Positions 1 to 64,000 of a DNA stretch of 64,000 nucleotides are shown here, piece after piece. The position numbers were made by a program, and so were the translations under genes. The DNA comes from Liolophura sinensis. Its lineage: Eukaryota > Mollusca > Polyplacophora > Chitonida > Chitonidae. Under the pieces are notes generated by a model. The model made no database searches. It was not told where the DNA came from and worked only from the letters and a program-made list of their open reading frames with translations. Each line of letters begins with the position of its first letter. Position 1 is the stretch's first letter. Location of the stretch: positions 47,652,521 to 47,716,520 of the forward strand of contig NC_088302.1 in the NCBI RefSeq assembly GCF_032854445.1, given 5' to 3'.

Positions 1-249
1 AGGACATGCCATGACATCTGTTTGCATGGGTTGGTTCTGGAATAAAGCACCCAATTTTTTCCTCTGTGTACCAGGTTATGTCAGCGTGAAGGGGTCAAAA
101 GAAACGATTTATGCCTGCTTTATGTATGCACTGCACTTGTATGTCACAGTTCTTGACAGTGACTATACATCCTGGGAATGCCACACCGTTGTATTCTACT
201 ACACACCAATCTCCCACTTGAAATAAAGTCTTGCATATGAATTTGGGGA

Positions 250-2110
250 AATGACCACAGGTTTGTCAGGAGGATTTTCCAATGGCATTCTACTAGGCAC
301 ACTGTCGTTGATTCCATCGGTTGTTCTTCACAAACGTCAAGGACTTCCTGGTGTTTCTCACTTTCCTGCTCATCATGGCGAGGGCCTTATTTCAAGACAC
401 CTACCAACCTCAATCCAAAGCACGGGCAATCCAGGACACCTTCAGATTTGCTACAACCCACAGCTAACATCTCTTTCTTGCATGGAAGACTTTTGCAAGC
501 TAAGTACTTGGTGAACTTGCATCGTGCCTTTAACTGGAATAAGTTTGCCCACTGCTGCTAGCTTTTCCTATTTTTCTATTGCGGCTTCACTTCCAACAAA
601 AAACAATTTTAATACTGCTGTTGGAAGCCTTGAGTTCCTGGTAAAGTGCGTGTCCACTTGTGAAAGCACCACCATGACGTGTAAAACTATCTACTGTTTG
701 TTTGAGTGACCTTTCAACTCCATCTGGAGCTCGATTCCCATGATTTGCCTCATAGAAGTTCCAAGACACTTTCTTGAAACTGTTTTCGAACGGCTCTATA
801 GACAGCAGATAAATATTAGCTTTCTGACGATGGAATGTTGAGCGGCTGAATCCACTCCATTATTGTATCCAAGTGTGACCGAACTGCAACTGGGTCATGC
901 AGAGTTGAATCCGTGATTGTGCTGCATGGTACAATATCTTGTGATGCTGAGAGGTACATCACCCTTGTATGTAGACATGCATGCTGATGTAAGCCTCCAA
1001 AATGCATTGACTGAATTTCTGTCACATTTCGACTTTGCTGAAATCAACATGGAGGAAGTACTCATTTGCTTAAAGGTTATGGCATACATTTTGACAGATA
1101 TGAAATTGTTGTCCTATGTACACGTAACTTTTCGAAGCATTAATTTCAGACTGAAATTTCTGAACAAGGTGATCCTCTTGGGTTTCTAGGACAGCCTTAA
1201 TGGTGACAACAGGTACTCCCAACTCCTCTGGGTTCTCCCTGTTTCTTCTGTCATTGCCACTGTGTCGTCGTTGCCACTGTCATTGTTACCACTGTGTCGT
1301 CGTGACCTCTTTGTTGCCTGGTGGCTGAATCAGGCGGTATAGGTCATACGCGCAAATTTTCAAATCTGTGCTGCATACTACAGTTTTAACAATGGTACTC
1401 AAATTCTTTGTGTCAATAATGTTCAAGCTGCACAGTTGTGAACAACAAATTACATGTTTTCATGTGATATGGATAAACATGTATCTCTGTCCTGCTCAAA
1501 ACAGGGCTGACCAGAACACCTCCCCACTCTGTAGAAGAATGAGTAAGACAGCTGCATAGAACTCTCGAACACAAACTTCAGGTGCAGGTTTCCCAAGCTA
1601 TTAAGCAAGGGTGGTCCCTGTTTCTTTTCTTTCTTTAACATCCTGGTGTTTTCTTTCCAGCAGTAATTAGTCTTGGAGGAAGCATCACTGCCTACTAATC
1701 CCATTCATTTCTTGACTCCCCTGGTTTCTGGTCATAGAAAACCCAACTGTTTGCGGCCACCGACAAACATTTGTATTTTCTTATAATTTTACCTGTGAAG
1801 AGCCTGGTTATCACCTGCTTTTCTCTCCGACTTTTTGTGGCTTTGTAACAGTCTCGAAGCTGCTGTATTATAGCATGATGGAAGGTCAGGGTACTCCAGA
1901 TTTTTTCACAAGGTCTGTAGATATGGCGGAGAAGCTAGTTTTTGTCCTGGGGGTATCCACAGAAGATAGGCTCGAATGGCTTTTTATTGTGCTGAATCTC
2001 TTCCTCAATTTATTTAACCGACGCCTTTGGTTTTCGCCTATCTTCCTTAGCATCTCTTTGTCTCTGTAGAGTTTGGATCTATTTTTCACCCCAGTCCCTC
2101 TACACTTTTG
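250..2110 (-). pseudogene. Degraded copy of a multicopy uncharacterised protein family (HGKGAPDG-type motif)
   Basis: On the - strand, several short open stretches line up in the order expected of one long protein. A basic segment comes first (about 2100-1886, rich in R and K). Next is a stretch with NLHLKF, LSYSFF and DRDTCL (1704-1450), then one with TEIQSMHFGG and HDPVAVRSHL (1025-816). WNFYEANHGNRAPDG follows (769-587), and VKGTMQVHQV lies below 587. From memory, the same motif order occurs in large uncharacterised protein families of corals, molluscs and fishes, whose copy number suggests spread by a transposable element. The frames are broken by stops and shifts between every segment, so this is a dead relic. 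The function of the intact family is not known to me. Confidence 0.6.
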
Positions 2111-2175
2111 CCTCTGTGTGAAATGATGAAAATATTTTACATATTTTTTCAAACCTAAAATTGCATTATTTGTGG

Positions 2176-2207
2176 GTGTGTGTATGTGTGTGTGTGTGTG
2201 TGTGTGC
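2176..2207. repeat. (TG)n microsatellite
   Basis: A run of mostly TG dinucleotides about 30 bases long, interrupted near its start. Confidence 0.9.
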
Positions 2208-2269
2208 AGGGGTATTAAGAGCATTTTTTCATACTTGTAATATATTTTGTACACTGTCTCAGAAACTTC

Positions 2270-2435
2270 TAACGAGTGTAGTCAGTGTGAGTTCAAGTCC
2301 AGCTTCCTAGCTGGTCCCATAACGAAAGGTATGCCAACAACCTGCGGATGGTGGTATGTCTTCCCTTGGCTAGGTCTGGTTTCTCCCATCACAATGCTGA
2401 CTGCTATTGTAAAGCATCAATCAAATAAGGAATAC
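2270..2435 (+). mobile_element. SINE family A, diverged copy, + orientation
   Basis: It carries the B-box-like GTGAGTTCAAGTCCAG, then diverged versions of the family body (CAACCTGCGGATGG, CACAATGCTG) and an AATAAGGAAT end. It is the sense counterpart of the - strand copies at 45.3 kb and elsewhere. Confidence 0.6.
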
Positions 2436-3649
2436 GCATATTTTAAACAAATCTAGGCTTGTATACACATCTTTGATGTGTGCTTGGGGAAAATGTATCA
2501 CTTTATCAAGTCTGTGGGCTTCAACCATATTTCTATACTACAAAACTATAATTTTATATCACCTTTGTAAGTGCACATTAGCTCCATCCGGGTCGGGGGC
2601 TGCCTTAAATTGACCACCTTCTTACAATTTCAGCTCTATTGTGTTGAAGTCGCCCGATTTGCCTCTGTACCCTCTGCTCCCTTGGTGCTTTGTTAAAAGG
2701 GCAATCCTTTGTCTCTTTCCCAGTTATCTGTCAGTTTTGTACTTCTGCTTTTTCTTAAGGAAATACAGTTCCCTTCACTGCAGATCTGCATCTCGCTTTT
2801 GGAAGTATACACGCTGTTTCTCTGCATTAATGATTCATGCCATAAGTCAACCTATATGCTCAAAAAAACAACAAAATAAGTTAAATTTTAATCCATATTG
2901 TCCTTGGTGTTACATTTTCTAAAAAATCTATGATTGCTCCCTTCCATAATGTCTTCATCACTAAGTTCATAACCAATAACACTGTTCACCATTAATCCAG
3001 TTTAACAGCGTTTAACTTTCAAAAACTTAAACGCTTATGGTTGATAGATCAGTACAACATTACTGACCTGTAGAAAACACACGAAACCAGCTCAGCATTT
3101 ACGTAGGGTGAACTGTTGAGTTCTGTACTGTTGCCCATCATGTTTCCATCAAAAGTGCATGAAATATCAGACTGTCCACTAGCGGCCAAACTTTGATAAT
3201 TTAGGGAGGGTTCATTATTCTGCTCAAATTACGACAAAAATAACACCACTGATATAGAAACCAGAGACCAGGGTTTTAGTTTATGTTTAATTGCAGAATT
3301 AATAAATGAATTTGGCTATTTTGTACATAATGTCCTCTAGTACTATCACTATAAACTATAATATTGTCATTTTTTAACAAAAAAATGTGTGGATATAATA
3401 AATCGTGAAAATATCCAACCAACACTCCGACAAAGTATTCTATGCTCATTCAATGCACATCATGAAATTTTAACCAAAATAATTTATCGTTCTTTTCAGT
3501 TATTATCTCAGTATTATGAGGTATATGTATAGGCCTACAGCCTCAAAACAGGGCTGAAAATTTTACAAACTACACATTCTTTATATTCATAAAGTGCCTG
3601 TGACCGGTATATTGCAATTACAATAAAATGACTCTTCATCAAGAGTAAG
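2436..3649. other. AT-rich intergenic DNA, no gene seen
   Basis: No open frame with recognisable protein, splice structure or clear repeat was found on either strand. Confidence 0.6.
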
Positions 3650-3955
3650 ACCGCTTGAGTGGCCTAATGGTTAGAGCGTCCGCCTAGAAGTCGAGAGACG
3701 CTGGGATCAAACCCATGTCAGGTCATACCAAAGACTTTAAAAATGGTACTTGCTGCTGCATTGCGTGATGTCCAGCAGTGCGAGGTTTGATTGGTTGGCT
3801 CGCTGTCAGGGTGGGTGTCATGTCTGGTGTCATGCATGGACTTGGCCTGCCACAAGGAGACACAACCTATTTACACCCACCTAATGACTCCTCTCCGTCA
3901 TATGACTGAAAAATTGCTAAGTACATCGTTAAACCCCAAGCATAATACATACATC
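3650..3955 (+). mobile_element. SINE family B, tRNA-derived, near full length
   Basis: The head resembles a tRNA, with an A-box region TGGCCTAATGGTTAGAGCG and a B-box region GGGATCAAACCC. A shared body follows, ending in CGTTAAACCCCAAGCA and an ATACATACATCC tail. A second copy lies on the - strand at about 46.93-47.31 kb. Translating both bodies in the same frame gives similar peptides (ACHKETQPIYTHLM against PCHKRTQYMYTHLM), which confirms homology. The stretch has no proper tRNA fold with a CCA end, so it is not called a tRNA gene. Confidence 0.8.
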
Positions 3956-4699
3956 CACGGTGATGCTAAGTCTCGGTGCCTGTTTCGACCGAATGTCGTT
4001 ATCTGGAAATGCTGCAGTACTCATCAGTATTTTTCACGTAAGCAATTTCATTCTATTCCACTTCACAAAACGTAAATCACAACTGTCTCTCTGTATTGGC
4101 AATATTGACAATAACCACCACGAAAATCTTACAGGGAGAAATGTCACATCATCTATGAATAGCGGTTTTCTATTTGGCGCTTTCGATATCTTTCCCCTGG
4201 AAAATGTAACCCTGGGATGAAAAAAATTAAACCCTGGCATAGGCTGAAGATGGCTACCTACATTTAGTTTTCCCTGCTTGCAAAAGGCGTCTCATGCCAT
4301 TCTTTCAAAGTTTTTTATTTTTATTTTTGACAATCCATTACAAATTACTGAATAGAGTACAGGCGTTTTAATTTCGGTGTTAATTGTTCATGGAAATTTC
4401 ATATGTAGACCTTCATGAGTCATGATACTAAAATTTCTGAAAACTGTTATGGAAAGATTGGCCTGATGGGACCCAGATCGGACGTTCAAGCTTTATTTTT
4501 CATGATTTGGGGGCAAGCGGAACAGTCCTCGGCAGTAGCAGTCATTTTTAAAAAGTCTGCATTTCCCCTTCTGTTTACTTCACACGACTTGTTGGATCTG
4601 TTTTATCCTCAGCTCTCAGCTGGGTTTACCTGGGATACTTTTTGTCCATGGAGCAATTATTATTTTATCCTAGGATATTTTTCGAAAGGGAGATGCAGT

Positions 4700-4812
4700 T
4701 CACCGGAAGACGCCAACACGGGGAACTGAATCACAACATAACAGATGTGGCTTCCTTAGGTCTATGTACAGTCTTGACACAGCTTCCAATGTTTTGACAG
4801 GATTTGTACAGG
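4700..4812 (+). promoter_or_regulatory. Possible FAM174 promoter/5' leader
   Basis: The stretch contains CACCGGAAGAC, an ETS-type core often found in housekeeping promoters. It is followed by a TTTGTACAG that could be a 3' splice site directly before the start codon. Whether the leader is spliced or contiguous cannot be told from sequence. Confidence 0.3.
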
Positions 4813-7642
4813 ATGCCTCGGCACGTTTTCATCCCATTGGCTTTGTGTCTACTCGCTTTTCTTTGCCAAACAGATGCAAAGGACGAATCTGTCACTGATG
4901 CACATAAATCGACACTGACACCAACGAATGCCACGTGCAGCCATAATGACACAAATTGTGAAACATCAGTTTTCCAACTTATTGACTTGGCCAAGAACAG
5001 AGCCATGTTGGTGCGAACATTTTACGTGTTGCTTTCCGTGACAGCAGTTGTGGTGCTGTATTTTGTGGTTAAAAGTGTCATGTAAGTGTATATTTTCTGC
5101 TTCATGTACTTCAGTTAAATTATACGTTGAGTAAGTTTTACGTGCAATTATATCTGACATTTACCAGCCCATTGGATTTGCTTCAACAGTAAAAGGTTTG
5201 GTGCTTCTAATTCCTATGCACTCATGCCAATCAAACCTCTTATTGGCTCTGCATATCTCTACCTTTGCTTTCTCTGGTAGCTCCACGAGTGAAGTTGACA
5301 GCAGATTTAACAATGGACTACTGCACCGAGCTGCTAGGTCACCTTCACACACTCCCAAGATGCGCTCGCTGTTCTACCTAAACAGCGGCCTTAAACCTTA
5401 AGTATTAAACCTTTACCTTACATCATGCATTAATGAACATATAAATCATGTCTGCATACAACTGTAACTTCAGTTTGATGTTCCGATCAGCAGATTGGTA
5501 GAGCAAATCCTTTGTGTTTTGACAAAACGTCTTTGCTTTGGCATACTTCGGTTTGGACTAAATTTCATGCAATAATCAATTTCATGTCATGTGACATCGT
5601 GAAACCCCATGGTTTTATAGCTTGACAGATTATGATGTTTCCAACCAGCATCCAGGGTTATGTGGCAGTGAGTACGGCAGCCAAAAATGACGAACAACCC
5701 ATCGAAGTTTGATTTTGTCATACATATTGGAGTAGGGACCGTGCATGTTTGTTTTGAAGCGTCCCTTTATATGTTGTTTGTACAGCACATCAGTGCATCG
5801 TTAGATCAGTTGAACCACATTCATACAGCTAACTCTCCAGTAGACCTATGCATTATACAGCTGTTTTATTTACTTTTTGTGTAGCATGATAGTCTTGAAG
5901 ATCATCGCGTCATGTTAAAACAGGATCATTTCTCTGCTACTTTCCAGTTGATGGTAACAAACCACGTTTAGTGGTGTCAACAACCATTTTATAAGCCATG
6001 CAGCCCGATTATTAGTAATCCGAGTGAAGTGGATGCACATGAATATTGCCTGTAGATGTCTTTCCGTGTTGGTCATGTTGGTAATGGATGTATATCAGGA
6101 GAATTGTCAAGCTGTCTAGCCGTACTGATCACATGTTGGTAATGGATATATATCAGGAGAATTGTCAAGCTGTCTAGCCGTACTGATCACGTGTTGGTAA
6201 TGGATGTATATCAGGAGAATTGTCAACCTGCCTAGCCGTACTGATCACATGTTGGTAATGGATATATATCAGGAGAATTGTCAAGCTGTCTAGCCGTACT
6301 GATCACGTGTTGGTAATGGATGTATGTCAGGAGAATTGTCAAGCTGCCTAGCCGTACTGATCACATGTTGGTAATGGATGTATGTCAGGAGAATTGTCAA
6401 GCTGTCTAGCCGTACAGATCACATGTTGGTAATGGATATATATCAGGAGAATTGTCAAGCTGTCCAGCCATACTGATCACATGTTGGTAATGGATGTATA
6501 TCAGGAGAATTGTCAAGCTGTCTAGCCGTACTGATCACATGTTGGTAATGGATGTATATCAGGACAATTGTCAAGCTGTCCAGCCATACTGATCACATGT
6601 TGGTAATGGATGTATGTCAGGAGAATTGTCAAGCTGTCTAGCTGTACTGATCACATGTTGGTAATGGATATATATCAGAAGAATTGTCAAGCTGTCCAGC
6701 TGTGCTGATCACATGTTGGTAATGGATGTATATCAGGAGAATTGTCAAGCTGCCTAGCCGTACTGATCACGTTGGTAATGGATATATATCAGGAGAATTG
6801 TCAAGCGCCTGTAAGTGTTCAGCCGTACTGATCACATGTTGCTATTCTGCAGGATTTGACATTAAGGGTGCATCAGTGCACATGTGCACATACCTTGTAG
6901 CCAATTGCGCCCCAAAAAAAGGTATATTGCAACCTTTTTTTAAATCTGGCATGTCTGGGTGCACTTTTCACCCACACATTTTTTTCTGATAATTCAGCCC
7001 AGTCTGCATTTCAAAGTTCATGCACATCAAAGGAAGACAAGGTGGGGGCTCTCGCTAACTGTTGCAGCAGAAGACATGATTTTACAGAATGTGTCAACAG
7101 ACAGATGCTTATTCAATCTAGCAACTACCATAAAATCACACCTTTTTACCTGGGTTAGTTTTGGAGACACCGTACCTTGTCTCGCCTGTATTTCTGTGAA
7201 CTCCCAAGACCCCTGAAATGCCGATTGGGCTGATTCAGCCCCTTTGCTGACCAATGATGAACAGGGATTTTAAAGAAATCTACATTGTGAGATACTCAAT
7301 AAAAATGAAGTGGGGTCCGTTTTGATGTGTTTGTGAGGTTACACCCAACAAATTTTTTTTTTCTTGATGGCCTAACCTTTTTCCTTCATCATTACATCCC
7401 AAACACAGTCACAGAAGTATGTTTTAGTATAGCTGGAGTAAAACGAATAATTTGTTTTGTCTTATTTTGACTGTATATGTTGGTTGTATTGTGCACACAG
7501 GTTGAGGAGGAAGAACAATAAAACCAGGAAATACGGAGTTGTGAGTACTGCCGCCTCGGAGCTAGAGATGCAGCCTCTGGACCAGGGCGACGATGATGAT
7601 GACATGACCTTATATGAAGCCAGGTTGACAAAGCTGAAGTAG
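4813..7642 (+). CDS. FAM174: FAM174-like single-pass membrane protein (two coding exons)
   Basis: Coding exons are 4813-5081 and 7501-7642, joined through a GT-AG intron (CAT|GTAAGT to CACACAG|GTTG); the split codon reads ATG. The product is 136 aa. A signal peptide occupies residues 1-22. It is followed by a short luminal part with N-glycosylation sequons (NAT, NDT), one membrane segment at about 69-89, and a basic cytosolic start (LRRKNNKTRKYGVV). The tail is acidic (DDDDDMTLYEA). The FYVLLSVTA...YFVV membrane segment followed by RKNxKTRKYGV is the hallmark of the FAM174A/B family, whose members are small membrane proteins linked to Golgi and endomembranes. Length fits the family. I start at 4813 because it is the first ATG and begins a good signal peptide. 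The intron contains a 58-bp tandem array. Confidence 0.9.
6073..6840. repeat. 58-bp tandem array, about 13 copies
   Basis: The unit starts CATGTTGGTAATGGATRTA and ends near GCCGTACTGATCA. Thirteen occurrences of TGGTAATGGA are spaced about 56-60 bp apart, with few differences between units. It lies in the FAM174 intron. Confidence 0.93.
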
Positions 7643-7701
7643 CCCATAGAGTGATCTCCCCCTTTTTGCCTTATAATGCTCTATTGTCTGACAGTTTGTT
7701 C

Positions 7702-7707
7702 AATAAA
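7702..7707 (+). terminator. Poly(A) signal for FAM174
   Basis: AATAAA lies 60 bp after the FAM174 stop codon. A transposon-like element begins just downstream, at 7721. Confidence 0.7.
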
Positions 7708-7716
7708 TGGCCATAT

Positions 7717-9140
7717 TTAAAGAGAAAGACAGCACCTGACTAATGTGTATGTGCACTGAAAGACTACCATTCAAAGTATCTTAAAGCAGCATTAAATATT
7801 TTTTTAGAATTTTTTCAGCCATGGAAAAGTTTAGTGAAACCTTGCCTTGACACAACTTCAGCATGTCTCCATTATCGAGAGCAAGGTGACGTCACGTTTA
7901 CTCTAGCTCTCAAATGTCTCTAAAGTTATTTTCCGTATAATAGTCTAGGCAGTAGTCTATGGCAGGTAAAAGTTGTGGATTTTGGCCTAAGTAATAAATA
8001 TAGTTTCCTCAGAAATTAGACATACTGGAAGAATACTAGTGTAAGTGAACTGTTGATACAACAGGCCTACTATATCATTTACAAGGGGCTCCATCAATCT
8101 TGTTTTAACAGCCTAGCTGCAGATGCATGGCCGGGGTGTTCCTGGCTCAGGTAGTAGCCTCCGAAGGGGTTGTGTTGGTGATTTTGACCCCTATTAAATG
8201 TTTACAGAATTACAATAGGATTGTTGTACAACTAGATTCATGCTCAATTCTGAAAGAAATCGAAATAAATCTAAGCACCACTGAGGCTGATCTAGGCATT
8301 TGACTTGCGCTGGATTTTATGCTTCAGGTTTGGAGTGGCGGTTTTTAAGATGAGAGCAGTGCTGACCTAGTTATTGCGGGTGTCAGAGAAAACACCTCAG
8401 CTTGAACATGGTGTTTCAACAGTTTTTCTGTATTTTATGAAGTAAAACAGAAAAACATCCCTTGCATGCGAGAAAGACGAAGGAGCAAAATTTAAATTCT
8501 TCAGTTGTAATAAATTCAGAGACAAAAAAAACTATATCATGAGATTCAATTAATTTTAAGTGTTCTCTGCTGACATGCCGTCTTCTCATTCCCATAAACC
8601 GGCATTCCAAACGAATTTTTGCACCAACTCTGATATTTGTTAGTTAGAAAAAACTGACTAAATGCTAAAATGAATGGCAAAAAATGTATGTCGGGAGATG
8701 AATGCAGTTTGGGCCGAGACAGTATGCTACTGCCTGACATAATTTGTGATACTGTCGTTGAATATTACACGTCTTGTAACTCAGCTGAGTTTAGCTCTGT
8801 GGTGGTCTGTTGGTGATACAGCTACACATAACTAAATAGTTGTAAACGGCCTCAAAATGATGTATTTAATATGCAGCAGTTCTGCGTTATCACCTGTGAC
8901 TTCGCGGAGTGAATGGGAGAAGGTTACGTCACATCTTAGGCCGCAACATGTTTGATTGGATGAAATTCTCAGGATGGCTGCCTCAACTCGCACCAGCCAT
9001 TTATGCAGTATTGTCGTTTTGTTCTGCGCAGTATTCGTTGAAATCTCATGAAAATAATAAAGTGTAATACTTTTTAGAAAGCTTGAGTATCCTGCTATCG
9101 ATTGAAATATGTTTTAGCCAGGTGCTGTCTCGTCCTTTAA
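7717..9140. mobile_element. Non-autonomous DNA transposon with TTAA target duplication
   Basis: The left end reads TTAA-AGAGAAAGACAGCACCTG. The right end is its near reverse complement, CAGGTGCTGTCTCGTCCT-TTAA. The inverted ends match over about 24 bp with a few mismatches, and both abut TTAA. No transposase frame exists in the 1.4 kb between them. TTAA duplication is typical of piggyBac-type transposons; assignment to that group is inference. Confidence 0.6.
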
Positions 9141-11050
9141 AGTTTGTAAACTCACCTTGTTTGCTTAAGGCTTGAAATCCATTTGTTAACATTTCATTCC
9201 AGTGCTTTATATTGTACATAGGATGTACTCTGTGTAGGTAACTACATTGGAATTATGCAATTGCTACGAGATACACACATTTCTCTGTGTGTGTGTGTTT
9301 TTTTTTTTGTTTTTTTTTGACTATTATTAACGTGTATATAAAGATTGAGACTCATTGGGTGATATTTTATTACAGACTACAATACTGAGAGATTGAGCAA
9401 TAAGCCACATTCACATTTTAAGGGCGCCATGTTTTTTTCAGTTGAAATGTTGCACAATCTCTCAGTACACTGCAGCTGGGAGCCAAGTCAAAGGCCTGTT
9501 GCAGCAAGTTTACTACATTAAATATCTATTTCATTGAAATTCTGTCTATTGTCTGTAACGTGTTGAAAAAAGAATAGATAGAAACTGTAAATGCCAAGTA
9601 GAAGGTGCTACTGTAAAATGTGTCATTTCATTAGTCACCTCAGTCTCCATTTTCCGTGACTGTGTGCTAATATGACAGCAGCTGCTCTTTTGTGGCGACT
9701 CTTTTTTTTTTGTGCACAGCCAGCAATACAAATGTGAATGTGGTCTATGAACAGGGGGTTAGCCAGAAAGATGAAAGCAGGTGACTAAACATCCCTTTTT
9801 GAGGCCATTTTGTTATAGGAGGGTGTCCAGATTTCATTTTCTCCTTTCTATCCCATGTTATAAGTGCTGAAAACAAGGTGGCCAAGTAACACCAGTCCCC
9901 TTTTTCACAGTTCCTAGTGGTAACTGGCTAAACCTATGCCTGCGAGCTACTCAACATCTTTATCAAACTTAACATACACATGCAGTTTTATGTCTGTATA
10001 ATATGACATTATACTATGTGTAAACAACCTTACTCATAAAATCTGTGATTATCATCATCAAGCAGTATTAGAAAAGAATGATAGAGAATGACCTAAAATA
10101 CTGTTCAGATGTTCTAACATCAGCGATTTGACCAGCTTTGGATGCATGTAAAATGACTGGTTGTTTAACTTTATTCAGTGTACATGATTATGTCGTATGG
10201 TTTATTTTTGACATTAAGACTTTCTGTGACTTCTTTTAAGCCATGTGAGTGTCATTTGCTTGTACACGTATGTGTATTTATTTATGTGCTAGATGGTTGT
10301 TTAACAGCTTACTGGTGAGCTTTCCACTTATACAATGGTGCAGTTTTATGGGTGAAGGAAATAGGATGTACATGTATACACATTGAAAAATAAGAGAAAA
10401 AGTATAACTAACACAGAATACTTGCCTCAAAGTTTGTCCCTAGCCTATAAATTTGCTGAGAGATGGTTTGTTAAGTTATCTATTCCCATCTAACTGAAAC
10501 ATTAATAGCATTGTTTTGTTCATTGTTAAAAAGTGTGATGCTTTAGATGTATTTTCTGCTAAAATTGTAAAGAACGACAAAGTATTTAACTCCTGCTATA
10601 TTTGTATAATTAGCATGACTGCATTTAGCATGGAAATCTGTTCTAAGAATGGCTTATATTTACCTGCAAAGTAAGCTGGATATTTGATACACAGTACCTG
10701 AATTCTGTTAATACCGTGGCCATGCAGTCCATAGACTGAGATATAAGCACAGGTTTTGCAACCTTTGGCACTGACTTTTGTTGGAAAATTCTTCAGAAAA
10801 TCTCAGTCATTCTTGGAAATAATGTGTTTTGAGATATGTCAACTCGATTGACTTTATGGAATGTCAGTCATGTTGTGAAACTGACATAATGCAAAAGACA
10901 ACCTTACTCGAGCAACCCAGGCTATAGAACAGTCAAAACACACAGGTGGATAATGATGTTGTTTTTGATAGCTTATTCTACAGCAATTTATGTGCCATGA
11001 CATGAAATGTCAGACACAGGTGTACATGGAAATAAGACTGAAAATTAAAT
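9141..11050. other. Intergenic DNA, no gene seen
   Basis: It contains short TG and T runs near 9285-9320. There are also two nested small inverted repeats: ACTGAGAGATTG near 9383 with CAATCTCTCAGT near 9455, and CCACATTCACATTT near 9405 with AATGTGAATGTGG near 9730. No supportable coding exon was found. Part of it could be an extended FAM174 3' untranslated region. Confidence 0.5.
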
Positions 11051-11209
11051 ATCGTAGATTCACTGTTGATGTGACATTTGTGAATAGGACACTTTCGCGA
11101 GATATCATAGATTCACTGTTGATGTGACATTTGTGAATAGGACACTTGCGCGAGATATCATAGATTCACTGTTGATGTGACATTTGTGAATAGGACATTT
11201 ATGCGAGAT
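11051..11209. repeat. 53-bp tandem repeat, 3 copies
   Basis: Units begin at 11051, 11104 and 11157 with ATCRTAGATTCACTGTTG and end in GCGAGAT. They are almost identical. Confidence 0.93.
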
Positions 11210-12061
11210 ATCATGGAATTACCATTTGTATAAGCTACAGAATGAGATTTTAAAAAAAAAAAGTCAATAGGATGGTGGATCCCTATTTTCAATCTGCCAG
11301 CGTCCACGTCAGAAGGCTCTGTTACAATTTGGACATCATCTTGCATTTAGATGTGAACTAGGCCTTACCCAGTAACAAGAATTTCTTGATTATGCTGCAT
11401 TGTATTGATTCTTCTCTATAACAGATTTATATTAGGTAATGTGAAGTTCACCATTGTAATATGGTTCTCTTAAAGTATCGATAATATGGTAGTTTGCCAT
11501 GATAGATGTTAATTCAGCGAGCTTAATGATCTCCGTCCCTATTCAAAATTCTGACCTACCTTGTAGGTCGACTAACGACCAAATGAATGTCAGAGGTATA
11601 AAATGTGGAGGTAGTATATTTAACATTAAATTAGATAGATGTTTGTTTCAAAATGATGCCCACATACCTGATTATTGTAGAAAGAGTGTCCTTTCTGCAA
11701 ACTTAGTATTAAATATATTGTATCTATTTTTTACGTTATCATTATATACCTGTACTGACAGTACACCTGTAGTGTTAGTCTTAAATTTTACTTAGCAGGT
11801 GTTACAAGTAGCTTTCAAGTGTCTATTTTTTGCATAATATTTTGTTACATTTTTTCTCTGAGGGACTAGAAATTCGCTTTACTGTTACTGATGAGTATGA
11901 AGGACATAATGATGAAAATATATGTATTTTTTTTCTTGCGTATTTACATATATGTACTTAAATCAAGTTAAAGTAAAAGAAAACTTTAACTATGAAGTAA
12001 GGCTCATCATACAGACAACTGAAAACTGTGGACAAAAATACTTTCATTTGCTATCTCGGAT

Positions 12062-12374
12062 TTGAGAGCGTTCAAAGGCATTCAAATATTTGAATACTGT
12101 CTATGATGGGCTTTATGGGCCATACTTACAGTATCTAGGAACTCTGATGTCACACCACCTTTTTTCCTGATCTTCACTAGAAGGAATTTTTGGGAACTTT
12201 ATTTCAGTAATCTTTTACTCATACATGTAGGTAAAAAAAAATGTTCCACCAGTCATTGTCCTGATTAGAGTTGGATAAACTTCCTGTGACGTCAGAGTTC
12301 CTAACCTCTGATGGTATGGTCCAAAAAGCCCACCTTAGAATTCAAATGTTTGAGCGCCTTTACCTCTTTTCACA
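12062..12374. mobile_element. Foldback (long inverted repeat) element
   Basis: The left arm (about 12062-12165) reads GAGCGTTCAAAGGC, ATTTGAAT, GGGCTTTATGGGCCATAC, AGGAACTCTGATGTCAC. The right arm (about 12285-12374) is the imperfect reverse complement: GTGACGTCAGAGTTCCT, GGTATGGTCCAAAAAGCCC, ATTCAAATGTTTGAGCGCC. Arms of about 100 bp flank a 120-bp centre without an ORF. This is the shape of a MITE or foldback element. Confidence 0.65.
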
Positions 12375-14719
12375 AAAATCTTAAATGAATCTATATTTAT
12401 GCCTAGTTTTAAGTGGTCTGTTTAGTGATGCCTACTTTGATTTTTTGAGGTCTTATCCTTTAAGTTGCTATCTGTTCTATTGCTTTTGTGATGTTTATTT
12501 TGTTTGGAGTTGTTGTGTTGTACATTCCATACATTGTGTAAAGGTCTAGGATGAATATGATTGCTGCAGACTGATCATTATAGTGAAATATTGTATAACA
12601 GGGCAGTATGGGTGTGTGTTCACCACTTCATGTTAGCTGAGCTATGTAGGGCCTTGATGAGGTGTCTGTGGTGTAAGTCAGCTATGTAACAATGACACAC
12701 ATGACATACATTAGGCCGTGCCTTTTGGCTATCCGTCTATCTCACCCTGGATACATTCACACACATTCTTCTTGTTTGAAAACGCAAACTTTTTGACTGA
12801 TGGTTGTTCCTATTTCCATTCTGTGGCACAAAGAAGAACTAAATTGCAAAAATCATGACAGCCGATATTTGTAAGACCCATTTCAATAAAAAAAAGTTCC
12901 TCAGAGAAGCAACCAAGAAAGTTAACAACTTTTGTATTATAAGTGTGTGGCTTATGCAGGTTCCTGGTAACCTTGATGATCGCTCTGTATATAACAGTCC
13001 CATGTTACGGTTCGGAGGATCTGCACTTTGCCACACTATAGGTATATGTCATTTACATTAAATACGCACTCCATGTATGTGATAGGAGAAGAGTGAAAAG
13101 GCAATCTATGAAGGGGTGACTGTACAGGCCTAATTTTGTGTATTGGGTGGGTCATGGATAGAGTGAACATGCAGTAGACATGAGGGGGAAATTTCCTGCA
13201 TGCTGATTTAGCCAGGGTGTCCCAGTTGTGCTACAAAACATTGGTCTTGCTTTGAAATTAGAGATGGAAATTTGTTCTGGTACATATTGCATAGTTAATT
13301 ACAGAGGCTGTTATAACGACTGTGGTTTGTGAAAATGATAACCCATAAATGCCAGCCGAGAGGAGCTTCTACTGATAATATACAAGGTCATTGAGCTGTG
13401 TGGCAGTTCTTTGTTTACTTAGGATTCTTCGTCTGGACACCATTGTTGTTGTACATACCATTAGTTAAAGAGAGAGACGGACTCTATACTGACTGTTCTT
13501 CCCTCAAGTGGTGTCAGACATGTAAATAAGTTTGTGGTTATTATGTATGTTTTGTAAGTAATGGATTTCATAGAAGACTTGTGGATTGTTTTCAAAATAT
13601 TTGTAAAATCCTGTTGATTAAATTGCTGTCACAGGTACAGCTTCAACAGGAGATAGATTTATCTGCTAAAATGTACATAATGTGAATGATCAAGGTTGTA
13701 CGGAGTTGTAATTCTCCTGGCTGGTAATTCTCAGACAAATTAAACTTGGGATTTTTTTTTTTTTTATCCATATAGTTTTTACATTAGAGCTGAACACCAT
13801 CATGGCAGAGGGTCTAGTTTTATGCATGTGACTTCAACTACTGTACATGTAGCTGGGAAGCTTGTTTACCTTGGGGAAACGCATAGTATGATTTTAATTT
13901 ATTAATTTCCATGTTCAGTGTGTTTATTGTTGAACAAAAAGATATCTATTCCCTTGACTCTGCCTATTGTCTATTGTTGTCCAGAAGGACTTTTTTCTTA
14001 TGCAACAGGAAGGATGGATTCTGTTTGCATGGTTTGGGGATGCTACAGTATAAACTGTATCCTGTAACAATTCATGTGAATTAAAACTTTACATTTTGTC
14101 AAGAGAATTGTCCCGATGTTCTTTGTTAAAGTAAGCTTGCGTAATGAAGAAATGGCTGAGAAGTAGGTAAGTAATCATCATATGCTAATATGCAACAACA
14201 GTTTGGGAAAAGTCTGGTTGGCCATTATGGAGGTAGAAAAAGCTGGCTGTTAATTTTGATGTATGTTAGAAATATCAAATTTTTAGACATGCACTTTTGT
14301 GCCAGTTTATGCATATACATCTGTGTGAAAGTAGTATGATTGATTTTTGCACAGTTTAACGCCATATTGAAGAAATCACTTGCAGGTATAAAACAGTGGC
14401 CGGCTTCATGAGGGGGGGAGGGGGGTGCCAGAATAAACCACTGGCTTTTGACTTGTAACTGATTCACTCTCCCACGGGAGACAAACATTTCCACCCACAT
14501 ATAAAAAATAAGGTGTATGATCAAGTGATCAAAGGAAGTGATTTTCAACAACTGCCATGTAATATTATGTAAAAGGCCCCACAAGCACTGATGATCGCTT
14601 ATGATCACAAGTGCTCAGTGGGTGGAGTGTAGTCTTCAAACAAACAACTGCACAAATGGCCACACAAGCAAACTCAAGCAACACCATGAACAGTGAGAAT
14701 GGGCAGTCTCCAGATAACC
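12375..14719. other. Intergenic DNA, no gene seen
   Basis: No coding exon or conserved protein is recognisable. There is a poly(T) run near 13750. The 127-codon - strand frame at 14225-14608 resembles no family I know. Confidence 0.5.
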
Positions 14720-14815
14720 TGACCAAGGCTGGATTTGTACTCGCATATGGTTTGTGTCCTACTGAGTGAAAGGCAAGCACCTTTAACCACTATGTCATGG
14801 GCAGCCTTCTCCATT
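14720..14815 (-). mobile_element. tRNA-like SINE head fragment
   Basis: On the - strand this reads GCCCATGACATAGTGGTTAAAGG (A-box-like), then GCGAGTACAAATCCAG (B-box-like), as in a SINE head. The body is missing or too diverged to follow. Confidence 0.5.
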
Positions 14816-14898
14816 ATTCTGAATAAGAATCAAGACTGGCTCTTTATACTGCACGTAGTTCACCACAACACGAAACACAACCATTCAACCAACAAAAC

Positions 14899-14904
14899 TT
14901 TATT
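14899..14904 (-). terminator. Candidate poly(A) signal of the PWWP gene
   Basis: The reverse complement is AATAAA, in the context TACAATAAAGTTTTG. If used, it gives the PWWP gene a 3' untranslated region of about 2.6 kb (14.9-17.5 kb), in which no other gene is visible. Nearer AATAAA matches also exist, so the choice is uncertain. Confidence 0.4.
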
Positions 14905-16395
14905 GTAAATTGTCAGAGAGATTGTCATTGTACAATAGTTAGTTACACAAGCATGAAAACATTCACAACATTGTATTCCTTGGGCTTTGGAAAATCTTGT
15001 TTTGCACATCCTTAATTAACAGTGAAATGATAAAGAAAATGACAACAGTGAAATGAAAATTAGAGAAAATGACACTTAAATGAGAATTTTAACACACAAA
15101 AAAACAATGTTTTAATCATGGAAATTAGGGAAACAAATTTGTAACACATTAACATGAGTATGGCAGTATATGGGTCCAAACACCCCAAAAAATGTGCACA
15201 TTATGAGCTGAATGAAAGACATTCAGTTTTAGTATTAAACTTGATGAATCAACAATCACCTCCCAACTTCAGATTTTTTTGAATTTATAGCAGAGATAAA
15301 AGCAAACACCCATCAAAGATTGTCTCATTTATACAGAGACATCTGCATAAAAAAATAAAATATTTGCACACAGGAAACAGTCGGTGTGCAACAGATGAGC
15401 TATAAATAGAGTTGCAATTATGATAACTGGTACAATTACATAATTTACAAATTTTGCAAGATAAGAATAATTGGTGGGAAAATGAAAAAATTGGTCGTGG
15501 TCTTATTGAAAGCTGAAAAATGTTATTTAATCTTATCGAAGGCTGACACTTTGAGAGGAAGGCTGAGGTATACAAACATTTCATAGGCATTAGCAACACA
15601 GCTGCTGAGTTTGGACACAGAAATCTGCTTAAAACAAGAAGGCCTGAATTTAGTAAAACAACACTGACAAGACAAATTAATGTGCCACGGTGAATTCTTA
15701 CATCCATGAAAGCATTTGAATTATTTATTTGCAATTAAAGTTTCTTTCCTGGTTTCATTAGAATCTCCCACCGAAGGAAAATAACTCATTTAGAGTAATC
15801 ACATTCTTTGCTCCAAAAAAAAACTAACAACTAAAAATGACACATTTCAATATTTCAAGCTCACGTTAAGTAACATGCCCACTTCTGACACATAATGTAC
15901 GTGTGATAATGTCCATCTTATGTAAAGCCATATAGCATTGCTTCAAAATGTCCTGTTTACAGGTGGTTCTCTTCATTTGTTAACATGCATTTTGTTGGAG
16001 TTGGTACATTGTATTCTACTTCATACTCCATAATTTATGACATCTTTGGTGGTCTGATGTTCACATGTTACACATTCATGGTAGAATATTTTGCTTAAAT
16101 TACAAATCGATGTCAAAATTAATAGTAAACATTGCAAAATTACAACAAGATAAATGAAATTAGTATTCAAAGTGGATGGCAACAACAAAATTCACAGTCG
16201 CTCTTAGATTCTTTATTAACTTCATTTGAAAATATTTCTACATAAATGTACAACTATCTCAATCCAATTGAAATTTTAGGGTATACCATTCTCACAGGAC
16301 AAAAATAAGCTCAGGAAATATCATTACACCTTGCCCAAATACCTGACACATGAGACTGCAGTCAAAACTACATAAACTGTATTCTTGGCTGCACC

Positions 16396-16630
16396 TGCAT
16401 TCAAAACAATCAGAGCTGGACTTGAACACACAAACTTTCTGCAGCCAAAACAATCAGAGCTGGACTTGAACACACAAACTTTCTGCATTCAAAACAATCA
16501 GAGCTGGACTTGAACACACAAACTTTCTGTATTCAAAACAATCAGAGCTGGACTTGAACACACAAACTTTCTGCAGCCAAAACAATCAGAGCTGGACTTG
16601 AACACACAAACTTTCTGCAGCCAAAGCAAT
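16396..16630. repeat. 44-bp tandem repeat, 5 copies
   Basis: The unit contains AAAACAATCAGAGCTGGACT followed by TGAACACACAAACTTTCTGC. Five near-identical copies are followed by a diverged partial one. It lies within the presumed 3' untranslated region of the PWWP gene. Confidence 0.93.
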
Positions 16631-17544
16631 GATAGCTGGATGCGAACGCATCATCTAGCAAGAACCAAAACAATGTATTAAAGCCGCATTCAAACATACT
16701 ACCTGTGGCTATTTTACGAAAAAGCCTGTAAAATTATGAAGGTGTTTTGTTGCGGCAGTCATTTGGACGTAAGCTGCACCATCTTTGATAAATGCAACCC
16801 TGTAGCTGAGACAATGTAAAATAATGATAAAAACCAGTCAATCACGATAAAAGTTTGATAAAACACATGCCGCTTTAATCAGAAAACGAGTTTCTGCATC
16901 TGAAATGATTTAGGAACTTGGACATCAGGGATATGTAAGTCTATTGGTTATGAAACGGATTCACCACGAATAATTAGGAACGCCGGCGACTCTAGAACAC
17001 TTACATACAGCATACAGCCCAGTGAATCAGTTCTACAACTATGCAACTGCTAAGTACATGTATGTGCATTAATAGCCGAGGAACATCTTTAAAGCTTTGA
17101 CAGACACAAATGCCAAGACTTACTCTGATATCTTTCAAGTTTTCCATTTAGCAAACAATAAATATCATTGGTATTTCAAAGAATACAATGTATGAATGTT
17201 TTTTACATGTACATGTATGCTCAAGGATAGATTATTTTAATTGAGGTAAAATTATTCTGCCCAAGCAATGGTTTCACTCATGATGGGCCTGATTTTCTAT
17301 ATGGGCAAACTGTTTACATAAGAATATAAGGCATATATATACGTAAATCTGTGGGCATTTTGTTTAATGGTTTGTTGATTTCTTCACAGAAGAAACCAAC
17401 AAACATAGATTGGCATGACAAGCAATGGTGGAAGAAAATAACTTTACATCTCCAAGGAAAGACCAGGAAATGTATTATAAAATGGCACCAAAAATAACAC
17501 TCTGCTGACAAGGTACATGATACACAGAACACAGAACACTCGGG

Positions 17545-17748
17545 CTATGGGGTCCACATAGCGATCTTTTCCTGTAGTTTGCTCTCGTACATCTCTTTGT
17601 CTTCGGGAGAAATCCTATTGGCAGCTTCCAAAATGGCCTGATGAGCTTTACCATATTCTTCTTTTGTAAACCGTATGCCCTTGTGAAACATGTCCCATGC
17701 CCGACCCCTGGAGTACTTCTTCACGGATATCAAGGCATACACGATCGC
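17545..17748 (-). CDS. PWWP3A: PWWP gene, last exon (C-terminal domain)
   Basis: Acceptor TTTGACAG precedes GCGATCGTG; the exon runs to TAG at 17547-17545. It encodes AIVYALISVKKYSRGRAW and ends in KIAMWTP, which completes the (V/L)PEAI motif begun in the previous exon. It corresponds to the family's final helices (…ICAISAVD… in vertebrate members, by memory). Confidence 0.88.
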   Translation of the reverse strand, partial: AIVYALISVKKYSRGRAWDMFHKGIRFTKEEYGKAHQAILEAANRISPEDKEMYESKLQEKIAMWTP

Positions 17749-20700
17749 CTGTCAAACAAAGTACACATGTAAACCATGAACTGCAAATGTCCAAAATAAT
17801 ATATGCAAAACCTGAAATGCAAACATTTATTTATTAATTTGATTGTCATTTGTTCATTCCTCTACTTAGTAATGTACAAATTCCCTTCCAAGGCACAATG
17901 ACTGGCATCAGTGTCAACCATAGAACGGCAAATTACAATATGACAGATGTCAGTTTCAATCATGGCACAATGACTGGCATCAGTGTCAACCATAGAACAG
18001 CAAATTACAATATGACAGATGTCAGTGTCAACCATGGCATAAGGCACAATGACTGGCATCAGTGCCAACCAAACAACAGCAAATTACAATAGGACAGATA
18101 TCAGTGTCAACCATGGCATAAGGCACAATGACTGGCATCAGTGCCAACCAAACAACGGCAAATTACAATAGGACAGATATCAGTGTCAACCATGGCATAA
18201 GGCACAATGACTGGCATCAGTGCCAACCAAACAACGGCAAATTACAATAGGACAGATATCAGTGTCAACCATGGCATAAGGCACAATGACTGGCATCAGT
18301 GTCAACCATGTCAAAAAGCACAACGACTGGCATCAGTGTCAATCATGGCAAAAGGCACAATGACTGGCATCAGTGTCAATTATGGCAAAAAGCACAATGA
18401 CTGGCATCAGTGTCAACCATGTCAAAAAGCACAATGACTGGTATCAGTGTCAATCATGGCATAAGACACAATGACTGGCATCAGTGTCAACCATGTCAAA
18501 AAGCACAATGACTGGCATCAGTGTCAATGGTTTCACGGCCTATCACAATTTGACTGGCATCAGTGTCAATCATGGCATAAGACACAATGACTGGCATCAG
18601 TGTCAACCATGTCAAAAAGCACAATGACTGGCATCAGTGTCAATGGTTTCACGGCCTATCACAATTTGACTGGCATCAGTGTCAACCATGGCATTAGACA
18701 CAATGACTGGCATCAGTGTCAACCATACCAAAAGGCACAATGACTGGCATCAGTGTCAACCATGTCAAAAGGCACAATGACTGGCATCAGTGTAAACCAT
18801 GGCAAAAGGCACGATGACTGGCATCAGTGTCAACCATAGAACGGCAAATCACAATATGACAAATATCAGTTTCAATCATGGCACAGCATAGGCACAATGA
18901 CTGGCATCAGTGTCAATCATAGAACAGCAAATTACAATATGACAGATGTCAGTTTCAATCATGGCACAGCATGTGGCACAATGACTGGCATCAGTGTCAA
19001 TCATAGAACAGCAAATTACAATATGACAGATATCAGTTTCAATCATGGCATAAGGCACAATGACTGGCATCAGTGTCAACCATGGCATAAGGCACAATGA
19101 CTGGCATCAGTGTCAACCATGTCAAAAAGCACAACGACTGGCATCAGTGTCAACCATGGCAAAAGGCACAATGACTGGCATCAGTGTCAATTATGGCAAA
19201 AAGCACAATGACTGGCATCAGTGTCAATCATGGCATGAGACACAATGACTGGCAGCAGTGTCAACCATGTCAAAAAGCACAATGACTGGCATCAGTGTCA
19301 ATGGTTTCACGGCCTATCACAATCTGACTGGCATCAGTGTCAATCATGGCATAAGACACAATGACTGGCATCAGTGTCAACCATGTCAAAAAGCACAATG
19401 ACTGGCATCAGTGTCAATGGTTTCACGGCCTATCACAATTTGACTGGCATCAGTGTCAACCATGGCATAAGACACAAGGACTGGCATCAGTGTCAACCAT
19501 GGCAAAAGGCACAATGACTGGCATCAGTGTCATTCATGTCAAAAGGCACAATGACTGGCATCAGTGTCAATCATGGCATAAGACACAATGACTGGCATCA
19601 GTGTCAACCATGGCATAAGGCACAATGACTGGCATCAGTGTCAACCATGGCAAAAGGCACAATGACTGGCATCAGTGTCAACCATGGCATAAGGCACAAT
19701 GACTGGCATCAGTGTCAACCATGGGAAAAGGCACAATGACTGGCATCAGTGTCATTCATGTCAAAAGGCACAATGACTGGCATCAGTGTCAATCATGGCA
19801 TAAGACACAATGACTGGCATCAGTGTCAACCATGGCATAAGGCACAATGACTGGCATCAGTGTCAACCATGTCAAAAAGCACAATGACTGGCATCAGTGT
19901 CAATGGTTTCACGGCCTATCACAATTTGACTGGCATCAGTGTCAACCATGGCATAAGACACAATGACTGGCATCAGTGTCAACCATGGCAAAAGGCACAA
20001 TGACTGGCATCAGTGTCATTCATGTCAAAAGGCACAATGACTGGCATCAATGTCAATCATGGCATAAGACACCATGACTGGCATCAGTGTCAACCATGGC
20101 ATAAGACACAATGACTGGCATCAGTGTCAACCATGGCATAAGACACCATGACTGGCATAAGTGTCAATCATGGCATAAGACACAATGACTGGCATCAGTG
20201 TCAACCATGGCATAAGACACAATGACTGGCATCAGTGTCAACCATGGCATAAAACACAATGACTGGCATCAGTGTCAACCATGTCAAAAAGCACAATGAC
20301 TGGCATCAGTGTCAACCATGGCAAAAGGCACAATGACTGGCATCAGTGTCAACCATGTCAAAAAGCACAATGACTGGCATCAGTGTCAACCATGGCATAA
20401 GACACAATGACTGGCATCAGTGTCAACCATGGCATAAGACACAATGACTGGCATCAGTGTCAACCATGGCATGAGACACAATGACTGGCAGCAGTGTCAA
20501 CCATGGCATAAGACACAATGACTGGCATCAGTGTCAACCATGGCATAAGACACAATGACTGGCATCAGTGTCAACCATGGCATAAGACACAATGACTGGC
20601 ATCAGTGTCAACCATGTCAAAAAGCACAATGACTGACATCAGTGTCAACCATGGCAAAAGGCACAATGACTGGCATCAGTGTCACCCATGGCATAAGGCA

Positions 20701-23700
20701 CAATGACTGGCATCAGTGTCAATCATGGCATAAGGCACAATGACTGGCATCAGTGTCAATCATGGCATAAGACACCATGACTGGCATCAGTGTCAACCAT
20801 GGCATAAGGCACAATGACTGGCATCAGTGTCAATCATGGCATAAGACACAATGACTGGCATCAGTGTCAACCATTGCATAAGGCACAATGACTGGCATCA
20901 GTGTCAACCATGTCAAAAAGCACAATGACTGGCATCAGTGTCAACCATGGCATAAGACACCATGACTGGCATCAGTGTCAACCATGGCATAAGACACAAT
21001 GACTGGCATCAGTGTCAACCATGGCATAAGACACCATGACTGGCATCAGTGTCAACCATGGCATAAAGCACAATGACTGGCATCAGTGTCAACCATGGCA
21101 TAAGGCACAATGACTAGCACCAGTGTCAATCATGGCCTAGCAATGTGACTAGCACCAGTGTCAATCATGACATAGCAATGTGACCAACAACAGTTTCAAT
21201 CGATAAGCATATGACATGATGACTGGTATCAGTAGTTTGTCACAGCATATGACATGATGACTGGTATCAGTGGCTGGTCACAGCATATGACATGATGCCT
21301 GGTATCAGTGGTTTGTCACAGCATATGACATGATGCCTGGTATCAGTGGTTGATCACAACGTATGGCATGATGACTGGTATCAAGGGTTTGTCACAGTAC
21401 ATGGCATGGTGACTGGTGTTAGTGGTTGGTCATAGCATATGGCATGCATAAATGGAATCTGTGTCACCACTGTACATACCTCTGGCACCCAAACATCCAT
21501 TGTGTAGTCCACATTTTCAGCAACTGACTCTCTCAGCTCACCTAGCCAGGACAGCAGTGTGTCGAGAACTTCACTTCGCTGGAAGTAGAAAACATCAGTG
21601 AAAGACATTACATATTCACTAAGTACCAAGCAAAGATTCAAAATACAAACCTACTATACTGAGAGAATCTTCCAAGACCAAGAGCTGAAGATTTAAAAGC
21701 TGGACAATGAAAAGATTCAGTCCTATATGTACACCGTAAAGTGGTCTGAGATACATGCACACATTACAAAAACATTACACCGCAAAAACATTACACCACA
21801 AAAATCAGTAGACCACAATACTATTTAACATCTTTGAGAGGCATTTAGAAGTTGAGTTGGATAACGTAACGAGACATATGGATAACAACTTCTGTTTATT
21901 TAGAAGCGATCTTTGAAAACGGTATTAGTATCTATAATGCAACATCGCTTCCAAATCTTGTTATGTTACACAATACTATTTTTTTTGCCCAGCCCACATG
22001 ATGAGTTATTCATGGCACTAACTTGTTCCTCGTCGCTGATTGGTCCGAACCCTGGATTCTTGATTTTATTCTTGTCTCGCACACTACCGTGGTAACTGGA
22101 ATGGAGAGCACTTGCTCTTTTACCATGGAATATTTCAGTCAGGTACTTCTGTAACAAGAAGATTGCAACAACATTTCACACTACAGCAATGTAACAATCA
22201 ATCATCTCTTTACAAGAAAAGACAAAAAAAAAAATTCCCATAAACGGCCACAGACAAAGGCAAAACATGGTTCAGGTGAATTAAGAAGAAACAGACGTGT
22301 CCTCGGGTTACAGAAATAACTTGCGCATGATTGGATAAACTGAAAACATGGCAGCCAATTCAATTGTCCCAATGTGAGAGACCTATTGTGTCAATGTGAG
22401 AGACCTATTGTCTCGACATGAGTGCTTATCTTGAACTGTGATATCTCGGCTGTGCGATATCACAAAAACAAAACGTTTTGCCTTTCAAACTTTCTGTGGG
22501 GATACATTATCGATGAATACATACATTTGGTCTTGTGTTGTTTTTTCTGGTAACTATCTGAATAATCACCATATCAGTGTCTTTAGAGGACTTCATCATA
22601 CCATAGAGGTCAGATTTTTATGAGAAGGAAAGCAAGCTCTTCTGAAGGATTTATTTCTTTTTATGATTAGTGTTTCACGCTGTACTCAAGAATATTTCAC
22701 TTATACAACAGCGGCCACCATTATAAGGTGATAAGAAACCAGGCAGAGCCTGGCGGAAAAACACAACCATCCACAGGTTGCTGCAGAACTTCCCACGTAC
22801 GCCCGGAGAGAACTCACAGCGACCCCATTCTTAGGAGGCTCCTGGGTCATTGCTCCGTGCTGGCATGCTAACGACCTGGGCCCCTCTCTGCTGAAGGAAC
22901 ACCACTATATGTTCTCTCTGGATACAAAGTCAACACAAACCTGCGTGTCTGAACACTTTCGCATTTATAACGTACATATATGCTCACAATAAATTTATTT
23001 ATTCATTTCTTTGGTGTTTTACGCCATACTCAAAGATATTTCACTTAATATACGAAAACGGCCAGCATTAGTGGGAGGAAATCGGGCAAAGCCCGGGGGA
23101 AATCCATAACCATCCTCTGCAGGTTGCAGCATGACCTTCCCCCATACTGCCATACTCTCAATATAGGTGACAGTCAACTGATCTTTAATGAATATAAGCC
23201 TACGTAATAGACCTAATACACCAGACATATGCACACATACCCCAGTGTCATACAACTTTTCCGCATCTCACACCCCAGTGTTTTTACATTCTGTCACTTA
23301 TTAAAATAAATAGCAGAACTTAAGAAAAGCACTTACCTTCATTTTCTCCGACTTAATAAAGTCTACCAATATTTCACACCGCTGTTTGCGTTGTTCATTT
23401 CTAAGGAAAAAAAAAAAGTTTGGCTCTAATAATGTAGGTATACCACACTATTTTTCATGCAACAATATAAGCAAGTATGAGCTGGTCATATGATGGTGAT
23501 CAGGATTATGGGAGGTCAGAAGAAAATCCTGAAGCAAGCCACGCACATCAAGCACTTGATAGATATCATGACGAAAAACCAGAGCCGAGCCAAGACGTGG
23601 AGGGAACTGAACAAAGGAACTGAACAAAGGAACTGGAAATAACATGGAGAAAGCTACTAGTGTCAATTTGCAACCAAATTAATAGGAGTAGGAAACTGGA

Positions 23701-26700
23701 CAAAGCTTGGAAGAAACCAGTTGAATGTTACCAGGCACCTGAAAGATATCATGATGTAATTCCACAGACACTCCAGCAGAAGGAGGATTTGAGCGTATGC
23801 CCCCTCAAATATATGAACAGTGTTCTAAAATGATGCAGGACTCACCTTGTTTTCATGGTCTGTGATACATCTTTGTCACATGGGACTTTTTTTATCAGAG
23901 TTATCTCCTCCTGGTCTCCATTACTAGTATTTTCATTATTCTCACAATTCACAGATAACATCTGGTCTCCATTACTTGTGCCATTGCCCTCAAAATCCAC
24001 TGAATACACTCGATCTCTCTTCCCCATCCCCAAAATGAGGTCTTCTTTTTCATCAACATAATCCAAGGGCTCTAAAGAAACATTAAACACCGTGTTTTAA
24101 TATAAGTCATTTTATTTCATGCACAACAGGTTAGAGCATAAATGCTTTAGGGGACACTTGTAAATATACAGGTTGAAAATAATACAAACAATATGTTAAA
24201 AAGAGGAACAAAAGTCAAAAAACATAAATATACAGTACTACGGGAGTTGCTTGATGAACAAGCCATGTCTTCATTTAAAGTGATCACAAAGTCTTCCACT
24301 ATATATACATAGAAAAAATAATATATGACACAGTTATCACAGAAAAGTACGTAAAAAAAAAGTTTAGAAAGATGAGAAGATGAAGTTCATCACTGGAGAT
24401 ATGGCACTGCCAGACAATTCACTCCGAGTAGCCATGCTGAAAGTGTCATGTGATAATTGGCTGTCACGTCAAGAAACCTATTAGCTCTCGATTGTCAGTG
24501 TGGTTTCTTATAGTGTATAGACAGATACTGATGCAATAAATTGGATTTTGCAGTTAGTTTAAGCATTAAACTGATCCACTTTATGAGCTTGGAGCTGAGA
24601 ATGGCTGACCATGTCACAACGCTTACATGTTGGGCAGAATACTGCAGTAACTTGTCAGGGTGAGCTGGCAAGAAAACCGCCTCGGAAGATTCAATGCTTG
24701 AAGAAAAATATTGTGACTTTGCATTATTTTCCCTTAGCAAAGTCAGATTTGTTATGAAAATATCTTCCCAAAATCAGAATGAAAGGGTCAGTTATCAATC
24801 AAAATGTCCTGCTATGTTCGGTAAATTCCCTGAATTCGGTACAGTCAACTTGGACAAATGCCTACACCCATGCAGGACGAAAACGAGCAGGGCTGCTAAA
24901 ACACGTGGCTTGTGTCCTTAAACATCGACCTGACCGTGTGCCCAACTGAAAGAAACATTAGACCTTCGAAACGGAACACAGCTGATATTCTCTGGTTGGC
25001 TATCAGGTGTTCTTGTTTGTATTATATCATTGACACATTATTTACTACTGATGGTACAAGAGATCACTTAGGTTTTGTGACGTCACTTTAGATAGCTATA
25101 ACATGACAAAATGGCGTCACCAACTGAGTGGCTAGGCACTGACGATTGTTTGCTATATATTTTCTGGATAAGCAATGTAAAATTTCTAAATATTTTTAAA
25201 ACACTTCAAGAATACTACTTCATTAATTAATTCAGCTTTAGTGGCTGACTTTATGTTCACTTTATTTATTTACTTATATACAAAGGCAAGATTGGGTCAG
25301 CTCTTACCTGGGCAACTGGGGAAGAAGAATCGTCTCTCTTGACAAGGCTGTCAGTGTATGATATGAATATAAGATACAGGGAAAGTGGGGAAACTCTTAC
25401 CTGGAGAATTGGGGAAGAAAAACCCATGGACATCGCTCTTGATAAGCCCGAGTCCTTTCTTGGTGAGGTAGTCATCAACATGTCGCACAGCTTCTATCAG
25501 GCTCCGATCTTTGCTTGCATGAGCTTCCTTCTGTTAAGTTGGAAAGGAGAGATACACACAGGTTTACAGTTTGCTAATGCATATAGGATGCTTGCCGCCT
25601 TCATATCAGTGAAATATTCTTGAGTACGGCGTAAAACACCAATCATATAAATAAATAAATATTCACACTGAACAACTTTATTTGACAGGGTCATATTTTC
25701 CAGTTACAGCTCTGACTGACATGGTTTCAGCTTATTTATTAATGCACTTGTCTATCATGACTTTATATACATGTAGGTTGTGCTGATATATAGACTGATA
25801 ACTGGACTCCCTGATGAGAATGCCACTGCAATCACACCTTCTACATACCTCAAACTTTTCCCTCTGACTGCACGTAAATGGAAAGACCTTACCGCGAGAG
25901 TTTGTGCACCTCACAGAGAACCTGTCAACACAGATCAAACAAATGAGATACATTCAATTACTAATTTAAAACATGACTCATGCCCTATGTGTCATGAAGA
26001 CCACCATCAAAAATCATTTCTTTGGGAGCATCCAAAAAGGGTTCTTACTATCACACTATTAGTGGTTCTTTTCCTTTAAATATTTTTCTCTCCAAATTAA
26101 TTTCTTTAATACCCCTCATTTTCATAAGCTAGAATAAAGATAAAACTTTATAAATAACAATCCTATTTTTCTTTATAGATCCCACTATGCCCAACAAATA
26201 ATTTCTTTTTCAGGATGGCCTAAAATGATTAACAAGAACAGTTAAACTGGTGACCTGGTAAGCATCAAGGACTTGAATGATAGCTGAAAAGTTTGAGGCA
26301 ATTGGGTTAACACTAATGAGGTGGTCAAAATGTTGACCTCTAGGGCCTAAAAATATGGTCTGAATTCTATTTCATATTTTGACTTTCAATAAATACTTCA
26401 CTAATTTTTTTTTTTAACATGATCAGATCGGATAATATTCCCGTAATATGCCAAAGCATGCACTATGTCTCTGGTCAACTTTATTGAGGATTTTAGGGTA
26501 AGTTAGAAGGTGCTGAGATGACCATCAGACTGATAAGCAGCCAAGATGAAAAACCATTCAAATGCACAGCAGTAACTACCAAATCGCAGCAACCTGGTCT
26601 ATACAACTGTCTTATATTCTCATACATCTAACTCAGGATATTTATCTAACTCAATAAATTCACTGAAAGTTCAAACTTACACAGCCCATGCCTTATGACA

Positions 26701-29700
26701 AGTCGTCTGGTAAAACTTACAGCTTAAAATTTTTGGATAAAAACTTGATTGTGAAATGACACCCAGAGCATGGGATTGTTTGCACTTCAATTACTAAACC
26801 ATTCCACTCATCTGACTATTCCTGCTGCTGTACTAAAGGGTTTTCCACCTACATTTGACAGCAGTTTAGCTCCTGGAAGCCAGAGACCCCCATGCTGTAC
26901 TTACACCTTCTTTCGCAGAGAATCATCATTAATGAACAAGAGGGATGCCCTGGCAGGTTGCTTTAGTTTCTTTCGTTCTGGGTAGTACTTCCTGATCTGT
27001 AAAGAACACAAACACAGGTGTTATGATGCTCCAACCTCTGATCATATTGATTTATTTACTTATTTGACTGGAATTCTATGCCGTACTCAAGAAAAGTTCA
27101 CTTATATGTATATGATAGCGGCTAGCATTGTGGTGGGAGGAAACCGAGCAGATCCCGGGGGAAACCCATAACCATCTGCATGTTGTTGGTAGAACTTTCC
27201 ACCTACAACCAGACTTTGTATGCTTACAAAATGTATATCTGAGCACAGTCTGAGAGAATTGCTACATAAATGTCCAATAACAAAAAAAATTAAAGCTGTT
27301 ATCCAACAGCATTGCTGGGGTCCATGTGACTATGAAGTTCACGATAATGGTAAAAAAACATGAAAAAAAATGTAAAAGAGTGTACTGAATTTGAGCCCTA
27401 CTCTGCCAAGCATCATTTACAATTGGCCAAATACTGAAGACTAGAATAGAGATTAGGCGGCTTTGATCTTCCACTGATACCCCAGGACAAAAGACAGAAA
27501 GAATACATTGTTAAGTTGGTGCCCCAGAGCAGAAGACAGAAAGAATATACTGTCGCAGAGCTGATGACCCTTCCCACGGTACACTTCAGTCAATGGTTTT
27601 ATGTCGTCTAGCACTAAGCTCCCGTGTTATTTACATATATGTAGGATGGTTTTGTCAATTTTTTGTTGTTTTTTTGGTCACAACATTAAAACAACACAAA
27701 GTACAAAAATAATTCTTGCAGATTTGTAATTGGGACATCAATGGCCAACATATAGTGTGTTTGTTTAATGACTTTAAGTAGTTTTAAAAACTGACCTACT
27801 TTTGAGCCAAGTTCATTGGTCAGTTTTGGCCTTATTTGCATACCAACCTAAAAGTTTTTTACAATATGGGTAGGGCAATCCACCTAAAAACAGTAAAAGA
27901 AAAGTTTATCTCGACAGGTTTAGCCATTTTTTTTTAGCTAATCAATAAAATTCAAAATGGGCGCTTAATCACGAGACTGGTAAAACAGCAGAAAACATCA
28001 ACAGTTGCTTCATATATTCCAAGGTTTGGTTTTTCTACCAGTTTAGGAGACATAACAATTTTACGACTTGACCAAGAAGAAGAATAATAACTAGAACTGC
28101 ATACAGTTATACAGCTTCCAAGTGGTCTGTACACACAGCTTTAGCATCCACTTTCTAAAACTTTCCACATTCTCCACCACAGACCGTTCAATAGTTCTAT
28201 GCTCTTCTGAAAAGACCCCAGGTTTGTCTAACAGGAGCAAAAAAATAGACATAATCCACATAAGACAATAAACTCTCCGAACAAGTGAATTGCATGTACC
28301 TTGTGGAAAGCACATCTCATATTTTCAACGGAAAAAGGAGTAGGCTGGATTTGAACCCCAGCTTGCTATGACTGGTGGTCTGGTGCGTAATAATTTCATG
28401 GTAATTGAAGAGAAAAGGAGAAAAATTGGCAGGAATCAATTGGATTTGAACCGGTGACTGCTAGGAGCGATGTTTATTGGGGCCATGGTGAAAGACAGTG
28501 AAAGGAAAAAAAACACTGCTCTAAAAGAGATCTACTGGTCCTGTTGCCAGACAGAATTAGAATACAAGCTTTGTAACCAGCACTTTGCAGTGGACGGGTT
28601 CCATACAGTCTAGCACGAAGCTCCCGTGCTACTTGAACGGGAGGTCTCGTCAATGTTTGTATGAATGTATGTAGCTGGGGGGAGCGGGGGAATGGGGTGA
28701 GGGTTTACATCATACTGTACTTCATATTTTTAATGGTTTTTTGGTCATAACCTGAAAACTATACCAAGTAAAAAAATAATTCTTACAGATTTGTAATCCG
28801 GACGTCAAGCAGTACTAGACAGTGTGTTTATTTAATCATTTTAAGCAGTTTTTAGACTTGACCTACTTTTAAGCTAATTTCCTTCGTCCGTTACAGCCCA
28901 AATTGCATATCAAACAAAAAGGTTTTTTTTACAATATAGGTACAGCCATCCACTTAAAACTTGCAAGAGAAATTTCATCCAAAGATCATTAGTTGACTTA
29001 CAAGTCTAAGATAACAAGTTTTTAAACGCATTTTAATGGCAAAACTGTAAGTCCTAGCTCTCAGTCAAAAATGAAGATCTGTGGTTGATCTATCTACTGA
29101 CCAATTTTCACCTTCATGGCTATTACAGTGTTCGGTCATGTGACATTTGAAAAATGACACTGAAATGAGTTATAATTGCAATTTAAAGAAAAACTATAAA
29201 TCATCGCAAATACCTAAAAACATGGTTGTATTCAGCAGGCCAAACTACATCTAACTGCTATACTGTTTTTTCAGAATTCATCCGCAGATCATCACGTGAC
29301 AAAAATCACCAACAGCGAGCTTCCACATTTCTCAACTGATTTGTATAAAATTTTCAATCCTGATACCCCCAATAGACTTGTACATGCATATCAATTTTCA
29401 ATGCAATTGGCTCAGCAGTTCTGGAGAAGACGTTTCTTTTAGATTTCCATGCTGCTCCAAAATTGCTGAAAAGTGAGTCACAGGTGGGTAAAGTTTTATG
29501 CTCCTGCAGGTAGCCCAAGTGCAAAACGAGAAAAACAGTTGTCAGAAAAGAAGAAAAATAATCTGAGCTAGAACAATAATCTTCCTAATAATAATCTAAC
29601 CAATTTCAAGAGGTGTCCCACTTGGATACTAGCATGGACCCCAATTACACCATCATCCAGTCCTACACTTATATCACCTCTGTCAATGCCTTTTCACACG

Positions 29701-32700
29701 CATCAGCAACATGCTATTACAAGATTCTTTACTGTATGTGTAAAAAGGTTACTTGTACATTAAAATGTAAATATTAAAATGTTCCTAATTCAAAAATTCT
29801 TTCCAAGAACTCCTGCACACAAGTAAAATGTTGAGAACTTAGAATCTCAAAACTACAACGTGAACACACAGAAAGTCAGAAGTGACTTACCACAGCAGGC
29901 CAGTATGGCCAGCCTTTCACCTTTGCCCACACAATGTCTCCACCTGACAGTTGGAATTCTAAATAAACAAAAACAGTTTGTTATACGAGTTTAATCTTTT
30001 TCTAACTGTATGAATTGATCATGATTTCTGGGTTTTTCATGCTGGAGGGACCACATGAGAGAGTGAAACAAGGACCTGTGACATACAATTTGTTTATTTG
30101 ATTCGTGTCTTATGCTGTACTCAAAAATATATCGCTTCCACAACCATCCACAAGTTGCTGCCATACCTTCCCACATATGGCCAGAGGACAAGTCATCATA
30201 CGCTCGACTTGAACTCACCGCAAACGCATTGAAGAGAGGCTCCTGGGTGATTGTGCTGTGGTGGCACACTAACCACCCTGGGACACACAAGGACAGAATG
30301 GTAACTTCCATTGTGTGTCTTTACAATAATGCATACGGATGTAGTGTGAGATGGGGCCTGATACAGACTGTTCGATAAGGCCTGAAATAGCCTGTCATGG
30401 GACATGATATACATGTACGCTGATGAGGTCTGATACAGTCTACGATGGAACTAGGCATCTTTGATTTAGCCATCATTCATGATGTGACTGGCAGCTAGGA
30501 CTCCATATGCTATGAGTTTGTGATGGAACCTACCTAACATACATGTACATGTAGGGTATGATTGGACTAGGACCTGGCTGATACAGTCTACCATGTGACT
30601 GGGTCCACATTCATTTATTATGACCTGGCTGATACAGTCTAAGATGTGACCGGGCCCATAGTCATTTACTAGGACCTGGCTGATACAGTCTGCGATGTGA
30701 CTGGGCCCATAGTCATTTACAAGTATGTGACTGGGCCCATACTCATTTACTAAGGCCTGGCTGATACAGTCTACGATGTGACTGGGCTCATATTCATTTA
30801 CAAGGACCTGGCTGATACAGTCTACCACGTGACTGAACACATATTCATTTACTAGGACTTGGCTGATACAGTCTACCATGTGACTGGGCACATATTCACT
30901 TGGTAGGACCTGGCTGATGCAGTCTACCATGTGACTGGGCCCATATTCATTTACTAGGACCTGGCTGATGCAGTCTACCATGTGACTGGGCCCATATTCA
31001 TTTACTAGGGCCTGACTGATACAATCTATGATTGGACTGGGCATACATAACTGATATGGCCTATGATGAGACTGGGCACACATGCATTTAATAAAACCTG
31101 GCTGATGCAGATAGGTAAAGATGTCATTTAGAAAGCGGATGAAGTAACAGTATTATCGTTAATAGGGATTACAGTTTCTGAATATGGCACAGATTCTAGT
31201 GATGAAATCTGGCTGAGACCACTGCGGGTTTCAAACCAGCGACCTCAGAGTCAGGCACCAAATCGCCAGCAATACATGTCAACTGTCTAGACAAAAACAG
31301 AAGGTAGCTGACCGGTAGACTTTACAGCGAACATGCATTACCCCTCTGATGATCACAAACGACGTCACTCCCTTAGGTGAATATATCAGATAGGTATAGA
31401 TGTCATTTAGAAAGCGGATTAAGTAACAGTATTATCATTAATAGGGATTACACTTTCTGAATATAGCACAGATTGTAGTGCTAAGGTTGCTGGTTGGAAA
31501 CCCACAGTGGTCTCAGCCAAATTTCAGCACTAGAATCTGTGCTATATTCAGAAAGTGTAATCCCTATTAATGATAATACTGTTACTTAATATGTGGGAAG
31601 GTCAGCAACCTGCGGATGGTTGTGGGTTTCCCCCGGGCTGTTTCCACCCACCATAATGCTGGCCGCCGTCGTATAAGTGAAATATTCTTAAGTACGGCGT
31701 AAAACACCAATCAAATAAATAAATAAATAAATAACAAGGTACACATTCATTTAATAGGACCTCACTGATGTAGTCTATGAATGGACTCTGCACATATCTG
31801 TAAAACCTTAACCTGGCTGATACAGGCTTGATTGGAGACATACCATGCTTGATTGGAGTGAGTCCCTCAGGTAGCTCATCTTCGCTCTCACTGTCACAGG
31901 TGTCCTGGTAAAGATTTTCGTCAAATCCCATGCTGAAACACACAACACACACAATTATAAATATGGCATATTCAACTCAAGATATGAAAACATTATTCGG
32001 AAAAAAAACTTAGAATTGGTAGCAAAGCTATGCCTATATGAAACACATGAATGCAAAACTTCCGCTTAATGCATAAAGAACTGAAATGAGGAACTTGGTA
32101 ATTTACAGTAAATAATATGCTCACGGAGCATCAGTGATGGAACATTCTCCTTGCGCCACTGTGCTTTATATGCATGTAAAACTTCAGTTCAATACATACA
32201 ATACTTTTTAAGACACCAACCCTAACCTTTTGTTTTAAAATTGACTGTTGTACACAATACACTAAGTCAGGTATTTAGTAACATACAGTACTTAATATGT
32301 ACACACGGAATCAAAAATGGCATATCCCTCTCGTGCTATTCTGCTCTACATGTGTGCAAATCCTTAGCGCTATTCACGCAGTATTTTTTGAGAAATAACC
32401 CAGAACACTTTGTTTACAAACATTGATTCTTATACACAATACACTATGTCAAGAATTCAGTAAATTACGGTACTTAATATGTACACACCGAATCAAAGAT
32501 GGAATATCCCCATCGTGCTACTCTGCTCTACATGTGTGCAAACCCTGAGCTCAATACATGCAGTACTTTTTCAGTAATTTATGGTACTTTTTATGTACCA
32601 CATGGAATCAATGATGGAACATTCCCTGTAATGTGGTATAAGGTTTGAACAACTCTGTACCACACTCACCCTAGAGTTTTGACTACTCTGTACCATATTC

Positions 32701-35700
32701 ACTGTGATGTGGTGTGGCGTTTTGACTACTCTGTACCATATTCACTGAGATTTGGTATGGAGTTTTGATTACTCAGTACCACATTCACTGTGATGTGGTA
32801 TAGAGTTTTAACTACTCTGTACCACATTCACTGTGATGTGGTATAGAGTTTTGACTACCCTGTACCACATTCAATGTGATGTGGTATGGCGTTTTGACTA
32901 CTCTGTACAACATTCACTGTGGAGTTTTAATTACTCCATACCACATTCAATCATGCTCTTTCGGCCCCAAAAATAGTACGCTTTTACATTATGTTCAATT
33001 TTGAGCTTCTCTGCTTTACTCTGCTCCACATTCACAATGCTGTGGTTTGGAATAACGTCAGTGAACTTCAGATCATACTCTTGGCCAATGGCCAACAAAT
33101 ACCAAATATTTTCCCCAAATATTGTCTTTTGCTAAAATCCACCATTTAGCAGAGAATTTAGACAAAGTTTCAAGCCAGTGTGACAGGAAGCTTTCCCCTA
33201 AAATTCATTTACTGATTGAGAACTATCAATGCTATCACAGTCAGGAAATTTCTGACACATGAACTACATTCAAACCCTTTTTTTTTTTTTTTTGTTAAAT
33301 GAACGATTTGTAAACAATTACAATAAACTATTGACAGGGTCAGAGGCAGAATCCACAAAGACATATTTGGCTTGAGTCAAAATTTAAACCATTGTAACCA
33401 TGCTTAGTTTTTAGTTATGAAAGTTGAAATTTTGACATGTTTATCTTAAGATAACATTTCTCATGTGGTCACAATTTCAGTTTACAGGACTCAAAAATAA
33501 GCTCTAAAATCATATTTCAAATTCTGATCAAAGTGAAAACTGGCTATGTGAGATCAGCCCCAGATAATAGAGTATTTGCAAGATTCTTCTGTCTTCTTGT
33601 TGAGGATTTCAGCAAGTATCTTTGGCTTTACATAATGCTTTCCCAATGATCTGCTAATTTAATCTGTCCGAAGATACCCGAATGTCAAAGTTCCTCAACT
33701 TTACCTCACATCTTTGATTATTCTGTGCCACAAATTGTAAAGTGTAAGGTCCGTGATAACAGCTCCACCGCGAGCCAATGTTTATTTGTTTTGTAAACCG
33801 ATGATTAATAAGGTATACATCTATCTATCTATCAACATCTATCTATCTATCTATCAACATCTATCTATCTATCAACATCTATCTATCTATCTTTTTTTTT
33901 TTTTTTTTTTTTTTTTTGTACGCCACAGCAATCTAGGCTGTGGGAAAACAGAACCAAGTCTGTCCGCGGTATGTAAAACTTACCTACATCCTTACTAACA
34001 GGACCAGCCCATCATTATATGACTAAAACGTCACAACCGGCAGACAGATAGAGCCAGGACAGACACAAGAAACAAATATCCATTAAAATTTACAGTAAAA
34101 CTTCCGCCTTAGAATAGGCGGAACTGCTGAAAACGTGAAGTCATGACACCAGGTCACGAACAATTGCCAGATTAAAATTGGACAACGGGCCTGCCGTTCC
34201 GCAGAACACAAAGAATAGAATTGCGACACCAGGTGGTCTTGAATGTCGCCAACTTTCCCAGCCTGCGATGCCGTTCAAAAACAGTCAGCAAGTGGTACTG
34301 CAGGTCCCTGTGGAAAAGGCTGGGCACCACCTTAAGATGGTCGATCACGTGATTGTGCGCTACCACGTAGCACCGATGCCTCCAAATTGACCAGATACAA
34401 AGAAACACCTGATCTCTGACGACCGGTTTCAATGAAGAAGGCACTTGTCTCAAGTCCCCCCACAACACATCTTCCAGGCTGAACGAGAACCCTCGTCCAA
34501 GGACGCGCCCAATTGTCCGTTCCAACATCTGCCACATGCTGGACGCAACCGGGCAATGCCACACAAGGTGTTCTACGGTCTCGTCTTGAGACGAGCACAA
34601 AGGACAGTCGGCAGATACAGACAGTCCTGCTCGGACTAACTTATGCCCGACCCACCACTGTCTGTGCCACAGCAGCCAAACAGCCTCCTTAGCTCGCTTG
34701 TCTACCCCAGACTTCCAGAGCGATAAAAACAAGTTCCTCCAGGACGATGGCACCCAACCCAACTGTTGCCACTTCTGGACTCCGGCAGGGGTTACGTCGT
34801 TGTCCACCAGAAGGATCGGATACCATCTCCTGGAGGAAAGCTGAGAAAGGTCCTGTTGGTTAACCTGATACCTCGTCCGGCTGGGATTCGTTACAGTATC
34901 CGGCAGACTGAACCATGCCTTCGGTATTGCCCTTCGCACAGCTGCTAGGTGACGCCAATTGACGGACTCCAAGACCAGCCACACTCTGGTGCCTCCATCC
35001 ACAATATCCGACAATCGCCGGAAACTGGGCGTGGCCGTCTTACCAGGCATCAAGGGTCTTCCACCCTCTCCTAAAATTAGGGGATTTCCATACAAAGGCT
35101 GATCCAGAGCTTCCTGCCACGAAACCGGATCAGCCTCAGTCCGTTTCAGCTTAAAGAAGGTTTTCAGATGGTCGAAGTACCACCGAGGAAGAGAACTGAA
35201 ACGCGTTGGAGCTTTAAGCAGCCGGAAAAAGTCAACCACAGCGTGGGGTTCACTTTTCGACGCCACAAGCCTCCGGCCTACCTGAGCCCACCGAGACGAA
35301 CTCAACATAAGCCGCTCCAAAAAGGCCAGCTTTAAGGACTGAACCTTCTTGGGGATATCTACGAGGCCTAGACCTCCACTTGCCTTGGGGAGGGTACAAA
35401 CTTTGGAAGAGACCAGAGGCTTTTTGCTCTTCCACAAAAAATCCCGACACATCCCAACTAATGTGTTCTCCTTATCCGCCGGCAAGTCAAAAACTGAGGC
35501 AACATACCACAATTTCGACATTGCCAGCAAGTTTAACACAAAGACTCGCCCAACAATGCTTAGGCCTCTCTTGCTCCATCCCTTGAGGGTGCTGCCGACC
35601 TTCTGGATGCGGTCATTCCAGTTAACAGAAGCCGCGTTTTTTGCACCTTGTTTTACCCCCAAGAGTTTGACGTGATCCTGTGACCATTCAATACCCAAAG

Positions 35701-38700
35701 GAGTATCAGCACGACCCTTCCAAGCACCCAAGAATAACCCTTTTGACTTGGATCTGTTGACTTTGCAGCCAGACGCTTTCTGGTACTTGTTCAAGACCGT
35801 CTCAGCAATGTGGAAGTCTTCATCATCTCCAACGAAGAGAGATGCGTCGTCGGCATACTGGGAGATTTTGATCGGTTCTTCGACATCAGGGACTCTCACT
35901 CCCTTCATGTCAGAAGACCTCACAACCACCCCAAGAACCTCTGCGGCCAGAACGTAAAGCAGGGGAGACAGAGGACAGCCCTGGCGAACTCCACGCTCGA
36001 GGAGAACAGGGTCACCAATAAAACCATTCACCATTACACGACTTACAGGAGACTTGTAAAGAAGCCGGATCCATTTACAAAAAACAGGCCCGAACCCCAT
36101 CCGCTCCAACACTTTGTGCATAAAAGCCCATTCCAAACGATCAAAAGCCTTCTCGTTATCAAGGCTTATGATTGCCGCCTCGATATCCTCGTCTTCGACC
36201 AGCTCTATAAGGTCCCGAACAAGGAAGCTATTGGTGAGGATTGACCTCCCTGGCACAGAACAGGTCTGATCACTGTGAACAACAAGGCCCATCACGGATC
36301 CAAGTCTGCGGGTTAGCGCCTTCGTGATGATCTTATAATCGGCACACAAGAGTGAAATCGGCCTCCAATTCCGCAGGTCCTCTTTTGGCCCCCGCTTGTG
36401 AACGAGCCTGACAAGAGCCTGCTGCATTGAATCGGTTAACTCACCCTGCTCAAAAGCCTCGTTGGCAACGTCCAGCAGGATAGGGCCTAGGACATCCCAG
36501 AAAGCCAAATACAGTTCGACAGGAAGACCATCGATACCTGGGGACTTGTTCAGCGTCATGGACTTTGCTGCAGAGTGCAGCTCTTCCAAAGTGAACGGCT
36601 GTTCACAGATCGCGGCCTCCTGAGGAGGCAAGACCTGGGAGATCTGGGAGATCAACTCCTCCATGCAATTTCTCTCAACTCCCTCTGAGGTGAAGAGGCT
36701 CTGGTAGAAATCGCATGTGGCTTGCAATAAATCCTCGGTGGACCGGACTGAACGACCATCAGGAGTTGCTACTTCGCGGATAAGCTTTTCAGTAGCACGC
36801 GACTTCTCCAAAGAACAGAAATAGCGAGTGGGGTTCTCGCCTTCCACCTGCCACTTGACTCTGGCACGAACGGCGGCTGCTTTATAAGCCTGTTGCTCAC
36901 CAGACCGCACTTTACGTTTCAGACCTTCCAACAAGTCAACTAGATGGGTCTCCCCATCACTAACTCTTTTAGAGACCTTGTTGTAATCCTTTAGGAGTTT
37001 ACGTTGAGCCCGTTTACGGCGACGTGCCCTAGCCCTACTGTAGGACAGTGCTACCCGCTTAAGCCCAGATTTGCCCTCCTCCCAGAATTCAGCAGCAGAC
37101 CTAAAAAAATCCCTCTCTGACATCCAAGCGGCAAAATAATCTCGCATGTTCTTGTGAAACTCTTCGTCATTCAACAGGCTGACGTTGAGCTTCCAGAACC
37201 CCGGACCTTTCTCTACCCAGTCCCCTGAATCAAATTTGGCTGTGACCATAGTATGATCAGACATGGCAGTGGGTTCATGACCTGCATGAACCAGATGTCC
37301 AAGGAGATCCTTGCTACAATACACTCTATCCAGACGCGAAGAGTGCGCACCAGTTGGCGAGGTCCAAGTGTATTCATGGGCATCAGGATGAAGGAACCTG
37401 AAAGTATCCGACAGAGAATATGTTTTTATCAAAGTTGCCAAAGGAGCAGTAGACGAATCAGAAGCTACCGCGGCCATGCTTCGCCTATCTATTAGGGGAT
37501 CTAAGACGCAATTGAAATCGCCTGCCAGGAACAGTTTCTAGACCTTGGAAAAACCGACGACGGTCAGGAACATATGTTGGTGCATGTACGGCGACAAACG
37601 TAAAATCAAAGCCGGAATACTCCGCCTCAACCTTGACCCAACGACCACCGGGATCAGTGACAGATGACACTATGGTCCCCGAGGCGAGGAAAGAAGCAAG
37701 AAACACAATAGCCGTGCCCGCTCTATGATTCGAGCCGGAAGAGGAAAAGACTTTCCCTTTCACAGCTGTTTCAAACCGGGTTACGTCATTGACGTCAGTA
37801 AAATGCGTCTCTTGTAGAAAAGCAACATCTGCTTTTAATGACCTGAAGGTATGGCCAAGGGAAAATTGCTTCCAGTCCGAAAGCAAACCCTGACAATTTA
37901 GTGTGACAACATTCAGAGCCATTATGGATCTATTTAAGTTTTGTTTTTCTCGACTTCTTGTACAGGGCAGCCTTGCGTGCAGCAAAGTCCTCCTGGGACA
38001 GGTAAATGACTTTCCTCTGTTTCCTGACTTTCTCAATTTTTGAGTCGCGGCGCATGGTCCGATAATGGACTCCTAAAGAAGTGGAGACAGGGACTAAAAC
38101 CTCGCCTTGATCGTTTGCGTATGCCGGCATTGACTCGTCTAGGTCTTCTCCCGGAACGGAATCCTCCATTTCCGACGTCGTGTCGTCCATGGGGATAACC
38201 GATCCAGAGGCTTCAATGCCGCTAACTTGGTCTTTTGAGGTGTCTACAAAAATGGCCTCTGAAGCGGTGCTCCATAAGGACTCATTTATATCTTGTTTTG
38301 CAACTGGCTGGGAAAAGGTAAATGACTGACTCCACAAGTCTTGTGAAGAGTCTTGCTCGGGAGACTGACCGGTCGAGCTGTACGGAACCAACGGTTCAGT
38401 GAAACTCAACGATACTTCCTCCTGTTGGACCTGGCTAGAAACTGATGAAATACCATCATCTGCATTTTTGTCCACATCATTTTCCTCCTCTTTACCTCCT
38501 TCATTGCTACCTCCCTCCAGCCCATCCTTACCATTATCCATAGCATCTTTATCATTCCCGTCCTCTGCCTCATTCACCTCATTTTTATCATCATTACCCA
38601 CTACATCATTGCTACTCTCCTGTCCACCATTCGTATCCCCATTCACCATTTCACAATCATCCTCAGCCTCATTACTATCATCCGTGTCATCATCACTGTC

Positions 38701-39451
38701 ATCCTTTCCGTCATTATCTCCCTGCTCATTGTCATGATCATCATTATTCATATCCTCGTCGTCCTTATTACCATTATGATCCATCGCAACTGCGATGTCA
38801 TCTTCATCCCCACTACTTGTCAGATTATCGCTACTCTCAGTGTCCAGATCTTGAGGACAATTCTTTTGGAAATGACCTTCTTGCTTGCAAATCAAACATT
38901 TGTTTTTCAGTGGGCAGTCATTTTTTAGGTGGTCTGTCGCCTGGCACAGGTGACAAGCTCGCACCTGCCCTCTGTACCAGACTGGTAACCGAAAAGATGC
39001 TCCCACCCATATGGCTTCAGGAATGGTGGACGAAATGTTGCTCATCCATACTCTCCTAACCCCATTTTGCAAGGTTCTGTCGAACAGGTAGCATTCTCGT
39101 TCAACAGAGTGCACCGTTCCAAACTGTTTGAGAACAGCCCCTATCCGTTCATCCGGAATCTCATAAGGGCTCTTCACCTTCACCAAAGTTCTGGATTGCT
39201 CAACTTCATAAACCGGACAGTTTACTCCATTAAGTACCAGATCTTCATTAAGTAATTTTTGCTTGACCTCCTCATTGGCAACAGTGACATTCCACAGATC
39301 GCCAGTAACGTGGACCAAACCCCTCAACACTTTGGGTCCGCTGCCGATGCGTTCCTGCAACCCATGATAAACTTCAATGGCTTTTACATTGCCTTTAATT
39401 CGCAATTTAAGGCTAAGAGGCCTTTTAATGCGGAAAGCCATTCTGTTGGTT

Positions 39452-39504
<53 letters not shown>

Positions 39505-42069
39505 CTGCCCAAAGGCGCTACCCGGCTGACACGTCCAACTGTGTGGACGGCCAGTCAGGTACTGCACTGTGTGCTCAACCCCTTCACTGATCAATGAACA
39601 GTGGCCAATAAACTTCGTGCAAGAGTGCACCAATTTGCTGCCTGTTATTCACAAAAGCCTTTGTGTGTGTGCCCTGCTAGCCCGGGATGAATGGCGCTCG
39701 ACCGGCCAAGCTGACCTTGTTCACTGTCCTATGCTGTAACCTGTATAGGCCTCCAACACAGGCCACGACAACTGGTGCCGGAGCCAAGCCGCGTGGGATG
39801 GCCCACCGGCCACGCTGGCCAAACACCAAAACGTCAAAAAACTAGTCAAAAATATAGAATTTCTGACTACAAAGTATATCAATGGATAGCTCGTGACAAG
39901 AGAAATCTGTGAGTATCACAAACACACAAGAAATCACTGGAAATCCAGAGAAATGAAGTCTGACAGATGGAGCGATCTGACAACACGTCCGACCTCCAAA
40001 GTTCTATCTATCTATCTATCAACATCTATCTATCTATCTTTTTTTTTTTTTTTTTTTTTTTTTTTGTACGCCACAGCAATCTAGGCTGTGGGAAAACAGA
40101 ACCAAGTCTGTCCGCGGTATGTAAAACATACCTACATCCTTACTGACAGGACCAGCCCATCATTATATGACTAAAACGTCACAACCGGCAGACAGATAGA
40201 GCCAGGACAGACACAAGAAACAAATATCCATTAAAATTTACAGTAAAACTTCCGCCTCAGAATAGGCGGAACTGCTGAAAACGTGAAGTCATGACACCAG
40301 GTCACGAACAATTGCCAGATTAAAATTGGACAACGGGCCTGCCGTTCCGCAGAACACAAAGAATAGAATTGCGACACCAGGTGGTCTTGAATGTCGTCAA
40401 CTTTCCCAGCCTGCGATGCCGTTCAAAATCAGTCAGCAAGTGGTACTGCAGGTCCCTGTGGAAAAGGCTGGGCACCACCTTAAGATGGTCGATCACGTGA
40501 TTGTGTGCTACCACGTAGCACCGATGCCTCCAAATTGACCAGATACAAAGAAACACCTGATCTCTGACGACCGGTTTCAATGAAGAAGGCACTTGTCTCA
40601 AGTCGCCCCACAACACATCTTCCAGGCTGAACGAGAACCCTCGTCCAAGGACGCGCCCAATCGTCCGTTCCAACATCTGCCACATGCTGGACGCAACCGG
40701 GCAATGCCACACAAGGTGTTCTACGGTCTCGTCTTGAGACGAGCACAAAGGACAGTCGGCAGATACAGACAGTCCTGCTCGGACTAACTTATGCCCGACC
40801 CACCACTGTCTGTGCCACAGCAGCCAAACAGCCTCCTTAGCTCGGTTGTCTACCCCAGACTTCCAGAGCGATAAAAACAAGTTCCTCCAGGACGATGACT
40901 CATTTATATCTTGTTTTGCAATTGGCTGTGAAAAGGTAAATGATTGACTCCACAAGTCTTGTGAAGAGTCCTGCTCGGGAGACTGACCGGTCGAGCTGTA
41001 CGGAACCAACGGTTCAGTGAAACTCAACGATACTTCCTCCTGTTTGACCTGGCTAGATACTGATGAAGTACCATTATCTACATTGTTGTCCACATCATTT
41101 TCCTCCTCTTTACCCTCTTCATTCCTACCACCCTCCTGCCCGTCCTTACCATTATCCATAGCATCTTTATCATTCCCGTCCTCTGCCTCATTCACCTCAT
41201 TTTTATCATCATTACCCACTACATCATTGCTACTCTCCTGTCCACCATCCGTATCCCCATTCACCATTTCACAATCATCCTCAGCCTCATTACTATCATC
41301 CGTGTCATCATCACTGTCATCCTTTCCGTCATTATCTCCCTGCTCATTGTCATGATCATCATTATTCATATCCTCGTCGTCCTTATTACCATTATGATCC
41401 ATCGCAACTGCGATGTCATCTTCATCTCCACTACTTGTCCCATTGTCGCTACTCTCAGTGTCCAGATCTTGAGGACAATTCTTTTGGAAATGACCTTCTT
41501 GCTTGCAAATCAAACATTTGTTTTTCAGTGGGCAGTCATTTTTTAGGTGGTCTGTCGCCTGGCACAGGTGACAAGCTCGCACCTGCCCTCTGTACCAGAC
41601 TGGTAACCGAAAAGATGCTCCCACCCATATGGCTTCAGGAATGGTGGACGAAATGTTGCTCATCCATACTCTCCTAACCCCATTTTGCAAGGTTCTGTCG
41701 AATAGGTAGCATTCTCGTTCAACAGAGTGCACCGTTCCAAACTGTTTAAGAACAGCCCCTATCCGTTCATCCGGAATCTCATAGGGGCTCTTCACCTTAA
41801 CCAAAGTTCTGGATTGCTCAACTTCATAAACCGGACAGTTTACTCCATTAAGCACCAGATCTTCATTAAGCAGTTTTTGCTTGACCTCCTCATTGGCAAC
41901 AGTGACATTCCACAGATCCCCAGTAACGTGGACCAAACCCCTCAACACTTTGGGTCCGCTGCCGATGCGTTCCTGCAACCCATGATAAACGTCAATGGCT
42001 TTTACATTGCCTTTAATTCGCAATTTAAGGCTAAGAGGCCTTTTAATGCGGAAAGCCATTCTGTTGGTT

Positions 42070-42106
<37 letters not shown>

Positions 42107-45100
42107 CTGCCCAAAGGCGCTACCCGGCTGACACGTCCAACTGTGTGGACGGCCAGTCAGGTACTGCACTACGTGCTCAACCCCTTCACTGATCAATGAA
42201 CAGTGGCCAATGAACTTCGTGCAAGAGTGCACCAATTTGCTGCCTGTTATTGACACAAGCCTTTGTGTGCCCTGCTAGCCCGGGATGAATGGAGCTCGAC
42301 CGGGCAAGCTGACCTTGTACACTGTCCTGTGCTGTAACCTGTATAGGTCTCCAACACAGGCCACGACAACTGGTGCCGGAGCCAAGCCGCGCGGGCTGGC
42401 CCACCGGCCACGCTGGCCAAACAGCAAAACGTCAAAAAACTAGTCAAAAATATAGAATTTCTGACTACAAAGTATATCAATGGATAGCTCGTGACAAGAG
42501 AAATCTGTGAGTATCACAAACACACAAGAAATCACTGGAAATCCAGAGAAATGAAGTCTGACAGATGGAGCGATCTGACAACACGTCTGACCTCCAAAGC
42601 TCTATCTATCTATCTATCAACATCTATCTATCTATCAACATCTATCTATCTATCTATCAACATCTATCTATCTATCAACATCTATCTATCTATCAACATC
42701 TATCTATCTATCTATCAACATCTATCTATCTATCTATCAACATCTATCTATCTATCAACATCTATCTATCTAGAGCTTTGAATACTGTGTACTACTGTAA
42801 TTGATCTACTAGTGTCATACAACTAAAGCATCTCCCACAGTACCACTACAAAACCTACCTGATAGAATCAGCAACAGGTGACAAACTCTCAAGTTTGACA
42901 GGATCTGGTGTCAGCAGCAAAGATGTTTCTGATGGAAGTCTGAAAACTGAAGACACCTTCTCTCGTTTTGTGCCCTTTTCATTCGTCGTTGCTTTTGCAG
43001 TGGATTTTCTTAGCCCCTTTTCACTACCAGCAGACTTAACTGCCCTTCCATTCTGAAGAGACTGGATTCCCCTGTCTTTTTCAAACAGCACCCTTTTGGA
43101 ATTAAAGCCCACATCTCTGTCTTTAACTGCTTCTTTCAGTTTCTGGAGGGCACCTTGTCTTGAGAGCTGAGAACCTGTGTTACAGGCCACTGATGCTGAT
43201 GTCCTTGATGCACTCAACATATCATGCTCAGCTGAAGATTTGGAACGTTTTTTACCTTTTTTTGAATTTCTCTCCAATTCATTTCGCTCAACTTTCCTTT
43301 TACAGCCTTTGGAGGATGTACAAGCATCCAAGTCAGTACAGGAAATGTCCGCTCTCCACGTTGCCTCGGAGGCTGTGGATAACTCTGCGAGTGAATAATT
43401 ATCACCATCAAGTCTCTCTGCGTGCTTTCCTCTTGTTGGAGAGCAAACTTTATCGTGTGTCACTTTGTTGTTCAAGCGAGTTGTCACATATCCACAGAAT
43501 TCACAGGTGTATGATGGACTCGGTGGCAAACTTTCACACTCAGTCTTCTCCACCAAATTTTGGCCGTGCACAAAAGCTTCTGACACATGCCTGTTACATG
43601 TGCCATTGTTCATTGTTTGTCTCTCCTCTCCTTTCTCTGATCCACAACTGACAATTAAAGCCTTGCATGAACCACAGTTACCTCCCCTTGACTGCAGTTC
43701 TGATGCATCAGAGTGGTTGCCATTCAGAGACCCTGGAACTTGGGTTTCCTCTTTGTGTGGCCAATCAGCGGGTTTAGGGGATGTCGGTGGGCTTCCCGCC
43801 TCTGATACGCCCACAATCTCCAGGGCTTCATCAAGCGCTTTGCGGAACGCTTTACTGTTCCTAGACTTCAGACCTAAAAAGAGGTATCTCCATTACACAC
43901 CATCACATGTAGATAATAGCACAGAGCACTGGAAATAATCAGCAACTTTTGCACAACACCATTTCTACTCAGCATCGCTACAGATATTTCAAAACAAAAA
44001 AAAAAAGGAATTTATGACTTTTCATGACCAAGTGTCACTAATAATTCCTAACTATTACCATTGTCCATATGAAACCTGTATTGCACTACCAACCATGTAC
44101 TCTAGCTCAGATTTTTTTTTTTTACCGTGGAGTTTTACAGAGCCAGAGAATCATTTGTGGCAACATGGCTATATAATTTCATGTAAGTTGTAAGACAATA
44201 AACAATTTTGTCAACCAGGACAGAAAAGAAAAATTCCACTTACCTACAGCCTGGTACTGTTGCCTCAGAGGACACAGGAAAGGTTGGATATTCTTCACAT
44301 TGTTAACTGGCTCACTGAAACAAACAAATTCTAACCTGAGTAACCGCCCAAAGGCTTTGACAGAATTTAGGTAAGTAATTTGAATTTTAGTAATACAAAG
44401 TACAAAATGATGCACACAAGGAAATCCTGTGCACATGCCCAGGACAATGTGCTTGTGTAAACTGAGACAGCCTGAAAATGTGCGGGTGAAAGTATTATCA
44501 ATATGGCTAGTTCACTTTCGCCTGTACTTTCCAATGCACTCTGATATGGAACTTGATTTGTTCAACAATATGCAAGTTTTTGTCAGTTTACCAACAGTCT
44601 AGTTATGGGAGCTAACAATTTAGTTTCTGAAAATTCACACTCCTTTCAAAATGTAAGAGACTTTGTGAAGTTCATGGTTTCACTCAATAAATCATAATCC
44701 TACATAATTAGGGCGTTTAAGAAGAACAGTTTTAAACTAACACCAAGAGAGCTCCTTGTGGGTCGTAACTACACATGCTGAAGTTTCCAATTTCATTTAG
44801 TCATGTGAATGTTTCTGGTCAGGGATGACCTTTATTGACACATAATAAACATAGCTTATTGCTATGACATGCTTCTCTAAGACTGAAAATGAGAAAAAAT
44901 ATCAATACTCTCAATATAGGCACTATGAAAAGTAATACCCACACAGATTATTATTTTTTTTTCATAACTGCACACGAGTCCGATGTCGCTTTGATTTATC
45001 TATATGATTGGTGTTTTACGCCATACTCAAAAAATTTCACTTAAACGACAGCGGCCGACAAAAACCACTACCTGCCGGTTGCTGGCAGACCTTTCCACGT

Positions 45101-48100
45101 TTGGTCGGAGAGGAAGCCAGCATGAGCCGGACTTGAACTCATTGGTGAAATGCTCCTGGGTCATTGCACTGCGCCAGCGTACTAACCAACTGAGCCATGG
45201 CAGACCCATACGTCGCTTTGAAGAAATCTACATGTTTCGGCTTTACAATATACAGACTGGTTCAGATATATTTTATTTTGATTCATTTATTTATTTGATT
45301 GGTGTTTTACGCCGTACTCAGGAATATTTCACTTATATGACGGCGGCCAGCATTATGGTGGGTGGAAACCCACGACCATCCGCAGGTTGCTGAAAGACCT
45401 TCCCACGTACGGTCAGAGAGGAAGCCAGCATGAGCCGGACTTGAACTCACAGCGGCCGCATTGGTGAGAGACCCCTGGGTCATTGCGCTGCGTTAGTGCG
45501 CTAACCAACTGAGCCACGGAGGCCCCTATTTTATTTTGAATCCAAGTACTCTTATCTATGCCAAAATGAATGAAAATGTGCGTGTACAACACTTAGTGAC
45601 TTCTTCTGACGTCACTCAATAGCACAGTTGTCACACCTTTGTGGTTTACCACAGAACAGGTGTCCAAATAAAACACTTTGGTGCATGATCCCACCCGGAT
45701 TTACAAAAAGGCTACACCGGTTATTAAACATAAATGGGTGCACTGGCTGGCTAAAAGATGGGTGCATACATGAACGGGTACCCATGCACCAGCCCTTAAT
45801 TTCAAGCCTAACAGGAAATTGTGCACCAAAATAGTAATTAACGGGAAAAAATTGAATAAAAGTCACTTACTCTTATGAGCGTTTTATAAACAGATGACAA
45901 GGTCTTTTATGTCAGAAAGCAACATCAAACTCAACCAAAATAGTTACCATATACATGTATAATATAACACGTCTGGTTGGTTCCGACAGTATGGGATATT
46001 GTGTATCAGACCTTCGTTTTTGTCTTTGCATGACGACGGGCATGTGTGAACTGTGTCTAATCAAAGTTCTCATTCCACAGATTCCTGAGGGATATTACAT
46101 GTACTTTGGGTTTGTCACTGTAGGTTCACTTTGTGGGACTTCAAATCAAGCTTGAAAACCCGCCTGATCCATGTATAGAAAATATTTTCATTGGTCATCT
46201 GTCTGCTTGCCATACCTGCTCCAGCTAGCGTCTGATTTTGACAAAAAAGTTGTGTGCAGGTTTATTTTGTGTAATTCATCAAATTTGAACACCAGCTTCC
46301 TCCATGCATAATCTTATCATACTTAGTGCGGGTTATAAACGGCCTATATATTCTCATTCCGTTGACTGTCTTGACTGAGTGGGTGCTTGGGGTTTAACGT
46401 CGTACTTAACATTTTTCCTGTCATATGACAAGGAAGGACTCCTTAGAGTGTATGTAATGTGCCTACTTGTTGCAGGATGGATTTTCACAGCTCTTTAATC
46501 TGGTGCTGCTTCACTGAGACAACTTGCCAAATGCAAGTTTCCGCACCTCCCAAGCCATTATACTGATACGAGTCAACCAGTCACACTATCCCCTCCATGC
46601 TTAACACCAAGGGAAGAAGTTACAACTTCCTCTTTTTTAAGGTCTTAGGTGTGACCACACCTAGGATTACCCTACAGTAAATCTACCATCCCCGAAAATG
46701 ACGCTCTACCAACTGTGTTATCAGGGCCGGGCCATCTGTCTTGAAGACAAAATGAAGTATAATGTAAAACCAGATGTCAAAACTCATGTCACACCATGCA
46801 GATGTCATTTACTAGATATTATAAATGGAAAATGAAAATGAACTTGAGCAAATACTAAAACTGAAGAATGTATGTATGCATATCTTTCCCGCTGTGTTAT
46901 TTTATCATTGGTATGCAAGTATGTATGTATGCAAGTATGTATATATGCTTTGGGCTTTACGTCATGCACTGTACATAATAATTTTTGAGTCATATGACAA
47001 GGAGTCATCATTAAGTGTGTGTACATATACTGTGTCCTCTTGTGGCAGGGCAATCCCATACTGCCTAATTGCTACTGTCACTAAGTATCTTGCTGATGAT
47101 ACCAGACAGGACACCTCATCTGGTCACATTATTCTGACACCGGGCCAACCAGTCTCATTTCCTTGCTCCAACCACCCAATGCTGACTGCCAAGCGAGACA
47201 GCAACAATTACCATTTTTAAAGTCTTTGGTATCATCCGACTTGGGTTTGATCCCAGGCATCCAGAGGTCGAGGCACACGCCCTTATCATTATACCATCAA
47301 AGCGGTCTATTCTATCATTGATAATCATATTCACGGTGACAAGTTTCTCTTCCAAAAATCTTAACCAAAAGCTTTACATAGCTATAGCTACTCACTATGA
47401 ATATTCATCCAGGTACTTCACACATGTGATGCTTGGCAGTGGTCTCCCCTTGGCCCTGGGCCAAAGTTCTCTGTCCAAAACCTGCAGTGTACAAAAATAT
47501 ACCAACATACATGTACAAAGTATTCAATATTGTTGAACCTTTGAAACTTGAAATGCTTGGCTCTGTCTGATAGCATTGGGATAAGGCTGTGTTTCTGTGA
47601 ATATGCAATTGTGTTTGCGTTACTTCATGAGATTAGTTGACCCATCATTGGTGTTTGCACGGCTCATGTGTTGACAACTACCATTCCATCAACTGTCAAT
47701 CCACCCCGGCAATGCATCCTTGTCTGATGCATTCAACTTGGGATATGTTCCATTTTCTCTGCATTCTGTGAAAACACTCCTGTGTAAATGTAATTCCCAT
47801 TCTCAAAAGTAGTAAATCAGCTGAAATCGCAAATGCCATAGCATGTCCGTGAAAAGACATTATTAATGGGCAACATGTAAAGTCTAAAACAATGGATAAA
47901 AGCTAAAAGCATAAATGTTACACACTACACATTACAGATTATGATAAAGGACCTAAACTTTCTCCCTTAACGTCATTTTCAGACACAAAATAAATTATCC
48001 TAATTTGGTGCTGAAACTTACATTTTTTGGTGGGGGGGGGGGGGGGCATTCTGAAATATATTTTCCAGTAGGATACTGTCCTCCTCTTTATCAGGAGTAA

Positions 48101-48266
48101 CAAAAATTTCACAGGGAGGGACAAAATTGTGCAAGTTTGACCAAGTCTAACACTGCACATAAGAGGTAAAAATAAATGGTTACAAAATAGGGTTTCCTTT
48201 TACCTGAGCTGGCCACCAGGGATAGCGCTTTGGTTTGACCCAGACTATCTCATCTGTCTCAAACAT
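17545..48266 (-). CDS. PWWP3A: PWWP3A/B-like (MUM1/EXPAND1-like) chromatin protein, 14 coding exons
   Basis: Coding exons from the start: 48266-48204, 47481-47396, 44314-44244, 43873-42859, 31932-31844, 29958-29891, 26996-26905, 25921-25849, 25530-25401, 24071-23846, 23400-23337, 22148-22023, 21578-21480, 17748-17545. All introns are GT-AG, all phases agree, and the total is 2406 nt (801 aa). An N-terminal PWWP domain (about 5-90, YPWWPAQ) is followed by a long low-complexity linker with a C2HC finger-like motif. A second PWWP domain (about 443-560, GWPYWPAVV) and a helical C-terminal domain ending in VWVPEAIVYALIS follow. The second PWWP plus this C-terminal (V/L)PEAI domain is the pattern of PWWP3A/B. 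In vertebrates PWWP3A binds nucleosomes and 53BP1 and acts in DNA damage response; the same role here is inference. ATG 48266 is chosen because its frame meets a stop, with no earlier ATG, in the likely 5' exon. Confidence 0.85.
17893..21140. repeat. 37-bp satellite array, about 3.2 kb
   Basis: The basic unit is CACAATGACTGGCATCAGTG followed by TCAACCATGGCATAAGA, 37 bp, in roughly 85 copies. Variants recur in order (CATGTCAAAAAG, AATGGTTTCACGGCCTATCA, AGAACGGCAAATTACAATAT), so blocks of several units have been duplicated together. The right end decays into related but longer-spaced units up to about 21450. The array fills most of the last intron of the PWWP gene. Short open frames on both strands are by-products of a period that is not a multiple of three. 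Confidence 0.95.
21480..21578 (-). CDS. PWWP3A: PWWP gene, exon 13
   Basis: Acceptor CTTCCAG|CGAAG and donor CCAGAG|GTATGT. The 33 codons (RSEVLDTLLSWLG to MDVWVPE) are in phase 0 at both ends. Confidence 0.88.
22023..22148 (-). CDS. PWWP3A: PWWP gene, exon 12
   Basis: Acceptor TTGTTACAG|AAGTAC; the donor is a slightly weak CAA|GTTAGT. The 42 codons are in phase 0 at both ends. It encodes KYLTEIFHGKRAS and GFGPISDEEQ, which match the expected helix and the GP-I-DE-Q motif of the family C-terminal domain and fill the gap between exons 11 and 13. Confidence 0.78.
22655..22890 (-). mobile_element. SINE family A copy
   Basis: Read on +, the order is tail end first: TTTCACGCTGTACTCAAGAA, CAGCGGCCACCATTATAAGG, GGTTGCTGCAGAACTTCCCA, then ACTCACAGCGACCCCATTC and the tRNA-like head. 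It lies between exons 11 and 12 of the PWWP gene. Confidence 0.8.
22990..23150 (-). mobile_element. SINE family A, truncated copy
   Basis: Tail (TTTATTTATTCATTT), then GGTGTTTTACGCCATACTCA and the body to CCTTCCCCCATACTGCC; the tRNA-like head is missing. Confidence 0.8.
23337..23400 (-). CDS. PWWP3A: PWWP gene, exon 11
   Basis: Acceptor TTCCTTAG|AAATG and donor ATGAAG|GTAAGT. It encodes RNEQRKQRCEILVDFIKSEK, the counterpart of the AR(D/N)RANQKLVEYI helix of PWWP3 proteins. Confidence 0.85.
23846..24071 (-). CDS. PWWP3A: PWWP gene, exon 10 (acidic linker)
   Basis: Acceptor TTCTTTAG|AGCCC and donor AACAAG|GTGAGT. It begins EPLDYVDEKEDLILGMGKRD and holds two similar GNGTSNGDQ / ENTSNGDQ stretches, an internal short repeat. 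It links the second PWWP domain to the C-terminal helices. Confidence 0.85.
25401..25530 (-). CDS. PWWP3A: PWWP gene, exon 9 (end of second PWWP domain)
   Basis: Acceptor TTAACAG|AAGGAAG and donor CCAG|GTAAGA. It encodes the PWWP C-terminal helices (SLIEAVRHVDDYLTKKGLG) and then VHGFFFPNSPG. Confidence 0.85.
25582..25662 (+). mobile_element. SINE family A, 3' fragment, + orientation
   Basis: GTGAAATATTCTTGAGTACG then GCGTAAAACACCAATCATAT and an (AAAT)n tail, the reverse complement of the other copies' tail end. Confidence 0.8.
25849..25921 (-). CDS. PWWP3A: PWWP gene, exon 8 (second PWWP domain, middle)
   Basis: Acceptor GTTGACAG|GTTC and donor TTTGAG|GTATGT. A one-base completion of the split Val codon gives FSVRCTNSRGKVFPFTCSQR. 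This matches the V(S)LK-LK-FDCKEKQ region that follows the core strands in PWWP3 proteins. Confidence 0.85.
26905..26996 (-). CDS. PWWP3A: PWWP gene, exon 7 (second PWWP domain, beta strand)
   Basis: Acceptor CTTTACAG|ATCAGG and donor AAGGT|GTAAGT. It encodes IRKYYPERKKLKQPARAS then LLFINDDSLRKK. The strand ASLLFINDD is the counterpart of ASVLYIEG in vertebrate PWWP3A. Confidence 0.88.
27045..27215 (-). mobile_element. SINE family A, truncated copy
   Basis: TTTATTTACTTATTTGACTG, CCGTACTCAAGAAAAGTTCA, AGCGGCTAGCATTGTGGTGG and the GGGGGAAACCC body are present; the head is missing. Confidence 0.8.
27595..27960. repeat. Dispersed repeat, copy 1 of 2
   Basis: It starts TCTAGCACTAAGCTCCCGTG and continues through AAAAATAATTCTTGCAGATT and CTGACCTACTTTTGAGCC. 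A diverged direct copy is at 28609-28990 in the same PWWP-gene intron. Confidence 0.75.
28609..28990. repeat. Dispersed repeat, copy 2 of 2
   Basis: It starts TCTAGCACGAAGCTCCCGTG and shares AAAAATAATTCTTACAGATT and TTGACCTACTTTTAAGC with the copy at 27595-27960. Order and spacing are conserved over about 360 bp. Confidence 0.75.
29891..29958 (-). CDS. PWWP3A: PWWP gene, exon 6 (second PWWP signature)
   Basis: Acceptor TTTATTTAG|AATTC and donor GCTGTG|GTAAGT. It encodes FQLSGGDIVWAKVKGWPYWP followed by AVV, the classical PWWP opening: GD-VWAK-KG-PYWPA. Confidence 0.93.
30090..30290 (-). mobile_element. SINE family A, internally deleted copy
   Basis: TTTATTTGATTCGTGTCTTA, then AACCATCCACAAGTTGCTGC, CTTGAACTCACCGCAAACGC and the reversed tRNA-like head. 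The middle body is short. Confidence 0.75.
30545..31045. repeat. 51-bp tandem array, about 10-11 copies
   Basis: The unit contains GACCTGGCTGATACAGTCTA, then CCATGTGACTGGGCCCATAT and TCATTTACTAG. Because 51 is 17 codons, the - strand stays open for 205 codons (31083-30466), with a 17-residue period starting DCISQVLVNEYGPSHM. It sits in intron 5 of the PWWP gene with no splice evidence, so it is treated as a repeat and not a gene. Confidence 0.93.
31108..31235. repeat. Single copy of the 31.4 kb hairpin arm joined to a tRNA-like stretch
   Basis: ATGTCATTTAGAAAGCGGAT and AATAGGGATTACAGTTTCTG repeat the arm at 31419-31482. It runs on into CTGAGACCACTGCGGGTTTC and AAACCAGCGACC, a reversed B-box-like sequence. 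Confidence 0.7.
31419..31589. repeat. Near-perfect 64-nt inverted repeat (hairpin)
   Basis: The arm at 31419-31482 and the reverse complement at 31526-31589 match at 63 of 64 positions by eye. They are separated by a 43-nt loop containing CCCACAGTGGTCTCAGCC. It lies in intron 5 of the PWWP gene, so it could be transcribed as a stem-loop. Confidence 0.92.
31590..31735 (+). mobile_element. SINE family A, 3' part, + orientation
   Basis: TGTGGGAAGGTCAGCAACCT, GCGGATGGTTGTGGGTTTCC, AGTACGGCGTAAAACACCAA, then an (AAAT)n tail. It begins directly at the right end of the hairpin. Confidence 0.85.
31844..31932 (-). CDS. PWWP3A: PWWP gene, exon 5
   Basis: Acceptor GTGTTTCAG|CATGGG and donor AGCATG|GTATGT. 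It encodes an acidic stretch, MGFDENLYQDTCDSESEDEL, just before the second PWWP domain. Vertebrate PWWP3A also has an acidic stretch there. Confidence 0.85.
32100..32600. repeat. Diverged direct repeats around TACGGTACTTAATATGTACA
   Basis: Four related stretches start near 32100, 32278, 32460 and 32575. Each carries a variant of GTACTTAATATGTACACA, GAATCAA-GATGGAA and CTCTACATGTGTGCAAA. Spacings are about 180, 180 and 115 bp. Confidence 0.7.
32640..32945. repeat. 43-bp tandem array, about 7 copies
   Basis: The unit reads TGTGATGTGGTATAGAGTTT then TGACTACTCTGTACCACATT and CAC. Units differ at several positions and one is shortened. Confidence 0.9.
33819..33891. repeat. (TCTA)n microsatellite with AAC interruptions, left of LINE copy 1
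   Basis: Runs of TCTA broken by CAACA at intervals. The same pattern lies between the two LINE copies (40003-40038) and to the right of the second (42601-42771). All three look like parts of one original microsatellite. Confidence 0.93.
34172..37922 (-). pseudogene. LINE ORF2 (endonuclease-reverse transcriptase), one frameshift
   Basis: It starts at ATG 37922, seven bases after the ORF1 stop. The N-terminal AP-endonuclease part shows VVTLNCQGL, FLQETHF and VAVHAPTY. The frame then shifts near 37530, and the expected GDFNCVLDPLIDRR is read in the other frame. After the shift a single open frame of about 1100 codons continues to 34172. It contains SRLDRVYC and the endonuclease SDHTMV, then the reverse transcriptase (NWRPISLL; SLDNEKAFDRLEW; GVRQGCPLSPLLYVLAAE; YADDASLF). 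The C-terminal CPLCSSQDETVEHLVWHCP zinc-binding stretch closes it. Only this one shift was seen, so inactivation looks recent. Confidence 0.88.
37930..39441 (-). CDS. LINE ORF1 protein with CCHC zinc knuckles (copy 1)
   Basis: 503 codons, intact. The first 150 residues look like the RNA-binding N-terminal part of Tx1-type ORF1 proteins. Two zinc knuckles follow at about 162-195 (CHLCQATDHLKNDC and CLICKQEGHFQKNC). A long acidic D/E/N-rich low-complexity region (about 200-330) and a basic C-terminus (KKSRKTKLK) complete it. Such proteins bind the element RNA and act with ORF2 in reverse transcription. ORF1 stops 7 bases before the ORF2 start. Confidence 0.85.
   Translation of the reverse strand: MAFRIKRPLSLKLRIKGNVKAIEVYHGLQERIGSGPKVLRGLVHVTGDLWNVTVANEEVKQKLLNEDLVLNGVNCPVYEVEQSRTLVKVKSPYEIPDERIGAVLKQFGTVHSVERECYLFDRTLQNGVRRVWMSNISSTIPEAIWVGASFRLPVWYRGQVRACHLCQATDHLKNDCPLKNKCLICKQEGHFQKNCPQDLDTESSDNLTSSGDEDDIAVAMDHNGNKDDEDMNNDDHDNEQGDNDGKDDSDDDTDDSNEAEDDCEMVNGDTNGGQESSNDVVGNDDKNEVNEAEDGNDKDAMDNGKDGLEGGSNEGGKEEENDVDKNADDGISSVSSQVQQEEVSLSFTEPLVPYSSTGQSPEQDSSQDLWSQSFTFSQPVAKQDINESLWSTASEAIFVDTSKDQVSGIEASGSVIPMDDTTSEMEDSVPGEDLDESMPAYANDQGEVLVPVSTSLGVHYRTMRRDSKIEKVRKQRKVIYLSQEDFAARKAALYKKSRKTKLK
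39453..39502. repeat. 50-base A/T homopolymer directly upstream of ORF1
   Basis: An A run on + (T on the element's strand) lies 11 bases upstream of the ORF1 ATG, between the 5' leader and ORF1. Copy 2 has the same tract, 34 bases long, at 42071-42104. Confidence 0.95.
40003..40038. repeat. (TCTA)n microsatellite between the two LINE copies
   Basis: TCTATCTATCTATC, AACA, then TCTATCTATC. It separates the 5' end of copy 1 from the poly(A) end of copy 2. Confidence 0.93.
40039..42600 (-). mobile_element. Internally deleted LINE, copy 2
   Basis: Same ends as copy 1: poly(A) tail (40039-40065), 3' leader, and 5' leader ending CCTCCAAAGC at 42600. The segment equal to 34750-38279 of copy 1 (about 3530 bp) is missing; the junction lies at 40897-40898. 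Over the roughly 835 shared bases at the 3' end I count about nine substitutions, so the copies are close relatives. The deletion removes the endonuclease, the reverse transcriptase and the end of ORF1. Confidence 0.9.
40320..42059 (-). CDS. In-frame fusion of LINE ORF1 to the ORF2 C-terminus
   Basis: 579 codons, open from the ORF1 ATG to the ORF2 stop. Residues 1-387 or so are ORF1, with both CCHC knuckles and the acidic region. After KQDINES the frame enters the ORF2 C-terminus at SSWRNLFLSLWKSG. It keeps the CPLCSSQDETVEHLVWHCP zinc-binding stretch and the ORF2 end (NGRPVVQF). The fusion has no catalytic domain. A non-autonomous role using the enzymes of full-length copies is conceivable but is inference. 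Confidence 0.75.
   Translation of the reverse strand: MAFRIKRPLSLKLRIKGNVKAIDVYHGLQERIGSGPKVLRGLVHVTGDLWNVTVANEEVKQKLLNEDLVLNGVNCPVYEVEQSRTLVKVKSPYEIPDERIGAVLKQFGTVHSVERECYLFDRTLQNGVRRVWMSNISSTIPEAIWVGASFRLPVWYRGQVRACHLCQATDHLKNDCPLKNKCLICKQEGHFQKNCPQDLDTESSDNGTSSGDEDDIAVAMDHNGNKDDEDMNNDDHDNEQGDNDGKDDSDDDTDDSNEAEDDCEMVNGDTDGGQESSNDVVGNDDKNEVNEAEDGNDKDAMDNGKDGQEGGRNEEGKEEENDVDNNVDNGTSSVSSQVKQEEVSLSFTEPLVPYSSTGQSPEQDSSQDLWSQSFTFSQPIAKQDINESSSWRNLFLSLWKSGVDNRAKEAVWLLWHRQWWVGHKLVRAGLSVSADCPLCSSQDETVEHLVWHCPVASSMWQMLERTIGRVLGRGFSFSLEDVLWGDLRQVPSSLKPVVRDQVFLCIWSIWRHRCYVVAHNHVIDHLKVVPSLFHRDLQYHLLTDFERHRRLGKLTTFKTTWCRNSILCVLRNGRPVVQF
42601..42771. repeat. (TCTA)n microsatellite right of LINE copy 2
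   Basis: About 170 bases of TCTA runs broken by AACA every 15-20 bases. Confidence 0.95.
42859..43873 (-). CDS. PWWP3A: PWWP gene, exon 4 (large linker exon)
   Basis: Acceptor CTCTTTTTAG|GTCTG and donor TATCAG|GTAGGT; 1015 nt. It starts GLKSRNSKAFRKALDEALEI, the C-terminal helix of the first PWWP domain. A Ser/Lys-rich, presumably disordered region follows, with KRKVERNELERNSKKGKKRS as a likely nuclear localisation signal. At about residues 197-217 a CEFCGY...HDKVC motif (C-x2-C-x12-H-x3-C) looks like a single C2HC finger. Vertebrate PWWP3A has a similarly long linker here. Confidence 0.85.
44244..44314 (-). CDS. PWWP3A: PWWP gene, exon 3 (first PWWP domain, end of barrel)
   Basis: Acceptor TTGTTTCAG|TGAGCC and donor GTAG|GTAAGT. 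It encodes EPVNNVKNIQPFLCPLRQQY; NIQPF is the usual closing strand of a PWWP barrel. Confidence 0.83.
44990..45210 (-). mobile_element. SINE family A copy
   Basis: TGATTGGTGTTTTACGCCAT through CCGGTTGCTGGCAGACCTTT, GAGCCGGACTTGAACTCATT, ending in ACCAACTGAGCCATGGCAGA. On the - strand the head reads like a tRNA (TGGCTCAGTTGGTTAG). Part of the body is deleted. Confidence 0.9.
45270..45528 (-). mobile_element. SINE family A, most complete copy
   Basis: On the - strand the head begins GGGGCCTCCGTGGCTCAGTT (A-box region), with B-box GTGAGTTCAAGTCCGG. The conserved body follows and it ends GGCGTAAAACACCAATCAAA plus an (AAAT)n tail. All parts are present in order, so it is a good reference copy for the family. 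Confidence 0.92.
46375..46740 (-). mobile_element. SINE family C, tRNA-derived
   Basis: On the - strand the head reads GGCCCGGCCCTGATAACACA then GTTGGTAGAGCGTC (A-box-like). A body follows and it ends GTTAAACCCCAAGCACCC. The 3' end resembles that of family B, but the head differs. Confidence 0.7.
46930..47310 (-). mobile_element. SINE family B, second copy
   Basis: On the - strand the head reads GACCGCTTTGATGGTATAAT, GATAAGGGCGTGTGCCTCGA and CTGGGATCAAACCC, close to the head at 3.65 kb. The 3' end is a microsatellite-like run of TACATACTTGCA. It lies directly downstream of exon 2 of the PWWP gene, with its last bases within 90 bp of the donor. Confidence 0.85.
47396..47481 (-). CDS. PWWP3A: PWWP gene, exon 2 (first PWWP domain, middle)
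   Basis: Acceptor TACACTGCAG|GTTTTG and donor TTCATA|GTGAGT. The 86 nt start in phase 0 and end in phase 2, exactly what exons 1 and 3 require. It encodes VLDRELWPRAKGRPLPS then ITCVKYLDEYSY; the strand VKYLDEY fits the V-FF-T-Y strand of PWWP barrels. It is too short to stand out as an ORF. Confidence 0.8.
48031..48046. repeat. Poly(G) run of about 15 bases
   Basis: A G run on + (C on the PWWP-gene strand) in intron 1, 10 bases from a GTAAGTTTCAG string. Confidence 0.85.
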
Positions 48267-48282
48267 CTTGCACAGTCCAGTC
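48204..48282 (-). CDS. PWWP3A: PWWP gene, first coding exon (first PWWP signature)
   Basis: Acceptor GTTTTCAG|GACTG and donor GCTCAG|GTAAAA. The ATG at 48266 opens MFETDEIVWVKPKRYPWWPA, with a literal PWWP-type motif right at the N-terminus. Confidence 0.88.
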
Positions 48283-48303
48283 CTGAAAACATGTGATACC
48301 TGC

Positions 48304-50973
48304 AAGCACAAATGTGTCAAAAAATGTAACCTGTGGATACATTCAGAAAAGACACTTCTCTAAGCATATGTCACACATAGCAATGCAACTAATATGATAA
48401 CACATAAGTCACCATGGTAAAGATTTACTTCAATTAAAGAAACAGGCCTTTGTCTCAAATATATATGTTTTATATAATGATACATATTGTGGACTCTGTT
48501 TCTCACTAATTTGATACAAGGCTTGTGAGTAATCACACTAACATGAATTTGATTAGGATCATTTACTGGGTAACCATATAATGCATACTCTCCACAAATT
48601 CACTACCTACACATAACATTAGACTGATGATGCCATATGTAGGAACCAAACTCTCATAGGCTAAGGTTAAGTTTGTTAAGTGAAGTGTAATGAAGAGGTG
48701 TTTTGGTTAGCTCCACATTCTGACCAGTTTCTTCCACTTATAAATCTAAATAAAATCACATTTAAGAAATACTCTTGCCTATGATATAAAACTAAACAAA
48801 TAAATTTGATCCATAAATAATGTAACTGTACCAAATATTGTGAAACCTGCACAGAAGAATTACATATCTTTTACCAAAGCACATAGCACACAGTAGGCTT
48901 CATGACACACCACATTAGTTAACCTAGAGTACTCGATGTAAATACATGTGCTTTCAGTCTCGGCCACTACTAAATGCAAACAATTAACTTTGATTCGAGC
49001 TGTGCAGCCATGGGAAATATAATGCTCCAATATTTTGCTCCGCCTGTACAGAAGTTACAGTTTAGCCTGGTGCCTTGCATAAAATGAACTCTTGTGGTAG
49101 CTGTGCAAAAGATTAGAGTGTAGTATTAAAACCAAACAAGTATGAAAATTTTCAGATAAGGAATAAACATGACAATGCAAGATTATTGGTGTGATTTCTC
49201 TTTGTGGTAAATGCTCAAATGCAATGTACAATTACCAGTGAGAGTTGGGCATGCAGATGTTGCTTTTACTTGAACAAATCGTGCAAAAAATATGCTGCTT
49301 TGGTGAATACTAGATATCAGAAGATGTTTCACATTATAACTCCCATGGCTGCAGCAATCAAATTAAAGTTATATATTTACAACTACGTTACCAATTAACA
49401 AGGGATTTTCAGTCTTCAAACTCTGTTGAGGGAGTTGTACATCATTTTGCATCACTTAAATCAATCAGTCTATGCCCTCAATGTACTCGTATTAAAAGTA
49501 TTTTATTGGTTTATTCATAAAATTTGTGTTCCAAAAAAGAGTGAATAATTAGTTCCAGGGGACTATCTTTATGTAGAATATATCAAATCATTAACTTACC
49601 CGCCATTCCTCAGTTCTCAGTGTATGAGTGCATTAATGTCAGTTTAGTGACATGCTTTGCATTGCAAACATGCACCAAAACTTCTCAATGTACATGACCC
49701 GCAAGCATCATCTGTCATTTATGCACCATGTCAACCATTTCCCGCAATACTCAGAACTTCTCTATTTCACACATTGCCCCAAATCAAGTCTGGCTTGGAA
49801 AGGGCCGAAGGTGTAATTGGATGTTTCCGAATATTGCTGAGCCAACATTCAAACACGGCCTATGAACTGTATTAGCTATGTACACAGAGAAGTTTTGGTC
49901 CAGTGCAGGTTTTCAAAGGCAAAGCTGTTCACTAAACTGACATGATCATCAGGTGCAGAAATGGACAGGGTTTATGAACAACCACTTCATGGCACAGAAA
50001 ATAACAGTATGTGGAGAACAGCACACTGAGAATCAAGGAGAGCACATTTCTACATAAACATAGCGCTATAATATTATAATCGCTCACAGACACACAGAGG
50101 CTGTAAGACGGGTTGGAAGCTAGAGACCACATAATTTACTTAGTAACTAATGGCGCGGGTAAAGAAAATGGTCCTCCCAGCATTACTGCATAGGAAAATG
50201 CTTATTTCTGAATTGCTGTCAGCGATCTTGTATCCGTTGGTTTTGTATAATTTCCTGCAATCCAGATAGCCTGAGTATTTCTGTAGAGTTTGAGGTTGTG
50301 ATGTTATTTTGTTCATTTAGGCCTTACTAGTCGCATGTGACCTCCTGTTTCTGACCCATCTTACAGAATTAATCTGAAACCTAAAACTGTAAAATAACTC
50401 AAAACATGGTATTTTTTACATAACCCTTCCGAAGGTGGGCGACGGCCAACCAGAAACCCTCAATGAATTCCAAATGATGCAGGGGCGCTCTTATTAATGT
50501 GTTAACTAAATCTATCATGAAGTCTGTATAAAAGTGTAGTAACACCTTTCAATCATCCACTACTGGCACTAGGCACTAAGTTAAAACACGAATATTCACA
50601 ATAACCAATTCTCACACGTTTAAGTTTTCTACTTACTTAAAATGATATGAAACCTTACAAACTGTTGGATGCATTCGTCATGAACACAGATATTAATTAA
50701 AATTACATGCTTCAAGTGTCAAGAGAGACACCGTTTCCAAGAATCGGTGCAACAACAACGACGCAACTAATACGTGCTGAAAATTTTAATGCATTCTAAC
50801 GCCACCAGACCATGACATGATAAACATATAAATTCTATGTATAGTTTTTGTTTTCATTTCCTAAGACGTAACAATTTAACCACTGACTTACACATCAAAA
50901 CAGGGTGCTAATCATTTTCCGTTAAGACAACACATTTCGAAACTCAAAATGTTTGATCGTCCCGCCGACTTAC
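48304..50973. other. 5' intron of the PWWP gene, no gene seen
   Basis: Only short non-conserved frames are present. A downstream-gene regulatory role cannot be judged from sequence. Confidence 0.5.
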
Positions 50974-51255
50974 TTCCCTTGAATTGACTCCGAATTTCGA
51001 AGGCGATTAATAACCTATTAGTTAAAATTAATTTTTATAAGACAGAAAACAGAACGTTGGTACATCTTTTTATTAAATACTTTCTTTTTTTATTTCTAAT
51101 CTAAAACTTAAAGTTCCGATTTAGGGTAAAACCCTAATGTTTACTTCCGGTGATGATGTCATCTTCAAAACAAAGGACATACCACTTTCAGTTCGGACGT
51201 TATAAATGATGTACTGCCTGGAGGAACGAGGCAAATTTACTTAATCGTGTCACAG
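50974..51255. promoter_or_regulatory. Likely bidirectional promoter between the PWWP and Bcl-2 genes
   Basis: On the - strand a consensus donor (GGGAA|GTAAGT, 50973) marks the end of a PWWP-gene 5' exon. On the + strand a donor (CACAG|GTGAGA, after 51255) marks the end of a Bcl-2 gene 5' exon. Between them lie ACTTCCGG (ETS-type, 51143), a CRE-like TGATGTCATC (51154) and a palindrome TTAGGGTAAAACCCTAA (51121-51137). No TATA box is evident. Start sites are inferred, not seen. Confidence 0.55.
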
Positions 51256-52129
51256 GTGAGAGATTAACGATCATTGCTCTTTATGTAAGCATTGCCCTTG
51301 CGAGGCATTGCAGACTGTCAGTGATGCTGGTTCTATTTTGAAATGACGCATTAGCAGTGGCGTGAAAAAAAAAAGCGCGGGTAATTTGTCGCGATTTTGA
51401 CAGAAGCACCGTGGTAGTTTTTGAGTCATGTGTAATTCCACACCTGTGGATGGCTGACGGGTGCATACTAGCATTCATTTTTCATCTCAGGTGTGCAAAA
51501 ATCCCTAACTCATGTGAATAGTTGTGTTGAAATTTTAGAGTGACATTGAAGTATTAGTGAACTGGCAGAAGGCTTTTATATACATGTAGTATATGTGTGA
51601 TGCATATAGGCGTACATGTACGTAACTTTGACATGATCCATACGCGGTTAGAAGTCGTATATTGGGTAATCACTAACTGAGTGTTGCTTGATTTTATAGA
51701 ATCTCTGTTCAGCTGTTAATTGATCGGTCCAAAATTTACAGATGGGCTAATCTGAGTGTTTATTTGCATATGTGTAAAGTATTATAGCAGATAATGACAT
51801 TTTCGAAATGGTTTTATGGTATTCGAGTTTGTATTGTTTGTATTGTATAGATTCATTCACTAAGCTATCTGGTGTAGCTTAATTATCTTTGGTAATGTTG
51901 TTTGTTTCCTTTACAGGAACTTGAAGTGATGTGATGTACTTGAGAAGACAGCCACTGTTCAACAACTTAACTCCTTAATGATGAAAGGACACTGATCTCT
52001 ATTATCAAACTGTGCTCCGGTGTGTTTTGCCTGCTAACAAGGAAAAAAACAACCAAAACCTCCTACAGCCCACTATCATTTCAAATAGTTTTTCGTACAT
52101 AAGTGAATTTCCTGGTGGTGCTTTCAACA

Positions 52130-52437
52130 ATGGCAGCTGTTTCTGCAACGGTCACAGACCCTAATGTGGGATTACCTCAAGATGATAAAAACTCTAATAC
52201 CAGCTTTGGTACACTAAGAACACGAAGACGATCGAGCCATTCACTGAGTCTGCTCACCATTCCAGAAATCAAAATGCAAGGCAGTAGCTCCTGTCCCGTT
52301 TACCAAAGATCCTTCAGCTTTGACCCAGAAGAGACTGTAGAAGAAGGGTGTGAACTTTTCCAACACTTTGTTATAGATCAGATTAATAAGGAAGGTCTCA
52401 AACCTCCAGAAGATGTCTTCTCGCCCACCGTAATAAG
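52130..52437 (+). CDS. Bcl-2 gene, first coding exon
   Basis: ATG at 52130 (MAAVSATVTDP); the frame is open a little upstream without another ATG. It ends at ATAAG|GTGAGA, splitting an Arg codon. The middle is Ser/Arg-rich (LRTRRRSSHSLSLL), a plausible phosphorylation region. The end (EEGCELFQHFVIDQINKEG) is the amphipathic first helix of the Bcl-2 fold. Confidence 0.88.
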
Positions 52438-55400
52438 GTGAGACTGTTTTTTTTTATTTTATTTTTTTCTTTTATACCAGAGTACATAACAAATGAGATG
52501 GTGTAATATGTTGTTAATGTATTTGAACACTATGTATGAGGGAAAATAATGTTCTTGTAGATAGTAGAATCCACTTGCTCATCCATGTGTGGAAATTGTG
52601 CTGTAATATCCTTATTTGATTTATTTATTTATTTGAATGGTGTTTTATGCTGTATTCAAGAATATTTCACTTATACGACAGCGGCCAGCATTATGGTGTG
52701 AGGAAAACAGGCAGAGCCAGGAGGAAACCCACGACCATCTGCAGGTTGCTGGCCTTCCTTATTTGAAATGAGCACATGTAGATGTACATTGTTTTATGTG
52801 ATTTGTAGGGAAATTAACCATGTATACTTAAAATATATAATATAAGAAATAATTCGTTTATATATACCAGTGTACGTAAATCATGCAGAATTGGATATTG
52901 TCATTGATACAGCATTAGTGTGATTTTCTGTATGATATTTAGTACGTCTATAGCCATACATTATTAGTGTAAATATGAAAGTAATTACGCCTAAAATTGT
53001 GTTAAAACTGATTTTCATGTTAGCTCAGAAAGCTGCAGATTACTAAACCACTTTTGAATATCACAAGGACTGTAGTTCTTCATCCTTTCCTCAGATTTGT
53101 AGGGTGTTGTTTCAAGCATATTCTAGGGATGTTCTGTGTTGACTGATAAAATTATACTTTTTATGAAGCCCTGAAACTGGCCAATCCAACGAATGTACTT
53201 TCATCTCCAAAATCAAATAAAAAATGTGCATAAATTGCACTGAAAATTGCTCTTTTATATGCAAAATTGTTGAGAAATTAGGTTAAACATCTTTCAACAA
53301 TAATGAAGTCAGACTTAAGTGAAACTTACTCTGTAGAGAAATGAATGGGATGAATGTGCCTTATAATAACAAATGTGTGTCTAGTACCGAGTGTACGTCT
53401 GAACAATGTCACAATTGACTCTAGTTTGTTTATTAAAAAAATGAATAGTGAAATTTATCCATCTAATAAGTGGAGTTTGATGATGTATCAGTTGTTTTAA
53501 TTTCTGTCATATGAAGAATTGTGCTCTTGTGTTTAGATTATTGTTAACTTTAATGTGAAGTGTTCTCAGCAAAGGAACTTAATTTCTCCACACATTATGT
53601 ATACCTGCAATTGTACATGACCAATGCACCTGAAATAACCCTTTTTTTTTTTTTTTTGATAAGGACACCTGATGAATATAAGAAGTCTGTGTGGGCTGAA
53701 ACAGGGAGAGAGCTGCGAATCATGGCTGACAAATTTGCCAAAACCAAAGAGAGACAGATTGTCAGACAGAAGGCCAATGCTGTAAGACATTCATTTTTAA
53801 GATTCTGCTTTATATTTTGGCTTTATACAGCACAGCACAGTGTGTGTCATTAATGCATCATTTTTGTACATTGGCTTAAACTGTTTGGTAGTAATCTGCA
53901 GTTTATTCAAATGAAAATAAAAGATTTAAACTGGGAATATGTGGATTTTTTTTTTTTTTTTTTTTGGTGTTTGCATGCAGCCTGAAATGTCTCTCAGTAT
54001 GAAGAGTACAAATAATCTGTCATACATCTGTGTAGCTTAATAGTGTGTAATAAATTTATGCTGATAATAGATTAAAAAAAATAAGAATTTTTGAAAGCAG
54101 ACATATGCAACTTTAGGTACATAATAGTAACACGCAAAAGTAGTACCTAGTTACTGCTATTATTGCAACTAGACTACATGTATGTGTATGTATATTGAGT
54201 TTAGTTACACACAGTGAACCAGTTTAGATGATGCCAGTGATAGGCCATTAGAGCTAGACTTCAAAGACAAAGCTTGCTGTACCATAATGAATGTGGCACA
54301 CAACTGGTACTGTCAATAACAACCCTCAAATACATACATACATGTATATTTTTGGGAAAACGTTACCAAGCTTTTTTGGTCATACGCAAGTAACATGAGA
54401 CCAAAAATCAATAGTTTTGTCTGATGCAGTATTTTGGTACACATGTACCGTTACCAGGAGTAAGTTCTTGTAAACTGGAAATACACATCAACATATTCAA
54501 GAAAAGACGTTTAGATATAAAACCGTAAGGAAAATATAAGAAACATACAGAAGGATATTTTTATACCATTTACAGAATGAAGAAATAGGTACTCATGATG
54601 ATGGCATGATAAATCTAAAAGAAGGCTTATTCATAGTTTCAAGCATCTGCGTCATTTGCAGGGATCAGAGGTGATTATTAACATGGAGCTAATTTGGTGA
54701 AATGCAGGTTACTCAAATTTGTGATGATCACTTCTGATTACTTTCCGAGAAGAGTTTGTTACTTATAAACTATATTTTTGTTTTTTAATGGGAAAATCTT
54801 ATTCAAGGCCTATCTTTACCTGGTCTAAATTCGCTTTGTCTCATCTCCAGTACTCTAGTCACATGACCAAAGAGTGTGCTAATGATTGGTTTAGAGCAGC
54901 CGTGAGGTCACTGCAGAACTTTGAATTGAGTCCAAATGAGCACTTATGGTTCTTGCTCTAACACTGCTTGACTCTGTAAATTATACAAAATTGATCGATG
55001 GAACTTTTGAAAAAAGAAGAAACTTTTTTAGTGTAAAGAATGTTTTTTTGTTTTGTTTTTTGTACTTGTTAAGGCTGAAGCCAGAATTTAAATTTAATGA
55101 TTTTCGTCTGTATAGATTGTGATCAGCACCGTTCACAGCTCTTGACAGAACAAAGACTAGGGAGTCATAAACAAGTTCACAAAAAGATAATTAAAGGTAA
55201 TTATCTCGCTATGTAAAATTTGACACATAAATGTAGGCGGTGTTCAGTTATCAATGATATGGTCATCTTATAATGAATTACTTTTGACTCATTGATGATC
55301 GTTGCTATATTTAATGATGCGTAAGATCTTATTCAAATTTATCATACAGCATTAAGGCATCGGTAACGGTAAGTTGAAGATGTGTGTATTCAAGTAAAAC

Positions 55401-58400
55401 CAATAGTTTCAAATTGGATAAGTGTTTGTAGGCGGGGTCATACATATAGGATAATGTTACAGTAAGAGTGACGCATAAAATATCGTAGACATGACAAATG
55501 TACAATAAAAAATGTTGTACGCCATTTTGTGAAAAACGCGTCCTGATTTGTACTGTGAAGAGTTATTTGTTAGGTTAACATCTGTTAAATTTGGTAGCTA
55601 GCTTATAATTGTATTATTATTCAATAATTTTATTTTATCTGAAGAGTGAATTTTATGCAAAATAAGTATTACTATTCAATATAACTTACTCTTGAGATTA
55701 TAAAAAATATGTTTGTTATGGGGTAAACCAATTGACACTACATAAAGAGCCCTAATAGGAGTTTCTTAGTTTTATCTCAATGTTAAATTCACTTCTTTAA
55801 AATCACTGTTTTATTTATTTGTTTATTTATTTATTTATTGTATTGGGATGGGCACGTTATGAATTGGTAGTTGATACCTGTTAGATTTTATGTGTGTCAT
55901 GCTTCAGTTGTTAAATTATTGGATTTTGTGTATGAAAAATGTTCTAATGTTCTTCATATGTCCTGAATGAAGAGCTGTAGTCAGGCCTGATACAATCAGA
56001 ATGTGCCATTTGGTCCTAATGTACATTTCTGAGACCCATATACATTGACATGTATGTACACCTGTTTGTAGGAATCGATAAAAGGGTTGATGCAGGGAAG
56101 GTTATTAGGTGCTTCTGTTGTGGCTGCATGTATGTCAGGGGTTATCCAGTGCAGATGCATGCATATGGAGATGGAGTGACAATGCACTTGCGTAGGCTAG
56201 AACAGTGTAAATAGTGCTAGTCTTTTGCGTGCTTAGTGAGGCAAATATGCTGAACAAATTAAACTATGCATTATAGCAGGTGTGTATGTTGCTATTGATT
56301 TCTGTAGTGGTGTGTATACTTGAAAAAAAGTGTAAAATTTAGTATCCTAATAAATGAAATAATCTTTATAAATGAAAAACTGGAAAATAAATGCAGTAGG
56401 TGTGGACATTTATGTTTGGATAAGCTTTGACCTACATGTACATACATGAAAGTAAATAATCGTATCAGTGTAATGTTATGGTGTGATGTGTTTGTGTACA
56501 TGTATACACACATGACAAGGCAGTCTTTAAAAACATGCGTTCAGAACTTTTTTAGTTTTATTGCAATATTATATATGTTCATTTTCAGTTAGAAAAAGTA
56601 ACCTAGCTTGTCTAATACAGCCAGGCTGCACCCAACAAAGAGTTTTTTTAAGGATGGCGTAATGTAATATTTTAATGCTTTTCATTTTATGAAATATTAT
56701 CATGGGAATGAGTGTCCTCATAATTCATATGATGTGCTGGCGTATTTGTGTAGCTGATAACAGAATTTAACACTAATTCGGTGTATTCCTGCAGATGGTA
56801 TCATGTTCATGATGTTAGTGTTTGGAAAATGAAAGTTGTATTAGATTTTGGGTTGATAAGCTTGAAAGATCAGGATTATGTAGAACTGGAATAGCAAGCC
56901 AACAAACTTCAAGATTCTCAATATATAAACTACAGCTAAGTAATCCACTTTCTTATGAATCCCGACCTGTAAATTCCAGTTTTGTCACTGACGTATATGT
57001 GTGATAAGCCATAAGGCAACCGCGAGACTTTGGCTCATTAGAATATTCATGATCTGTGTATTAGCCTGAGTCATTCTAATGGACTGTACCCACCTGTTGA
57101 TATATATATACCATACCTTCTCAATAATTACTCATAAAAGTGAGCAAGTAGATCAGACAAGTCTCCTGCAAAGCACTCACCATGGGTGACGTCGCCATGC
57201 CAGCTGGCTCATACAAAACAACTCACAATGTCATTTTTCAGTACATATAAATGAGCTTGTTTAAAAAAAGAAAAAGATAAAAATACTGATGCTGGAACAT
57301 AAATCTAGTGATAATATATCTTTGCTATTTCCTTTCCCACAACACTTACCATGCTGTTTTCTGGATTGTGTTCTACAAACTATGCTATCCAATATTTAAA
57401 GTCAGTGGTTGTGTGGCATTATTTACAGGGAAGCATTCAACACTCCAGTGCATTAGGCTGTATATTCGCAGGATTGTCTTGAATCTAACGACGGCGTCTT
57501 CCCCACTGGTGTATGTGGTCCATACAAGAATGGAACACTGATGATTGCAGTTTGACCATTGAAATAATCACGCTGCCTTGCACATGTGGATAAAACACCC
57601 ATGACGATAATGCACGTCAATTTGAGGCAGACTTTCTATTCATTACAGACCACATGTCTACTTTGGCGGGAATGACAAGTAATTAGGTTTCAAATTTTGA
57701 GAACCACATGTTTTGAAAACATGTCATGTGTATCCAACGAAAGATTCTATTGGCCGACATTCAGTTGAACACAGCTAATCAATACATATGTTACAAATGC
57801 AGTGTTCCCATGTGTTACAAGCGAAATTCCGGATATGTCTGTTTTCTGCAATTTTGTAGTTAACATAGGTCCACCAATGTGTGCAGAGTTGTAAACAACA
57901 TTGGCATGATTGAAAAACAGCCGTCCAATCACACAAAAAGTTAAATCTTTTCAAAACCCCACAGTGTCTCTTCCCGTCTTGCCAGTCTGGTGAGGCTCAC
58001 TGAGGTGTGACAGAAATGTGAACTGCTGTCACTGATCAACTACCGGTAATCGCCTACTCTCCACAGAGAGTATACTACTTAAGACAACAGCCCCTGCAAG
58101 GCATCATGGTATACATATTTAAAAAATGCATCTGAAATTATGAGAGTGTACAGTCCATGTATATTTCCTTGGCCACATATCAATTACTGAACACCTGTGT
58201 AAAAGTGCAGGTGCACTGGCCTGAAATGGACCCGGGTTAACTGCTCTTATGATGAGCAATTTGTAAATCTCTCCAGAGCAAGGTGTATGAACATTCTTTC
58301 TGCATGGTTGAGAAAGGAAAAGGTACACTACAGTATAAAAATTGATAACTTATACAGATTGATTACCAGTTTTTGTATGTTGCATATTGCATATATACAT

Positions 58401-61400
58401 GTAGTACATTATATTGAAAAATGAAATGTATTTTTAACTATTCTTATATATTCTCATATGCCTATAAGACTTCCATAATAAGATAATATTTATTTATTTA
58501 TTTATTTATTTGACTTGTGTGTTATGCTGTACTATGAATATTTCACTTATACGTGAGCAGCCAGCACTATGGTGGAAGGAAACCATTCAGAGCCCGGGGG
58601 AACCCATAGGCATCACCTCATGGTTTCATTTATTTGAATAGATAACACGTTTTTGTTGTCTGAAGATAACCTTTGTGCCAATATACATGTATGTACTGAT
58701 GATGTACATCAAAGTGAATTTATTTTGTGGACAAGAGCATTTTTAGGGCTATATAACTATATTTTAAACCTCCATTTTTAATACCCATATGTATGTATAT
58801 ATCATGTAAGAAAATAAATACCCTTCAATGCAATGACACAATAAGAGTGAATGCTTAAATATACAGATGATAAATCTTTATTTTGGATGCATCACTACGG
58901 GCACTTGTCAGACGATTTTGTTATGGTTTTGTATAGTAGAGTAAAGGTAGGTGTGGCTTTATTTGTTGTCACACGTCAGAGCTGGGTTTCCTGTCTGAAC
59001 TTTCATGCTGACTCAAGCATGTCATTTGAAGTATTTTTATCAAAGGGAAATCCCTTGTAACTAAAAATATATCACTTCAAAGGAAATATTACTAAGCCAT
59101 AATGAAATTGGGCTGTAGGAATTCACACTGATATCAGTATTTTAGGTATGTTGACAGAACGATTAATATTCATCTGTTGGATAAACTTAAATGTAACTGC
59201 ACATGTCACTGAAGGTTGGGTGTTCATGTGCAAAAAAAATTGAGGAAGTAGGGTATTCTTGCAGAAGACAAACGCAGCTATTTTTAATATAACACAATGT
59301 TATGTTGCTTGACCATATTAAAAAATGACTTGAAAAATTGGCTCCAGGTCAGGAGTGCTCAGACTACATGTCACTCATGTTTTTTCCATTTATACACAGT
59401 CATGTTATATACAGTGTATTTGTGTTGGTGTATGTCATAGCTTCCGATGGCCATGGCTTTTTTATTCAAAATTTAGAATTACTTGTACTATAAAAAGAAA
59501 GTACATTATAGTGAAGCTTTATTTTTGATTAAATTCAAACTAACAGAGTACATCTGTACTGCATATATAATATGTTTTAGAATGGTAATTTTGTATATAC
59601 AGGGTGGAGCAAAAATCTGGACCCATAGGCATTTTATTATATAACAATTTACAATAAGTGCAGGATCAGTTGAAGTTTTTCTTCTCCCACTACAGGGTCA
59701 GTCGTGGACGCTTCCTGTTTCTTTAAAATAAGTGAAAGTTTTGCTGACAGTTCTGTGTGTAATTGGTTGCCTATTCGGGTACTTAGCATTAAAAATATCT
59801 GTGACTGCGAGCCGTCCTTTGCATACAAAAGCACAAGTGCTACTTCTTCTGGAATTGTTAGCTTCTCTGCCATGGGTAACAATCTGAAAGATAATAAATA
59901 AAATTATTAAAACTATACATGATACTTAAATGATCAAAATTATGTAAAAAAAAAATGAATGGAAAAATTCTATAGTAAATTACCTATGGGTGCAGACTTT
60001 TGCTCCACCCTGTATATCGAGTCCACTTTTTCATAGCTGCATATGATCATTGTCATATTAGCCATAGAAGTGTAACGTACACTAAGACTGAATTCATTCG
60101 TGTATATTGTGTGCCTGCCACTGTCAAAATTGTCTAGTATTAATTATGTACTGATAAATTTTACATTAAAATTAATTGCTTTTGTTGGCAAGTTTACATA
60201 GATGGGTTATATACTGTGTTATTATTTGCCTGTTGGAGGTACATATCACAGGTCAATATCTTGACTGCTTGGTTGCCATGGCTACCGTGGGTATTTGCAG
60301 AGCTGATGTCATGTTGGGTATGTGAAGACTGTGTATGTATCTTATTGTACTTGCACAGGCTAGCCCTGCCCCTGCTGCATCAGTCACTGACATGTACAGA
60401 CAGCTAGTGAGTGGCCTGTGTAGATGGGGCACCACCCTCCTACCCACAACCCTCACCACCACCCCAAACACACACATAGGGGGATGCTGTGAGGATTAAG
60501 GGTGTTACCACCCAGATAAAACTTTTGATGTGTAAGTTTCAAATGAAGAGGCTTTTCTAAATTACATGTATTATTCTCTTGACACTTTGATCATGTTTGG
60601 CGTTTAGTAGATTTTTGTCTACATCATACATGTACAGGTGTATGTGAAGTCCAATACATGCATGACTTCATAGTTTGGCAAATCTAACTTAGAAAGCTTG
60701 ATACAGTACTTGTATACATGTATAACCTGCTCTAACTAGCCAACATGCACTTAATATTTAATAGAATGAATTTAGTAACCAAAAGCCAATAATGAATTGT
60801 TTAATACAATAATTTGTTGTTCAACGTTCTCATATTTTTTTGCCATCTGTAATCTTTCAGTTCTTTATTTCTTCCTTTTTCTCTCTCTCTCTCTTTTTTA
60901 GTAAAATTTGCCAGTATTATCTGTGTGGGAAATGCCCAATTACAATCAGTGTACATTTGATCTAATTATACAGCAAAAATGAAAATAGTAGGTTATTAGG
61001 CATTATCTAATTTGACGTGTCCCTATTATATACTTACATTGATATACACGTATTTGGTGTCTGTTGCACATGCTACACATATTAACAAATATTGTGATTC
61101 TGTTCCAATATACAGTAATTCTTACACCTTTTCGCATGTTGGCAAGATGTCTATTCAGGCGTATTCTGTACGCATTATTATGTGTTAACTGATAAAATTA
61201 TGCTTTTTGTGAAGCCCTGAAATTGTTAAAACCAACCAATGTAATTTTGTCCCCAATTAAAGATTTGCATGAGTTGCGCTGAAAGTTGCTCTTTCATATG
61301 CGTAAGGTTGAGGAATTATGGTACCCTGATACATAAAAAAAATCTTTACTCAAATAAATTTATTAAAGATGCATTACATTCTTATTCAGAACACTAGTAT

Positions 61401-62628
61401 GCATTTTTAAGATATACACCAAGAGCTGGTCCCAAATACCCATTATGGGAAAGTATTTCACATATCCTTTTCTCCTGAAAAAAAATAAAAAATATTGAAG
61501 ACCATACTTGCAAATAAGTTTTCAAACGATTTCATCCGATTTTGGCATCATTTTTATGTTTTCTTCTAGTTCATGTTTTAGATTTTTATAACCTTGATTA
61601 CAAGATAATGCATTCATGACTTCACAAAAATATATGTAAACTTACAGAGATACAGAATCAGCGCTGATTAGCTGACAGTGGAGATGAGGTTTCCTGCATT
61701 AAATCTTGTAGCCTTGGTCACGCTTGAAAAAATGTACCATACCTAAAATTCATTGTGGGCAAGGCACAGCCTGGGCTTGCCTATCTCCCACATGGTTTGT
61801 GTTTTCTTCTGGGATTTTATTACAAATTAATTAGCTTTATTAAGCTATGATTATTATTGTCTTTTATGGAACTTTTATAATAGAATGTATATGATCATTT
61901 TTTTCTTATTTAATTGCCAGGTAAGCATGTGGGGGATAACAAAGGAGAAGTTTCTCTCCTTACTATCGAGCCTGTTTAACGAGGGTGGCGTTACCAAAGA
62001 GAGGATCATGGTCCTGTTTTTCTTCTGCTCGGACCTTGCCATACGATCATTGAGGCAGAACGCATTAAATATGTTCAAGATGTTTCTGGAGTGGTCACTA
62101 GCTTACGTGGCAGAACAGGTGTGTGCCTGGGTGCAGGAGCATGGAGGTTGGGTGAGTGCAGTTTTAACACTTAACACAACAGTGTGCATTCCTTTCACGT
62201 TAATATTTATTTCATCAGAATTTAAACTTATTGAGGGTGGAAACAGGAGTTAGCAGTAAAACTTCATGTAGCAGTATGGGAAACAGAAGAATACCTAGCC
62301 GGGTATGGAATCTCCTGCATGTGACTTATACTGTTCATGTTAAGCCAGAAATTGCACAGGTCGCCTCTTTACTGTAGTATGGATTTTCTACTGTCCTGTT
62401 TATCCAAACTTTTTCTATGTACATTGTAGCTACAGTCTTCCTGAATGCACGTGGGAGGATATATTCTGAACACCTGTTGCTGTTTCCTGTTTTGAAATTG
62501 TGTCCTGTTTGTTTCAGGGTGCTGTTCTTGTAGATGGGTCCATTCAGCTGTTTCAGCGAGTACTTGTGGGATTGAGTATACTGGTGGTCTCCTATGGATT
62601 CTACAAGTTGATTCGCAAAGGATCGTGA
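52130..62628 (+). CDS. Multidomain Bcl-2 family protein (BAX/BAK-type layout), five coding exons
   Basis: Coding exons: 52130-52437, 53664-53781, 60359-60406, 61921-62151, 62518-62628; 271 aa, or 255 without the 48-nt exon. All junctions are GT-AG and in phase. A non-coding exon ends at 51255, and exon 2 begins at 51917. Domains: disordered Ser/Arg-rich N-terminus (1-65), helix 1 (about 70-90), BH3 (about 113-127, GRELRIMADKF), BH1 (176-195), BH2 (228-240, WVQEHGGWGAVLVD), and a C-terminal hydrophobic anchor (about 250-267) ending in RKGS. The layout matches pore-forming or regulatory Bcl-2 proteins of the mitochondrial outer membrane, which control apoptosis. BH1 lacks NWGR, and BH3 has LxxxAD instead of LxxxGD. 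Pro- or anti-apoptotic type cannot be decided by eye. Confidence 0.85.
52615..52760 (-). mobile_element. SINE family A, truncated copy
   Basis: TTTATTTATTTATTTGAATG, GTGTTTTATGCTGTATTCAA, AGCGGCCAGCATTATGGTGT, ending at CATCTGCAGGTTGCTGGCC; no head. Confidence 0.88.
53090..53290. repeat. Dispersed repeat in Bcl-2 gene, copy 1
   Basis: CTGATAAAATTATACTTTTT, GAAGCCCTGAAACTG and TTGCTCTTTTATATGC occur in the same order and spacing at 61.13-61.33 kb. Confidence 0.8.
53664..53781 (+). CDS. Bcl-2 gene, BH3 exon
   Basis: Acceptor after a long T tract, TTTTGATAAG|GACACC; donor AATGCT|GTAAGA. It encodes TPDEYKKSVWAETGRELRIM then ADKFAKTKERQIVRQKANA. The amphipathic GRELRIMAD is the BH3 helix, with Asp kept and the preceding Gly replaced by Ala. 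Confidence 0.9.
58480..58625 (-). mobile_element. SINE family A, truncated copy
   Basis: A (TTTA)n run, GACTTGTGTGTTATGCTGTA, AATATTTCACTTATACGTGA and CCGGGGGAACCCAT; the head is missing. Confidence 0.8.
59596..60016 (-). mobile_element. Mariner-like miniature element with transposase HTH remnant
   Basis: The left end is TATACAGGGTGGAGCAAAAA then TCTGGACCCATAGG. The right end is its reverse complement with about three mismatches (CCTATGGGTGCAGACTTTTG then CTCCACCCTGTATA). Terminal TA on each side fits the TA target of the Tc1/mariner group. Inside, the - strand frame 59882-59649 reads MAEKLTIPEEVALVLLYAKD and on. It resembles the N-terminal helix-turn-helix of mariner-related transposases, with the catalytic part missing. 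About 420 bp in total. Confidence 0.8.
60359..60406 (+). CDS. Bcl-2 gene, probable 48-nt microexon
   Basis: Acceptor TATTGTACTTGCACAG|GCT has a good pyrimidine tract, and donor CAGCTA|GTGAGT is near consensus. The 16 codons ASPAPAASVTDMYRQL keep the frame (phase 0 at both ends). MYRQL next to VSMWGITKEKF resembles the YR-hydrophobic helix between BH3 and BH1 in BAX/BOK-type proteins. It may be constitutive or alternative. Confidence 0.55.
61130..61330. repeat. Dispersed repeat in Bcl-2 gene, copy 2
   Basis: CTGATAAAATTATGCTTTTT, GAAGCCCTGAAATTG and TTGCTCTTTCATATGC match the 53.1 kb copy, same orientation, with moderate divergence. Confidence 0.8.
61921..62151 (+). CDS. Bcl-2 gene, BH1-BH2 exon
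   Basis: Acceptor TTAATTGCCAG|GTAAGC and donor GGTTGG|GTGAGT; 77 codons. BH1: SLFNEGGVTKERIMVLFFF. The usual N-W-G-R is T-K-E-R, so only the Arg is kept. BH2 opens at CAWVQEHGGW and is completed by the next exon. Splitting the Bcl-2 core within BH2 is the conserved intron position of this family. Confidence 0.93.
62518..62628 (+). CDS. Bcl-2 gene, last exon (membrane anchor)
   Basis: Acceptor CTGTTTGTTTCAG|GGTGC; stop TGA at 62626-62628. It completes BH2 (GAVLVD), then encodes VLVGLSILVVSYGFYKLI and RKGS. A short hydrophobic helix followed by a basic tip is the standard mitochondrial tail anchor. Confidence 0.92.
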   Translation, partial: GAVLVDGSIQLFQRVLVGLSILVVSYGFYKLIRKGS

Positions 62629-62714
62629 TTGTACTACCCACAATCCCATTCAGTCATGTCGCACTATCACATTCATAAGCACATACATTTGTCATTCACA
62701 TGGATTCATGTACC

Positions 62715-62720
62715 AATAAA
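62715..62720 (+). terminator. Proximal poly(A) signal, Bcl-2 gene
   Basis: AATAAA 87 bases after the stop codon. Confidence 0.45.
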
Positions 62721-63804
62721 TAATCGTTTTTTTTTTTTTACATGAAATTTAGAGAGGACCGATAGGTATGGACACTGTTGGGTCAGATTTGGTGTCCATG
62801 TGAACTACCTATTTAAAGTGAAATGTCTCTTGTGAGACAGTATTTTGTATAAAATGTTTTGAAGAGAATTTTGTGCATCAGAAGTTGTTTGAATTCCATG
62901 TCTACAAGCCATGTACATGTATATTAATGGTCTCATTGAGTTTAATTTTACTGTTATAACAATTGGATTTCAAAGTTTGCTTTAAATACTAATTGGCATG
63001 CAAAGTGTCACAGTTTGTTTTGGATGTGTCAAGTTTGATATTGTTGATAAATTGAGAAATGTATGTATGTTTTTGTGTTTTTGGATATTTGAAACTTGTT
63101 TATTTACCATTGAAGAATCACAATTATGTTCAGTGAATGTTGGCACTTAAATAATCAGTGTTTTCAAATTATGATTAAGAGCAGATGTAATAGATACCAT
63201 GACAGTCTTGGAAAATAATACCTTTGTTCAACCTTGGCAACTTTGATAAGAAATATCAAATGGTGTGGGTTAATCAAAACATGTGAGACTTTGTCAAGTT
63301 TGATACTTTAGCTAAAATAGTTTAAAAATCCCTTGGCTACTTTGACAGACCAACCATACACTGTGAATACTTTATACGCCCTGATTACGACTTCAACCAG
63401 ATATTATGACAAATAGATGCAAGATTTATTGTAAAGTTAAAATTTGAAATGACTGATAGACTTGTCAGTAATTTTTACAATAGTATTGGAACCCCTTGAC
63501 TGAATTGTACATAAACTTTGTAAATGTCAATAGCAAATAGTGTGATGATTTTCTGAATTACTGGTATGTACTATAGCCATGTTGTGTGCTTTGTGATGTG
63601 TGACATTGGCTTGTAACTTATTGTTGACTGATCTGGTGTGTTGCCTGGTGATCTTTGCTCGTGTACCGGTAATGTGGCAGGTGTGTGATCTTTTTAGACA
63701 TGTGACTCAACTTTCAGGGTGTTTTTCTCGTTATTGGAAAGCATGAAACCAAAGTACATTTCAGAGACTGTTACCTAAAACCCAGTGTGCAACAGAAAGG
63801 AAAC

Positions 63805-63810
63805 AATAAA
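63805..63810 (+). terminator. Distal poly(A) signal, Bcl-2 gene
   Basis: AATAAA in GGAAACAATAAACTG, about 1.2 kb after the stop codon, giving a long 3' untranslated region with no other feature seen. Confidence 0.45.
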
Positions 63811-64000
63811 CTGTAATGGAAACGAGAATTAGCGAGAACAAGCTTGTTGTATGAAGTTGCATTTTCTGATTTTTAGGAAACAGTGTTCTGGTTTTTCAGT
63901 CCCTGTCTTGTATTCTATACTTTTCCTTTATGCTTTGCAGAGATTTTGCTTTCAACCAAATAATGATATAGTTTTTGTCAAAGATACTCCAATAGTCATA

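Follow-up and report, generated by a model that had tools for sequence, protein, structure and literature searches.

An L1-group LINE family in Liolophura sinensis that probably targets GATA microsatellites and builds head-to-tail chains

SART1Bm and TRAS1 belong to the R1 clade of LINEs, and Kibi and Koshi are microsatellite-specific LINEs of the Tx1 clade, for which a CCHC zinc-knuckle ORF1, unlike the L1-type ORF1, serves as a criterion; microsatellite- and RNA-gene-specific Tx1-clade LINEs were reportedly described by Kojima & Fujiwara in 2004. Site-specific LINEs with an AP-like endonuclease are confined to the Tx1 and R1 clades (PMC13295347). In Drosophila 28S rDNA, the 14 bp of 28S sequence that make up the target-site duplication stand between tandem R1 copies, and the authors infer that new copies insert into this duplication, where it adjoins the 5′ end of a resident copy (PMC2718515). 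The silkworm LINEs SART1Bm and TRAS1 insert into telomeric repeats, with the endonuclease setting the target and poly(A) joined directly to the repeat; SART1Bm needs a minimum of three TTAGG units, the third of which receives the insertion (PMC7265360, PMC2868851). Utopia also forms tandem copies at its target in N. vitripennis, where 94 3′ junctions comprise 74 with U2 and 20 with Utopia (PMC4640811), and rotifers carry subtelomeric head-to-tail chains of retroelements of mixed types, including Hebe, at the chromosome end, with duplications of 7–12 bp at intact Hebe copies (PMC2861651).

Within the window, that is, the whole 64,000-nt stretch of Liolophura sinensis DNA analysed here, two L1-group LINE copies lie on the minus strand inside a single (TCTA)n array broken by CAAC (Table 1). 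The tandem pair claimed in the original prediction (copy 1, 33892–40002; copy 2, 40039–42600), with both copies inside the same interrupted TCTA repeat, was recovered: when the region was compared with the window by BLAST, 33859–34749 paired with 40006–40897 at 98.9% and 38279–40038 with 40897–42636 at 96.3%, and copy 2 lacks 3,530 bp of copy 1, between 34750 and 38279. The host array is built from 18- and 22-bp units, (ATCT)nATCAAC, and all 20 occurrences of TCTATCTATCTATC in the window (≤1 mismatch; shuffles expect 0.01) fall inside the array segments. Both copies have complete 5′ ends and sit at the same position within a 22-bp unit. A 15-bp duplication first read at the pair corresponds to the direct repeat discussed below, whose ends are ambiguous here. 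A 26-bp deletion lies between the copy 1 endonuclease piece and the remaining ORF2, which are in different frames; the 19 other full-length copies that were read all lack this deletion, and the copy 2 deletion junction was absent from the other 20 copies read end to end. The T50 tract before ORF1 of copy 1 has a T34 counterpart in copy 2. RNA genes were also considered as targets, and no Rfam or tRNA match was found in the window.

Table 1 Positions of the host array and of the two LINE copies in the window
Feature	Position	Strand	Remark
Host TCTA/GATA array, left part (3′ flank of copy 1)	33819..33892	.	
Copy 1 poly(A) tail, 26 nt	33892..33917	-	
LINE copy 1, full length except for a 26-bp deletion in the endonuclease region	33918..40002	-	
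1101-aa open stretch, the main part of copy 1 ORF2, encoding reverse transcriptase (RVT_1 6.4e-29) and zf-RVT	34172..37477	-	
Copy 1 ORF2 N-terminal piece, AP-type endonuclease	37554..37922	-	
Copy 1 ORF1, 503 aa, CCHC zinc knuckles and acidic stretch	37930..39441	-	
T50 tract (sense strand) directly before ORF1, copy 1	39453..39502	-	
Copy 1 5′ UTR, begins (GA)ACTTTGGAGG	39503..40002	-	
GATA tract separating the copies, retains GTTG/CAAC marker of host array	40003..40038	.	
Copy 2 poly(A) tail, 27 nt	40039..40065	-	
LINE copy 2, complete ends, 3,530-bp internal deletion	40066..42600	-	
579-aa reading frame of copy 2 in which ORF1 (387 aa) continues in frame into the ORF2 tail (zf-RVT)	40320..42059	-	junction near 40897
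Host TCTA/GATA array, right part (5′ flank of copy 2)	42601..42772	.	

Two properties of ORF2 place the element in the L1 group. Among solved reverse transcriptases (RTs; phmmer, PDB sequences only), its RT was closest to L1 ORF2p (E = 1.8e-61, versus 5.3e-12 for the best R2-type), with no R1 RT named among the PDB matches, and an AP-type endonuclease occupies the ORF2 N terminus. The copy 1 endonuclease piece matched the L1 endonuclease (E = 1.3e-5), with all nine matches listed being L1 or L1 variants, among them LR1 and LTX, which we take to be L1 variants; Exo_endo_phos on this piece (E = 1.2e-4) fell below its cut-off. ORF1 contains zf-CCHC (2.9e-7), and its domain search listed no match to PF02994, presumably the L1-type ORF1 family. 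The family has two features of Tx1, the CCHC zinc-knuckle ORF1, which is not unique to that clade, and the target specificity described below; Tx1 is a plausible label. Of the targets used by R1-clade LINEs, neither 28S nor telomeric sequence was seen. The N-terminal fold of ORF1 was predicted with a pLDDT of 38 and was set aside. Both ORFs are open in 12 of the 21 copies read end to end, and the family is young and probably still active. A search with the ORF2 piece 34172–37477 found no relatives outside this genome in viral contigs, genome contigs, plasmids or phages.

The search covered the window's own genome (609 Mb), from which we read 41 copies: the best 40 of 57 candidates, scored by match to the window, and one neighbour (C4:79891). 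These best matches are a subset of the family, and one further copy was met at C4:3162972. Of the 41 3′ junctions, 20 lead into host DNA; in the other 21, poly(A) is followed by a GATA tract and then by another copy. GATAGA occurs within 24 nt of poly(A) in 18 of the 20 outer 3′ junctions and immediately upstream of 18 of 19 outer 5′ ends (11/11 and 7/8 in two sets), and GATAGATA directly follows poly(A) in 12 of the 20 outer 3′ junctions. Most of the 41 copies lie in the same kind of simple repeat, in a common orientation and phase. In copies of a dispersed host repeat, the point of insertion is occupied by a native GATA array (26/31 read by script, 14–42 nt); at other sites the tract is degenerate (GATAGATAAATAAAT at C9, GACAGAGATATAT at C6:10.9M). 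Such degenerate tracts, and the two outer 3′ flanks without GATAGA, are what would be left by an unspecific LINE that AT-rich simple repeats merely tolerate or attract and whose association with GATA is loose, but this reading is very unlikely: phase and orientation are uniform, and GATAGATA recurs after poly(A) in a genome where the exact 18-mer (GATA)4.5 has only 501 overlapping matches. Unrelated, non-TCTA flanks would speak against a microsatellite-specific element if most copies had them; 2 of the 20 outer 3′ flanks lack the motif, and the idea of microsatellite targeting drawn from one locus is supported across the genome for the best-matching copies that were read.

The target is likely (GATA)3 with a 12-bp duplication, a target remaining on each side. 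With GAGCTTTGG taken as the element start, C2, C6 and C23 each show a direct repeat of exactly GATAGATAGATA, bordered on both sides by other sequence, and exactly this sequence, (GATA)3, forms 11 of the 20 readable copy–copy junctions, such that copies are separated by the exact duplicated target, as in R1; the other nine inner junctions hold 8–34 nt or variants. Direct repeats of 8 nt (C4, C5 and C8:10.9M) or 4 nt (C11:22105k) imply that either the duplication length varies or tracts shrank later, and in long arrays the repeat is ambiguous (24 at C7, 16 at C12 and C1:70.6M). In the window, a 22-bp unit with an 18-nt GATA run and a 12-bp duplication predicts 17 + 15 nt, as observed. A 5′-terminal (TAGA)2 belonging to the element itself, combined with a 6-bp duplication, was considered and dropped: empty host repeats hold the 14–42-nt array, and most junctions are accounted for more economically by a plain 12-bp duplication. 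The 11-nt repeat at C13:15.5M was not counted in support of the duplication, because its 5′ tract ends in GATGGAG, as at the C1 chain, an ending that could reflect either a mutation or a variant of the element.

Altogether, 27 of the 41 copies sit in nine chains, head-to-tail and in the same orientation, the longest with at least five copies. Tandem copies could be local duplications of one insertion, made by unequal exchange or slippage between GATA tracts, after which one copy of the window pair lost 3.5 kb. Chain membership, however, leaves no detectable phylogenetic signal: the nearest relative lies within the own chain for 3 of 27 members (shuffled mean 2.0, P = 0.33), and chain labels on the maximum-likelihood (ML) tree need 19 changes (shuffled 19.6, minimum 8). 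In the window, the shared ORF1 parts show 17 synonymous and 13 non-synonymous differences (pN/pS 0.19, matched in extremity by 0 of 4,000 neutral simulations), indicating that the two copies diverged under purifying selection, which is unexpected for copies decaying in place. The nearest 3′-end relatives of the window copies are at other loci, 0.12% and 0.48% away, versus 1.08% between the pair. The original prediction of two independent landings withstood this comparison, as the pN/pS value and the closer relatives elsewhere contradict an origin by local duplication only. Some local duplication is likely, because adjacent C4:79891 and C4:86017 differ by 0.24% over 833 bp, C4:86017 and C4:92137 are mutual nearest relatives over their full length (0.91%), a chain neighbour is among the tied nearest relatives of C1:91032107, and the C13:7.88M pair has a common 5′ truncation and ~55 bp of common flank; a TAGAAAG variant common to three C4 junctions points the same way. 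For most chains this explanation is already contradicted, and as a general account it is quite unlikely; the chains are not mainly local duplications.

In the assembly from which the chains are read, many 1-nt indels in C4:86017 resemble poor consensus, as might be expected if the pair, or chains generally, were assembly artefacts joining two haplotypes with one insertion each; this is very unlikely for nine chains that all lie on contigs of at least 19 Mb, reach five members and vary in poly(A) length. Chains might also form in single events, the RT reaching the 5′ end of one RNA and then switching to the poly(A) of a different one, with GATA carried at the RNA 5′ end. We consider this unlikely: jumps between different RNAs would give unrelated neighbours and fit the one constant sequence at 11 of 20 inner junctions, but the inner junctions of the window and C7 hold variants (GTTG, GGTAG) that also occur in the adjoining host array, and the basal split of the ML tree, read as older and younger groups with weak support (73/81) and a midpoint root only, separates members of the same chain. 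With older and younger defined by this weakly supported, midpoint-rooted split, a presumed older member stands at the 3′ end in three of four mixed chains, which is no more than suggestive of growth by new copies entering 5′ of resident copies.

The sequences show the tract that is targeted, direct repeats at several sites, a common orientation and the unrelatedness of most neighbours. We propose, as very probably correct, that a young L1-group LINE family inserts by target-primed reverse transcription (TPRT) into (GATA)3 and that the duplication leaves targets in which later copies build chains. The endonuclease would choose short GATA (TAGA/TCTA) tracts, the target being three GATA units, and would presumably nick the TCTA strand at the tract edge, later the poly(A) joining point, from which copying of the poly(A) RNA would start. 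As the second cut would fall ~12 bp away, (GATA)3 would be duplicated and every insertion would have a target on both sides. The duplicated tract would then itself be hit again, with later, unrelated copies landing in the flanking (GATA)3 in the same orientation; head-to-tail copies would pile up at one spot because each insertion duplicates the repeat it entered. The window pair would be a two-copy example of such a chain, set in a native GATA array with interruptions. Because the duplication equals the whole target and one target becomes two, the element would never use up its sites.

The target alone does not explain how often occupied sites are hit. At least 27 of 41 copies shared a site in 0 of 20,000 random draws with 173 equal sites, and in ~1 of 10,000 with 100 sites; the number of sites is an extrapolation, and the test would lose force if some sites were more attractive than others. 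We tentatively suggest, as a possibility we do not favour, that the element does more than tolerate tandem landings: a GATA tract that already holds a copy would be a much stronger target than an empty one, since recognition would include part of the resident copy, either its 5′ end or promoter chromatin beside (GATA)3 or its poly(A). The family would in this way generate the very target it prefers. If true, satellite-like LINE arrays could be seeded at single sites from unrelated source copies. Doubling of the target would itself be a simple way for a 12-bp repeat to grow into tens of kilobases of LINE array away from rDNA and telomeric repeats, and the many open-ORF copies and empty host repeats in one genome make target choice by an L1-group endonuclease directly testable. 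The reading of one locus predicted a rule for the best-matching copies of the family across the genome.

Tandem growth through target duplication, as in Drosophila R1, and microsatellite-specific LINEs are already known; as far as we found, the GATA target and the chains at scattered sites are new, and the literature searched, which lay outside Kojima & Fujiwara 2004 and Repbase, contained no LINE with a GATA/TCTA target. The Hebe chains of rotifers are likewise head-to-tail but consist of mixed element types at the chromosome end, with no GATA target seen in the available part of that source, and Utopia differs in its restriction-like endonuclease and U2 snRNA target. SART1Bm and TRAS1 are also LINEs for a short tandem repeat, which in their case is telomeric. 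The microsatellite-specific Tx1-clade LINEs share the AP-type endonuclease, target specificity and microsatellites among their targets. R1 is likewise a target-specific LINE with tandem growth through target duplication, but its arrays lie among hundreds of rDNA units, whereas the family described here occupies GATA microsatellites at scattered sites and has an RT that best matches L1.

Copy 1 and copy 2 are the same LINE on the minus strand in head-to-tail order and lie, as the original prediction had it, inside one interrupted TCTA (GATA on the other strand) repeat: a host array with CAAC interruptions and 18- and 22-bp units, for which 20 matches were found against 0.01 expected by chance. 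Copy 1 is full length but for one small deletion (26 bp), which is absent from 19 other copies holding that region. In copy 2 the 5′ and 3′ ends are both complete and 3,530 bp are missing internally, a loss that joins ORF1 in frame with the ORF2 tail and is absent from the other 20 copies read end to end. ORF1 (503 codons) and ORF2 (1,256–1,258 codons) are both open in 12 of the 21 copies read in this way. Both window copies carry a pure T tract about a dozen bases upstream of the ORF1 start, which could pair with the 3′ poly(A) within the RNA. The window also holds numerous minisatellites, one array type having 85 copies of a 37-bp unit, and an interspersed SINE-like repeat, which resembles a tRNA-SINE common in molluscs.

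Features of the window and of LINE loci elsewhere in its assembly (C, contig and position; L, DNA stretch read there)
Feature	Location	Description
Copy 1	33892-40002 (-)	5′ UTR, T50 tract, ORF1 with CCHC knuckles, ORF2 with AP endonuclease, RT and zf-RVT, 26-nt poly(A)
Copy 2	40039-42600 (-)	
Copy 2 fusion	40320-42059 (-)	579 aa, ORF1 and zf-RVT tail of ORF2, in frame
T tracts, sense strand	39453-39502; 42071-42104	50 nt; 34 nt
SINE-like repeat	22649-22724, 25588-25661, 31656-31729, 45064-45526, 52606-52729, 58536-58605	some copies end in (AATA)n
Minisatellites	6074-6806, 16395-16674, 17964-21174, 30566-31042, 32674-32921	
Direct repeat exactly GATAGATAGATA	C2, C6, C23	other sequence beyond on both sides
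Direct repeat 11 nt	C13:15.5M	
Direct repeat 8 nt	C4, C5, C8:10.9M	
Direct repeat 4 nt	C11:22105k	
Direct repeat 16-24 nt	C7, C12, C1:70.6M	ambiguous (long arrays)
No standard 5′ end	C1:95.4M, C4:367k, C6:10.9M, C11:13.2M, C9	C9 match begins at position 379
Dispersed host repeat	L011, L027, L041, L044, L054, L055, L063-L094	native GATA array

The differences between the two copies bear out two independent landings. There are 54 mismatches across the aligned part (2,535 bases of copy 2). The shared ORF1 has 17 synonymous and 13 non-synonymous changes (pN/pS 0.19), and its synonymous count was matched in 0 of 4,000 simulations that placed the same changes at random; the shared short ORF2 tail, with a 3 to 4 split of changes (P = 0.29), is uninformative. 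Because decay after local duplication would not give the ORF1 pattern, the two copies owe their differences to changes in separate source elements. By 3′ end, the nearest relative of copy 1 is a copy on contig C1 (0.12% apart) and that of copy 2 is a copy on C4 (0.48%). Divergence within the pair is 2.6% in the 5′ part (38279-40002 versus 40898-42600; 45/1,702) and 1.1% in the 3′ part (9/833; P = 0.012), and copy 2 may itself be a chimera, as if built from two source RNAs.

Searching the 609-Mb assembly of the window with the LINE 3′ end gave 57 candidates, the best 40 of which were scored (96–100% identity). Together with the copy at C4:79891 these provided 41 3′ junctions, and 31 5′ ends were read from the same DNA; a further eight 5′ ends and one 3′ end came from 15 later small fetches. 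These 41 copies are those that match the window best, a subset of all copies. At 21 of the 41 3′ junctions, poly(A) was followed by a GATA tract and then by the next copy. At the 20 outer 3′ junctions, where a copy meets host DNA, the poly(A) was followed immediately by GATAGATA (12) or GATAGA (1), or GATAGA lay no more than 24 nt away (5); at two, GATAGA was absent within 24 nt. GATAGA was also found just upstream of all 11 outer 5′ ends and of seven of the eight ends read later, the exception being C156, which starts at position 8. Among the 41 best-matching copies these flanks, GATAGA-bearing at 18 of 20 outer 3′ junctions and lacking the motif at two, support the predicted microsatellite-specific element. 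Fourteen copies had no neighbour by 3′ end, one of which, C13:7.88M, has a neighbour by its 5′ end; truncation or damage occurs, because for five of the 14 a standard 5′ end was not found at the expected distance. The 3′ flanks in L030 and L032 hold AGATAGATAGAGCTTTATTTCAGACTG, which begins like the element's 5′ end, then diverges and perhaps belongs to a related family that shares the target but differs in its 5′ UTR.

Eleven of the 20 readable inner junctions, between copy and copy, were exactly GATAGATAGATA; the other nine were 8 to 34 nt long or variants. Direct repeats on the outer sides were measured for 11 loci, with the element start taken as GAGCTTTGG; the sequence beyond the repeat at C2 and C6 is partly simple repeat. 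The 17 and 15 nt seen on the two sides in the window are what would be expected if an 18-nt GATA run had undergone a 12-bp duplication. Empty sites were provided by a dispersed host repeat, whose copies have a native GATA array where the LINE inserts (64 candidates, best 40 scored). Among 31 further copies examined, script reading gave an array of 14–42 nt in 26; in three that the script misread (L071–L073) the array is visible by eye, L088 holds a LINE 3′ end and L093 has a different sequence on the left. The host repeat is LINE-occupied at several loci and acts as a spread landing site.

Grouping same-strand neighbours no more than 13 kb apart gave nine head-to-tail chains that take in 27 of the 41 copies; opposite-strand neighbours were absent among the listed 41. 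The longest chain has five 3′ ends and one more 5′ end beyond the last. In its member at C1:91020310-91032070 (L008, L025, L047) the distance between the 5′ and 3′ parts exceeds that of other copies by about 5.7 kb, and other DNA of about this length seems to have been inserted. An origin of the chains by local duplication only was contradicted for most of them: by 3′ ends, the nearest relative lay in the own chain for 3 of 27 members versus 2.0 when shuffled (P = 0.33), the mean within-chain distance was 2.32% versus 2.40% shuffled (P = 0.24), and a maximum-likelihood tree of the 833-bp 3′ ends required 19 chain-label changes versus a shuffled mean of 19.6. Over full length, mean distances were 1.89% within chains (12 pairs) versus 2.21% between them (198 pairs). 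Chains are mostly not families of close relatives. As exceptions, C4:79891 and C4:86017 differ by 0.24%, C4:86017 and C4:92137 are mutually nearest over full length (0.91%), C1:91032107 has three tied nearest relatives at 1.33% with a chain neighbour among them, and the C13:7.88M pair (L018) has a common 5′ truncation plus flank; the C13:7.88M and C4:79891/86017 chains carry apparent signs of true local duplication. Dozens of 1-nt indels across both ORFs of one chain member (L011/L016, C4:79930-86017) point to local assembly error more than to decay.

One basal group takes 9 of the 14 copies without chain neighbours versus 5 of the 27 chain members (P = 0.006). We read this group as older, and three of the four chains holding both groups have the presumed-older member at their 3′ end. 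This is no more than a hint of 5′-side growth, as support for the split is weak (73/81) and the tree was rooted at its midpoint. The exact 18-mer (GATA)4.5 has 501 overlapping matches in the assembly; the first 100 listed make up, by hand count, 31 arrays on C1 and C2 (125 Mb), which extrapolate to about 150 in all. For 41 random copies on 173 equal sites, 8.5 would be expected to share a site, and 27 were reached in 0 of 20,000 draws. (GATA)3 tracts must outnumber (GATA)4.5 arrays, which strengthens the excess of site sharing; unequal appeal of sites would weaken the test.

In published accounts, tandem arrays of Drosophila R1 (14-bp duplication) are described as growing when new copies enter the target duplication at the residents' 5′ end (PMC2718515), SART1Bm requires three telomeric units (PMC7265360), tandem Utopia copies are present in U2 genes (PMC4640811), and microsatellites are counted among LINE targets (PMC4640811, PMC3706591). 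A GATA- or TCTA-specific LINE was not found in the open literature searched; subscription papers and Repbase could still hold one. The separate parts are known already, and their combination and the GATA target are, as far as we could find, new.
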